This document shows, in pieces, positions 1 to 64,000 of a stretch of 64,000 nucleotides of DNA. Origin of the DNA: a virus. The translations under genes were made by a program, and so were the position numbers. Below the pieces are notes generated by a model, which saw only the letters and a program-made list of their open reading frames with translations, searched no databases and was not told where the DNA came from. Where the stretch lies: positions 62,001 to 126,000 of IMG/VR virus record IMGVR_UViG_3300020463_002275; one strand, written 5' to 3'. The stretch's first letter is position 1. Every line of letters starts with the position of its first letter.

Positions 1-1583
1 TTTGCAGTTGTACCGTTTGCAACAGTACTTGCATTAACTAAGTCGTTTAGCACTAAGCCAATTTGTGTATCATTTAATCCTGTAATATCCATACTAAATG
101 AAATAGCCGCCGCTGAAATTGATTCATCAACATATTGTTTTGATGCTCCATCTGTTGCTTGTGTTGGTAATGCTAAAGCAGTAATTTTTTGATTTGCTAG
201 ATTTACGTCACCGTTTCCGTTAATCGTAAGTCCACTAGCACCTGTAATTGTACTACCATTAATATTGATATTATCAACATCTAAATTAACTAGTGTACCT
301 ACGGTTGTAAGGCTAGATGCTGTAACACCGCCTCCTAATGTTGTAGCACTTAGTACTGATGATCCTGCAATTTTGTATTCGTTACCTGTTGTAACATTAA
401 TATTTTCTGTTGCTGTCCAACTATTAGTTGCTTGTATCCAAGTCCATTTTTTGTCTGCTCCTGTAACTCTTATAACCATACCAGCATCGTCTACGCCTGC
501 ATCTGTTAACAAAGTACTGTCGCTAGTAATAGCAAGTTCAATTTGTTTATCTTCTACTCTTAAAGTGCTTACATCTATACTTGCACTAGATCCTTCTACT
601 AATAAATTTCCTGTTACACGAATATCTCCTGTAACATCTAATGTATACTCTGGTGTGTTATCAAAAATACCTACACGTTTGTTTGCCGCGTCTATGAATA
701 CAGCATCAATTTGTTGTGCCCCTGCGGCTGTACTTGTAACTCTTATTGCATAGTTTTCATCTAATTGTGCATTCGCTGTAACAAATGAATTACCTATAAT
801 ACTTAAAGTTTGGTTAGCATTAGGTCCTATAGTAACCCCTGATGAATTACTAACTGTTAGAGAACCAGTAATAGTGTTATTTGTTGTTGAACTTACAAAG
901 TTATCAGCACCAACTTTCGTACCGTCTGCTTTTATTAATGCCTTTGCCGCATCTGCTGTTCCTTCAAATATAAAATTATCTTTGTCAATTACGTTTATAC
1001 CTTTTTTGATATTACCTGTAATACCATCTATTGTGTATCCTACTGCTGGGGTAAATTCAACATTACTAATAACAGCGGCTCTTGCTGTTGAACCATCAGT
1101 ACCATTACCTAAATATAAACTTGCAAGTGTACGACTTCTGTCTTGAGTGTCAAGCACACTTTCAATTCTAAATCCTGTCTCACCTTGTTTTGATTTGTAT
1201 ACCGGTCCTGCTAATGTAGGATTACCTGATCCATCAAAAAAGTATAACTGATCATTTACATTGTCAATCCATAGATCACCAGCAACCATAGCAGGTTGTT
1301 GTTTTTGTACAAAAGGTCCACCAACATATTTAAAATATGTACCTTCATAAACTTTTACACGGGCTTCACCTGTATCAAACCAAAGTTGTCCTTTTATAGG
1401 ATTAGTTGGACTATTAGAATTACTAAAATTTTCTAGTAGTTTTATAAAATTTTCATTAAATGCTTCGCCGTATCCTGTATAATTTCTACCTACTAATGTA
1501 AGCGAAGTACTGTTAACATCAATAGTTCCATCAATTAAATCTACTAGTAACGTGCCGTCTGTTTTGTTTAGTTTATACGCCAT
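1..1583 (-). CDS. Tail-fibre/collar-type structural protein (partial, 3' end outside window)
   Basis: An open minus-strand frame starts at ATG 1581-1583 and is still open at base 1, so about 527 residues are visible and the C-terminus is missing. The first 60 residues closely match those of the next gene upstream: both share LVGRN..YG..FN.NF, QLW(F/Y)DT and GDLW(I/V)D motifs. The two genes are therefore paralogues with a common attachment domain. The rest is Ser/Thr/Gly/Asn-rich beta-type sequence with phrases such as YTLDVTGDIRVTG, typical of phage fibre shafts. The ATG overlaps the stop codon of the upstream gene by one base (TAATG), which suggests translational coupling in the late baseplate/fibre transcript. 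A receptor-contacting role is inferred from family and position; the exact T4 equivalent is not clear. Confidence 0.75.
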   Translation of the reverse strand, partial: MAYKLNKTDGTLLVDLIDGTIDVNSTSLTLVGRNYTGYGEAFNENFIKLLENFSNSNSPTNPIKGQLWFDTGEARVKVYEGTYFKYVGGPFVQKQQPAMVAGDLWIDNVNDQLYFFDGSGNPTLAGPVYKSKQGETGFRIESVLDTQDRSRTLASLYLGNGTDGSTARAAVISNVEFTPAVGYTIDGITGNIKKGINVIDKDNFIFEGTADAAKALIKADGTKVGADNFVSSTTNNTITGSLTVSNSSGVTIGPNANQTLSIIGNSFVTANAQLDENYAIRVTSTAAGAQQIDAVFIDAANKRVGIFDNTPEYTLDVTGDIRVTGNLLVEGSSASIDVSTLRVEDKQIELAITSDSTLLTDAGVDDAGMVIRVTGADKKWTWIQATNSWTATENINVTTGNEYKIAGSSVLSATTLGGGVTASSLTTVGTLVNLDVDNININGSTITGASGLTINGNGDVNLANQKITALALPTQATDGASKQYVDESISAAAISFSMDITGLNDTQIGLVLNDLVNASTVANGTTA

Positions 1584-3607
1584 TAAACTTTCCCTGTGTA
1601 AATTATGTAATTTAAGGACATAAACGGATTTAGTGTTTCCATTGCTTGCCCTGTTGTTCCAGAAACTCCTCCACTTGTTGTTACAGCCTGCCCTGCATTT
1701 TGCCCTGTTGGAGCATCAAAAATAATTGATGATGTTGGACTATTAACACCTTTTTGTGCATCAAGTATTGCGTAAAACTGTGTACCTTCAACAACTAAGT
1801 CGTGTTCGTGATCTGGTAAATTAACTTGCCCAATAGTAGTTGTTTCTTGACCGCCAGTATTACCAAGTTCACTACCTTGTAATCCTGAAATTCTGCCAGC
1901 ACCTGTTCCGCCCATATCGTCAAGTCCCATAACAGTTCTACCACGCATGTCTGGTAAAGCAAATCTTGCAACACCTGCATCGCTAAGTAGTCCTTGTTGT
2001 TTGTAAGTAAATCCTATCACATCAAATAACTCTGGATAGTCTGCTTGAAGTATTTCTTGTCCGTAACATAATAACCAAAAACTAGGAGCAGTAGTTCCTG
2101 CATAAGGCATCATAACTCCAGGTGGATTAACTGGTACTGTTGATAGTAGATCTCTTCTACTAATTCTGTACAATCCAACTTGACCTTGGACTCTGTTTAA
2201 TAAAAATTCATCACTAGCATCTGCGCCATTAGTATAAGTTTTGTTACTAATAAAACTATTTGCAATAGTTGTTTGGAATGTTTTAGTAGTGCCTCCAGTT
2301 TGACCATCGAAAATTATAGTAGGCGCACTTACTTCTCCTGCCATTGTAAAGTTTGTAGCACTTGATATTTTATCTGCACTACCTGCTCTACCACTAATTT
2401 GACCTGTAACATTACCTGTTACATTGCCATAAAAGTTGGTTGCATATATTCCTTGATATTTGTTTGCTAAAGATCCAATAGTTCTTGAATTAGTAACATC
2501 CGGAATAACGTTTCTTGTTTCTGTATCCCCTAAAACATTTATTGTACCACCGATGTTTACATCTCCTGCAACACCTGCGCCACCTTTGACTACTAAACTT
2601 CCTGTGCCAAAGTTTGTACTTGCTGTAGTTCCGTCAATAGTAATACCTTGGCTTACTTTTATATTTCCTGTTACGTCTAATGCTTCACTTGGGGCTGTAT
2701 TATTAATACCAATATTTGTTGTAGAATCAACACGCATTACTGTTTTTGTTGTTCCTTGATCATTAACACGAATGTCTAAACTTGATCCACTTGTGTTATG
2801 ACTTATAACACCTGCTTGTCCTTCAACACCTAATGTAAGTTGATTACCGCTACCTAAAATAATACCGTCATCTGTGTTTACTTTTAATTGACTTGTTGTT
2901 GTACTTACAACATCGCCACGTAAGAAATTTGCCGCTGGCACTTTTGCTCCTGCAACAACTAAATTTTCTGCTTGTTCTGCTGGACCGTAAAATCTTGGAG
3001 CGCCGTCTCCTGTAATATCTGCTGTGCTTAAATTAACGCCTGGGTTAATTTGGCTAAAGCCATTAATTTGTGCTCTTGGAGTAAATGTATCTGAACTTAT
3101 AATAGCAACTGGTTTTGCACTTATTTCAACTTGTAATGCTGAATATTCAATATTGTCTTGACCAATAATTTTTACAGGACTAACACCTGTATTAAGTCCG
3201 CCAGCATAATCAGGACCAATTAATGTCCAACCTGAACCTGTGTACAAATATAATTGTTGATTGTCTGTGTCAACCCATAAGTCTCCAGTAATAGATTGTG
3301 ACGCACCTGGTTCGTTAATTGCTTTTTTCAAACCTCCACTTGCTACCCAAGTTGTGCCATCATAAACTTTTAACTGTTCTCCGCCAGCAGTTGTATCATA
3401 CCATAATTGTCCTTCAACTGGATTAGTTGGCGCACTTGTGTTTGCAAAATTTTCTAAGAGTTTTAAAAAGTTTTGATTAAATTCAACACCATAACTTGTT
3501 GTATTACGTCCAACTAGACTTAAACTAGTTGATACGTTGATATCATTATCTTCAACTGTGATGCTACCTTTGTTTGTTACGTCAGTGAAATTAATTGTAT
3601 AAGGCAT
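1583..3607 (-). CDS. Short tail fibre-like protein with phage tail collar domain
   Basis: This 674-residue virion protein ends in a recognisable phage tail collar domain. From about residue 494 it reads PPGVMMPYAG, then FWLLCYGQ, FALPDMRGR near 555, LPDHEHDL near 597, and ends NPFMSLNYIIYTGKV. That is the pattern of collar proteins and short tail fibres such as T4 gp12. The N-terminal 60 residues are shared with the gene downstream and probably form the baseplate-binding part. The middle is repetitive beta-rich shaft sequence. It sits at the distal end of the minus-strand baseplate cluster, three bases after the previous gene, which fits a late-assembled fibre. Family membership is clear; the receptor it binds cannot be told. 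Confidence 0.82.
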   Translation of the reverse strand: MPYTINFTDVTNKGSITVEDNDINVSTSLSLVGRNTTSYGVEFNQNFLKLLENFANTSAPTNPVEGQLWYDTTAGGEQLKVYDGTTWVASGGLKKAINEPGASQSITGDLWVDTDNQQLYLYTGSGWTLIGPDYAGGLNTGVSPVKIIGQDNIEYSALQVEISAKPVAIISSDTFTPRAQINGFSQINPGVNLSTADITGDGAPRFYGPAEQAENLVVAGAKVPAANFLRGDVVSTTTSQLKVNTDDGIILGSGNQLTLGVEGQAGVISHNTSGSSLDIRVNDQGTTKTVMRVDSTTNIGINNTAPSEALDVTGNIKVSQGITIDGTTASTNFGTGSLVVKGGAGVAGDVNIGGTINVLGDTETRNVIPDVTNSRTIGSLANKYQGIYATNFYGNVTGNVTGQISGRAGSADKISSATNFTMAGEVSAPTIIFDGQTGGTTKTFQTTIANSFISNKTYTNGADASDEFLLNRVQGQVGLYRISRRDLLSTVPVNPPGVMMPYAGTTAPSFWLLCYGQEILQADYPELFDVIGFTYKQQGLLSDAGVARFALPDMRGRTVMGLDDMGGTGAGRISGLQGSELGNTGGQETTTIGQVNLPDHEHDLVVEGTQFYAILDAQKGVNSPTSSIIFDAPTGQNAGQAVTTSGGVSGTTGQAMETLNPFMSLNYIIYTGKV

Positions 3608-3610
3608 CTA

Positions 3611-4216
3611 TTAAACTCCTGACAAACTTTGTACACGTACTGTATAATCAATTTGAACCAATCTGTTTAAACTTTTTTGAACAGGGTGGAAAATTACATG
3701 AGTTATTAATCTACCTGAACCTGATGGATTATAACTTTTAAGTCCTAATTCATCAAACACATAAAGGTTTTCTGTATCTGTAGCAGTATCAAATGCATCT
3801 TGACCTTCAGGTTCACCGTAGTCTAATAAACAAGTTACAACAATATCAGTATAGTTTGTTCCGCTTACATGACGTGTTTCAGTTTTGTTTCTTACAGGAT
3901 CTGTATTACTTGTGCTTCTATCATCTACTACTTTTGTAAATGTTTGATTATACAAACTTGCATTTGTTCCTGTAGAGTTAGGTGTAAGGTAAGTAATTAC
4001 TCCTGTTGGATCAACACTTGTTCCTCCATTACCAAAACTCATTTCATATATCATGCCTTGACCTTGATTTGCAAGGCTTTCTGCAAGAGCAATACTCATA
4101 TTTTCATAGTGGATAGCATTACGCTTATCAACATACACTTCACCAGTATTAGGATCATGTATTTTGATGTGTCCTTTAACTACTACTCCGCTTTTATCAT
4201 TTAATTTGTCTGTCAT
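3611..4216 (-). CDS. Putative virion structural protein between giant baseplate gene and fibres
   Basis: The frame can start at 4228 (MRENM...) or 4216 (MTDKLN...). I prefer 4216, because the GAGAG immediately upstream serves as ribosome binding site and the late promoter at 4237-4244 leaves a short leader; this gives 201 residues. The protein has no signal peptide or membrane segment. It begins with a beta-rich stretch (VVVKGHIKIHDP, then HYENMSIALAESLANQ) and contains MSFGNGG and VTCLLDYGEPEGQDAFD. I do not recognise a named T4 gene. Position suggests a baseplate or fibre-attachment component: it lies between the giant gp7-10-region protein and two fibre genes, all on one strand and tightly packed. 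No enzymatic motif is visible. Confidence 0.62.
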   Translation of the reverse strand: MTDKLNDKSGVVVKGHIKIHDPNTGEVYVDKRNAIHYENMSIALAESLANQGQGMIYEMSFGNGGTSVDPTGVITYLTPNSTGTNASLYNQTFTKVVDDRSTSNTDPVRNKTETRHVSGTNYTDIVVTCLLDYGEPEGQDAFDTATDTENLYVFDELGLKSYNPSGSGRLITHVIFHPVQKSLNRLVQIDYTVRVQSLSGV

Positions 4217-4236
4217 GTTTTCTCTCACTGCTACTG

Positions 4237-4244
4237 TATTTATT
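4237..4244 (-). promoter_or_regulatory. T4-type late promoter (AATAAATA)
   Basis: The minus strand reads AATAAATACAGT, matching the NATAAATA late promoter motif used with a gp55-type sigma. It overlaps the TAA stop of the giant gene and lies about 20 bases before the 4216 start, so it could drive the 201-residue protein and the fibre genes separately from the long baseplate transcript. Confidence 0.6.
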
Positions 4245-7200
4245 TAGGTAATTCCGTTGTTCTTGCCTTAAGAAACTGTGCAACGTCATTTTCTGCATCA
4301 ACCAGGCTTTCTCCTGCGTTTGACCATGTTTGACCCACTCGTCGAATCACCGTAACCTTCTGATCTTGCTCTGGTGTAACTGCTAAATTCAATGTACTAC
4401 CACTTAAAGTGAATTCCACTGGCAATGTTACGTCACCCTCGGCACTATCTTGTGCAATAAATCTAGTTACAAAGTTTCCTGCACTATTTTTAGTGTCTAC
4501 TTGATAACTACTTATCGCATTTTTACGAAGTCTGTTTCCAGCAACAAATACTTCAAACTCATCAACACCTTTTGTAGGAGTAAAGTCTAATTCATATGAT
4601 GCTGTAGTACCATCTGCTGTAAACACCTGTGTAAGTGTCTGATCTGCATAAGGCATATTTTCGCCTGGACTTTGATCAATTACAGACGTTCCTGAAGCAA
4701 TAAATGTGTTTACACCTGTACCTAATGTACCTCTTCTAATTTGACGTAAACTATTGCCTTGCTTCACGTAGTACTCAATTCTTTCACCGTTTATAAACAC
4801 AACACCCGGAATTTGTTTCTTTTTACCTGGTTCAGGTAATTTTGAAGCATCTACTAGTTCTATTCTAGTATCCCACCAATTAAGGTCTTGTGCTAGTTTG
4901 TACTTATTACTATCATCGAGTCTCTTGTAGTGAACCCGGTTCAGTATATCTTTAAACTGTCTAAATCCAAATCTATGTACAAGTTGCTCTTCGCCAAACT
5001 GTATTATTTCAATTTGATCATTAGCACTTAGTTTTTTAAGAATTTTTACATGCTGTTTATCTTCAGGTACATAATAATCAACATTTGGTGCTAATCTAAG
5101 ACCATTTACAATTACCCAAACATACTCTGAATCTTGTGATGGTCTTCTAAGTTTTACCAGTCCATTACTTAAATTAATATATTCTTTGAAGTTTATAGTA
5201 CCAGGAACAAGCGTAACTCTACTTACAAGATCATATTTTATACGCTCAATATCTTGTAAGTCGTGATTACTAAATGATGTAATTCTGATTGAATCTCCTA
5301 AACCTGGGGCTGTGTCGAAGTAAATTTTACTTCTATCTTGTAAAAACTTAGTTGAACTATCTGCACCTACACCTACATAACCAAATGCATATGTTCCGTC
5401 AACACTAAAAAATACATCTAGTTTATCATTTACTGCACCTATTCCTGCTGAAAGTTTTACACTATTATTTGTGCTATCCCATCTATATTGAACATTTTTT
5501 GTAAGCAGTTCATTATTTAAATATACTTCTATATCTTCACCTCTGATGCTGTTAGCAAAAAATTGCCATTCTTGGATTTGGTATTCTCTAGTTGCTGAAT
5601 TAGTAATTGTAAATTCAGTGTTGTAACCTGCATCTAGTATATTGTTATTAACTTCAACAATAGCGTTTTGTGCAGTTGGCAATCCACCTACAAGTGCAGG
5701 ATTAACATCAAATATTGTAGTTGATCCATCTCCTACCAGAGTTTGAACATTTGTTGCACTAAAGGACTTAGCAGTTGTATAAAATAATCCATAATCTACA
5801 ACTTGTCCTGACTGCGGTGCTGTATCAAATGTAATTACAAAGTTTTTATTTGTATCTTGCGATAAACTTGAACTAATAGATTCACCATTAATAGTTACAT
5901 AATGACTTACATCTGTTTGATATTTTATGTTTGTTGTGTACGTATTTGTACTTCCGTCTGCTACAAATTTATTAATATCTAAAATTTTCTGTCCGCTTAC
6001 TCCTAAGCAAACAATACTTAAAATTTTTCCTGTTGCTGGTGCAGTTGTAAAAGTAATTGTGTCGTTTACATAATTTATTGTATAATCTGTGTTAGCAACT
6101 CTAACATTATCTAATGTTACAAAAACGGCTTCATTATTATGCGGATGTATTCCGATAGCATAAGTTTGTGTAATACCATCAGTTTGGAAAAATTGTGTTT
6201 GTACATTGCTTGTTCCATCATCTGGTCTATGATACACTTGGATATCTACTGTGTCTGAAATTTTACCTGGAACCAATTCTTCTGGACCAGTTGTTGTCAT
6301 TGGTGTAATGAATCCATCACCATCTACAATAATATCACTTGCATCTATACCTTTTGCATTACTATAACTTAATGCTCCACCTGTAAGTTGTGTATCGAAA
6401 CTTGCAGGATCAGGTTTAAAACTTCCGTCACTTGTTGTTTTTCTTATTATAAAAATGTCATCGTCTTTTGATGCTATGCCAAGTCCGTCTATATCAATTT
6501 CTTGTATTACTCCGTCTCCTGTAATACTAGTCATTACAGCATTAGGATTAGTAGGATTGCTAGGATAATTTATATCATCTAATCTAATATTATTCTTGTA
6601 TACATTGTATACAACACCATTTTCTAATGGCTTATCTAAAGAAAGTATGTTTGTAGATCCATCTAAATAAAAAATTATATCTTCAAATGTATTATCATAA
6701 ACATCATATGCTTCTATTCCAAACCCTTTTGTTTCAAATCCTCCTGATCCTGCAAAATCAAAACTTTTAACTTCTACTCCACCAAAGTCTACACCCATCA
6801 TAAGTTGACCAATATCTTTACCAATCATACCATCTATTGGTTGATAGTAACTTTGTACTCTATCTTGTGCAGTAAGTAAGTCTGGTGCTAATTCATAATC
6901 TATTTTTATTGCTTTTCCTGTTACCGGAGGTAAAGTAAATGCAATTCTACCTCGTTTTCTAGTATAACCTTTTGAAATATCCTCGTAATTACTATATGTG
7001 TATTCACTTTTTAATAATTCTACTCCATTAATGTATATTTTAAGTTTTGCGCCATTTAAATTCATCGGCCATAGCAAATTGTATATTGATGTTACACTAT
7101 CTCCAGTAAATGTTTCAGATCTAGCAACTTCTAAGTAATAAGGTTTGCCGCTAATTCTATCAAACCTAGAGATAACGTGTGTGCCTCTTACTTTACCATT

Positions 7201-10200
7201 GCCTAGTACTGCTCTAGCAGTTGCAGGTGTTCCAGCAACAGCAGAATCTTCTGTTCCACTATCTTCTATACTACCTTTTAAAATTACATCTGGTGCTTTT
7301 AAATATCCATCGCCTGGCGAAGTTACTTCAATTTTAGAAACTTTGCCATCATTTAGATAGGCTTGTGCTGTTGCTCCGCTACCGCCACCACCTTCGATAC
7401 TAACTATAGGAGGTAAAGTATAATTCGAACCTGGGTTACCAACACTTATTTCAGAAATTTCATACCCGCTATTTTCTAGCCAATGTTTATCTGGATATTG
7501 TTCTGTAGTCTCAGGTGCACTTGAAATTAAGTTGTTTCTTACTTTTGCTGTACTGCTTGTAATTCTTTTTTGATTAAAATTATATCTAGGAGGTAAATCA
7601 AAATCTGTTACAACACTATTTGTAGGATCTGTCTTTTCATAATTAGATACGTATTCTCTAATTTTTGTTTTGAAAGGTTTGACTTCATTTATATAATCTT
7701 GATAGTTGTCAATATTATCATTTTTAAAAGTAATTTTTTGTGCTAGTTCTCCAACATTGTGTTGTGCTTTAATAAATGATGTTTTAAATGCCCAATCAAT
7801 ATTAGGTTGTTCGCTGAAAGCATAACGTAAACTTGAAATAAACAGTTCATTATAATGATGTTCTAAATCATCTATAAAAATATCATCTCTTAATGTTTCT
7901 AAAACTACTCTAGATTCTGTGACCGGTTGGCTATCATAAAACGTTGTATCAAATGTATCAGTATCAAATCCTGTTCTGTTAACACTTGTGTTATATAGTT
8001 TGTTACTGAATTGAATTGTAGCATTTTGTTTACCTATTACTTTATAATTTTGTGTATAATCTTCAGTTTGTAAATTAGCAATTTTTTCTAGTAACAACCA
8101 GCCGCCGGATCCTATTGTAGAAATCTTAACAGTTTGTCCTACATCATTTTCTAATGCAGATAATTGGTAACTAAAATCAATTAAACTATTAATTTCTGTA
8201 AATGCACTGTATCCTGGCGCATACCAATCTGCATAGTTCCAGTATAAATTTGTATCAAAACGCTGACTAACTGTTCTATTCCATTTTGTTCCGTTGTAAT
8301 TATATAAAGACCATTTGTTTGCAACATTTGAATCACTAGCAACCAACACACTAAAGTTTCTTACTATTAATTTAGTATTGCTATCATAACCAATACCCGG
8401 ATCAATAATGTTAACTTTTGTAATTTGTCCTAATTCGTTAATTTCAGATTCAAGTACCGCATCTCTACCTATACCGTCTATTGTTATTTCTGGACCTATT
8501 CTAGTTCCGCCAACTGTAGAAACATATGTTGGATCTACATAGCCTCTACCCGAGTTAGTAATATCAATACTTGTAATTTTTCCGTCAACTACTGTTGGAG
8601 ATAATACTGCTACTTCTCTTTTTGCTATACCAACAAATGCTAAATCTTCATATGAATCTATTTTTATATCGTATCTACGTGAACTTGCTAAAGGCGCTGG
8701 ATCACTTTTTGTCAAATTACTAATATCAAATTCATCTACAATAATATTTTTTATTAATACATCATTTGCTCTTTCAATAACTTGTTTATATGCTTCAGAC
8801 TTATTAATAAACATAGACTGTCTTGGATTATTGCTTATACCATATTTTGCTTTTGCACTTAGTTTAGGATCTGGTACTAGTCTAAACTGACTGTCGTAAC
8901 CAATTAAACTGTCAAACCATTTACGCTCAATATCTCTAGTTGGTTTACTAGTGCCAATGCCTTGTGTCAACATTTGATATTCATTATGAATATTTTGGTC
9001 AACGTTATCAAGTGTGTAGTAACGTAAATTAAATGCAACATTATTACCGCTTAATAATGGCTCACAGTTAAACAATACAAATCTATCTTTTGCCATTAGT
9101 CCAACAAATCTATGTCCTTGTCCTACTGGATCTTCTATTAAACGTTTTACATCATATGCTGTTATTTTTCTATTAGCAGTTGTAGGTACAACACGCTTGT
9201 TTGCTACCCAATAATAATACTTTGCTTTGCTTGTTTTTGCTATTGGATCCCATTTTAGTCTTTGTGAGTAAACAGTATCGCCATATCTACTTACACCACT
9301 TACGCCTGAAGCAATCCCGCTTTCGCTATCTGCCAAATTATCCCATTCACTAGGTAGTAGATCTGTTTCTACCCATTCATATACTTCAACACTTGTGCCT
9401 GGAAAAACTTCTCCCCAGTAATTTGTTTGATAAGTTACATTATTTTGTTGATAATTATAAAATTTTACTGCGTTTAAGTCCCACCATAGTTTACCTACAT
9501 GTTCTGTACCCCATGCATTATCTTCATCTATTACAACAGTATCATCACCTTTACTATATGCCGCAGGATCATAATATGTTTTATATGATAATTCTTGTTC
9601 TGCTGGTCCTGCAACTTTTCCTTGTACAGGATCTATATAATCTAAATCTTCAATTAGTGTATTTGTTTGCGTATTATATAAGAATGCACCTTTTATTTTA
9701 TTGATGTCAACTTGATCTAATGGACTTCTATGTGTATTCCATGCTCTTTGTCCTATTGTTTTTCTAAAATCAATTATCATTCCTTGATGTGTGGTATAAT
9801 CTGTAACTTCTGGCATTGCAGTGTAAACATGATTATTTTTCATTAATATGTTCTTGCCAAAATTTACTGCTAATGGTTCGTCAATAACAAATTCTTGTGC
9901 AAATATTAAAGACTTATTAATACGTTCATACATGAAGATAGCACCACTATCCATATCCATTCTTTTGAATTTAGTAAATTCATCATCAAATACTGTAGTG
10001 TTGTTATCAAAAGTTGTTGGAATTTCTATATCACCGTTTAGTGATGTTACTGATAACTGGTTTCCATCAAAATTTAAATATGCACCAAACTGTTCTGCTT
10101 GTTCTCCGTTCGGGCTAAAAATTTCTTGTGATAGTTCAAACTTTCCGTTTATAAGATTATATATGTAAACTTTTCCTTGATCTTTTTTACGATCATCATT

Positions 10201-13200
10201 ATATGGTTCTCCTACAGCAATCATTTCTCCGTCAGCACTTACACTTATGCTGTCACCAAATCCGGTATAAGCACTTGTAGAATTCCAATCAAAGTCTGCG
10301 CCTTGAGGCAACATAGAACTATTATCTTCATATGGTGGTTGGATAATTTGAGATACAGTCATTTGTCCTTCAGGCAATCTTCTATATACAACAATTACAC
10401 GCTCACCTGTACTGTCATTACCTTGTATTCTAGAACTTACAACTAAAACCTCTCCATCTTTAGATTGATCAAACTGTCTTGCAAAATTTATTACACCAAA
10501 TTCTGGATCAAAAACTTCTTCGCCAATGATTGCATTAGTTCCATTTGTAGGCACAAAGCCAACATGTGCAGTACCATCAGTAACTGATTCCCAATCTGCT
10601 GGAATAAATGCACTTCCACTAGCAATATTTCTTAATGCTTTGTAAAGTTTATCTTGATATTCTACAATTTCATTTTGCTTATAAAATACTGATGAACTAA
10701 AATTACCTCTGAACTCAGGATCAATATCTAATTGCCAGTTATATGTTTCAAGAACACCATTTTTTGTTTCAGTTCCATTTTTGATAAAATGTATACTTCC
10801 TGCATTATTTTGAGCACCTGCACCTCTAGATGCTACACTCAATCTATATAAATTTCCTTCTTGTGTAAATTGTACTTCGTCGCCAAGTTTTACATGTGAT
10901 TTTCTTTCAGGCACTGTGTAATGATTTTGAACTTTAAATTGTATCTGTTCATTTAGTTCGTAAACACTAAACATACCCTCTGCAGTCAATCCACTTGTTT
11001 GAGTACCATTTAAATTTGAAACTGGTATGCTAGTTACTTGATCCCAATCTCTATTATTTGATGCTGGAATATTGGCTTCTCTTGGTACGCCTTGTAGAGT
11101 TGTTTCATCGAAGAAAAAGTATTCAATATCTGTTAATTCACTAACTGACGCATCTGGAAAATTAGTATCTTCTTCTAAAACAATAATTTTACCTATACGT
11201 GTGCCTTCTAAACTAACACCGTCTATTCTACCCATATTACGTTTCACAGATCCACGCACACGGAATATGTCTGCGTCTTCGTTATGGTTGTTACCTTTAC
11301 TCCAAGTACCTGTAATATTCTTAACATAAATTCTTACACTGTTAAACTGCCTTTTGTAAAAAGTTATTAATGCAGTTGCACCTGTTACGGTATCTTCAAC
11401 AGTATCGCCAACAATAGGTTCAAAAGGTAATTGATTTGCTTGGTCAAATTCGTCAAAAGTAAAATCTATGTAGCCATCCCACAAATCATAGACTGTGTGT
11501 TCTTTGTTAAACAACGTAGTACTCATTGCTGTATCTGTAAAATTAGTATTACCACTAACATTATCTACAACCATTTTAAATTTACTACCAATACTTAATG
11601 TATCAGTAAAAATTTTTCCACCTCTTACTGTCCATAAAGGACTAGATTGTAATGCAAATACTTCTAAAGGATCACCTTCGTAAGTTAGTGTTTGTGCAAA
11701 AGATGCTTGATCCATTAGACTTAAAGTTGCTCCTGAATTGTTAGCATCATCAATTGCTTGTTGTTTTGTTGCAGTGATATTGTAATAAAAATTAGGTGTA
11801 GTTCTTCCACTTGCCGCTGTAAGCAAGTCTACATAAACTAAGCCATGTCCTGGATCTACAAAAGTATTTGTGCTATCTGCTGAAGTAGTATATGCTGGTG
11901 TATCTATCCACCAATAACCACCTAATTGATTAAGAACGTTTACGTAATCTTCTGTGTAATCTCCAATACGAATTGTTCCGACAAACAAACTTCCTGAGGT
12001 AGCAAAAGTTCCATTTACATTAGATAGATATACTGTACATGTTGTCAAATCGTTTGCGACATAAACTATTTCACCACTTGCAACACTGCTTGAAATAATA
12101 TCACCTATTGCTGGTAGATTAACAAAATTTTCTATAACAAGAACATTATCAACTTTGTATTTTATTTCGTGTTTGTCACTTAAAAATGCACCTGTGATTG
12201 CAGGGAATTCTCCATCAAAAGGTTGAACATCTACAGAATCACCTTGTAAATTTAATTTACTATAGTTATTCCATGCTAATACAATCTCATCACCTACTGC
12301 ACTTCCTTCATATGCATTAATTGGTGCTCTTATCAACATGTGACTTACACCAAAACTATTATTAATTTTATAATCAGCAGTTTGTAATAAATTAATTAAT
12401 GTACTATCACTTTCAGAAACAATATCTATATAAGAATCAAAACTACTAAAAGATATTGCTCCTGTAGCAGGATCTATATTTTGTATTGCTTTATATAAAT
12501 TAGGACCGTATTTTACAATTTGTTGTTTTGTATAAGCAACTCCTTGTTTGTATTCTCCTTGATAAAAACTGTATGTGTTTGATGCTTGTGGAGAACCTAC
12601 TGCAAGAAATTTGCCGTCTGGACTTAGAGCGACACTTTCACCAAATTGCATTGATGTAGAAAATGTGCTACCATCATAAGCATCAGCAACATTAACAGGT
12701 GCTGAAATAATTTGATCTAAAACGTAATTTGTACTGTCATTTGGTCTTACGTAAATGTGTACTTCGCCGTTACCTTTGAAAGGAATACCAACTGCCATTT
12801 TTGTGTTTGCATCATTTACACTAATAGCATGTCCAAAACCATGTTGAGTGCTATCTAAACTAAGTGAACTTAAAACTTTTTGATGTTCTGAGTATACTGG
12901 TTTATTTTTCAGTACAGTCCATTTACCATTATCGTCATCATCGATCCAAACTAATTCATTGCTAGATAAATTTGCAGTGATATTTGTATTTGCATCATCA
13001 ACTGTTTTTGTTCTTTGGCTTGTAAATATAGTTATTGTGCCTTTGATAGTGACTGTATCATCTATCTCTAGCCAGTCTGATTTATCGCTTTCAAACGTGA
13101 CTTTATTACCTTCAACTTTAGTTGCTTTGTAAAATCCGTCTAAAGTAGTCAATGCAGTTGTGTTAGCATTAGTAATTCCAAATATATCTCCTACTGCAAT

Positions 13201-16200
13201 GTCTCTTGCAGTAAAATTCATATCTAATGTTATTTCACTACCAACTGGTGTTGCTTTTTCTATTCTTAAATTTGTTTCAGTGTGTTGTAGTACGTTCCAA
13301 GTTTGGTTATCTGTTGCTACCCATATATAATCATTTTTATTAATATCGTCAATACTAAATCCTAGTATTCCGTCCTTTGTTAAAACTGCACGACTAACAT
13401 CTTCACCAGTTACATATCCTACTGTTCTTACATATTCTTCGTTGGTGTATTTTGTAGGTATTTTATTAATATCATAATTTTCAGGTTTTAAAAATACATC
13501 ATAGTTAGGTATTCTATAAATTAAGTCTGTAGGAGCACTAGGTAATGTCTCAACTAGTTCTATTGGTTGTGGACTTAGTTTAAATTTTGATTCATCTAGT
13601 TGCCATTCTATTTCCTCAAAATTTGTAGTACTTCCGTATTGATTATTTTTTACTGCCCATTCTTCATAAAAGTCAACTGATTCTTTATCAGCACTTGCTA
13701 GTGCATCAAACAGTTTGTCAACACTATTACGTGATCCTTTATCTGCAATAAATCCTTGATAAAATTTATATTGCGATACATCATCATTAATAATATTTTC
13801 TAAATATTGTCGCTTTTGATAGCCAACTAAATGCTGTGCAAGCCTTTGTTGCTCGTTATCAAAATTATCACTATCTAAATCATAAAAATCAGTAAACTGA
13901 TTTATTCTATAATCAAAGTTTGTATAAAGTTTTGTTTCTGGACGTCCGTCTATTCTATTCCATTCGGCAGGAATAAATTTAGGACTACCTGCAATTTTAT
14001 TTTTTGCTGTGTAAAAAAATTCTTTGTAACGCACAGTATCACCAATTGCATAATCTCGATACGCTTGCCATTCTTGTACTTCTGCTTGGTCAAACACAAA
14101 TCCCGGAATATTAAGTGTTCCGTCCCAATTAGCAGTTCTATATCCCATAACCTTAATACGGTCTTGTCTATATCCTGATGCTGGTGAGTAAATTACATCT
14201 TTAAAGTCTGAAGTATTATCAAGTATTGCAACATGTTCTACTTGTACTAAAGGAAGTTGTATGTAATAGATACCGTCTGCTGTATTTGCTAAATTAACAG
14301 CAAATGTATTTCCTTCTCTAGTAAGTCTAGTAAATGTTTCGTCTAATGCTTCTCCTGAACTTGTTTGTAATGAATAATCATAAAAATTATCATACAAATT
14401 ATCAACAACTGCATACGGTCTTGTAAACTTTATTTGATTAGCACTAGGGCTCAATGCAATAATTGTACCTGGCGCCCAATTTTGTGTAGTCCAATATAAG
14501 TATTCTTTAGCACTATATCTCCAATCTTCTACAGTACTTGTGTCTTTATTATAATAATCAAAAGTAAATCCTGCTGTATCAAGTTGTTTTGCATATCCAA
14601 GTATAAAGTCAATGACTTCTTGTATTTCTGTATATATTGTTCCGTATGGAACTTCAGTCACTGTGTTCTCAAAGTTTTTACGGAATAATGCTGTGGCTCC
14701 TCCTCGAATTGGTAATGCTGGAATCTTTACAAATTTTGCGGAATCGAAACTTTGTGTTGAAGTATGATCTTCAGTTACTCTATAGAAACTATTTACGTAT
14801 CTTACATATTTGTCTTCAGTGTATTTTTGATCTTCTTCCCATTCAACAAACGCATCAGTAACTCCACCTACATTTACTGCAACATCATTAGTACGAGGAA
14901 TTGCTTTTTGTATTTTGAAAACTGGATCTGCTTTATCATATCCTCTAATTACAAATCCGTATGGTTGTTTTTCTACAATTACACCGCTGTAAGAAATAGT
15001 TTCAATCGGTGAACTTGTGTTCAAAAATATTTGGTAATTTTCTTTAGGTAAAAATACATTTCCTTTGTTGTAAGGAGTTCTGCTATCTAAAACCAATTTC
15101 ATTTTAGATTGATCTGTAAAAGCACCTAATTTGATACCTAATTGATATTTTAGATTTTTTACTTGTTCTTTATAATCTTTAGTCGAAATATTGCTGTTAG
15201 ATAATGTATAATTTATTATATAATCAACTAGTCCACTTGTATAAACTCTTTGTGTGTCGCTGTATACATTACTAAAAACTAAATCAGCCAATGATATAGA
15301 ACGCTTGTTTTCATTGTAAACAAATTGACCTGCAATATTTTTACTAATCCTTGATATATCCCAAGCCATAGACATAACTTTTGCAGGTTGATTCAGTAAC
15401 CATGATTTGATAAGACTAAAAGCATAGTCACTACTATTTCTCCATGCATTCTCTGTAGGAGCATGATCACCAAATTTAAAACCTAGTTTTGTATACGATG
15501 CAATATATTCTTTAGCGTATTTTGATTGTAATGGACTTAATAGATTTCCGTCTTCGTCAACAGGAATATGATTAGTAAGTCCCGGTCTTGCATATTGTTC
15601 TAAAAATTTAGGTGCTTTGTTAGGTTCAGCAACTTTACCTTCTTCTAAATCTTCCCAAAGGATTAAATTATCTTTGGTATATGGTGCTGGACCATAAACT
15701 GAGTTCCACCACGTTGGTTTATCTGTAAAGCCTAGCATCTTCCACGGAGTTGTATGCGGAGTATCAGTATCGTATGCATTTCTGTAAACTGAACGCCAAA
15801 AACCTGTAAGTGCTTCGCCATTAGGTCCAGACATATATGAATAATTGTATGTGAAACTATCAGTTAATTCATAAAAGTTATTTGATGTATAATCTAAACC
15901 ACCTAACGATTCGTTCCATTTTACAAAGTCACTTAGTAATACTTTATTAATATTTGTTAAATTAAATTTAGTATTTCTATATGCTCCAGGAAGGAAATCA
16001 TGTATATCTAATTTTTCAGTATTATAATCAATTTTAATATTATTATAAATTCTTCTTTCTAAATCTAATAATAAATTATCTCTATAATCATTAAACGCAA
16101 TAGTTCTACTACCGTCGTGTCCTATAATAATTTTTGTTGGTGTTCTATAACTATCGTCTGTGATAATTTCAGGTACAAACGAAGGATACAAACCTAACTT

Positions 16201-19125
16201 TGTCGGAGTACTAGGAATGTAACAACCGTCTGTGCTTTCATATTCGTAAATTTCTATTAAATCCCCGTCTGCTTTGGTTGCTGTAATTACAGCAAAACCA
16301 TCAGTATTAAAAGTATAATCTCTGCCATGTACTAATTGTTCTCCGTTCTGATAAATTGTTATTGCTTTATTGCTTAATTTTGTTTTATCAAATACTTGCG
16401 ACAAACTAAAGAAATTATTTTCTATGTCATATACTTTAAATTCTAAACGTTTGTTTCCTAAAAAAGGAACCATATCACTAAAATAATAAGGATCATTTAC
16501 AGTTTTATTTTTTAATGCTTCGGTTAATATTTTATCAACATGAACTTTTGTTTGTCCTTGAAACCCTAAATTTTCAGCAATTTGTAAAAAGGATCTTTTA
16601 AAAGTTCTATATTCATTTTTTGCAAAATCAATTGCTTTAATAACATTGGCATCTTTTGTTGTAATATGGTATAAAGGATTATTAATTGGTCCAGAATGCT
16701 GTACAAACTTTTTACCAACAGTGTTAATATCTCCTAAACTTCCTAAGTTGCTGTTTCCTGGAAATATACCTTTAAAATCTTTTAAATCTTCAATCATGCT
16801 AAAAACATGATCGTTTACTTCACCTAAAGTAAATGTGTCCAAGTTTACGTTATTAGGATTGTGTTCTAAGTTAATTGGAAAATCATAATATCCATTTGCA
16901 TTTTTAGGTGTTGCAGAAGTTGTTTTAATTATTACTGTATCGCCTGCGGATAAATCTTTATTAAAAATAATAAATGCTTTTCCGTCTTGTCTGGATATAG
17001 TATAATCATAATAATGTTTGTTGTTTACAAATACACAGCAATATAAATCATTTAAATCCCCTGCATTATTATATACATCAATTTCTAATTGACTAATTGC
17101 CCCTGCAATATCATATTGTCTTATAACTTTTTGTTTAGAAAAATCTTTTGCTTTTTGCCATCCACTCTTATATGTAAATGCATTTAGCGAGGAATATGTT
17201 TTTAAAAATCCTGTGTCAGACTTTACAGTAAAGATTTCACTTAATTCTTGGTGTGTAAAATTTTGTGTAAGCAAATCAAAATTAAAAGTAATATCACCAA
17301 CATTTGTTAATGCACGATAGGTAATAGGAAATCCTAATTCAGTATCTGCTGTACCTGTACCTTCTTTATAACTAAAAACTTTATTTCCTGCAAAAGTTGT
17401 AGCCTCATATGTTGATTCATCTGCAAAACTTTTGCCGTTTGAATCAAACATATCAAACATAGGTGGTTGATTGACTTTTTCTTTTAATTGTCCTAATTTC
17501 CAAGAAGTACCATCGTAATAGTAATGCTTACCTGCATTTGCAGTTCCTTTTTTAACAAGCACTACTTCATTTGTTTGTGGTGTTGCATCTGTATCTTCAA
17601 GCAATGCAATTTGAGCAACATTACTATTGTGTTCAATAAATTTAACTTTGTAAATTTTACCTGATGCTCTAATATCTTCTTCAGCAGTAAATAAAATACG
17701 CATTCCGTCTCTGATATCTACTCCATCAATATTATAACCTACTGTACCTTCAATAGTAGAAAAAATATCTTTTGTTTGCGTATCAACTAAATCAATATCA
17801 TTCTTCTTTTCTGTACCAAAATTAAAAAGTTTCAATCCGCTTGTAAATTCTATAATAGGACGTTTTGCTCTTTGTGCTTGATCTATGCTTATTGACTGTC
17901 CATTTATTTCAGCACTTTTTTCTATAACTGATCTATGATACCATTTGTTGTTTCTTGACCATGCATTTTTATCTGGTGAATTTCTGTTTACTACAATGTA
18001 ATCCTTAGTCTCACTATAAGAAGCCGCATTGCCAAATGGTAAACTATCAAAACTATCTCCGTCAAATTTTACAGGCTTATCTTGTGCATATGATAATGCA
18101 ATTACTAAGTCCTCAAGGTTAACAAGACTTATTTGTTCACCAACGCCTTCAACAATCCAACTTCCTGTAGCATACTTTTCAGGTGTTACTTGTCCTACAA
18201 AGTTTAACTTCATACCATTTAGTAGTTCAACACCTTTTGAAGTTGTATAATCTTTTTTGCCTAAAATTTCTGTTTCAATATTAATTGCTGTTGCTTCGTC
18301 AACTTCTGCTATTCTAATAATACCGCCGGAATTAATGTTATTGCTATTTTGATAATATAATCTTGTAGGAGCATTTAAAGGAACTGTAAATGTTAATGTT
18401 CCGCTTTCTATATTATTGTTAGTAACTCCTGTTTCGTATATAGTATCTGCATCTAAACTACGTTCAGTTCTTATTGTAAAGGGCATATCAGTTGCACTTA
18501 TATCAAATGTATACGTTTGACCTTTATATAATTCTATTGTAGGATTTTGTGTAAGATTGCCATTAACGACATATGCTAAATTGTTACCATTATCAACACT
18601 TGTAATAGTAAATGTACTTGTAATATCTGTACTTTGTCCTGCAACATTAATTGGTACAGGTCCAGTTGGTAACCAATAGTATTCTCTAAAGTTTGTAAGT
18701 TTATCCCAATCTATATTAGGATTCCATGAATAATATTCAGCACCGTTTAACAAATCATGGTTGTCAACGTTTCCGCCAAATGCTTTTATCTGATTTATAT
18801 AGTCGTTATAGTCTTTGTAAAATTTAACATTATCGTAACTATCTTTAGAAATAACTGCTGGTTCTAATTGATATGCTTCTCTGCTAACAGAAATATCTCC
18901 AATATAGTTGTCATTGTTTCTATATGACTTTGCTGTCTTTCTACCATAGAATCCGTTAAGTTTTTGTGCAGTTCCTGGTTGTAGAACTTGGTCGAGCGTT
19001 GCATCTAAAAACTTATTATTTTTACTACTTCTAAAATACTTAGGTAATAACTGATTAGACTTAAAGTTTTTCTTTTTGCCTTCTACCGGTAATGGACTCT
19101 CATTTTGATTATCATCATATGCCAT
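4240..19125 (-). CDS. Giant baseplate/tail protein (4961 aa) in the gp7-gp10 position
   Basis: A single uninterrupted 4961-codon frame directly follows gp6, where T4 has the separate wedge genes 7, 8, 9 and 10. I cannot match it to one T4 protein. Recognisable modules are: CBM5/12-like carbohydrate-binding segments (W/Y..GD.V.Y....Y.A....P..W) near residues 1420-1465, 1680-1722, 2185-2215 and 2812-2850; FG-GAP/beta-propeller type repeats (FG.S(V/I)..S.DG...AVG.P) near 2092-2175 and 2955-2990; GSGY-type repeats with GGGGSGATA near 3510-3530 and 3893-3950; and several GDGST-type fibre repeats from about 4328 to 4850. The N-terminus (residues 1-170) is rich in Tyr/Asn/Asp and probably docks to the wedge. 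ATG 19125 overlaps the gp6 stop (TAATG). Likely a giant wedge/peripheral baseplate protein with sugar-binding modules; confident as virion protein, not in detail. Confidence 0.8.
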   Translation of the reverse strand: MAYDDNQNESPLPVEGKKKNFKSNQLLPKYFRSSKNNKFLDATLDQVLQPGTAQKLNGFYGRKTAKSYRNNDNYIGDISVSREAYQLEPAVISKDSYDNVKFYKDYNDYINQIKAFGGNVDNHDLLNGAEYYSWNPNIDWDKLTNFREYYWLPTGPVPINVAGQSTDITSTFTITSVDNGNNLAYVVNGNLTQNPTIELYKGQTYTFDISATDMPFTIRTERSLDADTIYETGVTNNNIESGTLTFTVPLNAPTRLYYQNSNNINSGGIIRIAEVDEATAINIETEILGKKDYTTSKGVELLNGMKLNFVGQVTPEKYATGSWIVEGVGEQISLVNLEDLVIALSYAQDKPVKFDGDSFDSLPFGNAASYSETKDYIVVNRNSPDKNAWSRNNKWYHRSVIEKSAEINGQSISIDQAQRAKRPIIEFTSGLKLFNFGTEKKNDIDLVDTQTKDIFSTIEGTVGYNIDGVDIRDGMRILFTAEEDIRASGKIYKVKFIEHNSNVAQIALLEDTDATPQTNEVVLVKKGTANAGKHYYYDGTSWKLGQLKEKVNQPPMFDMFDSNGKSFADESTYEATTFAGNKVFSYKEGTGTADTELGFPITYRALTNVGDITFNFDLLTQNFTHQELSEIFTVKSDTGFLKTYSSLNAFTYKSGWQKAKDFSKQKVIRQYDIAGAISQLEIDVYNNAGDLNDLYCCVFVNNKHYYDYTISRQDGKAFIIFNKDLSAGDTVIIKTTSATPKNANGYYDFPINLEHNPNNVNLDTFTLGEVNDHVFSMIEDLKDFKGIFPGNSNLGSLGDINTVGKKFVQHSGPINNPLYHITTKDANVIKAIDFAKNEYRTFKRSFLQIAENLGFQGQTKVHVDKILTEALKNKTVNDPYYFSDMVPFLGNKRLEFKVYDIENNFFSLSQVFDKTKLSNKAITIYQNGEQLVHGRDYTFNTDGFAVITATKADGDLIEIYEYESTDGCYIPSTPTKLGLYPSFVPEIITDDSYRTPTKIIIGHDGSRTIAFNDYRDNLLLDLERRIYNNIKIDYNTEKLDIHDFLPGAYRNTKFNLTNINKVLLSDFVKWNESLGGLDYTSNNFYELTDSFTYNYSYMSGPNGEALTGFWRSVYRNAYDTDTPHTTPWKMLGFTDKPTWWNSVYGPAPYTKDNLILWEDLEEGKVAEPNKAPKFLEQYARPGLTNHIPVDEDGNLLSPLQSKYAKEYIASYTKLGFKFGDHAPTENAWRNSSDYAFSLIKSWLLNQPAKVMSMAWDISRISKNIAGQFVYNENKRSISLADLVFSNVYSDTQRVYTSGLVDYIINYTLSNSNISTKDYKEQVKNLKYQLGIKLGAFTDQSKMKLVLDSRTPYNKGNVFLPKENYQIFLNTSSPIETISYSGVIVEKQPYGFVIRGYDKADPVFKIQKAIPRTNDVAVNVGGVTDAFVEWEEDQKYTEDKYVRYVNSFYRVTEDHTSTQSFDSAKFVKIPALPIRGGATALFRKNFENTVTEVPYGTIYTEIQEVIDFILGYAKQLDTAGFTFDYYNKDTSTVEDWRYSAKEYLYWTTQNWAPGTIIALSPSANQIKFTRPYAVVDNLYDNFYDYSLQTSSGEALDETFTRLTREGNTFAVNLANTADGIYYIQLPLVQVEHVAILDNTSDFKDVIYSPASGYRQDRIKVMGYRTANWDGTLNIPGFVFDQAEVQEWQAYRDYAIGDTVRYKEFFYTAKNKIAGSPKFIPAEWNRIDGRPETKLYTNFDYRINQFTDFYDLDSDNFDNEQQRLAQHLVGYQKRQYLENIINDDVSQYKFYQGFIADKGSRNSVDKLFDALASADKESVDFYEEWAVKNNQYGSTTNFEEIEWQLDESKFKLSPQPIELVETLPSAPTDLIYRIPNYDVFLKPENYDINKIPTKYTNEEYVRTVGYVTGEDVSRAVLTKDGILGFSIDDINKNDYIWVATDNQTWNVLQHTETNLRIEKATPVGSEITLDMNFTARDIAVGDIFGITNANTTALTTLDGFYKATKVEGNKVTFESDKSDWLEIDDTVTIKGTITIFTSQRTKTVDDANTNITANLSSNELVWIDDDDNGKWTVLKNKPVYSEHQKVLSSLSLDSTQHGFGHAISVNDANTKMAVGIPFKGNGEVHIYVRPNDSTNYVLDQIISAPVNVADAYDGSTFSTSMQFGESVALSPDGKFLAVGSPQASNTYSFYQGEYKQGVAYTKQQIVKYGPNLYKAIQNIDPATGAISFSSFDSYIDIVSESDSTLINLLQTADYKINNSFGVSHMLIRAPINAYEGSAVGDEIVLAWNNYSKLNLQGDSVDVQPFDGEFPAITGAFLSDKHEIKYKVDNVLVIENFVNLPAIGDIISSSVASGEIVYVANDLTTCTVYLSNVNGTFATSGSLFVGTIRIGDYTEDYVNVLNQLGGYWWIDTPAYTTSADSTNTFVDPGHGLVYVDLLTAASGRTTPNFYYNITATKQQAIDDANNSGATLSLMDQASFAQTLTYEGDPLEVFALQSSPLWTVRGGKIFTDTLSIGSKFKMVVDNVSGNTNFTDTAMSTTLFNKEHTVYDLWDGYIDFTFDEFDQANQLPFEPIVGDTVEDTVTGATALITFYKRQFNSVRIYVKNITGTWSKGNNHNEDADIFRVRGSVKRNMGRIDGVSLEGTRIGKIIVLEEDTNFPDASVSELTDIEYFFFDETTLQGVPREANIPASNNRDWDQVTSIPVSNLNGTQTSGLTAEGMFSVYELNEQIQFKVQNHYTVPERKSHVKLGDEVQFTQEGNLYRLSVASRGAGAQNNAGSIHFIKNGTETKNGVLETYNWQLDIDPEFRGNFSSSVFYKQNEIVEYQDKLYKALRNIASGSAFIPADWESVTDGTAHVGFVPTNGTNAIIGEEVFDPEFGVINFARQFDQSKDGEVLVVSSRIQGNDSTGERVIVVYRRLPEGQMTVSQIIQPPYEDNSSMLPQGADFDWNSTSAYTGFGDSISVSADGEMIAVGEPYNDDRKKDQGKVYIYNLINGKFELSQEIFSPNGEQAEQFGAYLNFDGNQLSVTSLNGDIEIPTTFDNNTTVFDDEFTKFKRMDMDSGAIFMYERINKSLIFAQEFVIDEPLAVNFGKNILMKNNHVYTAMPEVTDYTTHQGMIIDFRKTIGQRAWNTHRSPLDQVDINKIKGAFLYNTQTNTLIEDLDYIDPVQGKVAGPAEQELSYKTYYDPAAYSKGDDTVVIDEDNAWGTEHVGKLWWDLNAVKFYNYQQNNVTYQTNYWGEVFPGTSVEVYEWVETDLLPSEWDNLADSESGIASGVSGVSRYGDTVYSQRLKWDPIAKTSKAKYYYWVANKRVVPTTANRKITAYDVKRLIEDPVGQGHRFVGLMAKDRFVLFNCEPLLSGNNVAFNLRYYTLDNVDQNIHNEYQMLTQGIGTSKPTRDIERKWFDSLIGYDSQFRLVPDPKLSAKAKYGISNNPRQSMFINKSEAYKQVIERANDVLIKNIIVDEFDISNLTKSDPAPLASSRRYDIKIDSYEDLAFVGIAKREVAVLSPTVVDGKITSIDITNSGRGYVDPTYVSTVGGTRIGPEITIDGIGRDAVLESEINELGQITKVNIIDPGIGYDSNTKLIVRNFSVLVASDSNVANKWSLYNYNGTKWNRTVSQRFDTNLYWNYADWYAPGYSAFTEINSLIDFSYQLSALENDVGQTVKISTIGSGGWLLLEKIANLQTEDYTQNYKVIGKQNATIQFSNKLYNTSVNRTGFDTDTFDTTFYDSQPVTESRVVLETLRDDIFIDDLEHHYNELFISSLRYAFSEQPNIDWAFKTSFIKAQHNVGELAQKITFKNDNIDNYQDYINEVKPFKTKIREYVSNYEKTDPTNSVVTDFDLPPRYNFNQKRITSSTAKVRNNLISSAPETTEQYPDKHWLENSGYEISEISVGNPGSNYTLPPIVSIEGGGGSGATAQAYLNDGKVSKIEVTSPGDGYLKAPDVILKGSIEDSGTEDSAVAGTPATARAVLGNGKVRGTHVISRFDRISGKPYYLEVARSETFTGDSVTSIYNLLWPMNLNGAKLKIYINGVELLKSEYTYSNYEDISKGYTRKRGRIAFTLPPVTGKAIKIDYELAPDLLTAQDRVQSYYQPIDGMIGKDIGQLMMGVDFGGVEVKSFDFAGSGGFETKGFGIEAYDVYDNTFEDIIFYLDGSTNILSLDKPLENGVVYNVYKNNIRLDDINYPSNPTNPNAVMTSITGDGVIQEIDIDGLGIASKDDDIFIIRKTTSDGSFKPDPASFDTQLTGGALSYSNAKGIDASDIIVDGDGFITPMTTTGPEELVPGKISDTVDIQVYHRPDDGTSNVQTQFFQTDGITQTYAIGIHPHNNEAVFVTLDNVRVANTDYTINYVNDTITFTTAPATGKILSIVCLGVSGQKILDINKFVADGSTNTYTTNIKYQTDVSHYVTINGESISSSLSQDTNKNFVITFDTAPQSGQVVDYGLFYTTAKSFSATNVQTLVGDGSTTIFDVNPALVGGLPTAQNAIVEVNNNILDAGYNTEFTITNSATREYQIQEWQFFANSIRGEDIEVYLNNELLTKNVQYRWDSTNNSVKLSAGIGAVNDKLDVFFSVDGTYAFGYVGVGADSSTKFLQDRSKIYFDTAPGLGDSIRITSFSNHDLQDIERIKYDLVSRVTLVPGTINFKEYINLSNGLVKLRRPSQDSEYVWVIVNGLRLAPNVDYYVPEDKQHVKILKKLSANDQIEIIQFGEEQLVHRFGFRQFKDILNRVHYKRLDDSNKYKLAQDLNWWDTRIELVDASKLPEPGKKKQIPGVVFINGERIEYYVKQGNSLRQIRRGTLGTGVNTFIASGTSVIDQSPGENMPYADQTLTQVFTADGTTASYELDFTPTKGVDEFEVFVAGNRLRKNAISSYQVDTKNSAGNFVTRFIAQDSAEGDVTLPVEFTLSGSTLNLAVTPEQDQKVTVIRRVGQTWSNAGESLVDAENDVAQFLKARTTELPK

Positions 19126-22100
19126 TAGTAACCATATCCTCCACCGCTGTTGCCGCCGCCACTGTTGCTACTGCTTGAACTACTGCTTGAACTACTGCTT
19201 GAACTACTGCTTGAACTTGTACTACTTGACATAGCACCTGTAGAACTTACAGAACCTGCTGGAGATGCAGAACTTGTAACACCTGTATTAAGTGTTTCTT
19301 GACTTGCTGTAATAACATTGCCTGTTGCTCTTAGTCTACTTGCTGTAATTGCATCTATTATTTCAACATTTTCAACTGTTGCTGAACTTATAAAAATTTC
19401 ATTAGATTCAGATTTAATTTCATATAAACTACCAAATGCTTGACTTTGCTCATTTGGTACAATTACAATACTAACAATATCAGGAGTCATTTGATTCATG
19501 ATATATGTTGACAATTCACTAAAGTAAAAACTTTCGCCAAATTCCCAATTATCTAAATTAAAGTAAATGTTAATTGCTTCAATTATTCTTGATTTAATAT
19601 CGTTATTGTTTGTAACTACGTCTGGATTAGTTACAACTTTAAATGTTGCTTGCAAACTAGTCTCCGCTGATGAACCAAATAAAGGTTTATACTTTACAGG
19701 ATGATAAATTATTTCGTCACTTATACTTTTAATTTTATCTAATTCTGCACCATATGTTCTATACATTTCATCACTGCTTGGTGGTAGAGGTTCTGTTAAT
19801 CTATCGCCTGCTAAGAATTGTCTATATTGTGCATCATATGTGCGTGTTAATAAGTATGAATCCATAATGTTACTTGCGGCTGGGTCAATTCTTTGATTAT
19901 AATCTGCACTATGCAAGTATCTAAATTTTAATCCGGATCGACCAGTATAACCTCTATAATCTTTTGTAAGTTCTAAGTTTTTCTTAGTAACATCTAATTT
20001 ATAAAATAACTCAGTATCCATTACAAAGAAAACCTGTCCTGCTGTATATTGACTATATGCTCCTACTGCACCTACACTTGCTTTTACTTTTATACCTTCT
20101 ATTGCATTATCTACATATCTATAATCTTCTACGCCATCGCTAGTAGTATATTTCTTTTGAAATATGTATTTTGTTTCAGGATTAACAGTCTCAGCAACAA
20201 TATCAATAAATCCTTCTGGATTGTCAATAACACCATCATCATCTTCGTCAAAGAAACTTATTTCAATACGCTTGCTATCAACATAGCCTTCAGCATCTCT
20301 ATACTCTTTAACAATTTCCCAATCGTAACTAATGTTAAATGGATCAGATACATCTGGTTTATTATTAACATTTAATACTTCAATTTTATCTTTTATAATT
20401 TTTCCAGATTTGTTATCATAAATTTTATTTGTGCTATCGTAATAGAACTTTATTTCTTTATCACTTTCAAATACATATCTTAATGTTCTGTACGTAATAT
20501 CATATCTTTCGCCATCGGTTTTAAAATACAAAAGCCAACTTGCATCTAAATTTTGATTGCTAGAATCACCTGTTTTACCTGTACTAAAATTACTTACACT
20601 ATCTAAATTGGCTTCAGTTATAATTCTCCATTGTTGTGTTTCTACATCATAACGCAAACCAAATGTGTTTGTTGCAAACGCTTGGTCGACAACTTGTGTT
20701 TTTACAGCGTCTGTAATTACATTGGCTAGTTTTGGTCTCACTTCTTGTAAAATTGCTCCTGTAGGAATATTATCATTTAATACAATAGGACCTAAACCAG
20801 TAGAACCTACTACAGTACCATCTCCGCCAACACTAATAATTTTGGTCCAAATATAATCAATTGCATTAGGATGATCTAAAGCACCTGCCATTAATCCATG
20901 TTCATTATTTTTCATAAAATGAAAACCTGTCGGTGCAACAAATTTTACAAGTGTTCCTGCTTTGATAAATCTTAAATTATTTGCTGTGAAGCCGCCTACT
21001 TTAAATTTAATATCATTAGTATCACTAATAAATCCTGTACTACGATTTGTATCTTGTGTTGAACTATTCCATTTAACTCCAAGATCTGCTGTAATAATTT
21101 TAGTAAAATTTTCTAAATAGTAATTGTAAACTTTTCTATCTCTAATAATAGGTTCTATTGTATTTGTTATAGCACTTTCAATATCAGTTGTTGTTACAAA
21201 GTTAAAAGTTGTCTTTAAATTTTTTGTTTCTTTGTAAATTAACCCATCGTTCCCAAATAAGTTTGTGCTTGAATACTTTCCTGTTGAATCTATTAAGTCA
21301 AAGTATCTGCTTATTCCACTAGCATTTCTATTAACTGTTTTTACTTTGACTATTTCTTGGCTTACACCTAATGGGGCAACATTATAATCCTCAGCAGTTA
21401 CCATTCTATTTTGTGTATAGTAAGTAGCAGGCGCATTTGCTTTAATGCTTTCGTTTGTCTCACTTAAACTACTATTTGAAATTGTATATTTTAATTGTAG
21501 TGTTAAATTAAGTGTTTCAGGCACACCAAATTCACTCAAGTAAGGTATTTGTATTTGGATACCTGTCATTTCACTTGGCTTAATTGTATACCTTTTATTT
21601 GCACTAGTTCTATATACAACTTTAAATCTACCTTGCGGTAAATTTCCAAAAACTCCGTCACTAAAAACTAAACTAATTCTATCTTGTACTCTTGTAAGAA
21701 CAGAATATAAATTTTTAATATTTTTGTTTAAACTATTGTAAATTACATTGTTGCCTTCAACTGAACTAACCTTTGTCCAATATTCATTTTCTCGACCGTT
21801 CTCATCTAATTTAAATAACCAAACATCTTTATCATTAATATCAGTTGCATCAATATCAACTTTTTGATTAGCACTAGGATTATTAACTGTAAACTGACCA
21901 TCATCTAATGATCCTTGTTTAAACGTGCAAAAAAATCCTGTGTTAGTACTTGCCGGTCCTTGCCCGTCATTTTTATATAAACATGCAAAACTGTTTCCAA
22001 CTAAAGGAATTTCTTCTTCAATATCATTTTCTACAATATCACTACTTACAACTTCAAAAGGTAAACTTTGTCCTTCAACAACTTTTGAAAAAGAATATTT

Positions 22101-22691
22101 AGGAATGTCTGTATTGATAGCATTAAATCTATATTGTTCATGTGGAATATTACTTACTGTTGATTTCTTTGCTGGTTTTCCGAATACTCCATTTGCAGGT
22201 AATGCGGTATTTAAAACTTTAATAAATTGTTCGTACCAATTAGAGTTACTAGGATCGTTCCAAGTAATTTGTTGGCCTGATAAATTAAAATTATTTGAAT
22301 CAACAACATCTTGCGATGTTGATATTGATGTAATTTTAAGAAGTCCTTCTGCGGCTTGGTTACGCTTAGGATTATATGAAAGTAATCTTGCTAGACGTAG
22401 TACTGATTCTCTACGCTCTGCAAGTTCTAAAAAGTTTTCACGTGAATTAAGATCAATACGGAATGAAATATTTTGACCTAAAAACGCAATAAGATCGATT
22501 AATGCAAGATATTCGCTAGATTCAATGTAATCATTAAAATCCTCAGGATAGTTAGTCCTTAGGTAATTGATCATAGTTCTGCGTAAGTTGTCGAAGTCGT
22601 AACTTTGGAAATCAGCATTACGATAAGATTGATATATACGCTTCCAATCTTCTGCAACTAGCAGTCTATTTTGTCTGTCTGTTGATGACAT
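19125..22691 (-). CDS. 6: Baseplate wedge subunit gp6-like
   Basis: The 1188-residue product opens with MSSTDRQNRLLVAEDWKRIY and continues with RTNYPEDFNDYIESSEYLALIDLIAFLGQ and FLELAERRESVLRLARLLSY; this is the conserved N-terminal region of T4-type gp6, the central wedge protein that forms the baseplate iris. It is much longer than T4 gp6 (660 aa), as is usual in marine T4-like phages. The extreme C-terminus is odd: a near pure serine tract (about residues 1155-1177) followed by glycine-rich SGGGNSGGGYGY, written in DNA as 12-base tandem repeats. A ribosome binding site (AAGGAATG) and a late promoter at 22717-22724 lie upstream. gp25 is the next gene upstream, as expected for wedge assembly. 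Confidence 0.93.
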   Translation of the reverse strand: MSSTDRQNRLLVAEDWKRIYQSYRNADFQSYDFDNLRRTMINYLRTNYPEDFNDYIESSEYLALIDLIAFLGQNISFRIDLNSRENFLELAERRESVLRLARLLSYNPKRNQAAEGLLKITSISTSQDVVDSNNFNLSGQQITWNDPSNSNWYEQFIKVLNTALPANGVFGKPAKKSTVSNIPHEQYRFNAINTDIPKYSFSKVVEGQSLPFEVVSSDIVENDIEEEIPLVGNSFACLYKNDGQGPASTNTGFFCTFKQGSLDDGQFTVNNPSANQKVDIDATDINDKDVWLFKLDENGRENEYWTKVSSVEGNNVIYNSLNKNIKNLYSVLTRVQDRISLVFSDGVFGNLPQGRFKVVYRTSANKRYTIKPSEMTGIQIQIPYLSEFGVPETLNLTLQLKYTISNSSLSETNESIKANAPATYYTQNRMVTAEDYNVAPLGVSQEIVKVKTVNRNASGISRYFDLIDSTGKYSSTNLFGNDGLIYKETKNLKTTFNFVTTTDIESAITNTIEPIIRDRKVYNYYLENFTKIITADLGVKWNSSTQDTNRSTGFISDTNDIKFKVGGFTANNLRFIKAGTLVKFVAPTGFHFMKNNEHGLMAGALDHPNAIDYIWTKIISVGGDGTVVGSTGLGPIVLNDNIPTGAILQEVRPKLANVITDAVKTQVVDQAFATNTFGLRYDVETQQWRIITEANLDSVSNFSTGKTGDSSNQNLDASWLLYFKTDGERYDITYRTLRYVFESDKEIKFYYDSTNKIYDNKSGKIIKDKIEVLNVNNKPDVSDPFNISYDWEIVKEYRDAEGYVDSKRIEISFFDEDDDGVIDNPEGFIDIVAETVNPETKYIFQKKYTTSDGVEDYRYVDNAIEGIKVKASVGAVGAYSQYTAGQVFFVMDTELFYKLDVTKKNLELTKDYRGYTGRSGLKFRYLHSADYNQRIDPAASNIMDSYLLTRTYDAQYRQFLAGDRLTEPLPPSSDEMYRTYGAELDKIKSISDEIIYHPVKYKPLFGSSAETSLQATFKVVTNPDVVTNNNDIKSRIIEAINIYFNLDNWEFGESFYFSELSTYIMNQMTPDIVSIVIVPNEQSQAFGSLYEIKSESNEIFISSATVENVEIIDAITASRLRATGNVITASQETLNTGVTSSASPAGSVSSTGAMSSSTSSSSSSSSSSSSSSSSSNSGGGNSGGGYGY
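19164..19216. repeat. 12-bp tandem repeat encoding the gp6 serine tract
   Basis: The unit GAACTACTGCTT is repeated about four times in the 3' end of gp6 with flanking partial copies. On the coding strand this gives alternating serine codons. Such a run can change length by slippage without changing frame, because the unit is a multiple of three. Confidence 0.85.
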
Positions 22692-22716
22692 ATCACATTC
22701 CTTATTTGTTCATATG

Positions 22717-22724
22717 TATTTATT
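22717..22724 (-). promoter_or_regulatory. T4-type late promoter (AATAAATA)
   Basis: The minus strand carries AATAAATACAT about 26 bases before the gp6 ATG. It matches the NATAAATA late motif and is the natural promoter for gp6 and the giant gene. Confidence 0.62.
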
Positions 22725-22749
22725 TGTTTAAGAAAAGTGCGTATATAAT

Positions 22750-23196
22750 TTATGCTGTAAGTCCTGCATTTTCATCAAAGTCTAATCTAAGTTTTTCTGA
22801 AATATTATATGGCAAATATGTTAGTTGCATTTCAATTTGTATACCACTTTCATAACTTGTTACTCTAATATCTTCTGCTTGCACACGTGGATCATAGTTA
22901 CAAATGGTTGTAACATTAGCCGCTATTGCTTCTTTTAGATCATCTGTAAACGGTTCAAACAATGCGTCCCAAATAATAGTGCCAAATTTAGGATTGTGAA
23001 GTTTTTCACCTTGGCGAATATGGAAATGATTTAATAAATCTTGTTTTATAAGTGCAAGATCGTACAATGTACTGGAAGTATTTTCAGGATTAACTGTAGA
23101 CAAACCTCTATAAGCCTTGCTGGTTACAACAGGCTTTTGCTTTTGCGTTGGATTTATAGCAATTCTATCATATAGATTTTTTTCTAAAGTACTCAT
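22750..23196 (-). CDS. 25: Baseplate wedge subunit gp25
   Basis: The open frame extends to 23253, but the family-like start is ATG 23196 (MSTLEKNLYDRIAIN), giving 148 residues, close to T4 gp25 (132 aa). The region LALIKQDLLNHFHIRQGEKLHNP, FGTIIWDALFEPF and the downstream I..ll..dPRV pattern are the conserved gp25/GpW core. gp25 joins two gp6 molecules in the wedge and triggers sheath attachment. It precedes gp6 by 58 bases and follows the PAAR gene by eight, a very common gene order. No strong Shine-Dalgarno sequence is visible before this start, so translation may be coupled to the PAAR gene. Confidence 0.92.
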   Translation of the reverse strand: MSTLEKNLYDRIAINPTQKQKPVVTSKAYRGLSTVNPENTSSTLYDLALIKQDLLNHFHIRQGEKLHNPKFGTIIWDALFEPFTDDLKEAIAANVTTICNYDPRVQAEDIRVTSYESGIQIEMQLTYLPYNISEKLRLDFDENAGLTA

Positions 23197-23204
23197 ATAA
23201 CTAT

Positions 23205-23477
23205 TTAACCTATCTTCACTGCTGGTGACCCTACATCCCGAGTGTGGCCGCATGAATCATCATCGTTTTGTCTGTTGATAGGTATTCCTCCTATTTTTAC
23301 AAATGTTGTACCATTTGCTGTTGTTGGACTGGCATGTGGTGGCAAGCCGTGACCTTCTACTGGATCTCCGTCTGTAGCGACAGGTTCTCCTCCTACTTTT
23401 ACAAATGTTTGCTTAGTACTTTCAATTTTAGCACCTGCATCATTTTTATCACCTTTTCTTTGTATTTGATTTGGCAT
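23205..23477 (-). CDS. PAAR-repeat spike tip protein
   Basis: The 90-residue product has the PAAR pattern. It shows two G.P....D repeats (GGEPVATDGDPVEGHG and GGIPINRQNDDDSCGH), the proline-rich turn HGLPPHASPTTANG, and a terminal GSPAVKIG. PAAR proteins cap the beta-helical spike (gp5 in T4, with gp5.4 as the tip) and bind a metal through His/Cys residues; the C and H of DDSCGH and the H residues of EGHGLPPH are candidates. The gene lies between gp25 and the CHAP-type hydrolase, within the central hub module. Its ATG overlaps the hydrolase stop. Confidence 0.88.
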   Translation of the reverse strand: MPNQIQRKGDKNDAGAKIESTKQTFVKVGGEPVATDGDPVEGHGLPPHASPTTANGTTFVKIGGIPINRQNDDDSCGHTRDVGSPAVKIG

Positions 23478-24244
23478 TATACTGTTGTATCCGATCCTGG
23501 TGTTGCTGGTTCTGTACCATCAATAGGTTTATCAAACTCTGGTGGTATACTCCAGTTTCTTTTGATTGCTCTTACATATTGACTTTTGCTGTTAAAACTA
23601 TAATTTGATACTTTTGCATTATTACCTTGATTTCCACCTAAAACTTTTATTACTCCGTTGCTTGTAATTTCTTGAATAAATCCTATATGTCCGCCACTAC
23701 GTTTTTTTGACTTAAAAATTACAACGTCCCATTTGCGTATTTGCGTTGTATCTCGCCAATCAACTTCACTTCCCCAATTATACCAACCTTGGCTACTCAT
23801 TGTTTGCAGTGTAGGAATACCTGCTGTATATAATGCCCAACTTACAAAGGCCGCACACCAAGCATATGCCATTGAACTACTATCTCTTGTGTAACTATTT
23901 CCGCATACTTTATAACATTCTAATATTCTAGGATTGCCTGTAGCGCCACGTTCTCTCCAATCTTGCGTAAGCACGTTTTTTAATAAAGCATCAAGTTTTT
24001 CCCAACCCGGACCTTCTGGTAAAGGACCTGGTTCAATTGTTGTATCTAAATTAGGCATGTTACTTGAATTGACATATCCGCCATTTCCTGCTTGCTGTCC
24101 AGGACCTGATCTTGGATAGTCTCCTTCTAAGTCAAACTGACCGTCTGGAAATCTATTGCTTTCAATTTGTTCATTCCAATCTGAGTTGTCTGCAACTTCT
24201 GCTGGATTTACAACCGGTGTAAGTGGTATAATTACTTGTCCCAT
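23477..24244 (-). CDS. CHAP/NlpC-P60-type cell-wall hydrolase of the baseplate
   Basis: The chosen start is ATG 24244 (MGQVIIPLTPV), which overlaps the gp5 stop as TAATG; the upstream extension to 24286 has no ribosome binding site. The 255-residue protein has a Pro/Gly-rich first 95 residues and then a papain-like amidase domain of the TIGR02594/CHAP kind: catalytic Cys in AWCAAFVSWAL (about residue 130), His in GGHIGFIQEI (about 185), and a final VLGGNQGN motif. Such enzymes cut peptide bonds in peptidoglycan. Between gp5 and the PAAR tip, it is most simply a tail-associated hydrolase that helps the tube cross the cell wall. Being encoded in addition to the gp5 GH19-like domain, it suggests two different wall-cleaving activities in the tail. 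Confidence 0.85.
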   Translation of the reverse strand: MGQVIIPLTPVVNPAEVADNSDWNEQIESNRFPDGQFDLEGDYPRSGPGQQAGNGGYVNSSNMPNLDTTIEPGPLPEGPGWEKLDALLKNVLTQDWRERGATGNPRILECYKVCGNSYTRDSSSMAYAWCAAFVSWALYTAGIPTLQTMSSQGWYNWGSEVDWRDTTQIRKWDVVIFKSKKRSGGHIGFIQEITSNGVIKVLGGNQGNNAKVSNYSFNSKSQYVRAIKRNWSIPPEFDKPIDGTEPATPGSDTTV

Positions 24245-26820
24245 TAAACTACTGTTCCTGTGCTTGCATTTGGATCTCTGATCCACGCCGGATCATATCT
24301 TCCGCTTGTTAATACTTTTGCTTGTAGATATCCTTGGTCTTTAGGATAACCTAATTCATATCCACGTTCAGTGCCTGCGATAGCATATCTAAAGTTACCT
24401 AGTGTGCCTCTGCCGAAATCTTTGTAACGTTCTTTTAAATATGCCGCTGTAACTTTTACAGATTTTGCAACATCTGTAATCATTATAGTTGGATCGTCAA
24501 CAATTTCTACACCAAATGGGTTTAATGCTGGATCTTTTAATTCTTCTTTTACAAGTCCTGCAAGTTTGCCATAACGTTGATAGTTTGCTTTACCTGTTAA
24601 TTGGATCAATCCACGTCCGATATACTTACCGCCATCGCCTGCTCTTGTGTTGCCCATACCTGGACCAATTTTACTTGTGTAACCATATACAAGTTCAAAG
24701 AATGTTGTTTTATCTTTTTTAATTTCTGTTAGTTCTCCGTCACTTACAGTTCTTGCCGCACTGAATATAGAACGTATACGCTCATTACTTGTTCCACCGT
24801 ATCCTTTTTCCGTTGACAGTTGAAGTCCTGATTCTGTTTCTGCTGTAGCAATAGCCGCATATACTTGTTCTTCTGTAAATCCTTCAGCAAATAAAGCCGA
24901 TGCAAATACTCTTGATATTTCTTGTTTGCTAACTTTTACTGGTTCTGGATCAGCCGGAATATTTGCCGCCGCAATAGGATCAAATCGTAAACTGCCTTCT
25001 GGCTCTCCGCTTGTGTTAAATGCATTTGGCTGATTACCACTTTCAATTACATAACCTCCAGGTGTTCTATTAAATGTATCTGGTGTTGTAGGTGGATATG
25101 TTTCTGGTGGATCAACTCCTGCTCTAGTTTGATCTGGTGTATATTTTAATGGGTCATAATGTTCATGTTCAAACCAAGGCTCGTGTTGAGGAACACGGCT
25201 TGCTTTTAATGCAATTTCTGGCGGAGTAGGATCTACTACAAATGGTGCTGGCGGTATTATAGCCGCTGTAGGATCTGCTGGGTCTACAGGTATAATATTT
25301 TGAATATCTATATTGTTACCGAGTGAGTAAATTAACATGTCTGTGCCTGAACGCATCGATAATTGATTGTCTGTCTGTAATTTCATATTAGCAACACTTT
25401 TGAAATCCATTGTGTTGCCAGATTTCATTGTTGTTTTTAATGTACTTGTTTGATGTATTTCGCCTTCGGTGCTGATAAAACTATTACCTAACGCCTTCAT
25501 ATGATAGTCGCCGTCTGTAGTAATTTTTACTTCGTTATGGCCTTCAATACCAATACCAGCAGTACTACCTAATGAAAGTTGATCTCCTGAAGAAATGTTT
25601 TGTTTTTCCACAGCAATTAACATACCGTTTTGATTTGCATATATTACAACATCTTCGGCACTATTCATGTTTATATCTTTACCACTGTTTAGACTAAACT
25701 GAGTTCCTGTAATCATACTGGTACTGTCATGAGAACTTGTTCTAATTTTATTTGCAACTACATTTACATCTTGGCCTGCTGTAAGATTGATATCTCTGTC
25801 TGCTGTAAAATTTAAATCTTGTTGTGAGTGTACACTTATACTATCTGCGCCATATATATCTACTTTACCGTTACTAGTCATTTCTATCCAACTAGTACCT
25901 CTTGCGTTTGCAATATAAATTAAATCTTCAGAATTATGTAAAAGTATTTGATGACCTGTTCTTGTACGCAAACGTATAAGTTCGTTGTGAGGTCTAGTTA
26001 CATCTCCGCCTTCTTCTTGTGCTTCAATGTTGGCATATTCCATAGCAGTGTCTTTAGGATGACCTTTTCTTAAAAATTTGTCATCACCGTCGTCCATAAC
26101 AAAACTAGAACCACCTAATCTACTTTTTGGATAATTTAATTTATTTCCTTTAAATCCTATTTCTGCTTTAGGGGCGCCTTCACGTTTATCTAATGGTCCT
26201 GGTGTACTCCATCCAAATACTGCACTAGGCAATTCTCGTCTTGCACTAGAACTTGTAAGTCCTCTAGTTTCATCATCACTTAATCCTGAAACAACGTAAC
26301 CTTTTAATAAATCTAAGTGTGTTGGTTTTCTATGTGTTGTAGGTTCTGGTGTAGGATCTGTTGTTGTAAGTTTATTATATTCAACTGCTGGACCTTTTTT
26401 ATCATAATCTTTTAATAAAGATGTTGATGCATAACCAGGAGTCATAAAATTCATATACTCGTCTTGAACACAACCTATCCAATAACATTTACTTGTATTT
26501 CCTTCTACAAAAATAACAAGAACTCTTGTACCTATGTCTGGTGGTACTGCCCAAAATCCATAACTTTGTTGACTGTTTCTATACCCTTCATTTTTGTTGT
26601 TGCCTCCTACAGGCGTTACACCGTAAAATGGACTTAGGTACATTGCTTCCATTACTTGTCCTGAACGCTCAGGTTGATTACCTGAACTTGTTGACTTTAA
26701 TAGTTCAACTTGTAGAGTACCCATGTATTTTGTATCTAAGTTGTTTACAACTATTGCTTCAAAAGGACCAGTTTGACTAGTGCTTTTTGGTCGTGATCTG
26801 CGAATATCTTCGAACGCCAT
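24244..26820 (-). CDS. 5: Baseplate central spike gp5-like, with C-terminal GH19-type lysozyme/chitinase domain
   Basis: The 858-residue protein has the spike layout in altered order. Residues 1-130 form the OB-fold-like N-domain (GTLQVEL..., GFWAVPPDIGTRVLVIFVEG). Residues about 290-500 are a repetitive beta-helix (INLTAGQDVNV, INMNSAEDVVIYA). After a Pro-rich linker, residues about 620-845 are a GH19-like glycosidase domain, with AETESG, GKYIGRGLIQLTG and NYQRYG as the diagnostic motifs. In T4 gp5 the lysozyme sits between OB-fold and helix; here the glycosidase is C-terminal and of another family. The enzyme would cleave peptidoglycan sugar chains during tail penetration. It overlaps the CHAP gene and follows the hub gene by one base. 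Confidence 0.9.
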   Translation of the reverse strand: MAFEDIRRSRPKSTSQTGPFEAIVVNNLDTKYMGTLQVELLKSTSSGNQPERSGQVMEAMYLSPFYGVTPVGGNNKNEGYRNSQQSYGFWAVPPDIGTRVLVIFVEGNTSKCYWIGCVQDEYMNFMTPGYASTSLLKDYDKKGPAVEYNKLTTTDPTPEPTTHRKPTHLDLLKGYVVSGLSDDETRGLTSSSARRELPSAVFGWSTPGPLDKREGAPKAEIGFKGNKLNYPKSRLGGSSFVMDDGDDKFLRKGHPKDTAMEYANIEAQEEGGDVTRPHNELIRLRTRTGHQILLHNSEDLIYIANARGTSWIEMTSNGKVDIYGADSISVHSQQDLNFTADRDINLTAGQDVNVVANKIRTSSHDSTSMITGTQFSLNSGKDINMNSAEDVVIYANQNGMLIAVEKQNISSGDQLSLGSTAGIGIEGHNEVKITTDGDYHMKALGNSFISTEGEIHQTSTLKTTMKSGNTMDFKSVANMKLQTDNQLSMRSGTDMLIYSLGNNIDIQNIIPVDPADPTAAIIPPAPFVVDPTPPEIALKASRVPQHEPWFEHEHYDPLKYTPDQTRAGVDPPETYPPTTPDTFNRTPGGYVIESGNQPNAFNTSGEPEGSLRFDPIAAANIPADPEPVKVSKQEISRVFASALFAEGFTEEQVYAAIATAETESGLQLSTEKGYGGTSNERIRSIFSAARTVSDGELTEIKKDKTTFFELVYGYTSKIGPGMGNTRAGDGGKYIGRGLIQLTGKANYQRYGKLAGLVKEELKDPALNPFGVEIVDDPTIMITDVAKSVKVTAAYLKERYKDFGRGTLGNFRYAIAGTERGYELGYPKDQGYLQAKVLTSGRYDPAWIRDPNASTGTVV

Positions 26821-26821
26821 T

Positions 26822-29800
26822 TTATGTAGATCCCATATCTTTTAAATTTGTATTCAGTTGTGCCAACTTAGTTGCATTTGATGTTGCTACTGCTTCTAGA
26901 TTATTTGGAATAGTCATACTTACTGTAGGTGCTGTGTTTGCTAGTTTTGATAGACTAGGTACATTTCCAACTGTGTCTGTAAGTGTAGTTCCAAATTTTC
27001 CTAAAACATCGCTTCCATTTAAATTTACCTGACTTAGTGTTTCAGAGGCAAAGGTTGTGGCGGCATTTTTTAAGTTATTAAATTCTGCACCAATTTTTCC
27101 TAGTTCTGCAATGCCAACTTGTTCTTGTAATGTTTTTAATGATTGACCAATTTTACCAAATGCATCTAATGCAGGTAAGCCTAACGATTGTGCTTGTTGT
27201 GATACTAAATCATTCAGTCCTTGATAGCCAGGCAATAGTAATTCTATTTGTTTTTTTGCTTCAGATAAATTTTCTGTAGCACCAGTTGTTATTGCCGCCT
27301 CAGAAACTTTGCCTGCATACTCAACTGCTTTTTCATTCATTGACTGACTTGCTTTTGTTGTTTCAATAATTGCTCCAAGATTTTGTGTTGTAGGTTGTTC
27401 TGTTTGTGCTCTTACTCTAGTCATTTGTAAAACTGTTGTATACTGGTTTTCATTTATTAAATGGTTAACAACATTAACACGATAAAGACCACTAAAAGTA
27501 TCTACAATAACTAATTCTTCAGGAAATATATAATCTCCCCTGCTTGGATCAAAATCAACTGGAGTTCTAAATAATATGTTTACATGAAGTTCTCCATTGG
27601 CATAGTTTGCATGTCCGTCTTGAGTCATATTAATATACGAAGTTTCTTTAGCATGATAATTTCCGACGCCATTGTCTGAAAGATAAAAAGGATCTCCCAT
27701 AATAGTCATGTCAACTTTGACCATGTCAACTAATGAATTCATAAGTCTATCGTTAAACATTCTTGCGATACCAATTTCAGAATTGTCAAATCCTGAACCG
27801 CCAGAATTTCCTGTATTTGTGTTTACAACATCTGCTTGTTTAGCCGCGGCTTCTCCTGGCGGTAACCCAATTCCTCCGTTGCTAGTTACATATTCTGGAT
27901 TAGGTGGCAATGTTGTTTGCGTACCTGCCGCTCCTGTAGTTTGTGCGGCTGTTGATGAACCTCTATCTGCTGTGATAGGATAGATAAAACTTTTATTATA
28001 AGCAATTTGAAAATCTAGTATATCTTTGTTTTTACCTGTGTAGATATAATTGTATTCTTTTGCCGCTTGTGCTTTAAGTTCTGGAATACCTTTACTTGGT
28101 GCAGAAGGTGCAATAAACAAACTGTGGTGTACATAGTAAGGTACAATTCTGTAAGTGTATACTGATGGTACTTTTCCTGTTTTTGCTATTTCACTATTGG
28201 TAGGTACTGTGTACACATCTGTTTCAACTCTATACCATTTGATATAACCAAAAGGATTTTTAATATCTTTCAACTGTCCAGCCAATTCTCTTCCATACAT
28301 ACTTGTTATTAAAACTTCTTCAATTATTTCTTGCAGTCTTGTACCTGCACTAAATTTATAAGTTCTAATTTCTCCGTCAAGTTTCATGTTGGCTCCAGCA
28401 CGAGCAAAAATAGGATATTGTTTTTGAAACGCTTCAGTTTTCTTTGCTAATTCTTCATTGTCTTTTTTGATCTGTTCATTAGCATCTCGGACACGTATTG
28501 ATTCATTTGCAAAACTATCTAAAGATCCTGATCCCTTAACATACTTAGGTTCAGGCATAGGTTGTGCTCCGCCTTCAAATGGGCTGTCAAGCATTTTTGC
28601 CGCTCCTATTTCATTTTGACTAAATGCACTAGCGGCATATTTTTTCATCATTTGATCTAGTCTGCCAGCATTTTTAACATTACCTGACATAGTTGCAAGA
28701 TATTCATCAAAGTTTTCCGGTACAGGCTCTTCGCCGCCGCCTATACTTTTCCAATACCCTTCTAAAATTTTTGGACTTGTAACTTGTTCATGTGTTGGAT
28801 CTCGAAAACCATCTTCCGCATTATAATATCCTGGATCCATTGTTGCAGAACTATTTGTTTCTGCGTTTGCAGTAGGACTAAAAGTAGATGCTCCTTCTTT
28901 TGGAAAAATAATTACAAATTGATCTGCAACTGATACTTGCTCTGCTTCTTGCATTTCCAACAATCTTGCATTCATTATACCTGTAATACTTTTTCCGCCT
29001 GTTTGTAATATTTCTCTAACAGTTCTCCCAGTAATTGCTACATCAGTTTTAATTTGCTGTACACTATCACGCAAAGCACGTTCGTTCCATGCAATGGCTT
29101 CTACTTGATATATTGAACCTCCTTCATTAACTGAAAATTGTGACGTAGTTAATGAAATAGGAATAAGTCTTCTTGCATATGGTACATCTACTTGTGTACC
29201 GTCAACTGTCCAACCTTTAAAATCTAGTTGTAAGCAAAAACATGCAGTAGTGTAATCTTGGAAGCCTGCTTTTGCCGCGGCAACGCTTAGTGCTTGATAA
29301 AATAGACCCATGCTGTAGGGCTCTTTGACTTCAAAACTAATTTTTGTAACATTACTGTTTGTGCCGTAAGATAAACTTGGTTGCATGTTTGCACCGATAT
29401 CTAAATTATCAATAAAAAATTCTACATTGCTACCTAATGCAATTTCTACTTGTGTTTTTTTCTTTTTAGAACCTGCACCGCCACCACTTTGACATACAAT
29501 ATTATCCAAGCCTGTTTTACGATATGTATTATCAGGATCGCTAATTTGTTCATGACTTAATGCCGCAAGTGTAATAATACAATTCATACTTGCAAAGTTT
29601 TCTAATTCGTTTGGCCAAGGAGGTTGAGATTCGCCAGGTACTAGTTGTCCTGCTTTTGTTGTAAACCCTATTGGTCCTGGTTTTGCTTTTAAATTACTTT
29701 TGAATGCTTTTGGATGCATTGATGCAAATAAACTTCCGTCTTTTGCCATATTGCTAAAGCCTTCAACTTGACCGAATACATTCGTTCCTCCTTCTACTTT

Positions 29801-29917
29801 AAATTGATTCAAAGTATTGTTAATACCGCCTTGAATGTCTGCGGCAATCTCAGGAATTGCAGAACTGATTTGTTGAAACTTGCTAGTTACTTTATTCGCT
29901 AGTGCTTTGAAATTCAA
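26822..29917 (-). CDS. Large baseplate hub protein (gp27-like by position)
   Basis: This 1031-residue protein lies between gp53 and gp5, where a hub protein is expected. Two conserved-looking regions stand out. One runs from about residue 155 to 310 (FFIDNLDIGANMQPS, TKISFEVKEPYSMGL, LQLDFKGW, RLIPISLTTSQFSVNEGGSIYQVEAIAWNE). The other runs from about 735 to 850 (DMTIMGDPFYLSDNG, YTTVLQMTRVRAQ), which resembles the domains of hub proteins that adapt the sheath/tube symmetry to the spike. The last 180 residues are helical and Ala/Gln-rich. T4 gp27 is only 391 residues, so this is at best a much enlarged analogue. Virion structural role confident; the gp27 equivalence is an inference from order and general pattern. 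Confidence 0.72.
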   Translation of the reverse strand: MNFKALANKVTSKFQQISSAIPEIAADIQGGINNTLNQFKVEGGTNVFGQVEGFSNMAKDGSLFASMHPKAFKSNLKAKPGPIGFTTKAGQLVPGESQPPWPNELENFASMNCIITLAALSHEQISDPDNTYRKTGLDNIVCQSGGGAGSKKKKTQVEIALGSNVEFFIDNLDIGANMQPSLSYGTNSNVTKISFEVKEPYSMGLFYQALSVAAAKAGFQDYTTACFCLQLDFKGWTVDGTQVDVPYARRLIPISLTTSQFSVNEGGSIYQVEAIAWNERALRDSVQQIKTDVAITGRTVREILQTGGKSITGIMNARLLEMQEAEQVSVADQFVIIFPKEGASTFSPTANAETNSSATMDPGYYNAEDGFRDPTHEQVTSPKILEGYWKSIGGGEEPVPENFDEYLATMSGNVKNAGRLDQMMKKYAASAFSQNEIGAAKMLDSPFEGGAQPMPEPKYVKGSGSLDSFANESIRVRDANEQIKKDNEELAKKTEAFQKQYPIFARAGANMKLDGEIRTYKFSAGTRLQEIIEEVLITSMYGRELAGQLKDIKNPFGYIKWYRVETDVYTVPTNSEIAKTGKVPSVYTYRIVPYYVHHSLFIAPSAPSKGIPELKAQAAKEYNYIYTGKNKDILDFQIAYNKSFIYPITADRGSSTAAQTTGAAGTQTTLPPNPEYVTSNGGIGLPPGEAAAKQADVVNTNTGNSGGSGFDNSEIGIARMFNDRLMNSLVDMVKVDMTIMGDPFYLSDNGVGNYHAKETSYINMTQDGHANYANGELHVNILFRTPVDFDPSRGDYIFPEELVIVDTFSGLYRVNVVNHLINENQYTTVLQMTRVRAQTEQPTTQNLGAIIETTKASQSMNEKAVEYAGKVSEAAITTGATENLSEAKKQIELLLPGYQGLNDLVSQQAQSLGLPALDAFGKIGQSLKTLQEQVGIAELGKIGAEFNNLKNAATTFASETLSQVNLNGSDVLGKFGTTLTDTVGNVPSLSKLANTAPTVSMTIPNNLEAVATSNATKLAQLNTNLKDMGST

Positions 29918-29918
29918 T

Positions 29919-30224
29919 TTATACTCCTAGTACGTTTCTTAGTGTAGGACCTTTTGGTAAAAATATTTGTACACCTGCCTCCATATCAAATACAGGATCT
30001 TTTATTGTATCCATATTTCTTTGTGCAAACACCCACCATAATTTACTGTTACCATATAAATCATATGCAAGTAAATCTGGTCTATGTGTGTACTGTGTTT
30101 CTATTGTATACAAAAAATCATCTGCCTCTGCTGGAACTGGACGTATTTCAAAGTTTCCTAGATAACTGTTATCTACGATTGGCGTGTTTGACCACGGACT
30201 TGCTTTACTATATGATGCTGTCAT
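29919..30224 (-). CDS. 53: Baseplate wedge gp53-like protein
   Basis: The 101-residue product contains RPDLLAYDLYGNSKLWWVFAQRNMD, followed by a short segment ending IFLPKG. This matches the conserved LysM-like core of gp53 wedge proteins (R...LA...YG...LWW....N). T4 gp53 is longer (196 aa), so this is a compact version. gp53 clamps neighbouring wedges at the top of the baseplate. Its ATG overlaps the gp48 stop and the hub gene begins two bases after its own stop, so the three are probably co-translated. Confidence 0.82.
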   Translation of the reverse strand: MTASYSKASPWSNTPIVDNSYLGNFEIRPVPAEADDFLYTIETQYTHRPDLLAYDLYGNSKLWWVFAQRNMDTIKDPVFDMEAGVQIFLPKGPTLRNVLGV

Positions 30225-31063
30225 TATACAAATCCTCTGTTGCTAATTAAGTTTCCGTTAACAAAATCATTTAAACTAAATTGTTCAACATGTGTTCTGC
30301 TGTAAATTGGTTGTAATGTTACAGCCATTAAACTTTGTGCTGGAACCCATGTTCCTGGAGTTCCGTCTGGCGTACCTACTTCTGAGCCAATATTAGTTTT
30401 TATGTAGTCTACATCTTGTGGTAAATCTACGTTAAAACTTGTAACTACACAAGGAACATTTTTAAATACATATTCTCCATATCCATTAAATTTTACAATC
30501 GGAGGAGGATTACCTGTATCGGCACCATTATCTCCATAAAACATTTTTGTAAGTGTTCTTAAAAAAGTAACTGCCGCTACCCAATATTCTGCATCGTCGT
30601 TTGTTTCAATAAAAAAATCACCTGAAACTGTTATAGCGTCCACAGCGGAGTTCTGATAATTGTAAAAAGGATAATTAGTATGTACAGGTTGCATTGAAGA
30701 ATAAGATGCACTGTGTGAAAATATTACTGACGGAGTAAACGGAAATATCATTCGCTCACCTGATTCTACTAAAGGATTTATTAGAGAAGAATTTAGTTCA
30801 CGTATTACTGGAGGAATAGAAATACTTACACGCCAATCATTATCGCCTTGTTTATCAACCACTTTTGCTTCAGATGTTGTCTTAGTAGTAGGAACACCAT
30901 CTTTAGGTAAGTTAGTTTTACGGTTAAATGATGCAAACTCGTCTGGCGTTGTTGGGAAAGCCTTAAGTTTTGCATATTTTTCCTTAATAGCGTTTTGTGC
31001 GACAGATACACCATTATCTATGTAATGATCAATGTGCGGATTTCTTGTATATTGGTTTGCCAT
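30224..31063 (-). CDS. 48: Baseplate tail-tube cap protein (gp48/gp54-type)
   Basis: The 279-residue protein is the first gene of the minus-strand tail cluster. The central region MIFPFTPSVIFSHSASYSSMQPVHTNYPFY followed by ISGDF-like VSGDFFIETNDDAEYWVAAV and FLRTLTKMFYG is the conserved core of tube-cap/initiator proteins on which the tail tube starts to polymerise. Only one such gene is present here, whereas T4 has two (48 and 54), so it may serve for both or the other lies elsewhere. GGAG about nine bases upstream is a good ribosome binding site. The call as gp48 rather than gp54 is by position beside gp53. Confidence 0.75.
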   Translation of the reverse strand: MANQYTRNPHIDHYIDNGVSVAQNAIKEKYAKLKAFPTTPDEFASFNRKTNLPKDGVPTTKTTSEAKVVDKQGDNDWRVSISIPPVIRELNSSLINPLVESGERMIFPFTPSVIFSHSASYSSMQPVHTNYPFYNYQNSAVDAITVSGDFFIETNDDAEYWVAAVTFLRTLTKMFYGDNGADTGNPPPIVKFNGYGEYVFKNVPCVVTSFNVDLPQDVDYIKTNIGSEVGTPDGTPGTWVPAQSLMAVTLQPIYSRTHVEQFSLNDFVNGNLISNRGFV

Positions 31064-31087
31064 ATTTTTTTTTGCTCCTAATAGTAT

Positions 31088-31095
31088 TATTTAGT
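31088..31095 (-). promoter_or_regulatory. Variant late promoter (ACTAAATA) for the tail cluster
   Basis: The minus strand reads ACTAAATAATAC 25 bases before the gp48-like ATG. It differs from NATAAATA in one base; the same ACTAAATA variant precedes the genes at 36357 and near 49638. It is the only candidate promoter for the 31-kb minus-strand block at its 5' end. Confidence 0.45.
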
Positions 31096-31123
31096 TGACT
31101 TTTTTATGTACGTAGTTTATAAT
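31095..31123 (+). promoter_or_regulatory. Sigma70-type early promoter for gp55
   Basis: TTGACT (31095-31100) and TATAAT (31118-31123) are separated by exactly 17 bases, 32 bases before the gp55 ATG. The -35 box shares its first base with the divergent late motif, so host polymerase and the phage late machinery read outward from the same 91-base gap. Confidence 0.8.
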
Positions 31124-31154
31124 GTATGTAATACTTTAAAAAACCGGAGACCTA

Positions 31155-31985
31155 ATGAGAAAAGTAAATTACTTAAACAACAAAGATATCTTAAAAGAGA
31201 TACACAAGTCAAAAAGCACGTTTTGTAGTTACACAGATGACGAATTTGCTGATTTTGACATAATTTTACCTGATATAGAAAAAATTAACATACGCACTAT
31301 TGCAGAAGCAAAGCGAAATAAAGCGAAAAAACAGAGTCAACTAGCATTTGAGACTAGGAAAGCGGCTGGCGAGAAGATAAAGCAAGCAGAATGTGAGGTT
31401 GACTATAGAAAAATTACAAAAGAAGAATTAATTTTTAGAATTATGACATTTGACCACATTCCAGAAGAGCCAGGACGTAAGAAAAATCCTAAAACAGTAG
31501 CAGATACAAAAACAAAACTTAATTTTCCCCCATTCCAGCATTATAAGTTTAATGAAGCAGGAGAATTAGTTTGTGTAGGCAAAAGTCATTGGGAAGGTGG
31601 TATGGAAAATGGTGGATTTTCAAAAGGACATGGTAAAGCAACTAATAAACTTGCTATGATGTGGATGAAACTATGTGATAGATATGCTACACGTGGAAAT
31701 GTGCGTGGATATACCTATAATGACGAAATGCGTGGACAAGCAATACTACAATTAGCACAAATTGGCTTGCAATTTGACGAATCTAAGAGTCAAAACCCAT
31801 TTGCATACTATACTGCGGCTGTAACAAACAGTTTTGTTAGAGTAATTAACCTAGAAAAGCGTAATCAGAATATAAGAGACGATATTCTTGAAATGAACAA
31901 TATGAATCCTAGTTATACCAGACAACATCAAGGCGAGTGGGAAGCATCACAGAAAAGACAAGAAGAATTAAACAGTAAAAAATAA
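31155..31985 (+). CDS. 55: Late-transcription sigma factor gp55
   Basis: The 276-residue protein carries the gp55 core in its second half: MMWMKLCDRYATRGNVRGYTYNDEMRGQAILQL, then FDESKSQNPFAYYTAAVTNSFVRVINLEKRNQ. This is the sigma70 region-2-like segment by which gp55 binds RNA polymerase and recognises the TATAAATA late element. It is longer than T4 gp55 (185 aa) because of a lysine-rich N-terminal extension. A CCGGAGACCTA leader with a good ribosome binding site precedes the ATG, and an early sigma70 promoter lies upstream, as needed for a gene that switches on the late promoters seen elsewhere in this window. Confidence 0.92.
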   Translation: MRKVNYLNNKDILKEIHKSKSTFCSYTDDEFADFDIILPDIEKINIRTIAEAKRNKAKKQSQLAFETRKAAGEKIKQAECEVDYRKITKEELIFRIMTFDHIPEEPGRKKNPKTVADTKTKLNFPPFQHYKFNEAGELVCVGKSHWEGGMENGGFSKGHGKATNKLAMMWMKLCDRYATRGNVRGYTYNDEMRGQAILQLAQIGLQFDESKSQNPFAYYTAAVTNSFVRVINLEKRNQNIRDDILEMNNMNPSYTRQHQGEWEASQKRQEELNSKK

Positions 31986-31989
31986 TCAC

Positions 31990-32018
31990 TTGACATCGTT
32001 AGGTTTTTCAAGTATAAT
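31990..32018 (+). promoter_or_regulatory. Consensus sigma70 promoter TTGACA-N17-TATAAT
   Basis: A perfect consensus -35 (31990-31995) and -10 (32013-32018) with 17-base spacing lies in the short gap between gp55 and gp47. It would drive the gp47-gp46-sufE-like-endonuclease operon early in infection by host RNA polymerase. Confidence 0.88.
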
Positions 32019-32043
32019 ATTATTGATTAAGGAGTGATTATAA

Positions 32044-33054
32044 GTGTTTAAAAAAGCGGCTGTCTTTACTGACATTCATCTTGGCCTAAAAGGCAACAGT
32101 AAAGTACATAATGATGATTGTGAACGTTTTGTAGATTGGTATATTGAACAAGCGAAAGCCAATAATTGCGAAACTGGAATATTCTGTGGTGATTGGCACC
32201 ACAATAGAAATAGTTTAAATCTTACAACAATGGATGCAACAATCCGTTGTATGGAAAAATTAGGCAGTTCATTTGAAAAGTTTTACTTTTTTGATGGTAA
32301 TCATGATCTTTATTATAAAGATAAACGTGATGTAAACTCAACTGCGTTTGCTACATACATTCCTGGTATAACTTTTATTGATGAAATATATCAAGAAGAA
32401 GACGTTGCACTAGTTCCGTGGTTAGTAGGAGACGAGTGGCGTAAAATTAAAGACATTAAAAGCAAATATATGTTTGGTCACTTTGAACTTCCAAGTTTTT
32501 ACATGAATGCTATGGTACAAATGCCAGACCATGGTGAATTAAAAGCAGAACACTTTCAACACCAAGAATATGTGTTTAGTGGGCATTTCCATAAAAGACA
32601 AAAACAAGGCAAGATACATTATTTAGGTAATGCATTTCCTCACAACTATGCAGATGCATGGGATGATGCAAGAGGAATGATGATACTTGATAGAGAAAAC
32701 AACAAAGAGCCTGAATATCTTAACTGGGACGATTGTCCTAAGTATAGGACAACTACATTAGGTAAACTTCTTGATCCTAATCAAGATATTATTAAAAGTA
32801 ATATGTACTTGAGAGTTACTATTGATGTTCCAATTAGTTACGAAGAAGCACAATTTATAAAAGAAACATACATTACACAATATAAGTGTAGAGAAATTAC
32901 ACTTATCCCGCAAAAGCAAGTCGAGGAAATAAGTACCGACTTAGATATTTCAACTTTTGAAAGTGTCGATGAAATTGTATCAAAAGAAATTACAGCAATT
33001 GATTCAGACAACTTCAATAAGAAAATGCTATTGGACATTTATAACGAACTATGA
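32044..33054 (+). CDS. 47: Recombination endonuclease subunit gp47 (Mre11/SbcD family)
   Basis: The 336-residue calcineurin-like phosphoesterase shows every metal-binding motif in order: DIHLG (near residue 10), GDWHHNR (about 49), GNHD (about 80), GHFE (about 142) and GHFHKRQ (about 180). With gp46 it forms the Mn-dependent nuclease that resects DNA ends for recombination-dependent replication and helps degrade host DNA. The start is GTG at 32044, with AAGGAGTG nine bases upstream; there is no better ATG. Its stop overlaps the gp46 ATG by four bases, so the two subunits are coupled. Confidence 0.94.
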   Translation: MFKKAAVFTDIHLGLKGNSKVHNDDCERFVDWYIEQAKANNCETGIFCGDWHHNRNSLNLTTMDATIRCMEKLGSSFEKFYFFDGNHDLYYKDKRDVNSTAFATYIPGITFIDEIYQEEDVALVPWLVGDEWRKIKDIKSKYMFGHFELPSFYMNAMVQMPDHGELKAEHFQHQEYVFSGHFHKRQKQGKIHYLGNAFPHNYADAWDDARGMMILDRENNKEPEYLNWDDCPKYRTTTLGKLLDPNQDIIKSNMYLRVTIDVPISYEEAQFIKETYITQYKCREITLIPQKQVEEISTDLDISTFESVDEIVSKEITAIDSDNFNKKMLLDIYNEL

Positions 33055-34823
33055 TACGAATTAAAGATTTAACCGTAAAAAACTTTATGAGTGTGGGCAA
33101 CCAGACTCAGGCTGTTGACTTTAACAAAGAACAATTAACACTTGTATTAGGTGAAAACTTAGATCAAGGCGGAGATGATAACGGTTCACGTAACGGTACA
33201 GGTAAAACAACAATAATTAACGCATTAAGTTATGCGTTATATGGCATGGCGTTAACAAATATTAAACGCAACAACTTAATTAACAAAACTAACAGCAAAG
33301 GTATGTTAGTTTCTCTTGATTTTGAAAAAGATGGAGTTGATTATCGAATAGAAAGAGGACGTTCTCCCAATGTTTTAAAGTTTTATATTAATAATCAAGA
33401 ACAAGAAATGCTAGATGAGTCGCAAGGCGATAGTCGTAAGACACAAGCAGACATAAATGACCTACTAGGCATGAGTCACGACATGTTTAAACATGTTGTT
33501 GCACTAAACACTTACACAGAGCCATTTCTTAGTATGCGTCAAAACGATCAACGTGCTATTATCGAACAGTTACTAGGTATTACTATACTTTCTGAAAAAG
33601 CAGAAAAACTAAAAGACGGTGTTAGGCAAACCAAAGAAACTATTACACAAGAAACACTTAAAATCGAAGCAATACAAACATCAAATAGTAAAATAGAAGA
33701 TACTATTACAAATTTACAAAGTACGCAACGTGCTTGGCTTTCTAAAAAACAACAAGATGCAGACAAATTAATTACAGCAATCGACGAATTAGAACACTTA
33801 GACATAGATAGTGAACTAACTGCACACGAAAAACTTACACACTGGAACGAACATAACAATGCTATTTTGGCTCTTAGGAAAGAATTAAGCACACTAGAGC
33901 CAGCACTACAACGTGCAGACAATACTGTTGAAAAAGTTAATAAAGATATCGCAGAATTAGAAAATGCTAAGTGTTATACATGTGGGCAAGAACTACATGC
34001 AGATAAAAAAGACGAAATTACTGAGAGAAAAAATAAAGAACTTGAAGATGCTATTTCATATCAATCCGAGATAGCAGAAAAAATTCAAGGTGTTATACAA
34101 GGTATTAAAGACATAGGTGACATTAACGGTAAGCCTACTACATTTTATGAAACTGCAAAAGAAGCATATGAACATAGGCAAAATGTTGACAGTTTGAAAA
34201 CTGCATTAAAGAATAAACAAGACGAAGTTGATCCTTATCAAACACAAATTGATGAACTTAATAACACAGCAATGCAAGAACTAGACTATAGTGCAATAAA
34301 TGAATTAACAAGTTATAAAGACCATCAAGAGTTTTTACTAAAGTTACTTACAAACAAAGATTCGTTTATACGTAAGAAGATTATTGATCAAAATTTAGCA
34401 TACTTAAACAATAGACTTACATATTATTTAGATAAACTTGGACTACCACATCAAGTTGTTTTCCAAAATGATTTAAATGTTGAAATAACACAGTTAGGAC
34501 AAGACTTAGACTTTGATAATTTGTCTAGAGGTGAACGTAATAGACTTATACTCGGTATGAGTTTTGCATTTAGAGATGTTTGGGAAAGTTTATATCAAAA
34601 CATCAACTTATTGTTTATCGATGAGATGATTGATAGCGGTATGGACACCGCAGGAGTTGAAGGTGCGTTGGCTGTACTTAAAAAAATGGGTAGAGAGCGA
34701 AGCAAAAATGTATTTTTGATATCTCATAAAGATGAATTAATTGGAAGAGTAAATCATTTAATGAAAGTTGTAAAAGAAAATGGATTTACGTCTTACGAAA
34801 ACGATATAGAGATAGTAGAATAA
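33051..34823 (+). CDS. 46: Recombination endonuclease ATPase subunit gp46 (Rad50/SbcC family)
   Basis: The 590-residue SMC-type ATPase has the Walker A GSRNGTGKTT near residue 46, long coiled-coil arms (about 175-270 and 325-420) flanking a zinc-hook Cys pair CYTCGQ near 308, the ABC signature LSRGERNRL near 482, Walker B NLLFIDEMID near 520, and the H-loop SHKDEL near 562. This is the complete set for Rad50-like proteins and the size is close to T4 gp46 (560 aa). It partners gp47, whose gene overlaps it by four bases. The stop codon overlaps the next ATG, linking it to the SufE-like gene. Confidence 0.95.
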   Translation: MIRIKDLTVKNFMSVGNQTQAVDFNKEQLTLVLGENLDQGGDDNGSRNGTGKTTIINALSYALYGMALTNIKRNNLINKTNSKGMLVSLDFEKDGVDYRIERGRSPNVLKFYINNQEQEMLDESQGDSRKTQADINDLLGMSHDMFKHVVALNTYTEPFLSMRQNDQRAIIEQLLGITILSEKAEKLKDGVRQTKETITQETLKIEAIQTSNSKIEDTITNLQSTQRAWLSKKQQDADKLITAIDELEHLDIDSELTAHEKLTHWNEHNNAILALRKELSTLEPALQRADNTVEKVNKDIAELENAKCYTCGQELHADKKDEITERKNKELEDAISYQSEIAEKIQGVIQGIKDIGDINGKPTTFYETAKEAYEHRQNVDSLKTALKNKQDEVDPYQTQIDELNNTAMQELDYSAINELTSYKDHQEFLLKLLTNKDSFIRKKIIDQNLAYLNNRLTYYLDKLGLPHQVVFQNDLNVEITQLGQDLDFDNLSRGERNRLILGMSFAFRDVWESLYQNINLLFIDEMIDSGMDTAGVEGALAVLKKMGRERSKNVFLISHKDELIGRVNHLMKVVKENGFTSYENDIEIVE

Positions 34824-35227
34824 TGATTTTAGATAAAATCAAAGCACGTGGTGATGAACTTGCTATGTTACAAGGACATGATAGGCTACAGTACTTGGTT
34901 GATTTAGCAAGAGAAGTTGAGCCGTTAGAAGATAAAGACAAAATTGAAGAAAATAAGATAAGAGGTTGTGCAAGTAATCTATGGGTAACTGGAAAACAAA
35001 ACAAAGACGGAACTGTAGAATACAAGCACGACGGTGACGCTTGGATAACAAAAGGAACTGCTAAAGTTATTGTTGATTTAGTAAATGGTGAACGCAAAAG
35101 CGAAGTAGCAAATCTATCATTAGATAGTTTTAAGCCATTGGGCATTAGAGAATTACTAACAATGCAAAGACAAGTAGGATTTGGTAGTTTGATTGAAAGA
35201 ATTATAGGTATAGCAAAACATGGATGA
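34823..35227 (+). CDS. SufE-like Fe-S cluster assembly protein
   Basis: The 134-residue product follows the SufE/CsdE pattern: helical N-terminus (LQGHDRLQYLVDLAREVEPL), then NKIRGCASNLWVTGK with the expected sulphur-accepting Cys at about residue 49, DGDAWITKGTAKVIVDLVNG, and LGIRELLTMQRQVGFGSLIERI. SufE takes persulfide sulphur from the cysteine desulfurase SufS and passes it to the SufBCD scaffold. A host-derived metabolic gene inside the gp47/gp46 operon is unusual. It may support Fe-S enzymes needed in infection; that purpose is inference. Start overlaps the gp46 stop by one base, and its end overlaps the next gene by eight. Confidence 0.85.
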   Translation: MILDKIKARGDELAMLQGHDRLQYLVDLAREVEPLEDKDKIEENKIRGCASNLWVTGKQNKDGTVEYKHDGDAWITKGTAKVIVDLVNGERKSEVANLSLDSFKPLGIRELLTMQRQVGFGSLIERIIGIAKHG

Positions 35228-35417
35228 TACGCACGATCTATTAACAAAAGCATATATGGAGTATTTCAAAGAAAATGAGAATTTTGAAGACCGTGTTTCT
35301 TACAGAACACATAGAGCAAGCAGAGCATGTCTGCGAGAGATAAGAAAATTAGCAAAAACCCGCATGGACGAAATCAATCACAAGTTCAAAACCAAGATCG
35401 AGACCGAAAAAAAATAG
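35220..35417 (+). CDS. Small basic protein of unknown function
   Basis: This 65-residue frame starts inside the 3' end of the SufE-like gene (ATG 35220) and is highly charged. The first half is acidic (MDDTHDLL, FKENENFED) and the second strongly basic (YRTHRASRACLREIRKLAKTR, then a Lys-rich tail). A helix-rich nucleic-acid- or polymerase-binding protein would fit, but no family is recognised. It is real by context: it fills the space between two genes in the same operon with overlapping junctions and typical codon use. It could also be a regulator of its neighbours; the sequence does not decide. Confidence 0.6.
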   Translation: MDDTHDLLTKAYMEYFKENENFEDRVSYRTHRASRACLREIRKLAKTRMDEINHKFKTKIETEKK

Positions 35418-35434
35418 GCCCGGTAAGTACGTTC

Positions 35435-35884
35435 ATGCAATGGACTTATCAGGGTGAACAAATAGACGAAATACCAGAAGAATACGAAGGATTTGTTTAC
35501 CTTATAACCAATAAAAGCACTGGGCAGAAGTACATAGGCAAGAAACTAGCAAAATTTAAAACTACAAAACCACCATTAAAAGGCAAAAAAAATAAAAGAC
35601 GCGGAAAAAAAGAAAGCGACTGGCGTGACTATTGGGGAAGTTCTGATAGATTGCTTGCTGATGTTGCAGAAATAGGCGAACAAAATTTTACTAGAGAAAT
35701 ATTATACCTATGTAAAGGTAGGGGCGAAATGTCCTATATAGAGGCAAGAGAACAATTTGATAGACGAGTCTTAGAAAAAGATGACTACTATAACGGCATT
35801 ATTAATGTGCGAGTAGGTGGATCAGACAAATTAAAAAAGGCATTGCTAGAACATAGCATTAAGGCAAAACACTCCAACACTTAA
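35435..35884 (+). CDS. GIY-YIG-like putative endonuclease
   Basis: The frame is open from 35327 but its first 36 codons overlap the previous gene; ATG 35435 (MQWTYQGEQ) gives a 149-residue protein that begins just before the catalytic motif. GFVYLITNKSTGQKYIGKK matches the GIY-YIG signature (VYL...YIG). It is followed by a Lys/Arg-rich patch (LKGKKNKRRGKKESDWRDYWGSS), FTREILYLC, and an acidic residue in the helix SYIEAREQFDRR. Related small nucleases are common in T4-like phages, either as free-standing homing enzymes or as repair/host-degrading nucleases. It is directly followed by the GC-rich folded RNA region at 35887, so a link with a mobile RNA element is possible but unproven. Confidence 0.72.
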   Translation: MQWTYQGEQIDEIPEEYEGFVYLITNKSTGQKYIGKKLAKFKTTKPPLKGKKNKRRGKKESDWRDYWGSSDRLLADVAEIGEQNFTREILYLCKGRGEMSYIEAREQFDRRVLEKDDYYNGIINVRVGGSDKLKKALLEHSIKAKHSNT

Positions 35885-35886
35885 GG

Positions 35887-36238
35887 TTAGCGGGCCAGAT
35901 TGTAATACCGCTGAGTAAAAGGCATCCGTGAGGAGCACTCGTACACGTTGAGCGGCGTTCGGTAGTAGAGCGTTTGATTGGCGTAGATTGTATGTTGGCG
36001 ATCAAAACACTGCAAAATACATAAAAACTGTAGCAATCGGAACGAAGCAACAGGTAGCGTAAGCGATGTCGACGTAGGTTGGGAAAGGTCAGAGCCCGTT
36101 GTATAGCAGAAAACACCTACTTCCAGTCTTGGCTGTGCGAACTCACATGAAGTTAAGATTAGATGGAACCGTGCGTAGGTTCCGTCTGACTGAAACAATC
36201 TACATGAAGCAATTACAATGTTACTTCGTAACATTGCT
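35887..36238 (+). ncRNA. Candidate structured non-coding RNA of unknown class
   Basis: About 350 bases without a plausible gene are clearly richer in G+C than the surrounding coding DNA and are full of complementary arms. Supported stems: 36161-36170 with 36178-36187 (ten pairs, one G-U, loop of seven); 36074-36079 with 36115-36120 enclosing GGG/CCC pairs; CCGCT 35908 with AGCGG 35951; GTTTGAT 35972 with ATCAAAAC 36001; and a terminal hairpin CAATGTTAC-TTC-GTAACATTG (36217-36236) followed by CTTTAATT. ACATGAAG occurs twice (36144, 36203). Long open frames exist on the minus strand, but their translations look like random Cys/Ser/Leu-rich shadows. I could not match it to tmRNA, RNase P RNA, 6S or a tRNA. 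The strand is assumed from the flanking genes. Confidence 0.6.
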
Positions 36239-36302
36239 TTAATTCATATTCATTACTTCTATCACGCAAACGAAGTGTACAGTTAGAGCGTAAGCGAAAA
36301 CT

Positions 36303-36323
36303 TATATCTACGGAGTAGATATA
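36303..36323. repeat. Perfect 9-bp inverted repeat (TATATCTAC-GGA-GTAGATATA)
   Basis: The arms are exact complements around a three-base GGA loop, and the right arm ends on the first base of the ACTAAATA motif. The left arm plus G (TATATCTACG) recurs at 45451-45460, again ten bases before a late promoter. Confidence 0.7.
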
Positions 36324-36330
36324 CTAAATA
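36323..36330 (+). promoter_or_regulatory. Variant late promoter (ACTAAATA)
   Basis: ACTAAATAGTA lies 26 bases before the ATG at 36357 and matches the late motif except for one base. It would drive the two low-complexity virion-type genes. Confidence 0.45.
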
Positions 36331-36356
36331 GTAGTAACAGTTTTAAGGATGTTAAA

Positions 36357-37100
36357 ATGAATGTGCATGAAATAATTTTAGAAGATAGTCGTATAGACGA
36401 AAAACCCACAAGTAGTATTGGTAATTTTGCCAAAAAAATGGCTAGTAAAGTTACAACTGGTGGAATGAGTGCTAGACTTGGTGGAAGTTCTGAAATGGGC
36501 TCTAAAGCAAACCAAATATATAAAGATCTTGCTAGATGGCAAGGTATTAACAGCAAAACCGATAAAAATATGACGGCTCAGGACTTGTCTGCGTTTATGA
36601 AGCAATATAAGTTAGATGCTGGCGGAGTAGATTTGCCCGATGGTGTATTAGGCAAAAAAACTATTGATGCAGTATTAAAAAAAGCGGCCGCAAATGATTT
36701 AACGGGCGGAAACTCGGCTCCATCATCTAAAGTTCCTGGAGGAGCAGGCAGTGGAAGTATTGGAAAAACTTTAGGCGCTTTAGCAAAAGGTGCAGGAGTT
36801 AAAACTCCAAATGTTAAAAGCACAACAACTTCTACATCTACTTCATCAGGTGGTGGATCAGGTGGTGGATCAGGTGGTAGTGACACAACTACAACTACAA
36901 ATGTAAATGTTCAACAACCGGCAGGTGGTCAAGCACAAGGTGGTCAAGCACAAGGTGGAGCAAGCAAACCAGCAAGTGCTCCAACAGCAGATCCTAAAGT
37001 AACTCCTTTAAAAACTAAAGGTGGTATAACACCAGATGTACAAGCAATGTTAGATAAACTGACGCCAACTGAGAAAAAAGCGTTGGCAGGAGCAATATAA
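36357..37100 (+). CDS. Low-complexity putative virion protein with peptidoglycan-binding-like segment
   Basis: The 247-residue protein has a helical N-terminus (MNVHEIILEDSR). From about residues 78 to 112 a segment (LSAFMKQYKLDAGG, then LPDGVLGKKTIDAVLKKA) resembles PG_binding_1 domains (F...Y.L..DGV.G..T..A). A Ser/Thr/Gly/Gln-rich linker with tandem GGQAQGGQAQ follows, then a helical end (MLDKLTPTEKKALAGAI). It is not identifiable by name. Together with the next gene, which it overlaps by one base, it is probably a virion or head-internal protein; several L-x-E tripeptides could be gp21 cleavage sites, but that is conjecture. Ribosome binding site AAGGATG precedes the start. Confidence 0.6.
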   Translation: MNVHEIILEDSRIDEKPTSSIGNFAKKMASKVTTGGMSARLGGSSEMGSKANQIYKDLARWQGINSKTDKNMTAQDLSAFMKQYKLDAGGVDLPDGVLGKKTIDAVLKKAAANDLTGGNSAPSSKVPGGAGSGSIGKTLGALAKGAGVKTPNVKSTTTSTSTSSGGGSGGGSGGSDTTTTTNVNVQQPAGGQAQGGQAQGGASKPASAPTADPKVTPLKTKGGITPDVQAMLDKLTPTEKKALAGAI

Positions 37101-39172
37101 TGAAACTGCAAGAAGTAACTTCCTACAATTTAAAGTCAACAACTATACTTAATGAAGGTTGGCAAGACTTAACAGAATCACAAAGAATATATTTAGGCCG
37201 TTGGGAGAGAGAACTTTGGCCTTTGTTAGAAGAATATGTAAAAGTAGCAGAAGCAACACTTACTGTTGATCAGATACAAGATATTTTTAAAGGTGCAGAA
37301 GCACAAGCAAATGCAGATGGCGACAACAGAAACTTATTAGGTAAAGCAGGCGCAGGAGCGGCCGCAGTTGCAAAACTACCTGTAGATATTGCTAAAAAAG
37401 TTGATGCTAAAATTAATGAACTTGGTAAAATGGCACAAAATGCAGGCCCTGTTAAAAACATGGATGCAAAGTTTGAAGAACTTAAAAAGAAAATAGGCGA
37501 CAGCGATTCAAAAATTTCCGCAGGAATAAAAAAAGTAAGTGATTGGGCAAAAGAAAATCCAGGCAAAGCAAGTGTAGCAGTAGGTATCCTTACAGCAGTA
37601 GCGGCTTTTGCAGGCGGACCAATGGGTGGTGCGGCCGCAGGTTTAATTTTACGTTCAACAAAAGAATTATTACAAGGCGAAAAACTTTCAGGTGCAATAG
37701 GCAAGTCAGTTAAGACAGCCGCTTATGGTGCTATTGCAGGTTGGGCATTAGAAGGCATTGGCGATTGGATGGAAGGCATTAGAGCAGAAGCAGTTCCATT
37801 TGATAAAGCAGAAGGATTGACTACAGTAAAAGTTGACTTTACTAAAACTTTAAGTGGTTGGGGATTTGAACACGAACAAAATTTAGTTAGTATGGTTGTT
37901 CCAGACAGTCAAGCAGGCGAGTTTGTTGAAATGGTTGAGAAGATGCGTGGGTTAGTAAACTCAGGCAATGATTCAGATGGTATTAGAGTGTTTAATAAAC
38001 TTTGGGCATTTACAAAATCATTTGACAAAGCAGAATTTTTAGACAACATGAATGTAACAAACCAAATTGCTAAGTCTGTTGCACAAGCCAACGATACAGC
38101 ATTACAAGCCATGACAGCAGTCAATGATGGTCTGTCTGCTATTGCACAAGGTAGTATGCAAACAGTTGATGATCCAGCAAAAGCCAAAGGCAAAATGCAA
38201 GTTGGCGGTAAGCCAGTTGAACCAGAGCAAGGCGAATTAGATCTTAAAGGTGGCGGTGCTCCGGCAAAAGCAGAAGCACTTGACATGGAGGAACGTTTTG
38301 AACAATTTCTAACAGAAGCAGAACCTGCACAAGGCGAACTAGGTTTAGATAATCCAAACACAGCAGGAGCCAAAGCAAAGCGTGGTTTAGGAAACTTAGC
38401 AAAAGGTGCATTAGGTGCAATTAAAGGAGCGGCTGGCAAAATAAAAGCAGGCGCAAAAGAATTAGGCAGTGCAGTAAGTGCAAAAAAACTTAACAAGGCA
38501 TGGAAAGCGGCAGGCGAACCTACAGATTCAGCAAGTATTATGAATATATTAGGAGATGCCGGTCTATCAAATGATCAGATTGCAACTATTGGTCAAACAG
38601 CAAAAGTTGATCTAAAGCCAGGTGCTAAATCAGATGAAAAACCAGCAGAGCCAAAAGCAGATGCGACTGCTCCAGCAAGTACTCCAGCAAGTGGTGCTTC
38701 AACTGATACTACAACTTCAACTGATACAACTACTTCCTCAGGTGGTGGTGGCGGAGGTGGCTCTAGCAGTACATCAACAGATACTACAACTACAACTTCA
38801 ACAGATGCTCCAGCAGGAGATGCTCCAGCGGCAGATGCTCCAGCAGGCGATGCACCAAAACCGAGTGCAGTTGCTAAAGGCGATACTATGAAAGCCAATG
38901 ATGGTAAAGAGTACAAATGGATGGGTGCTTTGTGGGTAGATGTTGCTACTAATAAACCTATAGGTATTATTCCATCAATGAAACAGGGATTACCTAATCC
39001 TAAATTAGATCCAATCATTGCGGCGGCTAAGAAAGATCCTGAAATGGCAAAAGCAATTAAAAGTCAAGTAATGGCAAAAGGTATTGATGCAGGTACATCA
39101 GGTGCACAAAAAGCGGCACAAGCCGGAGTCAAAGGTACAGAAAAACTTGATGCAAAAGGTATTGGTGCTTAA
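37100..39172 (+). CDS. Large Ala/Gly-rich putative virion protein
   Basis: The 690-residue protein starts MKLQEVTSYNLKSTTILNEG and has a helical domain with a hydrophobic, Gly/Ala-rich segment near residues 152-185 (ASVAVGILTAVAAFAG, GGAAAGLIL). A globular middle includes KTLSGWGFEHEQNLVSMVVPDS near 250-275, and Thr/Ser/Ala/Pro/Gly low-complexity linkers occupy about 520-590. A short C-terminal domain (NDGKEYKWMGALWVDVATNKPIG) follows. The amphipathic and glycine-zipper-like part could insert in a membrane, as in ejected internal proteins. I do not recognise a characterised family. It is paired with the 36357 gene (TAATG overlap) and its stop overlaps tail-to-tail with the minus-strand frame at 39169. 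Alanine runs are written GCGGCCGCA rather than GCAGCA. Confidence 0.65.
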   Translation: MKLQEVTSYNLKSTTILNEGWQDLTESQRIYLGRWERELWPLLEEYVKVAEATLTVDQIQDIFKGAEAQANADGDNRNLLGKAGAGAAAVAKLPVDIAKKVDAKINELGKMAQNAGPVKNMDAKFEELKKKIGDSDSKISAGIKKVSDWAKENPGKASVAVGILTAVAAFAGGPMGGAAAGLILRSTKELLQGEKLSGAIGKSVKTAAYGAIAGWALEGIGDWMEGIRAEAVPFDKAEGLTTVKVDFTKTLSGWGFEHEQNLVSMVVPDSQAGEFVEMVEKMRGLVNSGNDSDGIRVFNKLWAFTKSFDKAEFLDNMNVTNQIAKSVAQANDTALQAMTAVNDGLSAIAQGSMQTVDDPAKAKGKMQVGGKPVEPEQGELDLKGGGAPAKAEALDMEERFEQFLTEAEPAQGELGLDNPNTAGAKAKRGLGNLAKGALGAIKGAAGKIKAGAKELGSAVSAKKLNKAWKAAGEPTDSASIMNILGDAGLSNDQIATIGQTAKVDLKPGAKSDEKPAEPKADATAPASTPASGASTDTTTSTDTTTSSGGGGGGGSSSTSTDTTTTTSTDAPAGDAPAADAPAGDAPKPSAVAKGDTMKANDGKEYKWMGALWVDVATNKPIGIIPSMKQGLPNPKLDPIIAAAKKDPEMAKAIKSQVMAKGIDAGTSGAQKAAQAGVKGTEKLDAKGIGA

Positions 39173-39404
39173 AAAAACGGCATCTGCGTTTTCTTAGCAG
39201 TTTCTAAATTTTCTTTTATTAAATCAGCGATTAGTTTTCTATCTTCAGGACCCATTTGAAATGCTTCGTCCATTGTCATGCTACCACGCATGTACCACAT
39301 AAGTTTGAAAATTTCAGATTTAAACTGTTTGCATTGGCCTTCTAAGTTATTCACCTCTTCTAGGATCTGTTCAATCGGCCAACTGACGATCCTTAGGCGA
39401 AAAA
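39169..39404 (-). CDS. C-terminal extension of gp26 reached by -1 frameshift (GT-type tail assembly chaperone part)
   Basis: This frame encodes a 61-residue stretch from a weak GTG at 39354 (VNNLEGQCKQFKSEIFKLMWYMRGSMT..., ending KKTQMPFF), but it is open without a stop back through 39404 into the gp26 gene. The GTG has no convincing ribosome binding site. Reading it as a -1 continuation of gp26 gives a fusion of about 383 residues, with the linker RLRIVSWPIEQILEE between the two parts. The arrangement copies the G/GT tail assembly chaperones of lambda and Mu: a main protein next to the tape-measure gene and a rarer frameshifted, extended form. The extension is helical and would contact the tape measure. 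Frameshifting is inferred from sequence only. Confidence 0.68.
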
Positions 39405-39405
39405 A
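39362..39405 (-). promoter_or_regulatory. Programmed -1 ribosomal frameshift signal
   Basis: On the minus strand the gp26 codons AAT TTT TTC GCC TAA contain the slippery heptamer T-TTT-TTC (39399-39405). Five bases later begins a hairpin: AGGATC (39388-39393) pairs with GATCCT (39362-39367), and inside it TCAGTT pairs with GATTGA around a GGCC loop, about 12 pairs in all. Slippery site, short spacer, stem and a long open -1 frame are all present, and the zero-frame stop lies six bases past the heptamer. Confidence 0.72.
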
Positions 39406-40319
39406 TTTGATTGATCAAAAACAATTGGAACTTCAAATGTTTCTGGTGCACCTTCTTTAATTTGTTCTTCGCTTGATCTAACTTCCATTGGCGGAACTTG
39501 AAATTCTTTCTTTTGTACTTCGATGTGATCACTTAGTGCTTTAAAAAATGCTTTGTCAGTATTTTCTAAAAACTCAACAATGTGATTTCTATCTGTAACT
39601 ACATCGTCACCAACTTTAATTGAAACAACACTATTAATAACCATGCCTAGTGTAATATCTCTTAGTTTTGTAAATGTAGTATTAAACTGTTTAAGTTTTT
39701 CATCTTCGTCAATTTTATCATTATTAACAAGGGCAAAGATTCTTTGCTCTTCAAATGTTTGCATTGACACTTTACTAAATTCTTTGTAAGTCAAAGGACG
39801 TATAGTAACAGTCAAATCGTTTGTTGTAAATGTATCTATAAATTTTGCACTAGTGTATCTATCTAATACCTGTCTTAAATCAACTGTATAATCTACCGGA
39901 TTTTTAGTTTCAGGTGCTGTAGCAGATATAGTCATATGCTCGCCATAAGAAGCAATTCTGATTGCAATTAAACATGCATCTATATCAAGACTTGGCATGC
40001 CCCAAGCATTTTTGATATTAGGAATACAACTGTGAATTAAGTCAACAGTGGCCTGTCCGCTAAGAAGTGCGTCCGGAGTTTTTAATGCTAGTTCATCTTT
40101 AGCAGTCATAGGCATAACAGGAAGTTCTCCTGTTTCTGTCATATCCAAACTATCTTCTGGATAATATTTTCCACCACTAGGAAGTGTTACATAAATTTTT
40201 GCTTGTCTAAAATGTCCTGCAAGTGGGTTAGGATTTAATTGTTTAGTTTTTTGATTTAACAAAGGATTGACATTATTTCCTTCGTTTTGTTTAAATTGTT
40301 CTGGGTTGAACTCTGGCAT
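39393..40319 (-). CDS. 26: Baseplate hub/tail assembly protein gp26-like
   Basis: The 308-residue protein has the gp26 core: YVTLPSGGKYY, LPVMPMTAKDELALKTPDALLSGQA, VDLIHSCIPNIKNAW, LDIDACLIAIRIASYGE. T4 gp26 (208 aa) is a hub assembly protein. In this longer form the C-terminal half (DLTVTIRPLTYKEFSK...) resembles phage tail assembly chaperones. It lies divergent from the tape-measure gene with only 73 bases between the starts and has its own late promoter (40358-40365). The coding region ends on a run of six T that forms a frameshift site into the next frame. Confidence 0.87.
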   Translation of the reverse strand: MPEFNPEQFKQNEGNNVNPLLNQKTKQLNPNPLAGHFRQAKIYVTLPSGGKYYPEDSLDMTETGELPVMPMTAKDELALKTPDALLSGQATVDLIHSCIPNIKNAWGMPSLDIDACLIAIRIASYGEHMTISATAPETKNPVDYTVDLRQVLDRYTSAKFIDTFTTNDLTVTIRPLTYKEFSKVSMQTFEEQRIFALVNNDKIDEDEKLKQFNTTFTKLRDITLGMVINSVVSIKVGDDVVTDRNHIVEFLENTDKAFFKALSDHIEVQKKEFQVPPMEVRSSEEQIKEGAPETFEVPIVFDQSNFFA

Positions 40320-40330
40320 GTTTTTCTCCG

Positions 40331-40338
40331 TATAAATA
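40331..40338 (+). promoter_or_regulatory. T4-type late promoter TATAAATA (tape measure)
   Basis: An exact TATAAATAC motif lies 55 bases before the tape-measure ATG in the divergent gap between gp26 and the tape measure. Confidence 0.75.
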
Positions 40339-40357
40339 CATTAGTAATTAGTGTATG

Positions 40358-40365
40358 TATTTATG
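40358..40365 (-). promoter_or_regulatory. T4-type late promoter CATAAATA (gp26)
   Basis: The minus strand reads CATAAATACA 39 bases before the gp26 ATG. With the plus-strand motif at 40331 it forms a back-to-back pair that would co-express the tape measure and its presumed chaperone. Confidence 0.62.
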
Positions 40366-40392
40366 TACGCACTTTATAGGATTTAAGATAAT

Positions 40393-42813
40393 ATGGCAGG
40401 ACCTGTAAAAGGAACGATAGGGCAAGACGAAGTAACCCTAAATGACGCGGCTACAGAAACTACGCTTCTAAAAATACTTGCGGCTATGAAAAAAAGTGGC
40501 GGAAGTGGTGGCGGAGGCGGTGGAGGTGCCGGCGGAGCCAAGAGTTCTGAAGAAAATCTTATGGATATGGCCAAAGCAACTGGCAAAACTACCAAAGAAT
40601 TAGAAGAATTTGAAGAACAAGTAGAAGAAACTAGCAGTATGTTAGCCAGAGGATTCGGGCAAATAAGTGGCATGCTACAAGGATTAGCCCATGAATTTAT
40701 GGGCGGTGCTACATCTATATCAGACTTTTCATCTCACATTACAGGCGCAATATCAGCAATACCAATAGTAGGTCCAGTTCTAGGAGGAGTTTTACAATTA
40801 TTAATCGGAGTTGTTGATAGCAATATTGCAACTTTCAGAGAAATGTCACAAGTAGGTGCTGATTTTGGTAACAGTATATTTGGTGCAAAACTGGCGGCTA
40901 CTCAAGCAGGATTAAGTTTAGAAACTTTTCAAAACGTAGTTACAAGTAATTCTGAATCACTGGCTTTATTTGCAGGAGGCGCAAGTGAAGGTGCGAAACG
41001 CTTTGCACAAATTAGCGGAAATATTCAAAAGACTTTTGGACCCCAGTTTAGTAAACTAGGTATGACAATGGAAGAAACTGCTGAATATACAGCAGATTAT
41101 TTAGAACTACAAACAAGATTAGGTCGTTCGCAGAGAATGACTGATTCACAACTAAGTGCAGGTGTGGCAAACACAGTTTTAGAAATTGATAAACTTGCTA
41201 GAGTTACAGGTAAACGTCGAGATCAAATCATGGAAGAGATGAAAGATAACATGGCAGACAAACGTCTGAAACTTATCTTTAACACCATGGAAGAAGGAGC
41301 ACAAAGAAATCTAAATGGTGTTCTTACAATGATGAATTCTGCAAGTCCTGATTTGAAAGATGCTATAACTGAAATGGTTGCAACGGGCGGTGTTCCATTA
41401 AATGAAATGGGACAAGATTTAATACGTTTAAATCCAAACTTAGCAAAAATGTCAGCAGGATTAAAAGATGGTTCTGTGAGCCAAGAAGACTTTATGGCTG
41501 AAATTAGAAAAACTGCTGAAATGGCAGACAACCTAAGTGATGCACAGAAACAACAGTATTCAACACTTGCGGCAATGGGTAGTAGCGTTGGTAGTGCTAT
41601 AATTGAAATTATAGGAATGAAAAATGCTGGTAAGAATTTAACCAAAGCACAACAAGATCAACTAGCCGCATTTAAATCGAGAGAAAAAGCAACAGCAGAC
41701 TTTGAACGTGTATTACAACAAACAAAAAACAAAATTATGGACGCACTTATTAATAGTGGTGTGTTTGATACTATAGCAACAATGATGGGAGATTTTACAG
41801 CATGGTTAGGAAGTCCAGACGGTATCAAGAGAATAGAAGAATTTACAACTACATTATCTACAAAATTTAAAGAACTATTAGATGCATTTAAATCAGGAAA
41901 CTTAATGCAGTATATTAAAGATATGTTAGCAACAGGACTGTCAGGCTTGGGCGGAATGATAGGCTCTATAATAGGTGGCATTTTTGGTGGTGGTGGAGAT
42001 GATGAAGAATCTGCAGATGGAGCAGGAGGCGAGAAGAAAAAATCAAGCGGTGGATTATTTAGTGGATTAGACGGAGCACTTAGTACCTTAGCAACAATGG
42101 TTGCGGCAGGCGGTGTAGTATATCTTGCAATAAAAGGATTCCAAACATTGTTAAGAGGGTTTGCTAGTCCAATGGTTATATTAGGTGCAGGTGTATTAGC
42201 AGGATTGTTAATTGGTACAGGTGCGGCAATTAGACTTGCAGGTGACGGAATTAGTGCGGCTGGAGACGGTGTTGAAAAAATGGCGGCTGGCGTAGAACGC
42301 ATGTCGGAAGTTAAAGACACAGCCAATTTAGCAAACGTTGCTGAATCACTAGGTCAATTAGGTAGTGCAATGCTAGGATTGGCCGCAGGCGGAGTATTAG
42401 ATAGTATTGCTAGTTTCTTTGGTGCTAGTTCTCCATTCGATAAAATGGTTGACGGTATCAATAAATTTGCTGGTATTGATGGTACAGCAGTTGAAAACTT
42501 AGTAGCATCATCAGGTGGATTACAAGGTTTGAAAGCATTCGCAGATGACTTAAATGCAAAAAATGTTGAAGATTTTGCAGAAGCACTAGACAAATTAGTA
42601 GATCAAATGAAAGATTTGAATGAAGAATTATCCAAAGATAACAACGGATTCTTCAAATCAGGCACAGGACCAAATGCAGGATCCTTTCTTGGAGGCGGAG
42701 ATGGTGGTGGAGGGCTAAGTAATGTTAGTATGCAAACCCTTGTCACTCTCATGCGTGAAAATAATAGATTAACTAAGGCTCTTCTTGAGAAGAACCCAGA
42801 GAGTGCATATTAA
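40393..42813 (+). CDS. Tail tape-measure protein (gp29 analogue)
   Basis: The 806-residue protein is mostly helical. It begins with a Gly/Ser-rich run (KKSGGSGGGGGGGAGG). A hydrophobic segment lies near 128-150 (AIPIVGPVLGGVLQLLIGVV), Gly-rich hydrophobic stretches near 515-530 and 575-620 (GMIGSIIGGIFGGGG, VLAGLLIGTGAAIRLAG), and long coiled helices fill the rest. This is the tape-measure profile: a length-setting rod with membrane-active segments, ejected on infection. Length exceeds T4 gp29 (590 aa), which would predict a somewhat longer tail. It is adjacent to, and divergent from, gp26 with its frameshift extension, the classical chaperone/tape-measure pairing. The portal gene follows after nine bases. 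Confidence 0.85.
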   Translation: MAGPVKGTIGQDEVTLNDAATETTLLKILAAMKKSGGSGGGGGGGAGGAKSSEENLMDMAKATGKTTKELEEFEEQVEETSSMLARGFGQISGMLQGLAHEFMGGATSISDFSSHITGAISAIPIVGPVLGGVLQLLIGVVDSNIATFREMSQVGADFGNSIFGAKLAATQAGLSLETFQNVVTSNSESLALFAGGASEGAKRFAQISGNIQKTFGPQFSKLGMTMEETAEYTADYLELQTRLGRSQRMTDSQLSAGVANTVLEIDKLARVTGKRRDQIMEEMKDNMADKRLKLIFNTMEEGAQRNLNGVLTMMNSASPDLKDAITEMVATGGVPLNEMGQDLIRLNPNLAKMSAGLKDGSVSQEDFMAEIRKTAEMADNLSDAQKQQYSTLAAMGSSVGSAIIEIIGMKNAGKNLTKAQQDQLAAFKSREKATADFERVLQQTKNKIMDALINSGVFDTIATMMGDFTAWLGSPDGIKRIEEFTTTLSTKFKELLDAFKSGNLMQYIKDMLATGLSGLGGMIGSIIGGIFGGGGDDEESADGAGGEKKKSSGGLFSGLDGALSTLATMVAAGGVVYLAIKGFQTLLRGFASPMVILGAGVLAGLLIGTGAAIRLAGDGISAAGDGVEKMAAGVERMSEVKDTANLANVAESLGQLGSAMLGLAAGGVLDSIASFFGASSPFDKMVDGINKFAGIDGTAVENLVASSGGLQGLKAFADDLNAKNVEDFAEALDKLVDQMKDLNEELSKDNNGFFKSGTGPNAGSFLGGGDGGGGLSNVSMQTLVTLMRENNRLTKALLEKNPESAY

Positions 42814-42822
42814 GGATATAAA

Positions 42823-44568
42823 ATGAGTTGGAAAAAATATTTTACACCAGTACCAACAGGAGATAATCCGGGAGGAAACTATAGTCCTCTAGGTGGTGGT
42901 AGAGGGGGTAGTGGCAATGCAGGACCGGCACGTACAAACTATAGTTCTTATTTGCCAGATGTTTACGTAGGTGCTCCTAATAGAGTTGAGCGTTACGGAC
43001 AGTACAATACCATGGATTTAGACAGTGAGGTAAATGCCGCACTTGATATTTTAGCAGAATTTTGTTCACAAAAAAATGCACAAAATAAAACACCTTTTGT
43101 GTTAGACTTTAAGAAAAAAGCAACAACATCAGAAACTACAATTTTACAACAATACTTACAACAGTGGTGTAAACTACAAAAGTTTGATACACGTATGTTT
43201 AGAATACTACGTAATACATTTAAGTACGGAGATCAATTTTTTATAAGAGATCCAGAAACTAAGAAATTATTTCATGTTGATTCAGCAAACGTAGCAAGAA
43301 TTATTGTTAACGAATCAGAAGGTAAAAAACCACAACAATATGTAATCAAAGACTTTAATTTAAATTTTAAAGATATGGTTGCAACAACTCCTTTCCAAAC
43401 AAACGGAAACGTTACAGGCGGAGGAGACGGATACCTACAAGGCGGTGTTCGAGGAATGGTAGGTAATGCACCAAAGCAAAGCGGAAGTAGATTTCAAGAA
43501 GGAGAAACTGAAGTTGCTATTGATGCAGAGAATGTTGTACATCTAAGTTTGTCAGAAGGATTAGACAACAACTTTCCATTTGGTAACAGTTTGTTAGAAA
43601 CTATATTTAAAGTATACAAACAAAAAGAATTATTAGAAGATGCAATTATCATCTATCGTGTGCAACGAGCACCTGAAAGAAGAGTTTTCTACGTTGATGT
43701 GGGTAACATGCCATCGCACTTAGCGATGCAGTTTGTTGAACGTGTTAAGACGGAAATACATCAAAGACGTATCCCATCGTCAACAGGCGGAGGCACAAAT
43801 GTTATAGACTCGTCTTACAATCCGCTGTCAATTAACGAAGATTACTTTTTCCCACAAACAGCAGAAGGGCGTGGATCTAAAGTTGAAACATTACCAGGCG
43901 GTACTAACCTAGGCGAAATAGACGACTTACGTTACTTTACAAACAAACTTGTTAGAGGTTTACGTATTCCTAGTTCATATTTGCCTACCGGTGCAGACGA
44001 TTCAGCCGCACAATACAACGACGGAAGAGTTGGAACAGCATACATTCAAGAATTAAGATTTAACACTTACTGTGAAAGATTACAAGGGTTACTAACTGAA
44101 GATATAAATCAAGAATTCAAAAGATACTTACTTGAAAAGGGCGTAAACATTGATACAGCAATGTTTGATATTAGATTCCAACCACCACAAAACTTTGCGG
44201 CATATAGACAAAGTGAAATTGATAATGCACGTATTCCAACATTTACACAAATGAGTGCAATACCTTATATTTCAAATCGCTTTGCAATGAAACGCTACTT
44301 AGGTCTTAGTGAAGAAGAAGTTACTGAAAACGAAAGACTATGGCGTGAAGAGAACGATGAAAATATCACTCCACCACCAACAGACGCAGGTGGAGAACTT
44401 AGAGGCGCAGGAGTTAGCGGAGCAGGTATTGATGCAGACATGGGTGGTATGGAAGAAGAAGTACCAGGCGGCGAAGCACCAATCGATGGAGGTGCAACCG
44501 ATGCACCAGAAACTGCTACTGGTGGCGAAGGCGTTCCTCAAGAAGGCGCAACTGACGTAACGGTATAA
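42823..44568 (+). CDS. 20: Portal vertex protein gp20
   Basis: The 581-residue protein contains the gp20 hallmarks: RVERYGQYNTMDLDSEVNAALDILAEF near residues 55-85, FKYGDQFFIRD, ENVVHLSLSEGLDNNFPFGNSLLE, YRVQRAPERRVFYVDVGNMP, and LPGGTNLGEIDDLRYFTNKLVRGLRIPSSYLPTG. It forms the dodecameric vertex through which DNA is packaged and from which the prohead starts. Length is close to T4 gp20 (524 aa), with an extra acidic Gly/Ala-rich C-terminal tail. TAAGGATATAAA before the ATG serves as ribosome binding site. Its stop codon lies within a late promoter motif. Confidence 0.96.
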   Translation: MSWKKYFTPVPTGDNPGGNYSPLGGGRGGSGNAGPARTNYSSYLPDVYVGAPNRVERYGQYNTMDLDSEVNAALDILAEFCSQKNAQNKTPFVLDFKKKATTSETTILQQYLQQWCKLQKFDTRMFRILRNTFKYGDQFFIRDPETKKLFHVDSANVARIIVNESEGKKPQQYVIKDFNLNFKDMVATTPFQTNGNVTGGGDGYLQGGVRGMVGNAPKQSGSRFQEGETEVAIDAENVVHLSLSEGLDNNFPFGNSLLETIFKVYKQKELLEDAIIIYRVQRAPERRVFYVDVGNMPSHLAMQFVERVKTEIHQRRIPSSTGGGTNVIDSSYNPLSINEDYFFPQTAEGRGSKVETLPGGTNLGEIDDLRYFTNKLVRGLRIPSSYLPTGADDSAAQYNDGRVGTAYIQELRFNTYCERLQGLLTEDINQEFKRYLLEKGVNIDTAMFDIRFQPPQNFAAYRQSEIDNARIPTFTQMSAIPYISNRFAMKRYLGLSEEEVTENERLWREENDENITPPPTDAGGELRGAGVSGAGIDADMGGMEEEVPGGEAPIDGGATDAPETATGGEGVPQEGATDVTV

Positions 44569-44571
44569 ATA
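44564..44571 (+). promoter_or_regulatory. T4-type late promoter TATAAATA overlapping the gp20 stop
   Basis: TATAAATA includes the gp20 TAA stop. The next ATG (44577) is only five bases further on, so a transcript from here would be leaderless or nearly so for that gene, or would serve the genes after it. Confidence 0.6.
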
Positions 44572-44576
44572 ACAGT

Positions 44577-44825
44577 ATGATACTACGTGAAATATTTTAT
44601 TTTGATAAAGAAACAATTGAGCCTGTAGAAGATAAAGGTTATTCACCTAAAGATGACCAATCTCCTGTAGACTTTGATTCATCACGTAAGACAAGACTCA
44701 CACTTCGCCAAATTAATCGTGCAAGATTGGCCGCAGAAGTACATAAAGAAGAGCAAGTCAAAGACTTGCATTTTGTAAGACAAATGTATGGCATCGCGGC
44801 AAACGCAGAGGCCGGCGGAGTATGA
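44577..44825 (+). CDS. Small prohead-region protein (gp67 position)
   Basis: The 82-residue protein (MILREIFYFDKETIEPVEDKG..., then SSRKTRLTLRQINRARLAAEVHKEEQ) lies directly after the portal, where T4 has gene 67, an 80-residue prohead core protein. Size, position and charge pattern agree with gp67, but sequence similarity is too weak to be sure by eye. There is no Shine-Dalgarno sequence; the ATG follows the TATAAATAACAGT promoter element by five bases. No alternative in-frame ATG exists in the first 65 codons, so a leaderless message is likely. Translation may then couple to the next gene, whose TTG start lies four bases after this stop. Confidence 0.68.
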   Translation: MILREIFYFDKETIEPVEDKGYSPKDDQSPVDFDSSRKTRLTLRQINRARLAAEVHKEEQVKDLHFVRQMYGIAANAEAGGV

Positions 44826-44828
44826 TAA

Positions 44829-45431
44829 TTGAGCATAGCCTTTGTAATTGGTAACGGCATAAGTCGTAGACACATACCTTTAGAACCTCTTAGAAAATTT
44901 GGAACCATATATGCCTGTAATGCAGTGTATAGAGATTTCAAACCAGACTACTTGATTGCTGTTGATACTAAAATGGTAAATGAAATAGTTCAATACAGAT
45001 ATCAGCATGAAGGGCAAGTTTGGACAAATTATAATAAATCTTACGAAAAATATAAAGGATTAAATTACTTTGAACCAAGTAAAGGTTGGAGTAGCGGTCC
45101 TACAGCATTAGATTTTGCAAGCGAACAAGGGCATGAAACTATATATATTTTAGGATTTGACTATCAAGGAATAGGCCCAGAACATAAGCGTGTTAATAAT
45201 TTGTATAGCGGTACACCTAATTACAAGCGTGAGCATGACACATCAACATATTATGGCAATTGGTTACGTCAAACTACTACTGTATTACAGAAAAATTCAA
45301 AAAAGAGATATATAAGAGTGTTAGCAACGGAAAAGGCTTATATACCAGAGCCTTTGTTAAATTTTGCGAATTTATCGCATATTACAGTGGAAGATTTGTC
45401 AAAATCTTTCAACTTTTCGCTTAATCCGTAA
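44829..45431 (+). CDS. Rossmann-like DUF115/MptE-type protein in the head cassette
   Basis: The start is TTG at 44829, with GGAG about eight bases upstream; the nearby ATG at 44822 is out of frame. The 200-residue product begins with a nucleotide-binding-like strand-turn (SIAFVIGNGISRRHIPLEPL), followed by IYACNAVYRDFKPDYLIAVDTKMVNEI and GWSSGPTALDFASEQGHETIYILGFDYQG. This resembles the DUF115/MptE-like and glycosyltransferase-42-like proteins, in which GNG.S and (P)DY..AvD bind a nucleotide-linked substrate. A phosphotransferase or sugar transferase acting on virion or host surface is possible. T4 has no counterpart between genes 67 and 21, so this is an insertion in the head operon. Function is not established by the sequence. 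Confidence 0.6.
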   Translation: MSIAFVIGNGISRRHIPLEPLRKFGTIYACNAVYRDFKPDYLIAVDTKMVNEIVQYRYQHEGQVWTNYNKSYEKYKGLNYFEPSKGWSSGPTALDFASEQGHETIYILGFDYQGIGPEHKRVNNLYSGTPNYKREHDTSTYYGNWLRQTTTVLQKNSKKRYIRVLATEKAYIPEPLLNFANLSHITVEDLSKSFNFSLNP

Positions 45432-45470
45432 AAATGGCTCGTTTTGGGCCTATATCTACGCACTTTTCTT

Positions 45471-45478
45471 AATAAATA
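45471..45478 (+). promoter_or_regulatory. T4-type late promoter AATAAATA
   Basis: AATAAATAGTAAAT lies 57 bases before the acidic core protein gene and is preceded at a ten-base distance by TATATCTACG, as at 36303. It would drive the core, protease, scaffold and capsid genes. Confidence 0.6.
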
Positions 45479-45534
45479 GTAAATATTAATGACAGCCTTG
45501 CCGTAAGGTAAATTTTATTTAACAGGAGACGAAA

Positions 45535-46569
45535 ATGGCAGATCTAAACAAGTTCGAGGAAATGCTCGAAAAACTAGTCAATGAAGATCGTGCTGGAGCA
45601 GAAGAATTGTTCCACGAGATTGTAGTTGAAAAATCAAGAGAAATTTATGAAAACCTTTTAGAAAATGATCTAGAAGAAGATGACAAAGAAGTTGATGAGT
45701 CTAGCAAAGACGAAGAAACTAAAGAGTCAGAAGACGAAAAAGTCGATGAAAAGGCAGACGAAGAAGTTGACGAAGCATCTGATGATAAAGAAGTAGATGA
45801 AGCAACCGACGAAGATGTCAAAGAAGATTCAAAAGATGAAGAAGCAAAAGAAGGCTTTGACATGAATGAATTTGAAGTTGAGCCTATGCCAGAAGCAGAT
45901 CCATCAGATGATATGATGGGTGACTTAGAAATGGGTGACGGCGATGAAGAAGGTGACGATGCTCCAGAAGGAGACGAAGACCTAGAAGATCGTATGGTAG
46001 ACTTAGAAAAAGAATTAGACGACTTACGTCAACAGTTCAATGACGAAATGGGCGGCGGCGACGACGAAGGAGACGACGAAGGCGATGCAGGCGACATGGG
46101 AGACATGGGTGCTGATGACGAAGCAGATGACGATTCAGAAGAAGAGTCATTTGATCTTGGCGTAGAAGAAGCGTCAGACGAAGAAGTAGACGAAGCATCG
46201 AAAGATGAAGAAGTTGCAGAAAAGTCTGAAGCAGAACAAATGCGTGAGTATGTTGAAAAAGTAAGTGGTGGTGGATTAGATGCACAAAAAATTGGCGGCG
46301 ATAACGGCGCAAATGCAAAAAGTCCAGTAGCAAGTGCTAACAACATGGGCGGAACATCTAGTAACTTAGTTGCTGGCGGTGAAGCAGACTCAAAAGGTAC
46401 AACAGGTGGACTAGAAGGTAACTCTGCTAAAGAGGACAATATGGGAAACATTAATGTACCAGGTGGTAAAGCATCGAAAAGCATGAAATCACAGCCAAAA
46501 GGCCACGGCGCTGAAAAGAAAAGTGCAGGCGAAACTGCTGACAATAAAAAATCTACTATTGGCAGTTAA
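45535..46569 (+). CDS. Acidic prohead core protein (gp68 position)
   Basis: The 344-residue protein opens MADLNKFEEMLEKLVNEDRAG and AEELFHEIVVEKSREIYENLLE, a helical head, and is then overwhelmingly Asp/Glu with Lys, Ser and Gly (repeats of DEEVDEASKDEE type). A neutral Gly/Asn/Lys-rich tail follows from about residue 245. It occupies the slot of T4 gp68, a prohead core component that gp21 degrades during maturation. The extreme acidity fits a scaffold that is cleared to make room for DNA, or a protein that interacts with basic partners. AGGAGACGAAA precedes the ATG. Identity with gp68 is by position only. Confidence 0.72.
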   Translation: MADLNKFEEMLEKLVNEDRAGAEELFHEIVVEKSREIYENLLENDLEEDDKEVDESSKDEETKESEDEKVDEKADEEVDEASDDKEVDEATDEDVKEDSKDEEAKEGFDMNEFEVEPMPEADPSDDMMGDLEMGDGDEEGDDAPEGDEDLEDRMVDLEKELDDLRQQFNDEMGGGDDEGDDEGDAGDMGDMGADDEADDDSEEESFDLGVEEASDEEVDEASKDEEVAEKSEAEQMREYVEKVSGGGLDAQKIGGDNGANAKSPVASANNMGGTSSNLVAGGEADSKGTTGGLEGNSAKEDNMGNINVPGGKASKSMKSQPKGHGAEKKSAGETADNKKSTIGS

Positions 46570-46585
46570 TTAGGAGTAGAAGGAC

Positions 46586-47212
46586 ATGAATCTACTAAGC
46601 GAGAATTTGACATTCGACCAGGCGAAAATGGTTGTTGAGTCAACTGAAAACTCAAATGGAGGCAAAGATCTTTTTCTAAAAGGAATTTGTATCCAAGGCG
46701 GAGTACGCAATGCAAACGAGCGTGTGTATCCTGTTAATGAGATTGGAAGGGCTGTCAAAACTCTCAATGATCAAATTGAGACTGGTTACTCAGTTCTTGG
46801 CGAAGTTGATCATCCTGAAGGCCTAAACATTAACCTTGATCGTGTTTCACATATGATGACTAATATGTGGATGGAAGACCAAAACGGTTATGGCAAAATG
46901 AAAATTTTACCGACCCCGATGGGACAACTAGTTAAAACAATGCTTGAAAGCGGAGTTAAACTGGGAGTTTCATCGCGTGGTTCGGGTGAAGTTAACGAGT
47001 CCGGCGATGTATCGGGCTTTGAAATTATCACCGTGGACGTTGTGGCTCAGCCTAGCGCCCCTGGTGCATATCCTACACCAATTTATGAACATTTGATGAA
47101 TGCACGTGGGGGATACAAGGCATACGAATTAGCACAGGCAACAAAACACGACGACAAGGCACAAAAGTATCTTAAGGAATCGTTGATTAATTTAATCAAC
47201 AAACTCCAGTGA
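46586..47212 (+). CDS. 21: Prohead core protease gp21
   Basis: The 208-residue protein matches the T4-type prohead protease: GICIQGGVRNANERVYP near the N-terminus, YSVLGEVDHPEG with the likely catalytic His near residue 73, VSHMM, MLESGVKLGVSSRGSGEV with the likely catalytic Ser near 135, and FEIITVDVVAQPSAPGAYP. It cleaves scaffold and capsid proteins after L/I-x-E sites during head maturation. Length equals that of T4 gp21 (212 aa). GGAGTAGAAGG precedes the ATG. It stands between the acidic core gene and gp22, in the canonical order. Confidence 0.95.
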   Translation: MNLLSENLTFDQAKMVVESTENSNGGKDLFLKGICIQGGVRNANERVYPVNEIGRAVKTLNDQIETGYSVLGEVDHPEGLNINLDRVSHMMTNMWMEDQNGYGKMKILPTPMGQLVKTMLESGVKLGVSSRGSGEVNESGDVSGFEIITVDVVAQPSAPGAYPTPIYEHLMNARGGYKAYELAQATKHDDKAQKYLKESLINLINKLQ

Positions 47213-47228
47213 AACTAGGAGAAAAAGT

Positions 47229-48317
47229 ATGATAGATGCACTGAAAACACTCTTTGAAAACGATGTTGTTTCTCAAGAAGTCAGAGCACAAATAGAAGAG
47301 GCTTGGGAAAGCAAGATTCGCGAAAACAAACAGGCGGTAACGTCTGAGTTACGTGAAGAATTCGCACAAAAATACGAGCATGATAAGCAAACAATGGTTG
47401 AAGCCATTGATAAAATGCTAGATGACCGTCTTTCAAGTGAAATTGCTGAGTTTGCAGACGACCGCAAACAACTAGCAGAAGCCAAAGCAAAGTATGCTGT
47501 TAAGTTAAAGGAAAACGGAGACTTAATGAAAGCGTTTGTAATGGATCAGTTAGGAAAAGAAGTCACGGAATTACACGAAGACCAAAAGAAAATGGCAATT
47601 AATTTTGCTAAAATGGAGGAATTTGTTGTAGAGGCTCTATCTAAAGAAATTGCAGAGTTCCATGAGGATAAAAAAGACCTAGCCGAAACAAAAGTACGTT
47701 TAGTACGTGAGGCTAAGAAACACTTCAATAAAGTGAAGACTCAGTTTATTGAAAAGAGTGCAAAATTAGTATCTGAAACAGTAAGTAAGAACTTGAATAA
47801 AGAAATTACTGCACTTAAAGAAGATATTAACGTTGCAAGAGAAAACGACTTCGGTCGTAAGTTATTCGAATCTTTCGCAAGTGAGTATGCAAATAGTTAC
47901 TTGAACGAAAAGAGCGAAACTTCAAAACTTCTAAAAATTGTAGATCTAAAAGATAAGCAAGTTGAAGAAGCAAAAGCACAAGCGACTAAGGCTGTTGAAT
48001 TAGCAGAAGCGAAAGCAACTGAAATCAAGAGAATTAACGAAGCCGCTGAACGCAACAAAGTAATTAACGGTTTGATTGAGCCACTAAGCAAAGATCAACG
48101 TGAGATTATGACAGACTTACTGGAATCTGTTCAAACGTCTAAATTAGATAAGTCGTTTAACAAGTACCTACCAGCAGTTATTGACGGTAATGCTCCAGCA
48201 AAGAAGAAGGCAAAACTAGTAGAAGGCAAAGAAATCACAGGCAATAGAGAAACTAACGTTAGTAGTAAAGCAGACGAGAATGTCGTTGACATTAGACGTC
48301 TTGCTGGATTAAATTGA
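47229..48317 (+). CDS. 22: Prohead scaffold core protein gp22
   Basis: The 362-residue protein is almost entirely helical and heptad-rich, with repeated Lys/Glu patterns such as DRLSSEIAEFADDRKQLAEAKAKYA, ALSKEIAEFHEDKKDLAETKVR and NLNKEITALKEDINVA. These 60-70-residue units look like internal duplications. It is the major core scaffold around which gp23 assembles, later cut by gp21. It is somewhat longer than T4 gp22 (269 aa). AGGAGAAAAAGT precedes the ATG, and it lies between protease and capsid genes as expected. Confidence 0.93.
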   Translation: MIDALKTLFENDVVSQEVRAQIEEAWESKIRENKQAVTSELREEFAQKYEHDKQTMVEAIDKMLDDRLSSEIAEFADDRKQLAEAKAKYAVKLKENGDLMKAFVMDQLGKEVTELHEDQKKMAINFAKMEEFVVEALSKEIAEFHEDKKDLAETKVRLVREAKKHFNKVKTQFIEKSAKLVSETVSKNLNKEITALKEDINVARENDFGRKLFESFASEYANSYLNEKSETSKLLKIVDLKDKQVEEAKAQATKAVELAEAKATEIKRINEAAERNKVINGLIEPLSKDQREIMTDLLESVQTSKLDKSFNKYLPAVIDGNAPAKKKAKLVEGKEITGNRETNVSSKADENVVDIRRLAGLN

Positions 48318-48329
48318 TAGGAGATAATT

Positions 48330-49502
48330 ATGTCAGAACTACTCGAAAGCCGCTGGCAGGAGACTAAAACTGCGTTGCTAGAAGGCCTTAACGGTAATAA
48401 AAAATCCGTTATGGGTGCAACTTTGGAAAATACTAGAAAGTATTTGGCAGAGACTGCAACAGCAGGAACAACTTCAGCCGGTAATGTCGCAACTCTTAAC
48501 AGAGTTATTTTACCAGTAATCAGACGTGTAATGCCAACAGTTATAGCAAATGAACTTGTTGGAGTACAACCGATGACTGGTCCAGTGGGTCAAATCCACA
48601 CACTAAGAGTCCGTTATTCGGACACTTTTAACGCAGGTGCATCAGGTGCAACTGCAGGTGAAGAAGCACTTTCACCATTCAAGATTGCTGAAAGTTATTC
48701 AGGTGCAACTAGTGGTAAAGCAGATGCTACAGCCGCTAAAGAAGGTGTACCAGGAAACAAACTAAGCATCCAGATCCTAAAACAAACAGTTGAAGCGAAA
48801 ACTCGTAAATTGAGTGCTCGTTGGACTTTTGAAGCGGCTCAGGACGCACAGTCACAGCATGGTATTGATGTTGAAGCAGAAATTATGGCGGCACTAGCCC
48901 AAGAAATTACTGCTGAGATTGATCAAGAAGTTCTTGCTTCACTTAGAACACTTAGTGGTACAGCCGTTGAAACATACGACCAAGCCGCAGTAAGTGGTAC
49001 AGCAACTTTTGTTGGTGATGAGCATGCCGCATTGGCAGTTCAAATCAACAGAGCGGCTAACTTAATCGCACAGCGTACAAGACGTGGTGCTGGTAACTAT
49101 GCAGTGGTAAGTCCATTTGCGTTAACAGTACTTCAGTCTGCAACAACTTCAGCGTTCGCAAGAACAACTGAAGGTTCGTTCGAAGCACCAACAAATACTA
49201 AATTTGTAGGTACATTGAACAACGCTATGAAAGTATATGTTGATACATATGCAGGCGATGGTACAGCAGTACTAGTAGGTTACAAAGGTTCATCTGAATC
49301 AGATGCACCAGCGTTCTACTGCCCATACATTCCGCTAATGTCAAGTGGTGTTGTAATGGACCCAGGAACATTCGAACCAGTTGTGAGTTTCATGACTAGA
49401 TACGGATATGTTGAGTTATCAAACACAGCATCGTCACTTGGTAATGCAGGTGACTACCTAGCGAATGTAGCGATTACAAACGCTAACGTATCATTTAGTT
49501 AA
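48330..49502 (+). CDS. 23: Major capsid protein gp23 (compact form)
   Basis: The 390-residue protein contains gp23 core motifs: LPVIRRVMPTVIANELVGVQPMTGPVGQI, SDTFNAG, TRKLSARWTFEAAQDAQSQHGIDVEAEIMAALAQEI, and near the end FYCPYIPLMSSGVVMDPGTFEPVVSFMTRYGY. A likely gp21 cleavage site is LAE at residues 39-41, leaving about 349 residues. T4 gp23 has 521 residues with an inserted domain of over 100; this version lacks most of that insertion. GGAGATAATT precedes the ATG. A strong terminator follows 25 bases after the stop, as suits the most abundant virion protein. Confidence 0.97.
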   Translation: MSELLESRWQETKTALLEGLNGNKKSVMGATLENTRKYLAETATAGTTSAGNVATLNRVILPVIRRVMPTVIANELVGVQPMTGPVGQIHTLRVRYSDTFNAGASGATAGEEALSPFKIAESYSGATSGKADATAAKEGVPGNKLSIQILKQTVEAKTRKLSARWTFEAAQDAQSQHGIDVEAEIMAALAQEITAEIDQEVLASLRTLSGTAVETYDQAAVSGTATFVGDEHAALAVQINRAANLIAQRTRRGAGNYAVVSPFALTVLQSATTSAFARTTEGSFEAPTNTKFVGTLNNAMKVYVDTYAGDGTAVLVGYKGSSESDAPAFYCPYIPLMSSGVVMDPGTFEPVVSFMTRYGYVELSNTASSLGNAGDYLANVAITNANVSFS

Positions 49503-49526
49503 TAGGTACAAGGTACAAAATTGTAG

Positions 49527-49554
49527 AAATAGGCCCTTCGGGGCCTATTTTTTT
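49527..49554 (+). terminator. Intrinsic terminator after gp23
   Basis: AAATAGGCCC pairs perfectly with GGGCCTATTT around a TTCG tetraloop, followed by TTTT. Ten pairs with a UUCG loop make a very stable hairpin ending the head transcript. Confidence 0.93.
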
Positions 49555-49555
49555 G

Positions 49556-49563
49556 ACTAAATA
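49556..49563 (+). promoter_or_regulatory. Variant late promoter (ACTAAATA) before the riboswitch
   Basis: ACTAAATATTTG begins just after the gp23 terminator and seven bases before the glutamine riboswitch, the same variant as at 36323 and 31088. It is the nearest candidate start for the riboswitch transcript. A TTGACT just upstream has no matching -10 box. Confidence 0.4.
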
Positions 49564-49569
49564 TTTGTA

Positions 49570-49612
49570 CGTTCATCCTACGGGACGGAAGTAGCACTAA
49601 GCGAAGGAACGC
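49570..49612 (+). promoter_or_regulatory. Glutamine riboswitch (Downstream-peptide/glnA class)
   Basis: The aptamer consensus is nearly complete. CGTTC (49570-49574) pairs with GAACG (49607-49611) as P1. Conserved CATCC is followed by GACGGAAGTAG (49584-49594) and GCGAAGGAACGC (49601-49612). TCC/GGA can form P2 and AGC/GC the short P3. This RNA class binds L-glutamine and is known from cyanobacteria and marine metagenomic DNA, usually before glutamine-synthetase-related genes or short peptides. Here it stands 26 bases before a 50-codon frame. How it switches is not evident: no terminator lies between it and the frame, so control of translation is more likely. Confidence 0.87.
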
Positions 49613-49637
49613 ACTTAACTGTAAAAGGGAGAGTGTT

Positions 49638-49790
49638 ATGAATCACAGAGACTTCGAAGCGGCTCGCAAAAAGATCCAAACGAAATTAGCACACAAAGCA
49701 ATACATCGGAAACAGATGGAAAGACCACTGTCAAGACCGCGTTGTGAGAAAAATATACTAAGTTCAGACCCAAGATTGCAAAAAATTTAA
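49638..49790 (+). CDS. 50-residue basic 'downstream peptide' controlled by glutamine riboswitch
   Basis: ATG 49638 is preceded by GGGAGAG and begins a 50-residue frame: MNHRDFEAARKKIQTKLAHK, then a segment rich in Arg/His/Lys (HRKQMERPLSRPR), ending KIstop. It is strongly basic with a likely N-terminal amphipathic helix. Its position just behind a glutamine riboswitch is exactly that of the downstream peptides of cyanobacteria, and the Arg-rich helix recalls the small glutamine synthetase inactivating factors (GifA/GifB), which bind glutamine synthetase through arginines. Function as a regulator of host nitrogen assimilation is an inference; I cannot show homology by eye. It is too short for most gene callers. 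Confidence 0.75.
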   Translation: MNHRDFEAARKKIQTKLAHKAIHRKQMERPLSRPRCEKNILSSDPRLQKI

Positions 49791-49809
49791 TATTTTGGTA
49801 AAAAAAAGG

Positions 49810-49838
49810 TTGACTTTATATATAAAGTCTGTTATATT
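49810..49838 (+). promoter_or_regulatory. Sigma70-type promoter of the RNA leader/TonB receptor unit
   Basis: TTGACT (49810-49815) and TATATT (49833-49838) are 17 bases apart. The start site should lie near 49845, about 35 bases before the structured RNA. This promoter type matches those of gp55 and gp47 and implies early expression by host polymerase. Confidence 0.78.
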
Positions 49839-49880
49839 ATATACATAAGCAACAAAAAAGTAATTAATTTTTGTTTATAG

Positions 49881-50052
49881 TGCCAGGAAGAGGCTCCTAC
49901 CAAAAGAGTCGAACTGGACTGTCCAGGGGTGGTACCCAGGCTTGGTAGTAGAAATACGCTGAGTCACATCGCACTAACCCGCGGGGATAGGTTGTACGGT
50001 TTAGAAATGGTATTTCGGTCCGTGCTTGTAGGTGTACCCAAGTCCTACCTAT
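49881..50052 (+). ncRNA. Structured leader RNA, riboswitch candidate of unknown class
   Basis: About 170 G+C-richer bases lie between a sigma70 promoter and an intrinsic terminator, ahead of a TonB-dependent receptor gene. Stems visible: CTACCA (49898-49903) with TGGTAG (49943-49948), enclosing CTGGA-CTG-TCCAG (49914-49926) and GGGT-GGT-ACCC; and a 3' domain closed by ATAGGT (49987-49992) with ACCTAT (50047-50052), holding ACGG/CCGT with GAAAT-GGT-ATTTC inside and GTAGG/CCTAC (50028-50048). GGCTCCT (49892-49898) is complementary to the 3' arm of the terminator (AGGAGCC, 50079-50085), a possible antiterminator pairing. The gene content suggests a cobalamin or other nutrient sensor, but the conserved B12-aptamer boxes are not found. 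Confidence 0.6.
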
Positions 50053-50065
50053 TTTGCTTATAATT

Positions 50066-50090
50066 AAAAAGGCTCTTAGGAGCCTTTTTT
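50066..50090 (+). terminator. Intrinsic terminator between leader RNA and TonB receptor gene
   Basis: AAAAAGGCTC-TTAG-GAGCCTTTTTT is a ten-pair hairpin (five GC-rich pairs extended by A-T pairs) with a run of six T. Located 36 bases before the receptor ATG, it would stop transcripts from 49810 unless overcome, which is the arrangement of a transcriptional riboswitch or attenuator. Confidence 0.9.
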
Positions 50091-50125
50091 CTTGACAAAT
50101 CTCTCTTTAGAATATAAAATACAGT

Positions 50126-51862
50126 ATGAATAAAATAATAATGTTAGTCACGGTTCTTACCGTGTTTTTTTGTGGCAGAAGTTTGGCCGAACCTTTAGAA
50201 ATAACAATCACAATCCCTAGAACAGCAAGCGATCTAGCAACCAGCACATACTCGTATGATGTTATGGGTGTTGACACTCCAGTTGAAACTTCCAACGGTG
50301 TAAATATTGTACAAAACGGACCTCCAGGACAATCAAGTAGTTTGTTTATAAGAGGAACAGAAAGTGATCATAGTTTAATTTCATTAAACGGAATTGCAAT
50401 CAAAGACCATAGTACACCAAGCGGAGCAGATGATTTAAGTCAACATAACTTGATAGGAATTGACTATTTGACCGTTATAAAGGGTCCTATGAGCAACACA
50501 CACGGGCCTAATGCGGCAGGTGGTGTTATTGATATGCATTCAAGTACTTATGGAAACAGTTATATTGATGTTAGTATAGGCTCTAATAATCTTATCAGCA
50601 AAGAAATAAGTGTAGTTGATAATAATAAAACTGATAGGCATAATTTTAAAGTTACTGCTAATCAAACAACAACAGATGGTATAAGTGTATACGCTGAAGG
50701 AGAAGAAAAAGATCCACATGAAGCAAATACATTTAATATTGGATATGATTACATAGGAAACAAATACATTCTTAAACTAAACAAAATTAAAGACAAAAAT
50801 AATATGAGTCTTGATAGCGGATCAGCAGATGTATTAAATTATACAGGTGATTGGGAATGGAATAACAACCAAATAGATTTCCAAACCAAAAATACAAGAG
50901 TAGTCCTAAACAATAGTAAACATGATAGAACATATACTAAAAACGGAGTAGTTGACAAATACAACAGTGAAAGTAATACATATCTAACACAACATACATT
51001 CAACAAAGATACATATGATTATTCTGTAGGTTGGGAATACAACGAAGCAAGTGCTGACTTTTCAACAAATATAAACAGTTATCAAAGTAGTGTTAACGAA
51101 AACAGATATACAACTGGATTATTTTTTGAAATAGACAAAGAATATTACATGGGTACTATTTTAAGTTTCAGCAGTAGACTTGATAGTATCAGTGACTTTG
51201 ATAATCAGATAAGTTCTAGAATAGGTATATCACATGATGGTTATAGAGCAAGTTATTCACAAGGTTATAGACTACCAACATTATATGAAATGTATGGTAT
51301 TGACAGTTATGGATATCAAGGTAATACAAATTTAAAATCTGAAGATATAGATTCATATGAAGTAGGATATAGAATGGGCAATTTTGATACTGCATTATTT
51401 TACATAGAAGAATCAAATGCAATTACATATTCTAATTCATCTTATGTAAACGTTGCAGAAGGTGGTGAAAGCAAAGGTGCAGAAGTAAGTTACAGTAGAT
51501 CTATTTTAGGGTATGATCTTGCATCAAATGTTACATATACTGAAGCAAGACTTAATAATGGAAGTGAAAAATTACGTAGACCAACTTGGGTAAATAATTC
51601 TAGTATATCAAAAAATATTAATGATTTGAATTACAAAGTGTCAATGAATTATTATGGTGATCATAAAGACATTGACAGTTCAACATTTAAAACAATTGAT
51701 AAAGATAGTATTACTACTTTTGATTTAGAACTAAATCAACTAATGGAAAACAAAATGTTTTACTTAGGATTATATAATATTACAGATGAAAAATATGAAC
51801 AACCAGACGGTTACAACCAATTGGGAATTAATTTCCAAGCAGGTATTAGAATAACAATGTAA
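50126..51862 (+). CDS. TonB-dependent outer membrane receptor, BtuB-like
   Basis: The 578-residue protein starts with a signal peptide (MNKIIMLVTVLTVFFCGRSLA). The plug domain (about 50-130) has the BtuB-type sequence GQSSSLFIRGTESDHSLISLNGIAI, then DYLTVIKGPMSNTHGPNAAGGVIDM. A 22-strand barrel-like region contains SYSQGYRLPTLYEMYG..., LKSEDIDSYEVGYR and YNITDEKYEQPDGYNQLG, ending GINFQAGIRITM. BtuB family receptors import cobalamin and related compounds with TonB energy. The size is slightly below E. coli BtuB (614 aa) and nothing looks broken. No Shine-Dalgarno sequence precedes the ATG; TATAAAATACAGT lies directly upstream, similar to the late promoter. It shares an operon with the following membrane protein. 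Phages rarely carry such receptors. Confidence 0.88.
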   Translation: MNKIIMLVTVLTVFFCGRSLAEPLEITITIPRTASDLATSTYSYDVMGVDTPVETSNGVNIVQNGPPGQSSSLFIRGTESDHSLISLNGIAIKDHSTPSGADDLSQHNLIGIDYLTVIKGPMSNTHGPNAAGGVIDMHSSTYGNSYIDVSIGSNNLISKEISVVDNNKTDRHNFKVTANQTTTDGISVYAEGEEKDPHEANTFNIGYDYIGNKYILKLNKIKDKNNMSLDSGSADVLNYTGDWEWNNNQIDFQTKNTRVVLNNSKHDRTYTKNGVVDKYNSESNTYLTQHTFNKDTYDYSVGWEYNEASADFSTNINSYQSSVNENRYTTGLFFEIDKEYYMGTILSFSSRLDSISDFDNQISSRIGISHDGYRASYSQGYRLPTLYEMYGIDSYGYQGNTNLKSEDIDSYEVGYRMGNFDTALFYIEESNAITYSNSSYVNVAEGGESKGAEVSYSRSILGYDLASNVTYTEARLNNGSEKLRRPTWVNNSSISKNINDLNYKVSMNYYGDHKDIDSSTFKTIDKDSITTFDLELNQLMENKMFYLGLYNITDEKYEQPDGYNQLGINFQAGIRITM

Positions 51863-52338
51863 TGAATAATTTATATTGGTTCTTAGGATTTATATTAGTA
51901 TTAGCATTAAGTAGAATTATACCACATCCACCAAACTTCACTCCAATAATTGCTGTGGCTGTTTTTGCACCAAGAATAATCAGGCACATTCCAACAGTAA
52001 TTTGTGCAACATTACTTGCTATGTTTATAGCAGATATGTATTGGGGATTGCATAGTTATATGATATGGACTTACAGCAGTATTGCTTTGTGTACGCTTTT
52101 AGCAATAAAAGTAAGATTACTAACTATGTCTGTTGTAGGACCTATATTATTCTTTATTGTAACTAACTTTGCAGTGTGGACAAGTGGATACTATGGATTA
52201 ACTATTCAAGGCTTGTTAGCATGTTATATAGCGGCAATACCGTTCTTTTATATGACACTGTTAAGCACATTAGTATACGTTTCTTCTTTCTATATTATCG
52301 AAAAAATGGTGATCACGCAGGTTAAACATCGTACTTAA
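51862..52338 (+). CDS. Polytopic membrane protein, DUF6580-like (possible transporter S-component)
   Basis: The 158-residue protein has about five hydrophobic helices: LYWFLGFILVLALSRII, FTPIIAVAVFAP, VICATLLAMFIADMYWGL, VVGPILFFIVTNFAVW, and MTLLSTLVYVSSFYI. The N-terminal motif SRIIPHPPNFTPI..AVFA and the D.YWGLHS motif match my recollection of the DUF6580 family, small integral membrane proteins thought to be related to vitamin-uptake S-components. Its ATG overlaps the receptor stop by one base, so the two are made together. Inner-membrane passage of the ligand delivered by the receptor is a reasonable inference, not a proven role. No TonB, ExbB or ATPase genes are present in the window, so host parts would be needed. 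Confidence 0.7.
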   Translation: MNNLYWFLGFILVLALSRIIPHPPNFTPIIAVAVFAPRIIRHIPTVICATLLAMFIADMYWGLHSYMIWTYSSIALCTLLAIKVRLLTMSVVGPILFFIVTNFAVWTSGYYGLTIQGLLACYIAAIPFFYMTLLSTLVYVSSFYIIEKMVITQVKHRT

Positions 52339-52346
52339 TTTAGTTT

Positions 52347-52354
52347 GATAAATA
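52347..52354 (+). promoter_or_regulatory. T4-type late promoter GATAAATA
   Basis: GATAAATACTTG lies nine bases after the membrane protein stop and 86 bases before the next gene, opening the late fibre block. The leader begins CTTGT and ends ACAAGG, which can pair end to end. Confidence 0.62.
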
Positions 52355-52439
52355 CTTGTGTCGATAATCGTGCCGTGCAAACGGACTTATGCAGAATTGA
52401 CCCACTGCGTATTACTTAGAACGTAACAAGGAGAAACAA

Positions 52440-52901
52440 ATGGGAAGACCATTAAATAAACGACTATTTGGTGTAGCAGGCGTAGGACCTACAGCAAGTG
52501 GAACAGAAATCAAAGTAAATTTCCACAACGGAACAGCAGTTAAAGAGGGCTATATTGTAAAACAACTTGGCTCAAAAAAATTCCGTTGCGAAGAAATAGA
52601 AACAGCAGGTACATTTGATTGTACTTTAAAAACTGGTGTATTACCTGCGAATTTATCAGCAGGTGAAATGAGTATTTCAGTACAAGGTGCAGATTCAGAA
52701 ACATATGGCGTAAGTAAAATTACAGGCAGAAAAGTTACTGTTGCTTCACCAAGTGCAACTGGTTCAAATGCATTAGCAGGAACATCACTGCAATTTGCTC
52801 TAACAGGTGCCGCGGCATCAGGAATTGTTAGAATGGAAGAAGCAGGCGATGATAACACATTATCTGGTACAGATGATGATGATTTCACTGAAGATGCATA
52901 A
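52440..52901 (+). CDS. MGRP-type virion structural protein A
   Basis: The 153-residue protein starts MGRPLNKRLFGVAGVG and contains a small beta-rich domain (FHNGTAVKEGYIVKQLGSKKFRCEE), an Ala/Ser/Thr/Gly-rich middle and an acidic C-terminus (GTDDDDFTEDA). The MGRP(L/V)NK..FG start is shared with the next gene, so the pair arose by duplication. I know such proteins only as unnamed structural proteins of marine T4-like phages. AAGGAGAAACAA is a strong ribosome binding site, and a late promoter lies upstream. Possible head decoration or fibre-adaptor protein; the sequence does not decide. Confidence 0.65.
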   Translation: MGRPLNKRLFGVAGVGPTASGTEIKVNFHNGTAVKEGYIVKQLGSKKFRCEEIETAGTFDCTLKTGVLPANLSAGEMSISVQGADSETYGVSKITGRKVTVASPSATGSNALAGTSLQFALTGAAASGIVRMEEAGDDNTLSGTDDDDFTEDA

Positions 52902-52909
52902 GGACTAAC

Positions 52910-53272
52910 ATGGGTAGACCAGTCAATAAAAAGAACTTTGGAGCAACAGGCGTTGATGCGGCACCAACAATTCCAATTCGTTTTCATGATGGAACGAGTT
53001 TGATTGAAGGTAAAGTAGTAAGTCAACGTGGTAACGGTAAGTTCCTTTGTTCTAATGATGCTGGAAATATTACAAGAATCTGTCGTTTGGTGAATGAAAT
53101 TTCACCAAACGCACAGTTCGAAGCATCAATAATTGGCATTGCTCCCGGAAACAGTCCTAAAATTATTAAGAAGATACATAACAGAACAGCAGTTGATTGG
53201 GATGGCAATCGTTATACATGGGAATGTCAAGATGATTCTACAGAGTCATTGATGATATTAACTGCGATATAG
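52910..53272 (+). CDS. MGRP-type virion structural protein B
   Basis: The 120-residue paralogue of the preceding gene shares MGRPVNKKNFGATGV and the domain IRFHDGTSLIEGKVVSQRGNGKFLCSNDAG, but ends in a different domain (KIIKKIHNRTAVDWDGNRYTWECQDD). It follows after eight bases, with AAGGAC as ribosome binding site. The conserved Cys (FRCEE / FLCSN) at equivalent places in both may matter for folding. Function unknown; co-expression with fibre genes suggests a virion role. Confidence 0.65.
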   Translation: MGRPVNKKNFGATGVDAAPTIPIRFHDGTSLIEGKVVSQRGNGKFLCSNDAGNITRICRLVNEISPNAQFEASIIGIAPGNSPKIIKKIHNRTAVDWDGNRYTWECQDDSTESLMILTAI

Positions 53273-53281
53273 GTGAAATAA

Positions 53282-54259
53282 ATGAGTGCAAGTGTTGTAA
53301 GTATACCAAATGATGATTACATGATAAAAGTAACTCCTGGCGGAACAATTACTTTTGACACAGGACCTGTACAAGGTAATGTTATTTTTACAGGTAATTT
53401 TACAGTTGGTGGACAACAAACAGTAGTTAATTCAACAAACTTAGATGTACAAGATAATATTATCACAGTCAACCATGGTGAAACTGGTGCAGGTGTTACT
53501 TTAAATCAATCAGGTTTACAAATTGATAGAGGTACAGAAACCGACGCACAATTTGTTTTTGATGAAACTATGACATGGACAGATCCGGTAACTGATACAA
53601 GTATTACAGGCGGATTTGTTTTTAAAAATGTTGCAAATTCATTAGTAGGTATAAGAACAGTAAGTATTAATAGTAATGGCGGTGATTTATATTTGATAAA
53701 CAGTGGTTCTGGTGTGATCAGTGTAACAGGTACTAATAATTATGAAGGAAATGTTACTGATGATGACCACATACCTAATAAAAAATATGTTGACGATGAA
53801 ATTGTAACTGCATTAACAAGTACATTCCAAAGAAGAATTGAAGAAGGTAGCACAACAAAATCATTTGTTGAAGTACGAGATCAAGAAGTATCAGGTTTAC
53901 AAAGTGTAATTAATTTTGAACTTGATAGTGTTAATGTTGGTAAGGTATTCAAAGATAGACTTGAAATTCAAAGTCTTAGAATAGCAGACAACATGATTGA
54001 AACAACAGTTTCGGATGCAGACTTAGTATTATCTGCACCAGGAACAGGTGGTGTCAAAGTTAGAGATAACATGACACTAACATCAACCCCTGCGATTGAT
54101 GATGCATTAGCAGATCCAGCAGGTCCAGCAGACGGATTGAAACTTTATGTAAAAAATCCTGAGACAGGTGGTACAGGTTTGTTTTTCAAACATGCTAACA
54201 CTACTACTGGAGAAATAATAAGTAGAAAGAATGCTCTTTTATTGAGCATGTTATTTTAA
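53282..54259 (+). CDS. Fibre-type virion protein
   Basis: The 325-residue protein is built from beta-solenoid-like phrases: GNVIFTGNFTVGGQQTVVNSTNLDVQDNIITVNHGE, DADLVLSAPGTGGVKVRDNM, and a helix-like DDHIPNKKYVDDEIVTAL linker. The same phrases (SDADLV..., N..I...SNAD) occur in the two long fibres further right, so it belongs to the same family. The C-terminus is hydrophobic (ISRKNALLLSMLF). It is nine bases from the previous gene. Probably a small fibre or an adaptor for the long fibres; no enzymatic motif. Confidence 0.66.
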   Translation: MSASVVSIPNDDYMIKVTPGGTITFDTGPVQGNVIFTGNFTVGGQQTVVNSTNLDVQDNIITVNHGETGAGVTLNQSGLQIDRGTETDAQFVFDETMTWTDPVTDTSITGGFVFKNVANSLVGIRTVSINSNGGDLYLINSGSGVISVTGTNNYEGNVTDDDHIPNKKYVDDEIVTALTSTFQRRIEEGSTTKSFVEVRDQEVSGLQSVINFELDSVNVGKVFKDRLEIQSLRIADNMIETTVSDADLVLSAPGTGGVKVRDNMTLTSTPAIDDALADPAGPADGLKLYVKNPETGGTGLFFKHANTTTGEIISRKNALLLSMLF

Positions 54260-54270
54260 GGAAAGAAGAT

Positions 54271-54609
54271 ATGGCCATAGAATCCACAGCAATAGCAAGC
54301 ACAGATACAGACTTACTACTTGTCCCCGGCGGCAAATCCTATGCTGTTTTGACAATTATGGTTTGTAATATTGACACACCAAATCCAGTGCATCAAGAAC
54401 ACGGATTGACAAACTTTGACTTACACTTTGTAAAAAGCGGAGCGGCAAAGAGTAATACAAATAAAGTAATTAATAACTTACAATTACCTGCAGGAGAAAC
54501 ATTTACTTTTGATAGTGAAAAAGTTGTTTTAGAAGCAGGCGATAAGATTGTAGCATTAGGAGAATCTCCTACAAACTTAGTTGCAACAGTAAGTTTCTTG
54601 GAAGTGTAA
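54271..54609 (+). CDS. Small beta-rich virion protein
   Basis: The 112-residue protein (MAIESTAIASTDTDLLLVPGG, AVLTIMVCNIDTP, LPAGETFTFDSEKVVLEAGDKIVALGES) reads as a single beta-sandwich with alternating hydrophobic residues. No family is recognised with certainty. Its place in a run of five closely spaced virion-type genes and good ribosome binding site (AAGGAAAGAAG) support a structural role, perhaps a trimeric fibre tip or adaptor. Confidence 0.6.
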   Translation: MAIESTAIASTDTDLLLVPGGKSYAVLTIMVCNIDTPNPVHQEHGLTNFDLHFVKSGAAKSNTNKVINNLQLPAGETFTFDSEKVVLEAGDKIVALGESPTNLVATVSFLEV

Positions 54610-54610
54610 T

Positions 54611-55111
54611 ATGAGATTGATTAAAGCACAAAGCACTAATATAAGAAATATTAGAGGTACAGGAATAAAATTTGATATAAACGGCCTAGGTAGAATTGGC
54701 GGTGAAAAAGCAATGGTTGTTCCTATAGGTAGTACATCTGAAAGACCAGTATTTGCAGAAGCAGGACAGATTAGATATAATACAGATGTAGATGCTTTTG
54801 AAATGTACTCAGCAGGAAATTGGGGAGAGATACGTAAAAAAGAACCAACTGAAATAGTACAACAAAATTTAGGAAACGGTGACGGAAATGAAACAATTTT
54901 TGGTCCATTAGTTAACGGAGATTTAAACTTTCCAGTACCTAGTGCGGCTCGTAATATTTTAGTATTTGTTGAAAACGTATTCCAAATAGCAACTACTAAC
55001 TATACATTAGTACAAAACCCTGCTGGAAAAGCGGCTGGTTACTATATTTCATTTAGTTCTGCTCCAGATGTAGGTAAGCCGGTCACGGTATTACATAATT
55101 TTGATAAATAA
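54611..55111 (+). CDS. Fibre-associated protein
   Basis: The 166-residue protein contains the fibre-end motif VVPIGSTSERPVFAEAGQIRYNTDVDAFEMYSAGNWGEI. A very similar phrase (PVGTSANRPTVAEIGMTRWN...YTAGGWTD) closes the long fibre at 56126. The rest is a GDG/NET-type domain (NGDGNETIFGPL, FVENVFQIATTNYTLVQNP) like the fibre repeats in the giant protein. It begins two bases after the previous stop, and its own stop (GATAAATAA) lies inside a late promoter motif. Likely a short fibre piece that works with its neighbours. Confidence 0.63.
   Translation: MRLIKAQSTNIRNIRGTGIKFDINGLGRIGGEKAMVVPIGSTSERPVFAEAGQIRYNTDVDAFEMYSAGNWGEIRKKEPTEIVQQNLGNGDGNETIFGPLVNGDLNFPVPSAARNILVFVENVFQIATTNYTLVQNPAGKAAGYYISFSSAPDVGKPVTVLHNFDK
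55103..55110 (+). promoter_or_regulatory. T4-type late promoter GATAAATA overlapping a stop codon
   Basis: The motif includes the last codons of the 54611 gene and lies 18 bases before the cysteine-rich gene, leaving room for the ATTAGGAG ribosome binding site. It gives that gene its own late promoter. Confidence 0.55.
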
Positions 55112-55128
55112 TATTAGGAGACTATATA

Positions 55129-56085
55129 ATGGCATCGTTAAAATCATTACTAGGAAGTAGAAACTTTACACAAACGGAAACTAACCTTGAACAAGGTAGA
55201 ATATACTCATACACAAACGGTACTATGTACTCTAAAATGTGTAACGGTTTTTGCTTTGTAGCACCTGCGAATGGATCAGTAACTATTGATTCTTGGGGTG
55301 CAGGTGGTTCAGGTGCAAGAATGTGTTGTTGTGGTGGCGGTTTGCCAGGAAACGCATCAGCATATACAAGAAAAGCACATAGTATGAGCAGTGGACAACG
55401 TATATGCGGATGTCTAGGTAAATCATGCGGTAATGCAAGTTCTTTATGTTTTAGAGGTTGCGGTGAACCTACTATGTATTGTTGGTTCTCATCAGGTAGC
55501 AATGGTTGTGTTTGTACACAAGGTGGTAGAGGCGGAATTAGTTTTTGTTCAACTTCTCCAAGTTTATATTGTTGTTATCGTGCTAATGGTTTTTGTACAA
55601 CAAACAGAGGTCCAAACTGTGGACTAGTATGTAACCAGTGTTCGGGTGCATTTATTGCTAACTCGTACGGTGGAGATTTAAACTGTTGCGGAATGAAATC
55701 ATGTTCAAGTTTCTTAGGATGTTATCCACAATGTACATGTATGCACTACTATCACGTTGCAGTACCATCAGGTGTGTTTGGTAAAGACGGCGCTATGATT
55801 ACATATAATACTGAATCAGATAACCCATACTCACGTTGGTCAGGAATGGGAATTCACCAGTTTAGTAACGCATTGAATGCGGCAAGTAGAAATCCATCAA
55901 GAGGTGTTTATCACGGTAGTTGTTGGATGGGTAACAGAGCATGTCAGTGTTACGAACAAATTGGTTGCGGACACTTTGTACCATACGGAACAGGTGGACC
56001 AGCGGCTAACCCATGTCCAGGTGTTAGAGATCACGGATGGCGCGGTGGTGACGGTGCTGTACGTATTAAATTCGTCGAAGGTTAA
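55129..56085 (+). CDS. Cysteine-rich, glycine-rich virion-type protein
   Basis: The 318-residue protein has about 31 cysteines, often paired or in C-x-C/C-C clusters (ARMCCCGGG, ICGCLGKSCG, NCCGMKSC, CYPQCTCMHYY). They lie between residues 38 and 300, framed by a Gly-rich shell typical of phage fibre heads (IDSWGAGGSGA near 60, GWRGGDGAVRIKFVEG at the end). No signal peptide is present, so it folds in the cytoplasm; the cysteines could bind metal or form disulfides after release. Gly-rich domains with WGAGG and GGDGAVRI ends serve as receptor-binding tips in other phages. A late promoter and strong ribosome binding site precede it. A fibre-tip role is inferred. Confidence 0.72.
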   Translation: MASLKSLLGSRNFTQTETNLEQGRIYSYTNGTMYSKMCNGFCFVAPANGSVTIDSWGAGGSGARMCCCGGGLPGNASAYTRKAHSMSSGQRICGCLGKSCGNASSLCFRGCGEPTMYCWFSSGSNGCVCTQGGRGGISFCSTSPSLYCCYRANGFCTTNRGPNCGLVCNQCSGAFIANSYGGDLNCCGMKSCSSFLGCYPQCTCMHYYHVAVPSGVFGKDGAMITYNTESDNPYSRWSGMGIHQFSNALNAASRNPSRGVYHGSCWMGNRACQCYEQIGCGHFVPYGTGGPAANPCPGVRDHGWRGGDGAVRIKFVEG

Positions 56086-56098
56086 TCCAAAAAATTCA

Positions 56099-56106
56099 AA
56101 TAAATA
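56099..56106 (+). promoter_or_regulatory. T4-type late promoter AATAAATA
   Basis: AATAAATACTGTGTC lies 20 bases before the GTG start of the first long fibre, after the stop of the cysteine-rich gene. Confidence 0.6.
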
Positions 56107-56125
56107 CTGTGTCAGGAGAACATAA

Positions 56126-59100
56126 GTGGCACAAGTAGGTAGAATATCTGGTCCGTTACTAACGGCCAATCTTGAACGTCAAGGTAAAGATCTAGATTTT
56201 AGAAATCAACAAACAAGTACACCTTTATTAAAACTTAAAGTTGGCACTAACAAAATTGGTGTCAATACAACCTCTCCTGCGTTTCCATTACATGTTAGTA
56301 ATACAATAAGAAGTACTGAACTTACTACACCTACTATGAGTCCTGGAAATTTTACTATTTCAGGAAATGATATTAATGCCTTAACTGGTTCAATTAATAT
56401 CAAAAGTGATGTAAGATCAGCAGGAATTGCAACACAACAACTTTTAATACGCGACAATAATATTAGCACTACAGTTACAAATGCAGAAGTTAATTTATTA
56501 CCTAACGGCACAGGAACAATAGAATTACAAGCAAATACAAATGTAACAGGAAATTTACATGCTACAGGAAATATTACTTTAGATGGTAGTTTAGTTTTTG
56601 GTGATACCGGTGATGATAGTACACGACTTGCAGACACAGTAAAATTTAATGCAGATATTGATAGTAATATTATACCCGATGTAAATAATTCATTTGATCT
56701 TGGAGCAAATTATGCTAAATGGGATCAATTAAATTTTAATACAATAGAAGCAACTAATATACTAGGTAATAGTATTTTTCTTGAAAACGGATTAGTACAA
56801 CCTGCGTCACGAGTAGGTAATATATTTTATGTTGATAAAAATGGTAACGATTCTAATGTAGGTGACCATCCAAATGGAGCATTTTTAACATTAACAAGAG
56901 CATTAAGTTTTGTTGACGCTAGTATTCAAGGACAGGTTGCTATACATATTTCAGCAGGAGAATATGAAGAAACATTTCCATTAACAGTTCCATCAAATGT
57001 AACAATTATTGGCGAAGACATACGTAACGTTGTTATTAAACCAACAGTAGCAACAAATACAAACAATGCTTTCTTATTAGATGGTGAAACAACAATAGAA
57101 AATATTACTATACAAGATTATTTTAGTCCAGGATATGCATTTTCTTTTAAGCCTAATGCAACAGTTACAAGTAGAAGTCCTTATATTAGAAATGTAACTG
57201 TAATTACAAAAGGATCAGTTACAAGTGCAAACGACCCAAGAGGTTACGATCAAGGAGATGCTGGTAAAGGTTTGTTGGTAGACGGAGCAAGTGTAACTAG
57301 TTCAAGTCAAGAAGCAAGCATGTTATTTCACAGCGTAACATTTATAACTCCAGGAGTTGAAAGTGTTAAATTAACAAACGGTGTTAGAGTTGAATGGTTA
57401 AACAGTTTCATTTACTTTGCACAACAAGGTATGTTACTTGAAAGAGGAACAACAGGACACCTAAGCACAGATGGATCAACTATACAATATGGCGCAGAAA
57501 TGCGTTTGATAGGATCAGCAAACGTTTACGGAGAATTTGGAATCAAAGCAGACGGTGCAGGTACAAATGCATATTTGATTAATCATAATTTTACTTACAT
57601 AGGTACAGGCAAAAGCACAGCAAATGATCCTACTTTATCTATACATGCTAACGAAGTTGTAGAAATAAATTCCGGTAGAATAAACTATGCAACTGTAGAC
57701 GAAACTGGTAATTTTAGAGTAGGTACTGCACTTTTTGTAGATCAACAAACTGGAAAAACAGAAATAGAATCTGCTAGTATTGACTTTACAAATGTTGATA
57801 CACTACGTATTGTTACAGCAGGATCAACAGTAACAATAGATGATACTAGGGTAAGAACAGATTTTATAAGATTAAGAGATAATAAATTAGAAAGTCTTGT
57901 AGGAAATTTAAAAATTGATTCTGCACCGTCAGCATCTGTTAATATAAATGCAAATACAAATATTACTGGAAATTTAGATACATCTGGTAATACAACTATT
58001 GCAGGATCATTAGTTAGTTTAGGTGATGCAGACACAGATAATATTAGTTTCAACAGTGATGTAACATCAGGCATGACTCCAAATGTAAATTTAGCGTTTG
58101 ATCTAGGATCAGCAACAAAAAGTTGGAAAACTGCATATGCAGAAAAATTAACAACAGATGCATTTGACATTGAAGGTAATAGAATTACTACAAAAGATTC
58201 TAATGCAGATTTAGTAATAGGTGCAAATCCTAATCCACCTACTGTTACAGTAGGACCACAATTGAGTATAAACACAACAGAAAATGCTCCTAGAGGACTA
58301 ACATTCAATAACGATGGTACAAAAATGTTTGTTGCTGGAACACAAGGTGATGATATTGGTGAATACACCCTTTCGGTTGCATTTGATGTTTCTTCAACAG
58401 TAACTTATGTAGATAGCCTTTCTGTAATTAACAATCCAACAGCAGTAAAATTTAACTTAGATGGTACAAAAATGTACGTTACTGGTCCAGACACTAACTG
58501 CTTGACAGAATACAATCTCTCAACAGCATTTGATGTTTCCACAGGAGTGTTTAGTCAAAATTCACCATCGTGGAAGTTTTTAGTTACACCTAGTGAAGAT
58601 GATACTTTTGGCTTTGACTTTAACAATGACGGAACAAAAGTTTACGTCTCAGGAAATCAAAGAGACAAGATTTACGAATTTAATTTACCTGGAGCATTTG
58701 ATATATCATCAATAACATTTGTCCAAGAATTATATGTAGGACTTATAGATATTGAACCATTTGGTATTGAGTGGAGCCCTAATGGTAAAAGGTTGTTTAT
58801 TGTAGGAACAAGAGGCAACGGTATAGATGAATTTGAGTTAACCACAGCATTTGACATATCAACAGCAACACATGAAGGCTTTTATTCCATAGGTGGAAAT
58901 CCTTCCGGCATACATATTTCACCAGACGGATTAAAAATGTTTGTTTTAGGTAACCAAAATGACAAAGTTAAAGAATATTCAACAAACACAGCATATAGAT
59001 TTGTTGCTGGCATAAGCAAAATCAAAATGGGTGGTTTAACAACAGGACAAGCATTCACCCAAACAGATGTTAGTACATTAGACAGCGGTGATGTTAATTC

Positions 59101-60925
59101 TGATGTTGGTGTTACAGATAATATAACTGTTAACTCTGATTCTTTTTTGAATAATGTTGTTACTCCATTTTTACAAGTTGATGGATTTGCTAACCTAGGA
59201 ACAACAAGTTTTGTAGGAAATAGAATTACAACAAACGAAAGTGATGCAGATTTAGTAATGGCACCTGCAGGCTCAGGCAAAGTAAAAATATTAGGTAATG
59301 CTTTAATCGAAAATACAATTATAGCACCTGAAGCAAACTACAGTTTTTCAAGTGCAGTAATGGAAAAAACAAGTGGTGATAGATTAATAACAAATAATTT
59401 TACCACAGCACAAATGATTGCTGGCGATATAGTAATTGAAGGCAACGTTATAACAACAAATGTATCAAACTCTGATTTAGATTTTAGAGCAAGTGGTGCA
59501 GGAAAAGTAATATTAGACGAAAACGTTGACGTAGGAAAAAGTATTTCTGTTAATACTATAGGCGGTGTAGCACCAAATATTAACGCAGAAGATATTACAG
59601 CAGATTTTGCAACAATCAATACATTTTTCTCAGCACCATCTGCCATAGTTGGTTCAATTAGTTTAGCAGGAAATAGAATTCAAACAATTGATAGTAATGC
59701 TGATTTAGAATTTAACGCAAGTGGAACAGGTAAAGTTGTTTTAGATGAAATTGTTACAATACCAAATTTAACTGTAGAAGGAAATACAAATATAGGTATT
59801 TCTACTGCACCATCTGCTACATTTGATAATGCAACAGTTACAAATAATATAATTGCTCCTAGTAGAATTACTATGGAAGGTATTCAAATACTTGGAGATA
59901 AAATTAGAACAAAATCATCAGATAGTAATCTAGAGTTAGGTGCAAACGGAACTGGTGTTGTGCGTTTCAAAGAAGACACAACAGTATCTCAAAATGTTAC
60001 AGTCAATGGGACACTTACTGCACACAATATTGGTATAGCAGGAGATGTAGATTTAAATGAACTTGAAACAGATGGAAATATAGAATTCAATGACAACTAT
60101 GTGACAACTACTGTTTCTAATAGTGATTTAGAACTAAGAACATCAGGCGGTGCGTTTATAGATTTACAAGGAATGAAAGTTAGAGATAATGTTGTACAAT
60201 CAGGTTCATCTGCAGATATACTTTTAGATCCTGTTACAAACTTAAAAATAGATAGTACAGATAGTGTTGTATTGCCAAAATCTTTAACTGATAGCACAAA
60301 TACATTTAGTAACAACATTGGTGCTATACAATATAATTCAGATGTAAATGAAATAGTAGGCCTTACAAACTCCTTTAAAAAAGTACTAGGTGCAGGACTA
60401 TATAGTGATGATTTACAAACATCTGTAACTCCTAGACCAGGAAATAAAATAGAATTTACTGCACAAAGCGTCAATAGTATGACAACATCATATGGTGCTA
60501 CAACAATGAATCGCTTGGAACTGACATCTGGTATAGATATAGATGGCAACACAATCCAAACAAATATTACAAATAGTGATATAGTGCTTGCACCTGAAGC
60601 AGGACAAGGTAAAGTACAACTTGAAAAATTACATGTACTTGATAATACTTTTACTGATACTAACACTAGCGGTGCATTTAGTATTGGCGTAACAGACAAT
60701 GGTCGTGTTAAATTTAACCAAGATGGTGCGTTTGTTATTCCTGTAGGTACAAGTGCAAATAGACCAACTGTTGCAGAAATTGGTATGACACGATGGAACG
60801 TTGCTTTAGGGTACTTAGAAGTCTATACAGCAGGAGGCTGGACAGATGCTTCAGGATCTGGTGCTACTGTTAGTGCCGCAGATATGGACGAGATAATGAA
60901 TGAATTTATTCTTATCTTTGGTTAA
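56126..60925 (+). CDS. Long tail fibre with beta-helix and inserted beta-propeller
   Basis: The start is GTG 56126 with AGGAGAACATAA upstream. The 1599-residue protein opens MAQVGRISGPLL, shared with the next fibre (MAVGRISGPLL). A pectin-lyase-like beta-helix follows at about residues 230-540 (IFYVDKNGNDSNVGDHPNGAF, GEYEETFPLTVPSNVTIIGED, RSPYIRNVTVITKGSVT). From about 711 to 956 there is a four- to six-blade propeller-like insert with repeats (GLTFNNDGTKMFVAG...IGEYTLS.AFDVS). Shaft repeats (NRI.T..SNADL.....G.GKV.) run to the C-terminus, which ends in RPTVAEIGMTRWN...YTAGGW. It is most simply the receptor-binding fibre; the propeller could bind protein or sugar. Confidence 0.82.
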   Translation: MAQVGRISGPLLTANLERQGKDLDFRNQQTSTPLLKLKVGTNKIGVNTTSPAFPLHVSNTIRSTELTTPTMSPGNFTISGNDINALTGSINIKSDVRSAGIATQQLLIRDNNISTTVTNAEVNLLPNGTGTIELQANTNVTGNLHATGNITLDGSLVFGDTGDDSTRLADTVKFNADIDSNIIPDVNNSFDLGANYAKWDQLNFNTIEATNILGNSIFLENGLVQPASRVGNIFYVDKNGNDSNVGDHPNGAFLTLTRALSFVDASIQGQVAIHISAGEYEETFPLTVPSNVTIIGEDIRNVVIKPTVATNTNNAFLLDGETTIENITIQDYFSPGYAFSFKPNATVTSRSPYIRNVTVITKGSVTSANDPRGYDQGDAGKGLLVDGASVTSSSQEASMLFHSVTFITPGVESVKLTNGVRVEWLNSFIYFAQQGMLLERGTTGHLSTDGSTIQYGAEMRLIGSANVYGEFGIKADGAGTNAYLINHNFTYIGTGKSTANDPTLSIHANEVVEINSGRINYATVDETGNFRVGTALFVDQQTGKTEIESASIDFTNVDTLRIVTAGSTVTIDDTRVRTDFIRLRDNKLESLVGNLKIDSAPSASVNINANTNITGNLDTSGNTTIAGSLVSLGDADTDNISFNSDVTSGMTPNVNLAFDLGSATKSWKTAYAEKLTTDAFDIEGNRITTKDSNADLVIGANPNPPTVTVGPQLSINTTENAPRGLTFNNDGTKMFVAGTQGDDIGEYTLSVAFDVSSTVTYVDSLSVINNPTAVKFNLDGTKMYVTGPDTNCLTEYNLSTAFDVSTGVFSQNSPSWKFLVTPSEDDTFGFDFNNDGTKVYVSGNQRDKIYEFNLPGAFDISSITFVQELYVGLIDIEPFGIEWSPNGKRLFIVGTRGNGIDEFELTTAFDISTATHEGFYSIGGNPSGIHISPDGLKMFVLGNQNDKVKEYSTNTAYRFVAGISKIKMGGLTTGQAFTQTDVSTLDSGDVNSDVGVTDNITVNSDSFLNNVVTPFLQVDGFANLGTTSFVGNRITTNESDADLVMAPAGSGKVKILGNALIENTIIAPEANYSFSSAVMEKTSGDRLITNNFTTAQMIAGDIVIEGNVITTNVSNSDLDFRASGAGKVILDENVDVGKSISVNTIGGVAPNINAEDITADFATINTFFSAPSAIVGSISLAGNRIQTIDSNADLEFNASGTGKVVLDEIVTIPNLTVEGNTNIGISTAPSATFDNATVTNNIIAPSRITMEGIQILGDKIRTKSSDSNLELGANGTGVVRFKEDTTVSQNVTVNGTLTAHNIGIAGDVDLNELETDGNIEFNDNYVTTTVSNSDLELRTSGGAFIDLQGMKVRDNVVQSGSSADILLDPVTNLKIDSTDSVVLPKSLTDSTNTFSNNIGAIQYNSDVNEIVGLTNSFKKVLGAGLYSDDLQTSVTPRPGNKIEFTAQSVNSMTTSYGATTMNRLELTSGIDIDGNTIQTNITNSDIVLAPEAGQGKVQLEKLHVLDNTFTDTNTSGAFSIGVTDNGRVKFNQDGAFVIPVGTSANRPTVAEIGMTRWNVALGYLEVYTAGGWTDASGSGATVSAADMDEIMNEFILIFG

Positions 60926-60951
60926 GTTACCACTTATATTATCTATATTCA

Positions 60952-60959
60952 TATAAATA
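60952..60959 (+). promoter_or_regulatory. T4-type late promoter TATAAATA
   Basis: An exact TATAAATACAGTAT motif lies 107 bases before the second long fibre, followed at once by a long stem-loop. Confidence 0.72.
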
Positions 60960-61006
60960 CAGTATAACAAAGAATTAGACCTAAAATTCTTTTGTTATTA
61001 ATACTG
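60960..61006 (+). other. Stem-loop at the presumed 5' end of the second fibre transcript
   Basis: CAGTATAACAA...GAATT can fold back on AATTCTTTTGTT...ATACTG, giving about 15 pairs with a bulge. It begins where a transcript from the TATAAATA at 60952 would start, so it may protect the message 5' end. The remaining leader to 61065 also has a CAACC/GGTTG arm pair and the AAGGAG ribosome binding site; nothing else is seen. Confidence 0.55.
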
Positions 61007-61065
61007 TGGTCAACCCGCAATGCAAGGTGGTTGGAGGGACAGGATCCCCGTGTTAAGGAGTAGAG

Positions 61066-64000
61066 ATGGCAGTAGGTCGCATATCCGGTCCGCTCTTAAA
61101 GTCAAATCTCATTAGAAATGGGATTGATTTGGCTTTTGAGACAGACCTTTTATACTTAGATGTAAATAACAACCGCATCGGTATTAATACAGCAACTCCA
61201 CAACACGAATTAGACGTTGGCGGCACAATCAAAAGTACAAATGTTGTTTTAGATAAACTAACAGCAGGAAACATTGTAATTGAGAATAATGATATTACAA
61301 GTACTTCAGGAACAGTCAACTTAGGTACTGCTGATCAAATTGTTTTCCAAAACAAATTAATAATTGATAGTTTTGAAATAAACGACAATACAATCAGAAC
61401 AACTGATTCAAACGCAAATTTAGAAATTGACCCAAGCGGAACGGGTACTATTGAACTACTAGCAAATACAAATGTATCTGGTAATTTACACGCTACAGGA
61501 AATATTAGTGCAGATGGTAATATAGTATTAGGTGATGCCGACACAGATAATATTAATTTTAATGCTGAAATTGCAAGTAATATAATACCAAATGCAAACA
61601 GCACATATAATTTAGGTACTAGTACAAAAGCATGGAATAATGTTCATGTAGAAAATGTTAACGGACAAATTATAAATGCACAAACAGCAAATATAGCAGG
61701 AATAAATTTAGGTACTAGACACGCTAATACTTTATATGTTTCAGAAAACGGTAGCAATAATAATGCAGGTAATCATCCGCAATCACCTTATCAAACTGTT
61801 GAGAAAGCAATACAAAATGCTACAGCAGGAGATACTATTCACATTTATCCAGGAGTATATCAAGAAAGACTGCCGTTAGTAATACCAGCAGGAGTTACAA
61901 TCAAAGGACATAGCATGAGATCAGTTACTATCAAACCTGATAGTGTTGACTCAGAAGATGTATTTCATTTAAATGGTGAAACAACTGTAGAAGATTTAAC
62001 AATACAAGATTTTTACTACAACAGCGGAACTGATGTAGGTTATGCTTTTAAATTTGCACCTAACTTTAAAGTTACATCACGTAGTCCATATATTAGAAAC
62101 GTAACTGTTATTACAAAAGGTTCAGTTACAAATGCAAGTGATCCAAGAGGATTTAATCAAGGCGATGCAGGTAAAGGTGCTTTATTAGACGGAAGTGTTG
62201 CACATGCAGATTCAAAAGAGGCAAGTGTTTTATTTCATGCCGCAACATTTATTACTCCAGGTGTTGATGCGTTAACATGTAAGAACGGTGTTAGAATAGA
62301 ATGGCTTAATTCATTTACTTACTTTGCTAATAGAGGATTTTATGCCACACACGGATCAACTGGATTAAAAGGTTCAGGTGAAACAGAATTTAGAGTAAGT
62401 GATGTTACAGGCACTTTTAATGCAGGTGAAACTTTTGCTGTTAACAGCATAGATGGTAGTACTGTATTAGCAAGTGGAGTCATTGACAGAAAAGATGCTG
62501 ACGGAAAATTTTACATTGATGGAAATGTACAAGGAATTACAGAAGCAACAACAAGAACTGCAAAAGCAATAGCATTTAATGGTAATGCAAAATTAAGCAC
62601 TACAACTAAAAAGTTTGGAACATCAAGTTTATTCTTAGTTTCAAACAGTTTTTTAAGTTTAGGTGCTCATGACGATTTTGGTTTTAGCACAAATGATTTT
62701 ACTATAGAAGCGTGGATTTATTCAGGTGTTACATCATTTCCTTTTAAAAATTCTATATTTGATTTTAGAGCAGGTATTGCAACAGATACTGCGCCTTACT
62801 TTTATTTCCAATCAGGAGCATTGAAATATAATGTTGGTGATGCTACAGTAATAAGTGCCGGAACACTATCTGATAACCAATGGCATCATGTTGCAGTAAG
62901 TAGATTTGCTGGTGGTACAAGATTATATCTTGACGGTAATCAAGTAGGTAGCACATACGTTGACAACAACGATTATGGAACTACAAAGCCACTTAAAATA
63001 GGAACTGACTTCTCAACAACATCTTTTTATCAGAACGGTTTTATAGACGACATAAGAATTAGTAACAGTGCAAGGTATCTTGATACAACTTATACAGTGC
63101 CTACATCACAAATTGTTGGTGACACCAACACTGTTTTTCTTACTCATTTAGATGGTGCAAATAATGCAACTGCAATTACAGAAGATGTAAAAGTAAAACA
63201 AAATTTAACATTTAGTGGCGGAGCAACTGCAAACTTTATTGACTTATACAACACAACAGACTTTGGTGCTGAAATAAGATCAATAGGATCTGCAAACATC
63301 TACGGTAACAAAGGTGCAGTAGGTGATGGTAACGGTGTGTTAATGTATTTGATAGGACACAACTTTGCGTACATAGGAAATGGCAAAGAAGTTACCAATG
63401 ATGAAACAACTGTAATACAAGCAAACGAAGTAGAAGAATTAAACAACGCAAAAGTTAGATTTACAAGTGTTGACCAAAAAGGAGACTTTAGAGTTGGAGA
63501 CAAGTTTTTTGTTAATCAAGAAACAGGCGAAGTTGTTTTTGATGCTGTAAATTTAAACATCAATACACCACAAGGTATTACTTTTGGCTCAGGCGGTAAT
63601 GTAACATTTATTGACGGTACTAAGATTGAAACAGGTGATTTTAGATTAAGTGGAAACACTATTGAAACACTTACACAAAACTTTGTTATTGATAGTGCAA
63701 CAAATACAGTTGACATTGAAGCAGATACAAACATAACAGGTAACTTAGCAGTTACAGGAAACTTTACACTTGGTGGCAATATCACAATAGGTGATGCAGA
63801 TACAGATAGTGTTGAATTTGCTTCAGATGTAAACAGTGATATTTTACCAAACACAGATAATACTTTTGATTTAGGTGCAACTACAAAGCGTTGGAAAAAT
63901 ATTTACGCTAATAATTTTGATAACGGTAATCTTAAAATTGAAGGCAATACTATATCAGCACAAGATAGCAATAGTGATTTAGAACTTGTTGCATCAGGAT
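61066..64000 (+). CDS. Second long tail fibre with LamG-like insert (partial, 3' end outside window)
   Basis: ATG 61066 (MAVGRISGPLLKSNLIRNGI) follows TTAAGGAGTAGAG; the frame is open to base 64000, giving 978 visible residues. It is a paralogue of the preceding fibre: same N-terminus, same beta-helix (LYVSENGSNNNAGNHP, YPGVYQERLPLVIPAGVTIKGHS, RSPYIRNVTVITKGSVT at about 220-430). Instead of a propeller it carries a concanavalin/LamG-type domain at about residues 511-690 (FGTSSLFLVS, DFTIEAWIYSG, WHHVAVSRF, TRLYLDGNQVG, FIDDIRISNSARY), a jelly-roll often binding sugars. Shaft repeats continue to the window end. Its own late promoter lies upstream. Confidence 0.82.
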   Translation, partial: MAVGRISGPLLKSNLIRNGIDLAFETDLLYLDVNNNRIGINTATPQHELDVGGTIKSTNVVLDKLTAGNIVIENNDITSTSGTVNLGTADQIVFQNKLIIDSFEINDNTIRTTDSNANLEIDPSGTGTIELLANTNVSGNLHATGNISADGNIVLGDADTDNINFNAEIASNIIPNANSTYNLGTSTKAWNNVHVENVNGQIINAQTANIAGINLGTRHANTLYVSENGSNNNAGNHPQSPYQTVEKAIQNATAGDTIHIYPGVYQERLPLVIPAGVTIKGHSMRSVTIKPDSVDSEDVFHLNGETTVEDLTIQDFYYNSGTDVGYAFKFAPNFKVTSRSPYIRNVTVITKGSVTNASDPRGFNQGDAGKGALLDGSVAHADSKEASVLFHAATFITPGVDALTCKNGVRIEWLNSFTYFANRGFYATHGSTGLKGSGETEFRVSDVTGTFNAGETFAVNSIDGSTVLASGVIDRKDADGKFYIDGNVQGITEATTRTAKAIAFNGNAKLSTTTKKFGTSSLFLVSNSFLSLGAHDDFGFSTNDFTIEAWIYSGVTSFPFKNSIFDFRAGIATDTAPYFYFQSGALKYNVGDATVISAGTLSDNQWHHVAVSRFAGGTRLYLDGNQVGSTYVDNNDYGTTKPLKIGTDFSTTSFYQNGFIDDIRISNSARYLDTTYTVPTSQIVGDTNTVFLTHLDGANNATAITEDVKVKQNLTFSGGATANFIDLYNTTDFGAEIRSIGSANIYGNKGAVGDGNGVLMYLIGHNFAYIGNGKEVTNDETTVIQANEVEELNNAKVRFTSVDQKGDFRVGDKFFVNQETGEVVFDAVNLNINTPQGITFGSGGNVTFIDGTKIETGDFRLSGNTIETLTQNFVIDSATNTVDIEADTNITGNLAVTGNFTLGGNITIGDADTDSVEFASDVNSDILPNTDNTFDLGATTKRWKNIYANNFDNGNLKIEGNTISAQDSNSDLELVASG

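Follow-up and report, generated by a model that had tools for sequence, protein, structure and literature searches.

Frameshifting of the G-T type was described in a 2016 review as widely conserved among long-tailed phages, with T4 excepted (PMC5009743), and T4 gp26 and gp51 have been tabulated as hub assembly chaperones (PMC3004832). The tail-assembly chaperones (TACs) of T4-like phages were subsequently identified by Vladimirov, Gautam and Davidson (Virology 566:9-15, 2022; PMID 34826709), and, according to papers citing that study, these chaperones (gp26/gp51, or TAC-N/TAC-NC) resemble the locus described here in that the short TAC-N gene ends with a polyT slippery site and a -1 extension gives the long form (PMC12846349), with some T4-like phages carrying one short gene and a separate fused long gene in place of the frameshift (PMC10885494). 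The TAC locus of Vandenendeviridae and Andersonviridae, with its GTTTTT motif, likewise combines a conserved -1 frame with a polyT -1 site where TAC-N ends, but belongs to other families and places its extension just before the tape measure gene (PMC12846349). In cyanophages and vibriophages, a short ORF after gp26 called gp51 is similar to T4 gp51 over its C-terminus alone (Sullivan 2010, PMC3037559); there and in the KVP40 record it is annotated as a separate gene with an ATG at the stop, an ATG that the locus studied here does not have. Lambda gpG/gpGT is alike in having a short form, a low-level -1 extension in overlapping frames and, here putatively, a position near the tape measure gene, but uses another slippery site, and no sequence relation to it was seen. 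Against this background, the gp26 locus analysed here is a strong new example of an arrangement known from other T4-like phages; a sequence-only reading had presented frameshifting as new for the T4 group, a claim overtaken by the 2022 study. What is added is a large lineage without close isolates, the exclusion of separate initiation in part of that lineage, and cases from jumbo phages.

The window, by which we mean the whole 64,000-nucleotide stretch of DNA analysed, covers positions 62001-126000 of a 181,934-base IMG/VR virus record. Profile matches to T4-type head and tail genes place it among T4-like genomes: it encodes the major head protein (phrog_138), portal (phrog_213), late sigma factor, SbcCD and head protease, together with T4-type baseplate wedge and hub proteins. 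The source is an uncultivated marine T4-like phage of a lineage without a close isolate (the best gp26 match among phage records has ~32% identity), and our literature search returned no description of this lineage. Several other genes in the window merit mention. Directly 3' of the major head gene, a 578-aa ORF (50126-51862, plus strand) with a signal-peptide-like start matches the TonB-dependent receptor barrel (PF00593, 3e-25) and plug domain (PF07715, 4e-11), and is kept in 10 IMG/VR contigs at 68-94% identity; an outer-membrane receptor encoded by a phage would be unusual. A SufE-like Fe-S assembly protein (34823-35227, plus strand; PF02657, 3e-28), likely an auxiliary metabolic gene, is followed by a SegE-like GIY-YIG endonuclease (35327-35884, plus strand; PF19835, 4e-35), and a single ORF of 4961 aa occupies 4243-19128 on the minus strand in the tail region.

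The gp26-like protein of 308 aa (39393-40319, minus strand), the putative short form (TAC-N, or G), falls within the T4-type gp26 family, matching PF12322 (T4_baseplate; E=6.6e-13, 49.3 bits, exceeding the curated cut-off of 24.5) and phrog_150 (baseplate hub; E=1.5e-16), and is the sole PF12322 copy in the whole 181.9-kb record. Its AlphaFold2 model (mean pLDDT 86.5) matched baseplate hub proteins in BFVD, including gp26 of Aeromonas phage 25; a PDB fold search of gp26 gave no match. On the minus strand the gene ends ...TCA AAT TTT TTC GCC TAA, and by direct reading the in-frame heptamer T TTT TTC (39399-39405, minus strand; U UUU UUC in the mRNA) fits the canonical -1 pattern X XXY YYZ with re-pairing in both sites. 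The sequence-only reading was right that gp26 ends on this heptamer, at 39405-39399, and in its other coordinates and description, but it had put the zero-frame stop six bases past the heptamer; the TAA (39393-39395, minus strand) starts three bases past it.

Two IMG/VR scans, one with gp26 and one with the -1 peptide as query, yielded 159 loci, a figure in which some contigs are represented twice. Counting the window's own locus, 156 of 160 have both parts, the downstream one lying in the -1 frame. That reading had proposed comparing homologous gp26 loci, and the comparison found slippery site and -1 frame conserved at every one of 100 distinct junctions, which are phylogenetically related and so are not 100 independent observations. 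T TTT TTC is identical across all of these IMG/VR relatives (100/100), and the C following the T6 is kept throughout this window-lineage set (100/100), while the codon 5' of the heptamer varies (AAT, GAT, CAT, ACT) yet ends in T at 100/100. Given how these genes use codons (TTT 71%, TTC 29%; T-ending codons 56-60% for N, H and D), the heptamer would be expected ~12% of the time per lineage. A conserved pair of phenylalanines could leave such a T run behind if the downstream frame encoded a separate small protein, made from its own start or by termination-reinitiation; the heptamer, however, stays unchanged even where synonymous changes are available, and the preceding codon ends in T throughout. 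Nor does the frame break look like a sequencing or assembly error in what is really one ORF: homopolymer runs are error-prone, but the same break with the same heptamer recurs at ~100 different junctions from metagenomes as well as in sequenced isolates such as S-PM2, P-SSM2 and KVP40, and since independent sequences share it we regard this explanation as already refuted and give it practically no credence.

From the heptamer onward, the -1 extension (39169-39405 including its stop, minus strand; TAC-C, or the T domain) reads FFRLRIVSW...KKTQMPFF* from 39405 to 39169, giving 78 codons with the two slippery Phe and 76 new ones, which bears out the earlier description of a -1 frame open for 76 codons to KKTQMPFF; the predicted gp26-T fusion would be ~383 aa. 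The extension is conserved in all relatives read. Across 35 disjoint pairs of relatives, the -1 frame past the gp26 stop has a pN/pS of 0.174 and is free of stops, of which the gp26 frame of the same region has 454, and the -1 frame's differences fall 586 at third, 241 at first and 106 at second codon positions, consistent with a -1 frame under purifying selection for coding. The junction arrangement is far beyond chance, because the heptamer is found at 100/100 against the ~12% expected and the -1 frame combines a pN/pS of 0.17 with an absence of stops. Two features that mark a frameshifted TAC are present here: a slippery site close to where the short gene ends, and a -1 frame that is both open and conserved. 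The T domain is modelled by AF2 as helical (pLDDT 88); its comparison with BFVD structures gave no match, and searches of Pfam and PHROGs returned nothing significant. Position and motif suggest that it is related to the tail of T4 gp51 and to the corresponding domain of cyanophages and KVP40, but profiles match only weakly (single-comparison E 0.015-0.022, with E=0.015 for the gp51 tail specifically). Relative to the T4-like TACs, as described in papers citing the 2022 study, the window's lineage differs in having no start codon near the stop and in its T domain, which has taken on a divergent WYMRGG...TTKKTQMPFF form.

Whether the downstream frame might be translated from its own start bears directly on the separate-protein explanation. 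In the window, the only start before codon 35 of the -1 frame is a GTG at 39354, and, in agreement with the sequence-only reading that the frame alone would need a GTG without a ribosome binding site, it has no spaced Shine-Dalgarno. We rejected this candidate (39352-39354, minus strand), which is present in 7 of 100 relatives and would drop the opening FFR of the -1 peptide, a motif that is invariant although it lies upstream of any start. Before codon 31 of the -1 frame there is no ATG or GTG in 33 of 100 junctions and no ATG, GTG or TTG in 20 of 100, so a separate start cannot explain the frame in those 20, and to judge from sequence the second-start explanation would be excluded for that part of the lineage. 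In several junctions a -1 stop lies directly 5' of the T run, and an SD-like 4-mer stands at the right distance from just 7 of 153 candidate starts. The case for a separate protein comes from other phages: an ATG lies two bases past the gp26 stop in cyanophages, the sequence TAATG is present in KVP40 and 121Q, and the GenBank annotation at these places has gp51 or a small ORF as a gene of its own. The window has no such post-stop ATG, and taking the synonymous constraint, the invariant FFR and the scarcity of SD-like motifs together, we consider a separate protein improbable here. Relatives with an ATG and a ribosome binding site for the downstream frame had been named as evidence against frameshifting; the ATG exists in cyanophages and KVP40, no ribosome binding site was seen for it there, and the window's lineage is unaffected. 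Reinitiation could add a free T domain in cyanophages, KVP40 and 121Q, and the separately annotated gp51 ORFs in cyanophage records are probably incomplete annotation.

Downstream of the slippery site, a candidate stem-loop stimulator (39362-39393, minus strand; loop 39377-39380) pairs 39393-39381 with 39376-39362 after the five-base spacer GCCTA. The spacer agrees with what had been described from the sequence, but the stem has 13 pairs with two bulges rather than 12 pairs. The minimum free energy of the single window sequence is unremarkable (z = -1.0), and the case for the stem therefore rests on comparison. Among 21 members of the window's clade the stem is paired in 82.8% of cells, a figure that falls to 29-45% when the stem is slid, and its covariation score is 0.182 versus 0.120 when shuffled, with 0 of 500 shuffles reaching the real score, although neither control takes out all of the effect of relatedness or of the bias of deriving the structure from the same sequences. 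The outer six pairs are nearly invariant and the inner pairs supply most of the covariation. Across 100 relatives, the 52 nt after the site are more stable than gp26-internal controls (-9.6 versus -6.3 kcal/mol, Wilcoxon p=8e-7). Homologous loci thus support the predicted downstream stimulatory structure in the window's clade, but no clear simple stem was found in the large FFRITLLS-type clade. These observations also bear on whether a fusion might arise by transcriptional rather than ribosomal slippage on the T6. T runs can provoke RNA polymerase slippage, and the resulting constraint on the DNA would look alike; A run of six T, however, is on the short side for transcriptional slippage to be strong, the phasing as T-TTT-TTC suits slippage of tandem tRNAs, every window-lineage junction keeps the C that follows the T6, and the stem is kept at a ribosome-pausing distance in the window's clade, leaving transcriptional slippage very improbable.

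P-SSM2, S-PM2, HTVC008M, KVP40, 121Q, RaK2, PA5oct, Atu_ph07 and Phosso also carry this T6 run with a -1 extension, so that the site is present in 9 of 10 reference phages examined that have the downstream frame, and so do the 32 distinct junctions of cyanophage type that were listed among 82 loci. In a single distant family the heptamer is gone although a downstream frame seems to persist, an outcome named beforehand as contrary to frameshifting that leaves the window's lineage unaffected: a search for a canonical slippery heptamer found none in CBA120 or the other Ackermannviridae, and a weak downstream match persists after gp26. Across Ackermannviridae (loci L281-L295; CBA120 at L176 and L196), a short frame follows gp26 and the junction around ATTTTCATTTAATTTTTGAAATTGATTTA is conserved. 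T4 has no slippery site, its gene 26 ending GAGTTCTTTGAG... and abutting gene 25. T4 gp26 and gp51 both match PF12322 over their full length, gp51 being a second PF12322 protein, and the C-terminal tail of gp51 is homologous to the -1 domain of cyanophages and KVP40 (E=4.5e-9), which occupies the same place as the T domain of the window. A purely positional equation of the downstream frame with gene 51 of T4 was considered and rejected, since gene 26 there borders directly on gene 25 and gene 51 is divergent. What links the two is that gp51 is itself a further copy of PF12322 that carries its tail in frame. T4 has lost the slippery site, its gp26 corresponding to the short form. Frameshifting is reportedly conserved in several T4-like groups, with T4 using genes 26 and 51. 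Our comparison agrees with what later publications hold, namely that the T4 group does use frameshifting and that in some of its phages two genes have taken over instead; in the sequences read here T4 itself is such a replacement case.

We conclude that the gp26 locus very probably makes a short and a long tail-assembly chaperone through -1 slippage at T TTT TTC. The proposal of a -1 frameshift is strongly supported by the conserved heptamer and the selection on the -1 frame, and its assignment as a G/GT-type tail chaperone is supported by the PF12322 family, by the role of T4 gp26 and gp51 as hub assembly chaperones (PMC3004832) and by the published work on T4-like phages. Intracellular slippage and its efficiency are inferred, as is the role as a chaperone. 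Most ribosomes would stop at the TAA and release the 308-aa gp26, while a minority, aided by the downstream stem, would slip -1 on U UUU UUC and read on to produce the gp26-T fusion as the long form. By analogy with lambda gpG/gpGT, the short form would coat the tape measure protein, the added helical domain would recruit tail or hub components, and neither form would stay in the virion.

The tape-measure gene had been placed next door, and an 806-aa structural-protein ORF does adjoin gp26 (40393-42813, plus strand), but it lies on the opposite strand, and its match to phrog_14121 is a generic one to virion structural proteins (E=1.5e-7); the profile search gave no match to a tape measure family. 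It has hydrophobic segments and is opposite in strand to gp26 in 118 of 119 matches, and its assignment as a putative tape measure protein is plausible. The usual order is TAC followed by tape measure gene, whereas here the candidate is transcribed divergently from gp26, a difference from lambda as well. With a T domain diverged from T4 gp51 to near the limit of sequence recognition and a putative tape-measure partner on the opposite strand, the window's lineage might represent a frameshift-only branch of T4-type chaperones outside the earlier surveys, an idea that we advance tentatively and hold at somewhat less than even confidence. On the other side of the locus, two successive plus-strand ORFs (36357-39172) with low-complexity linkers rich in Thr/Ser and glycine abut the -1 frame stop of gp26-T.
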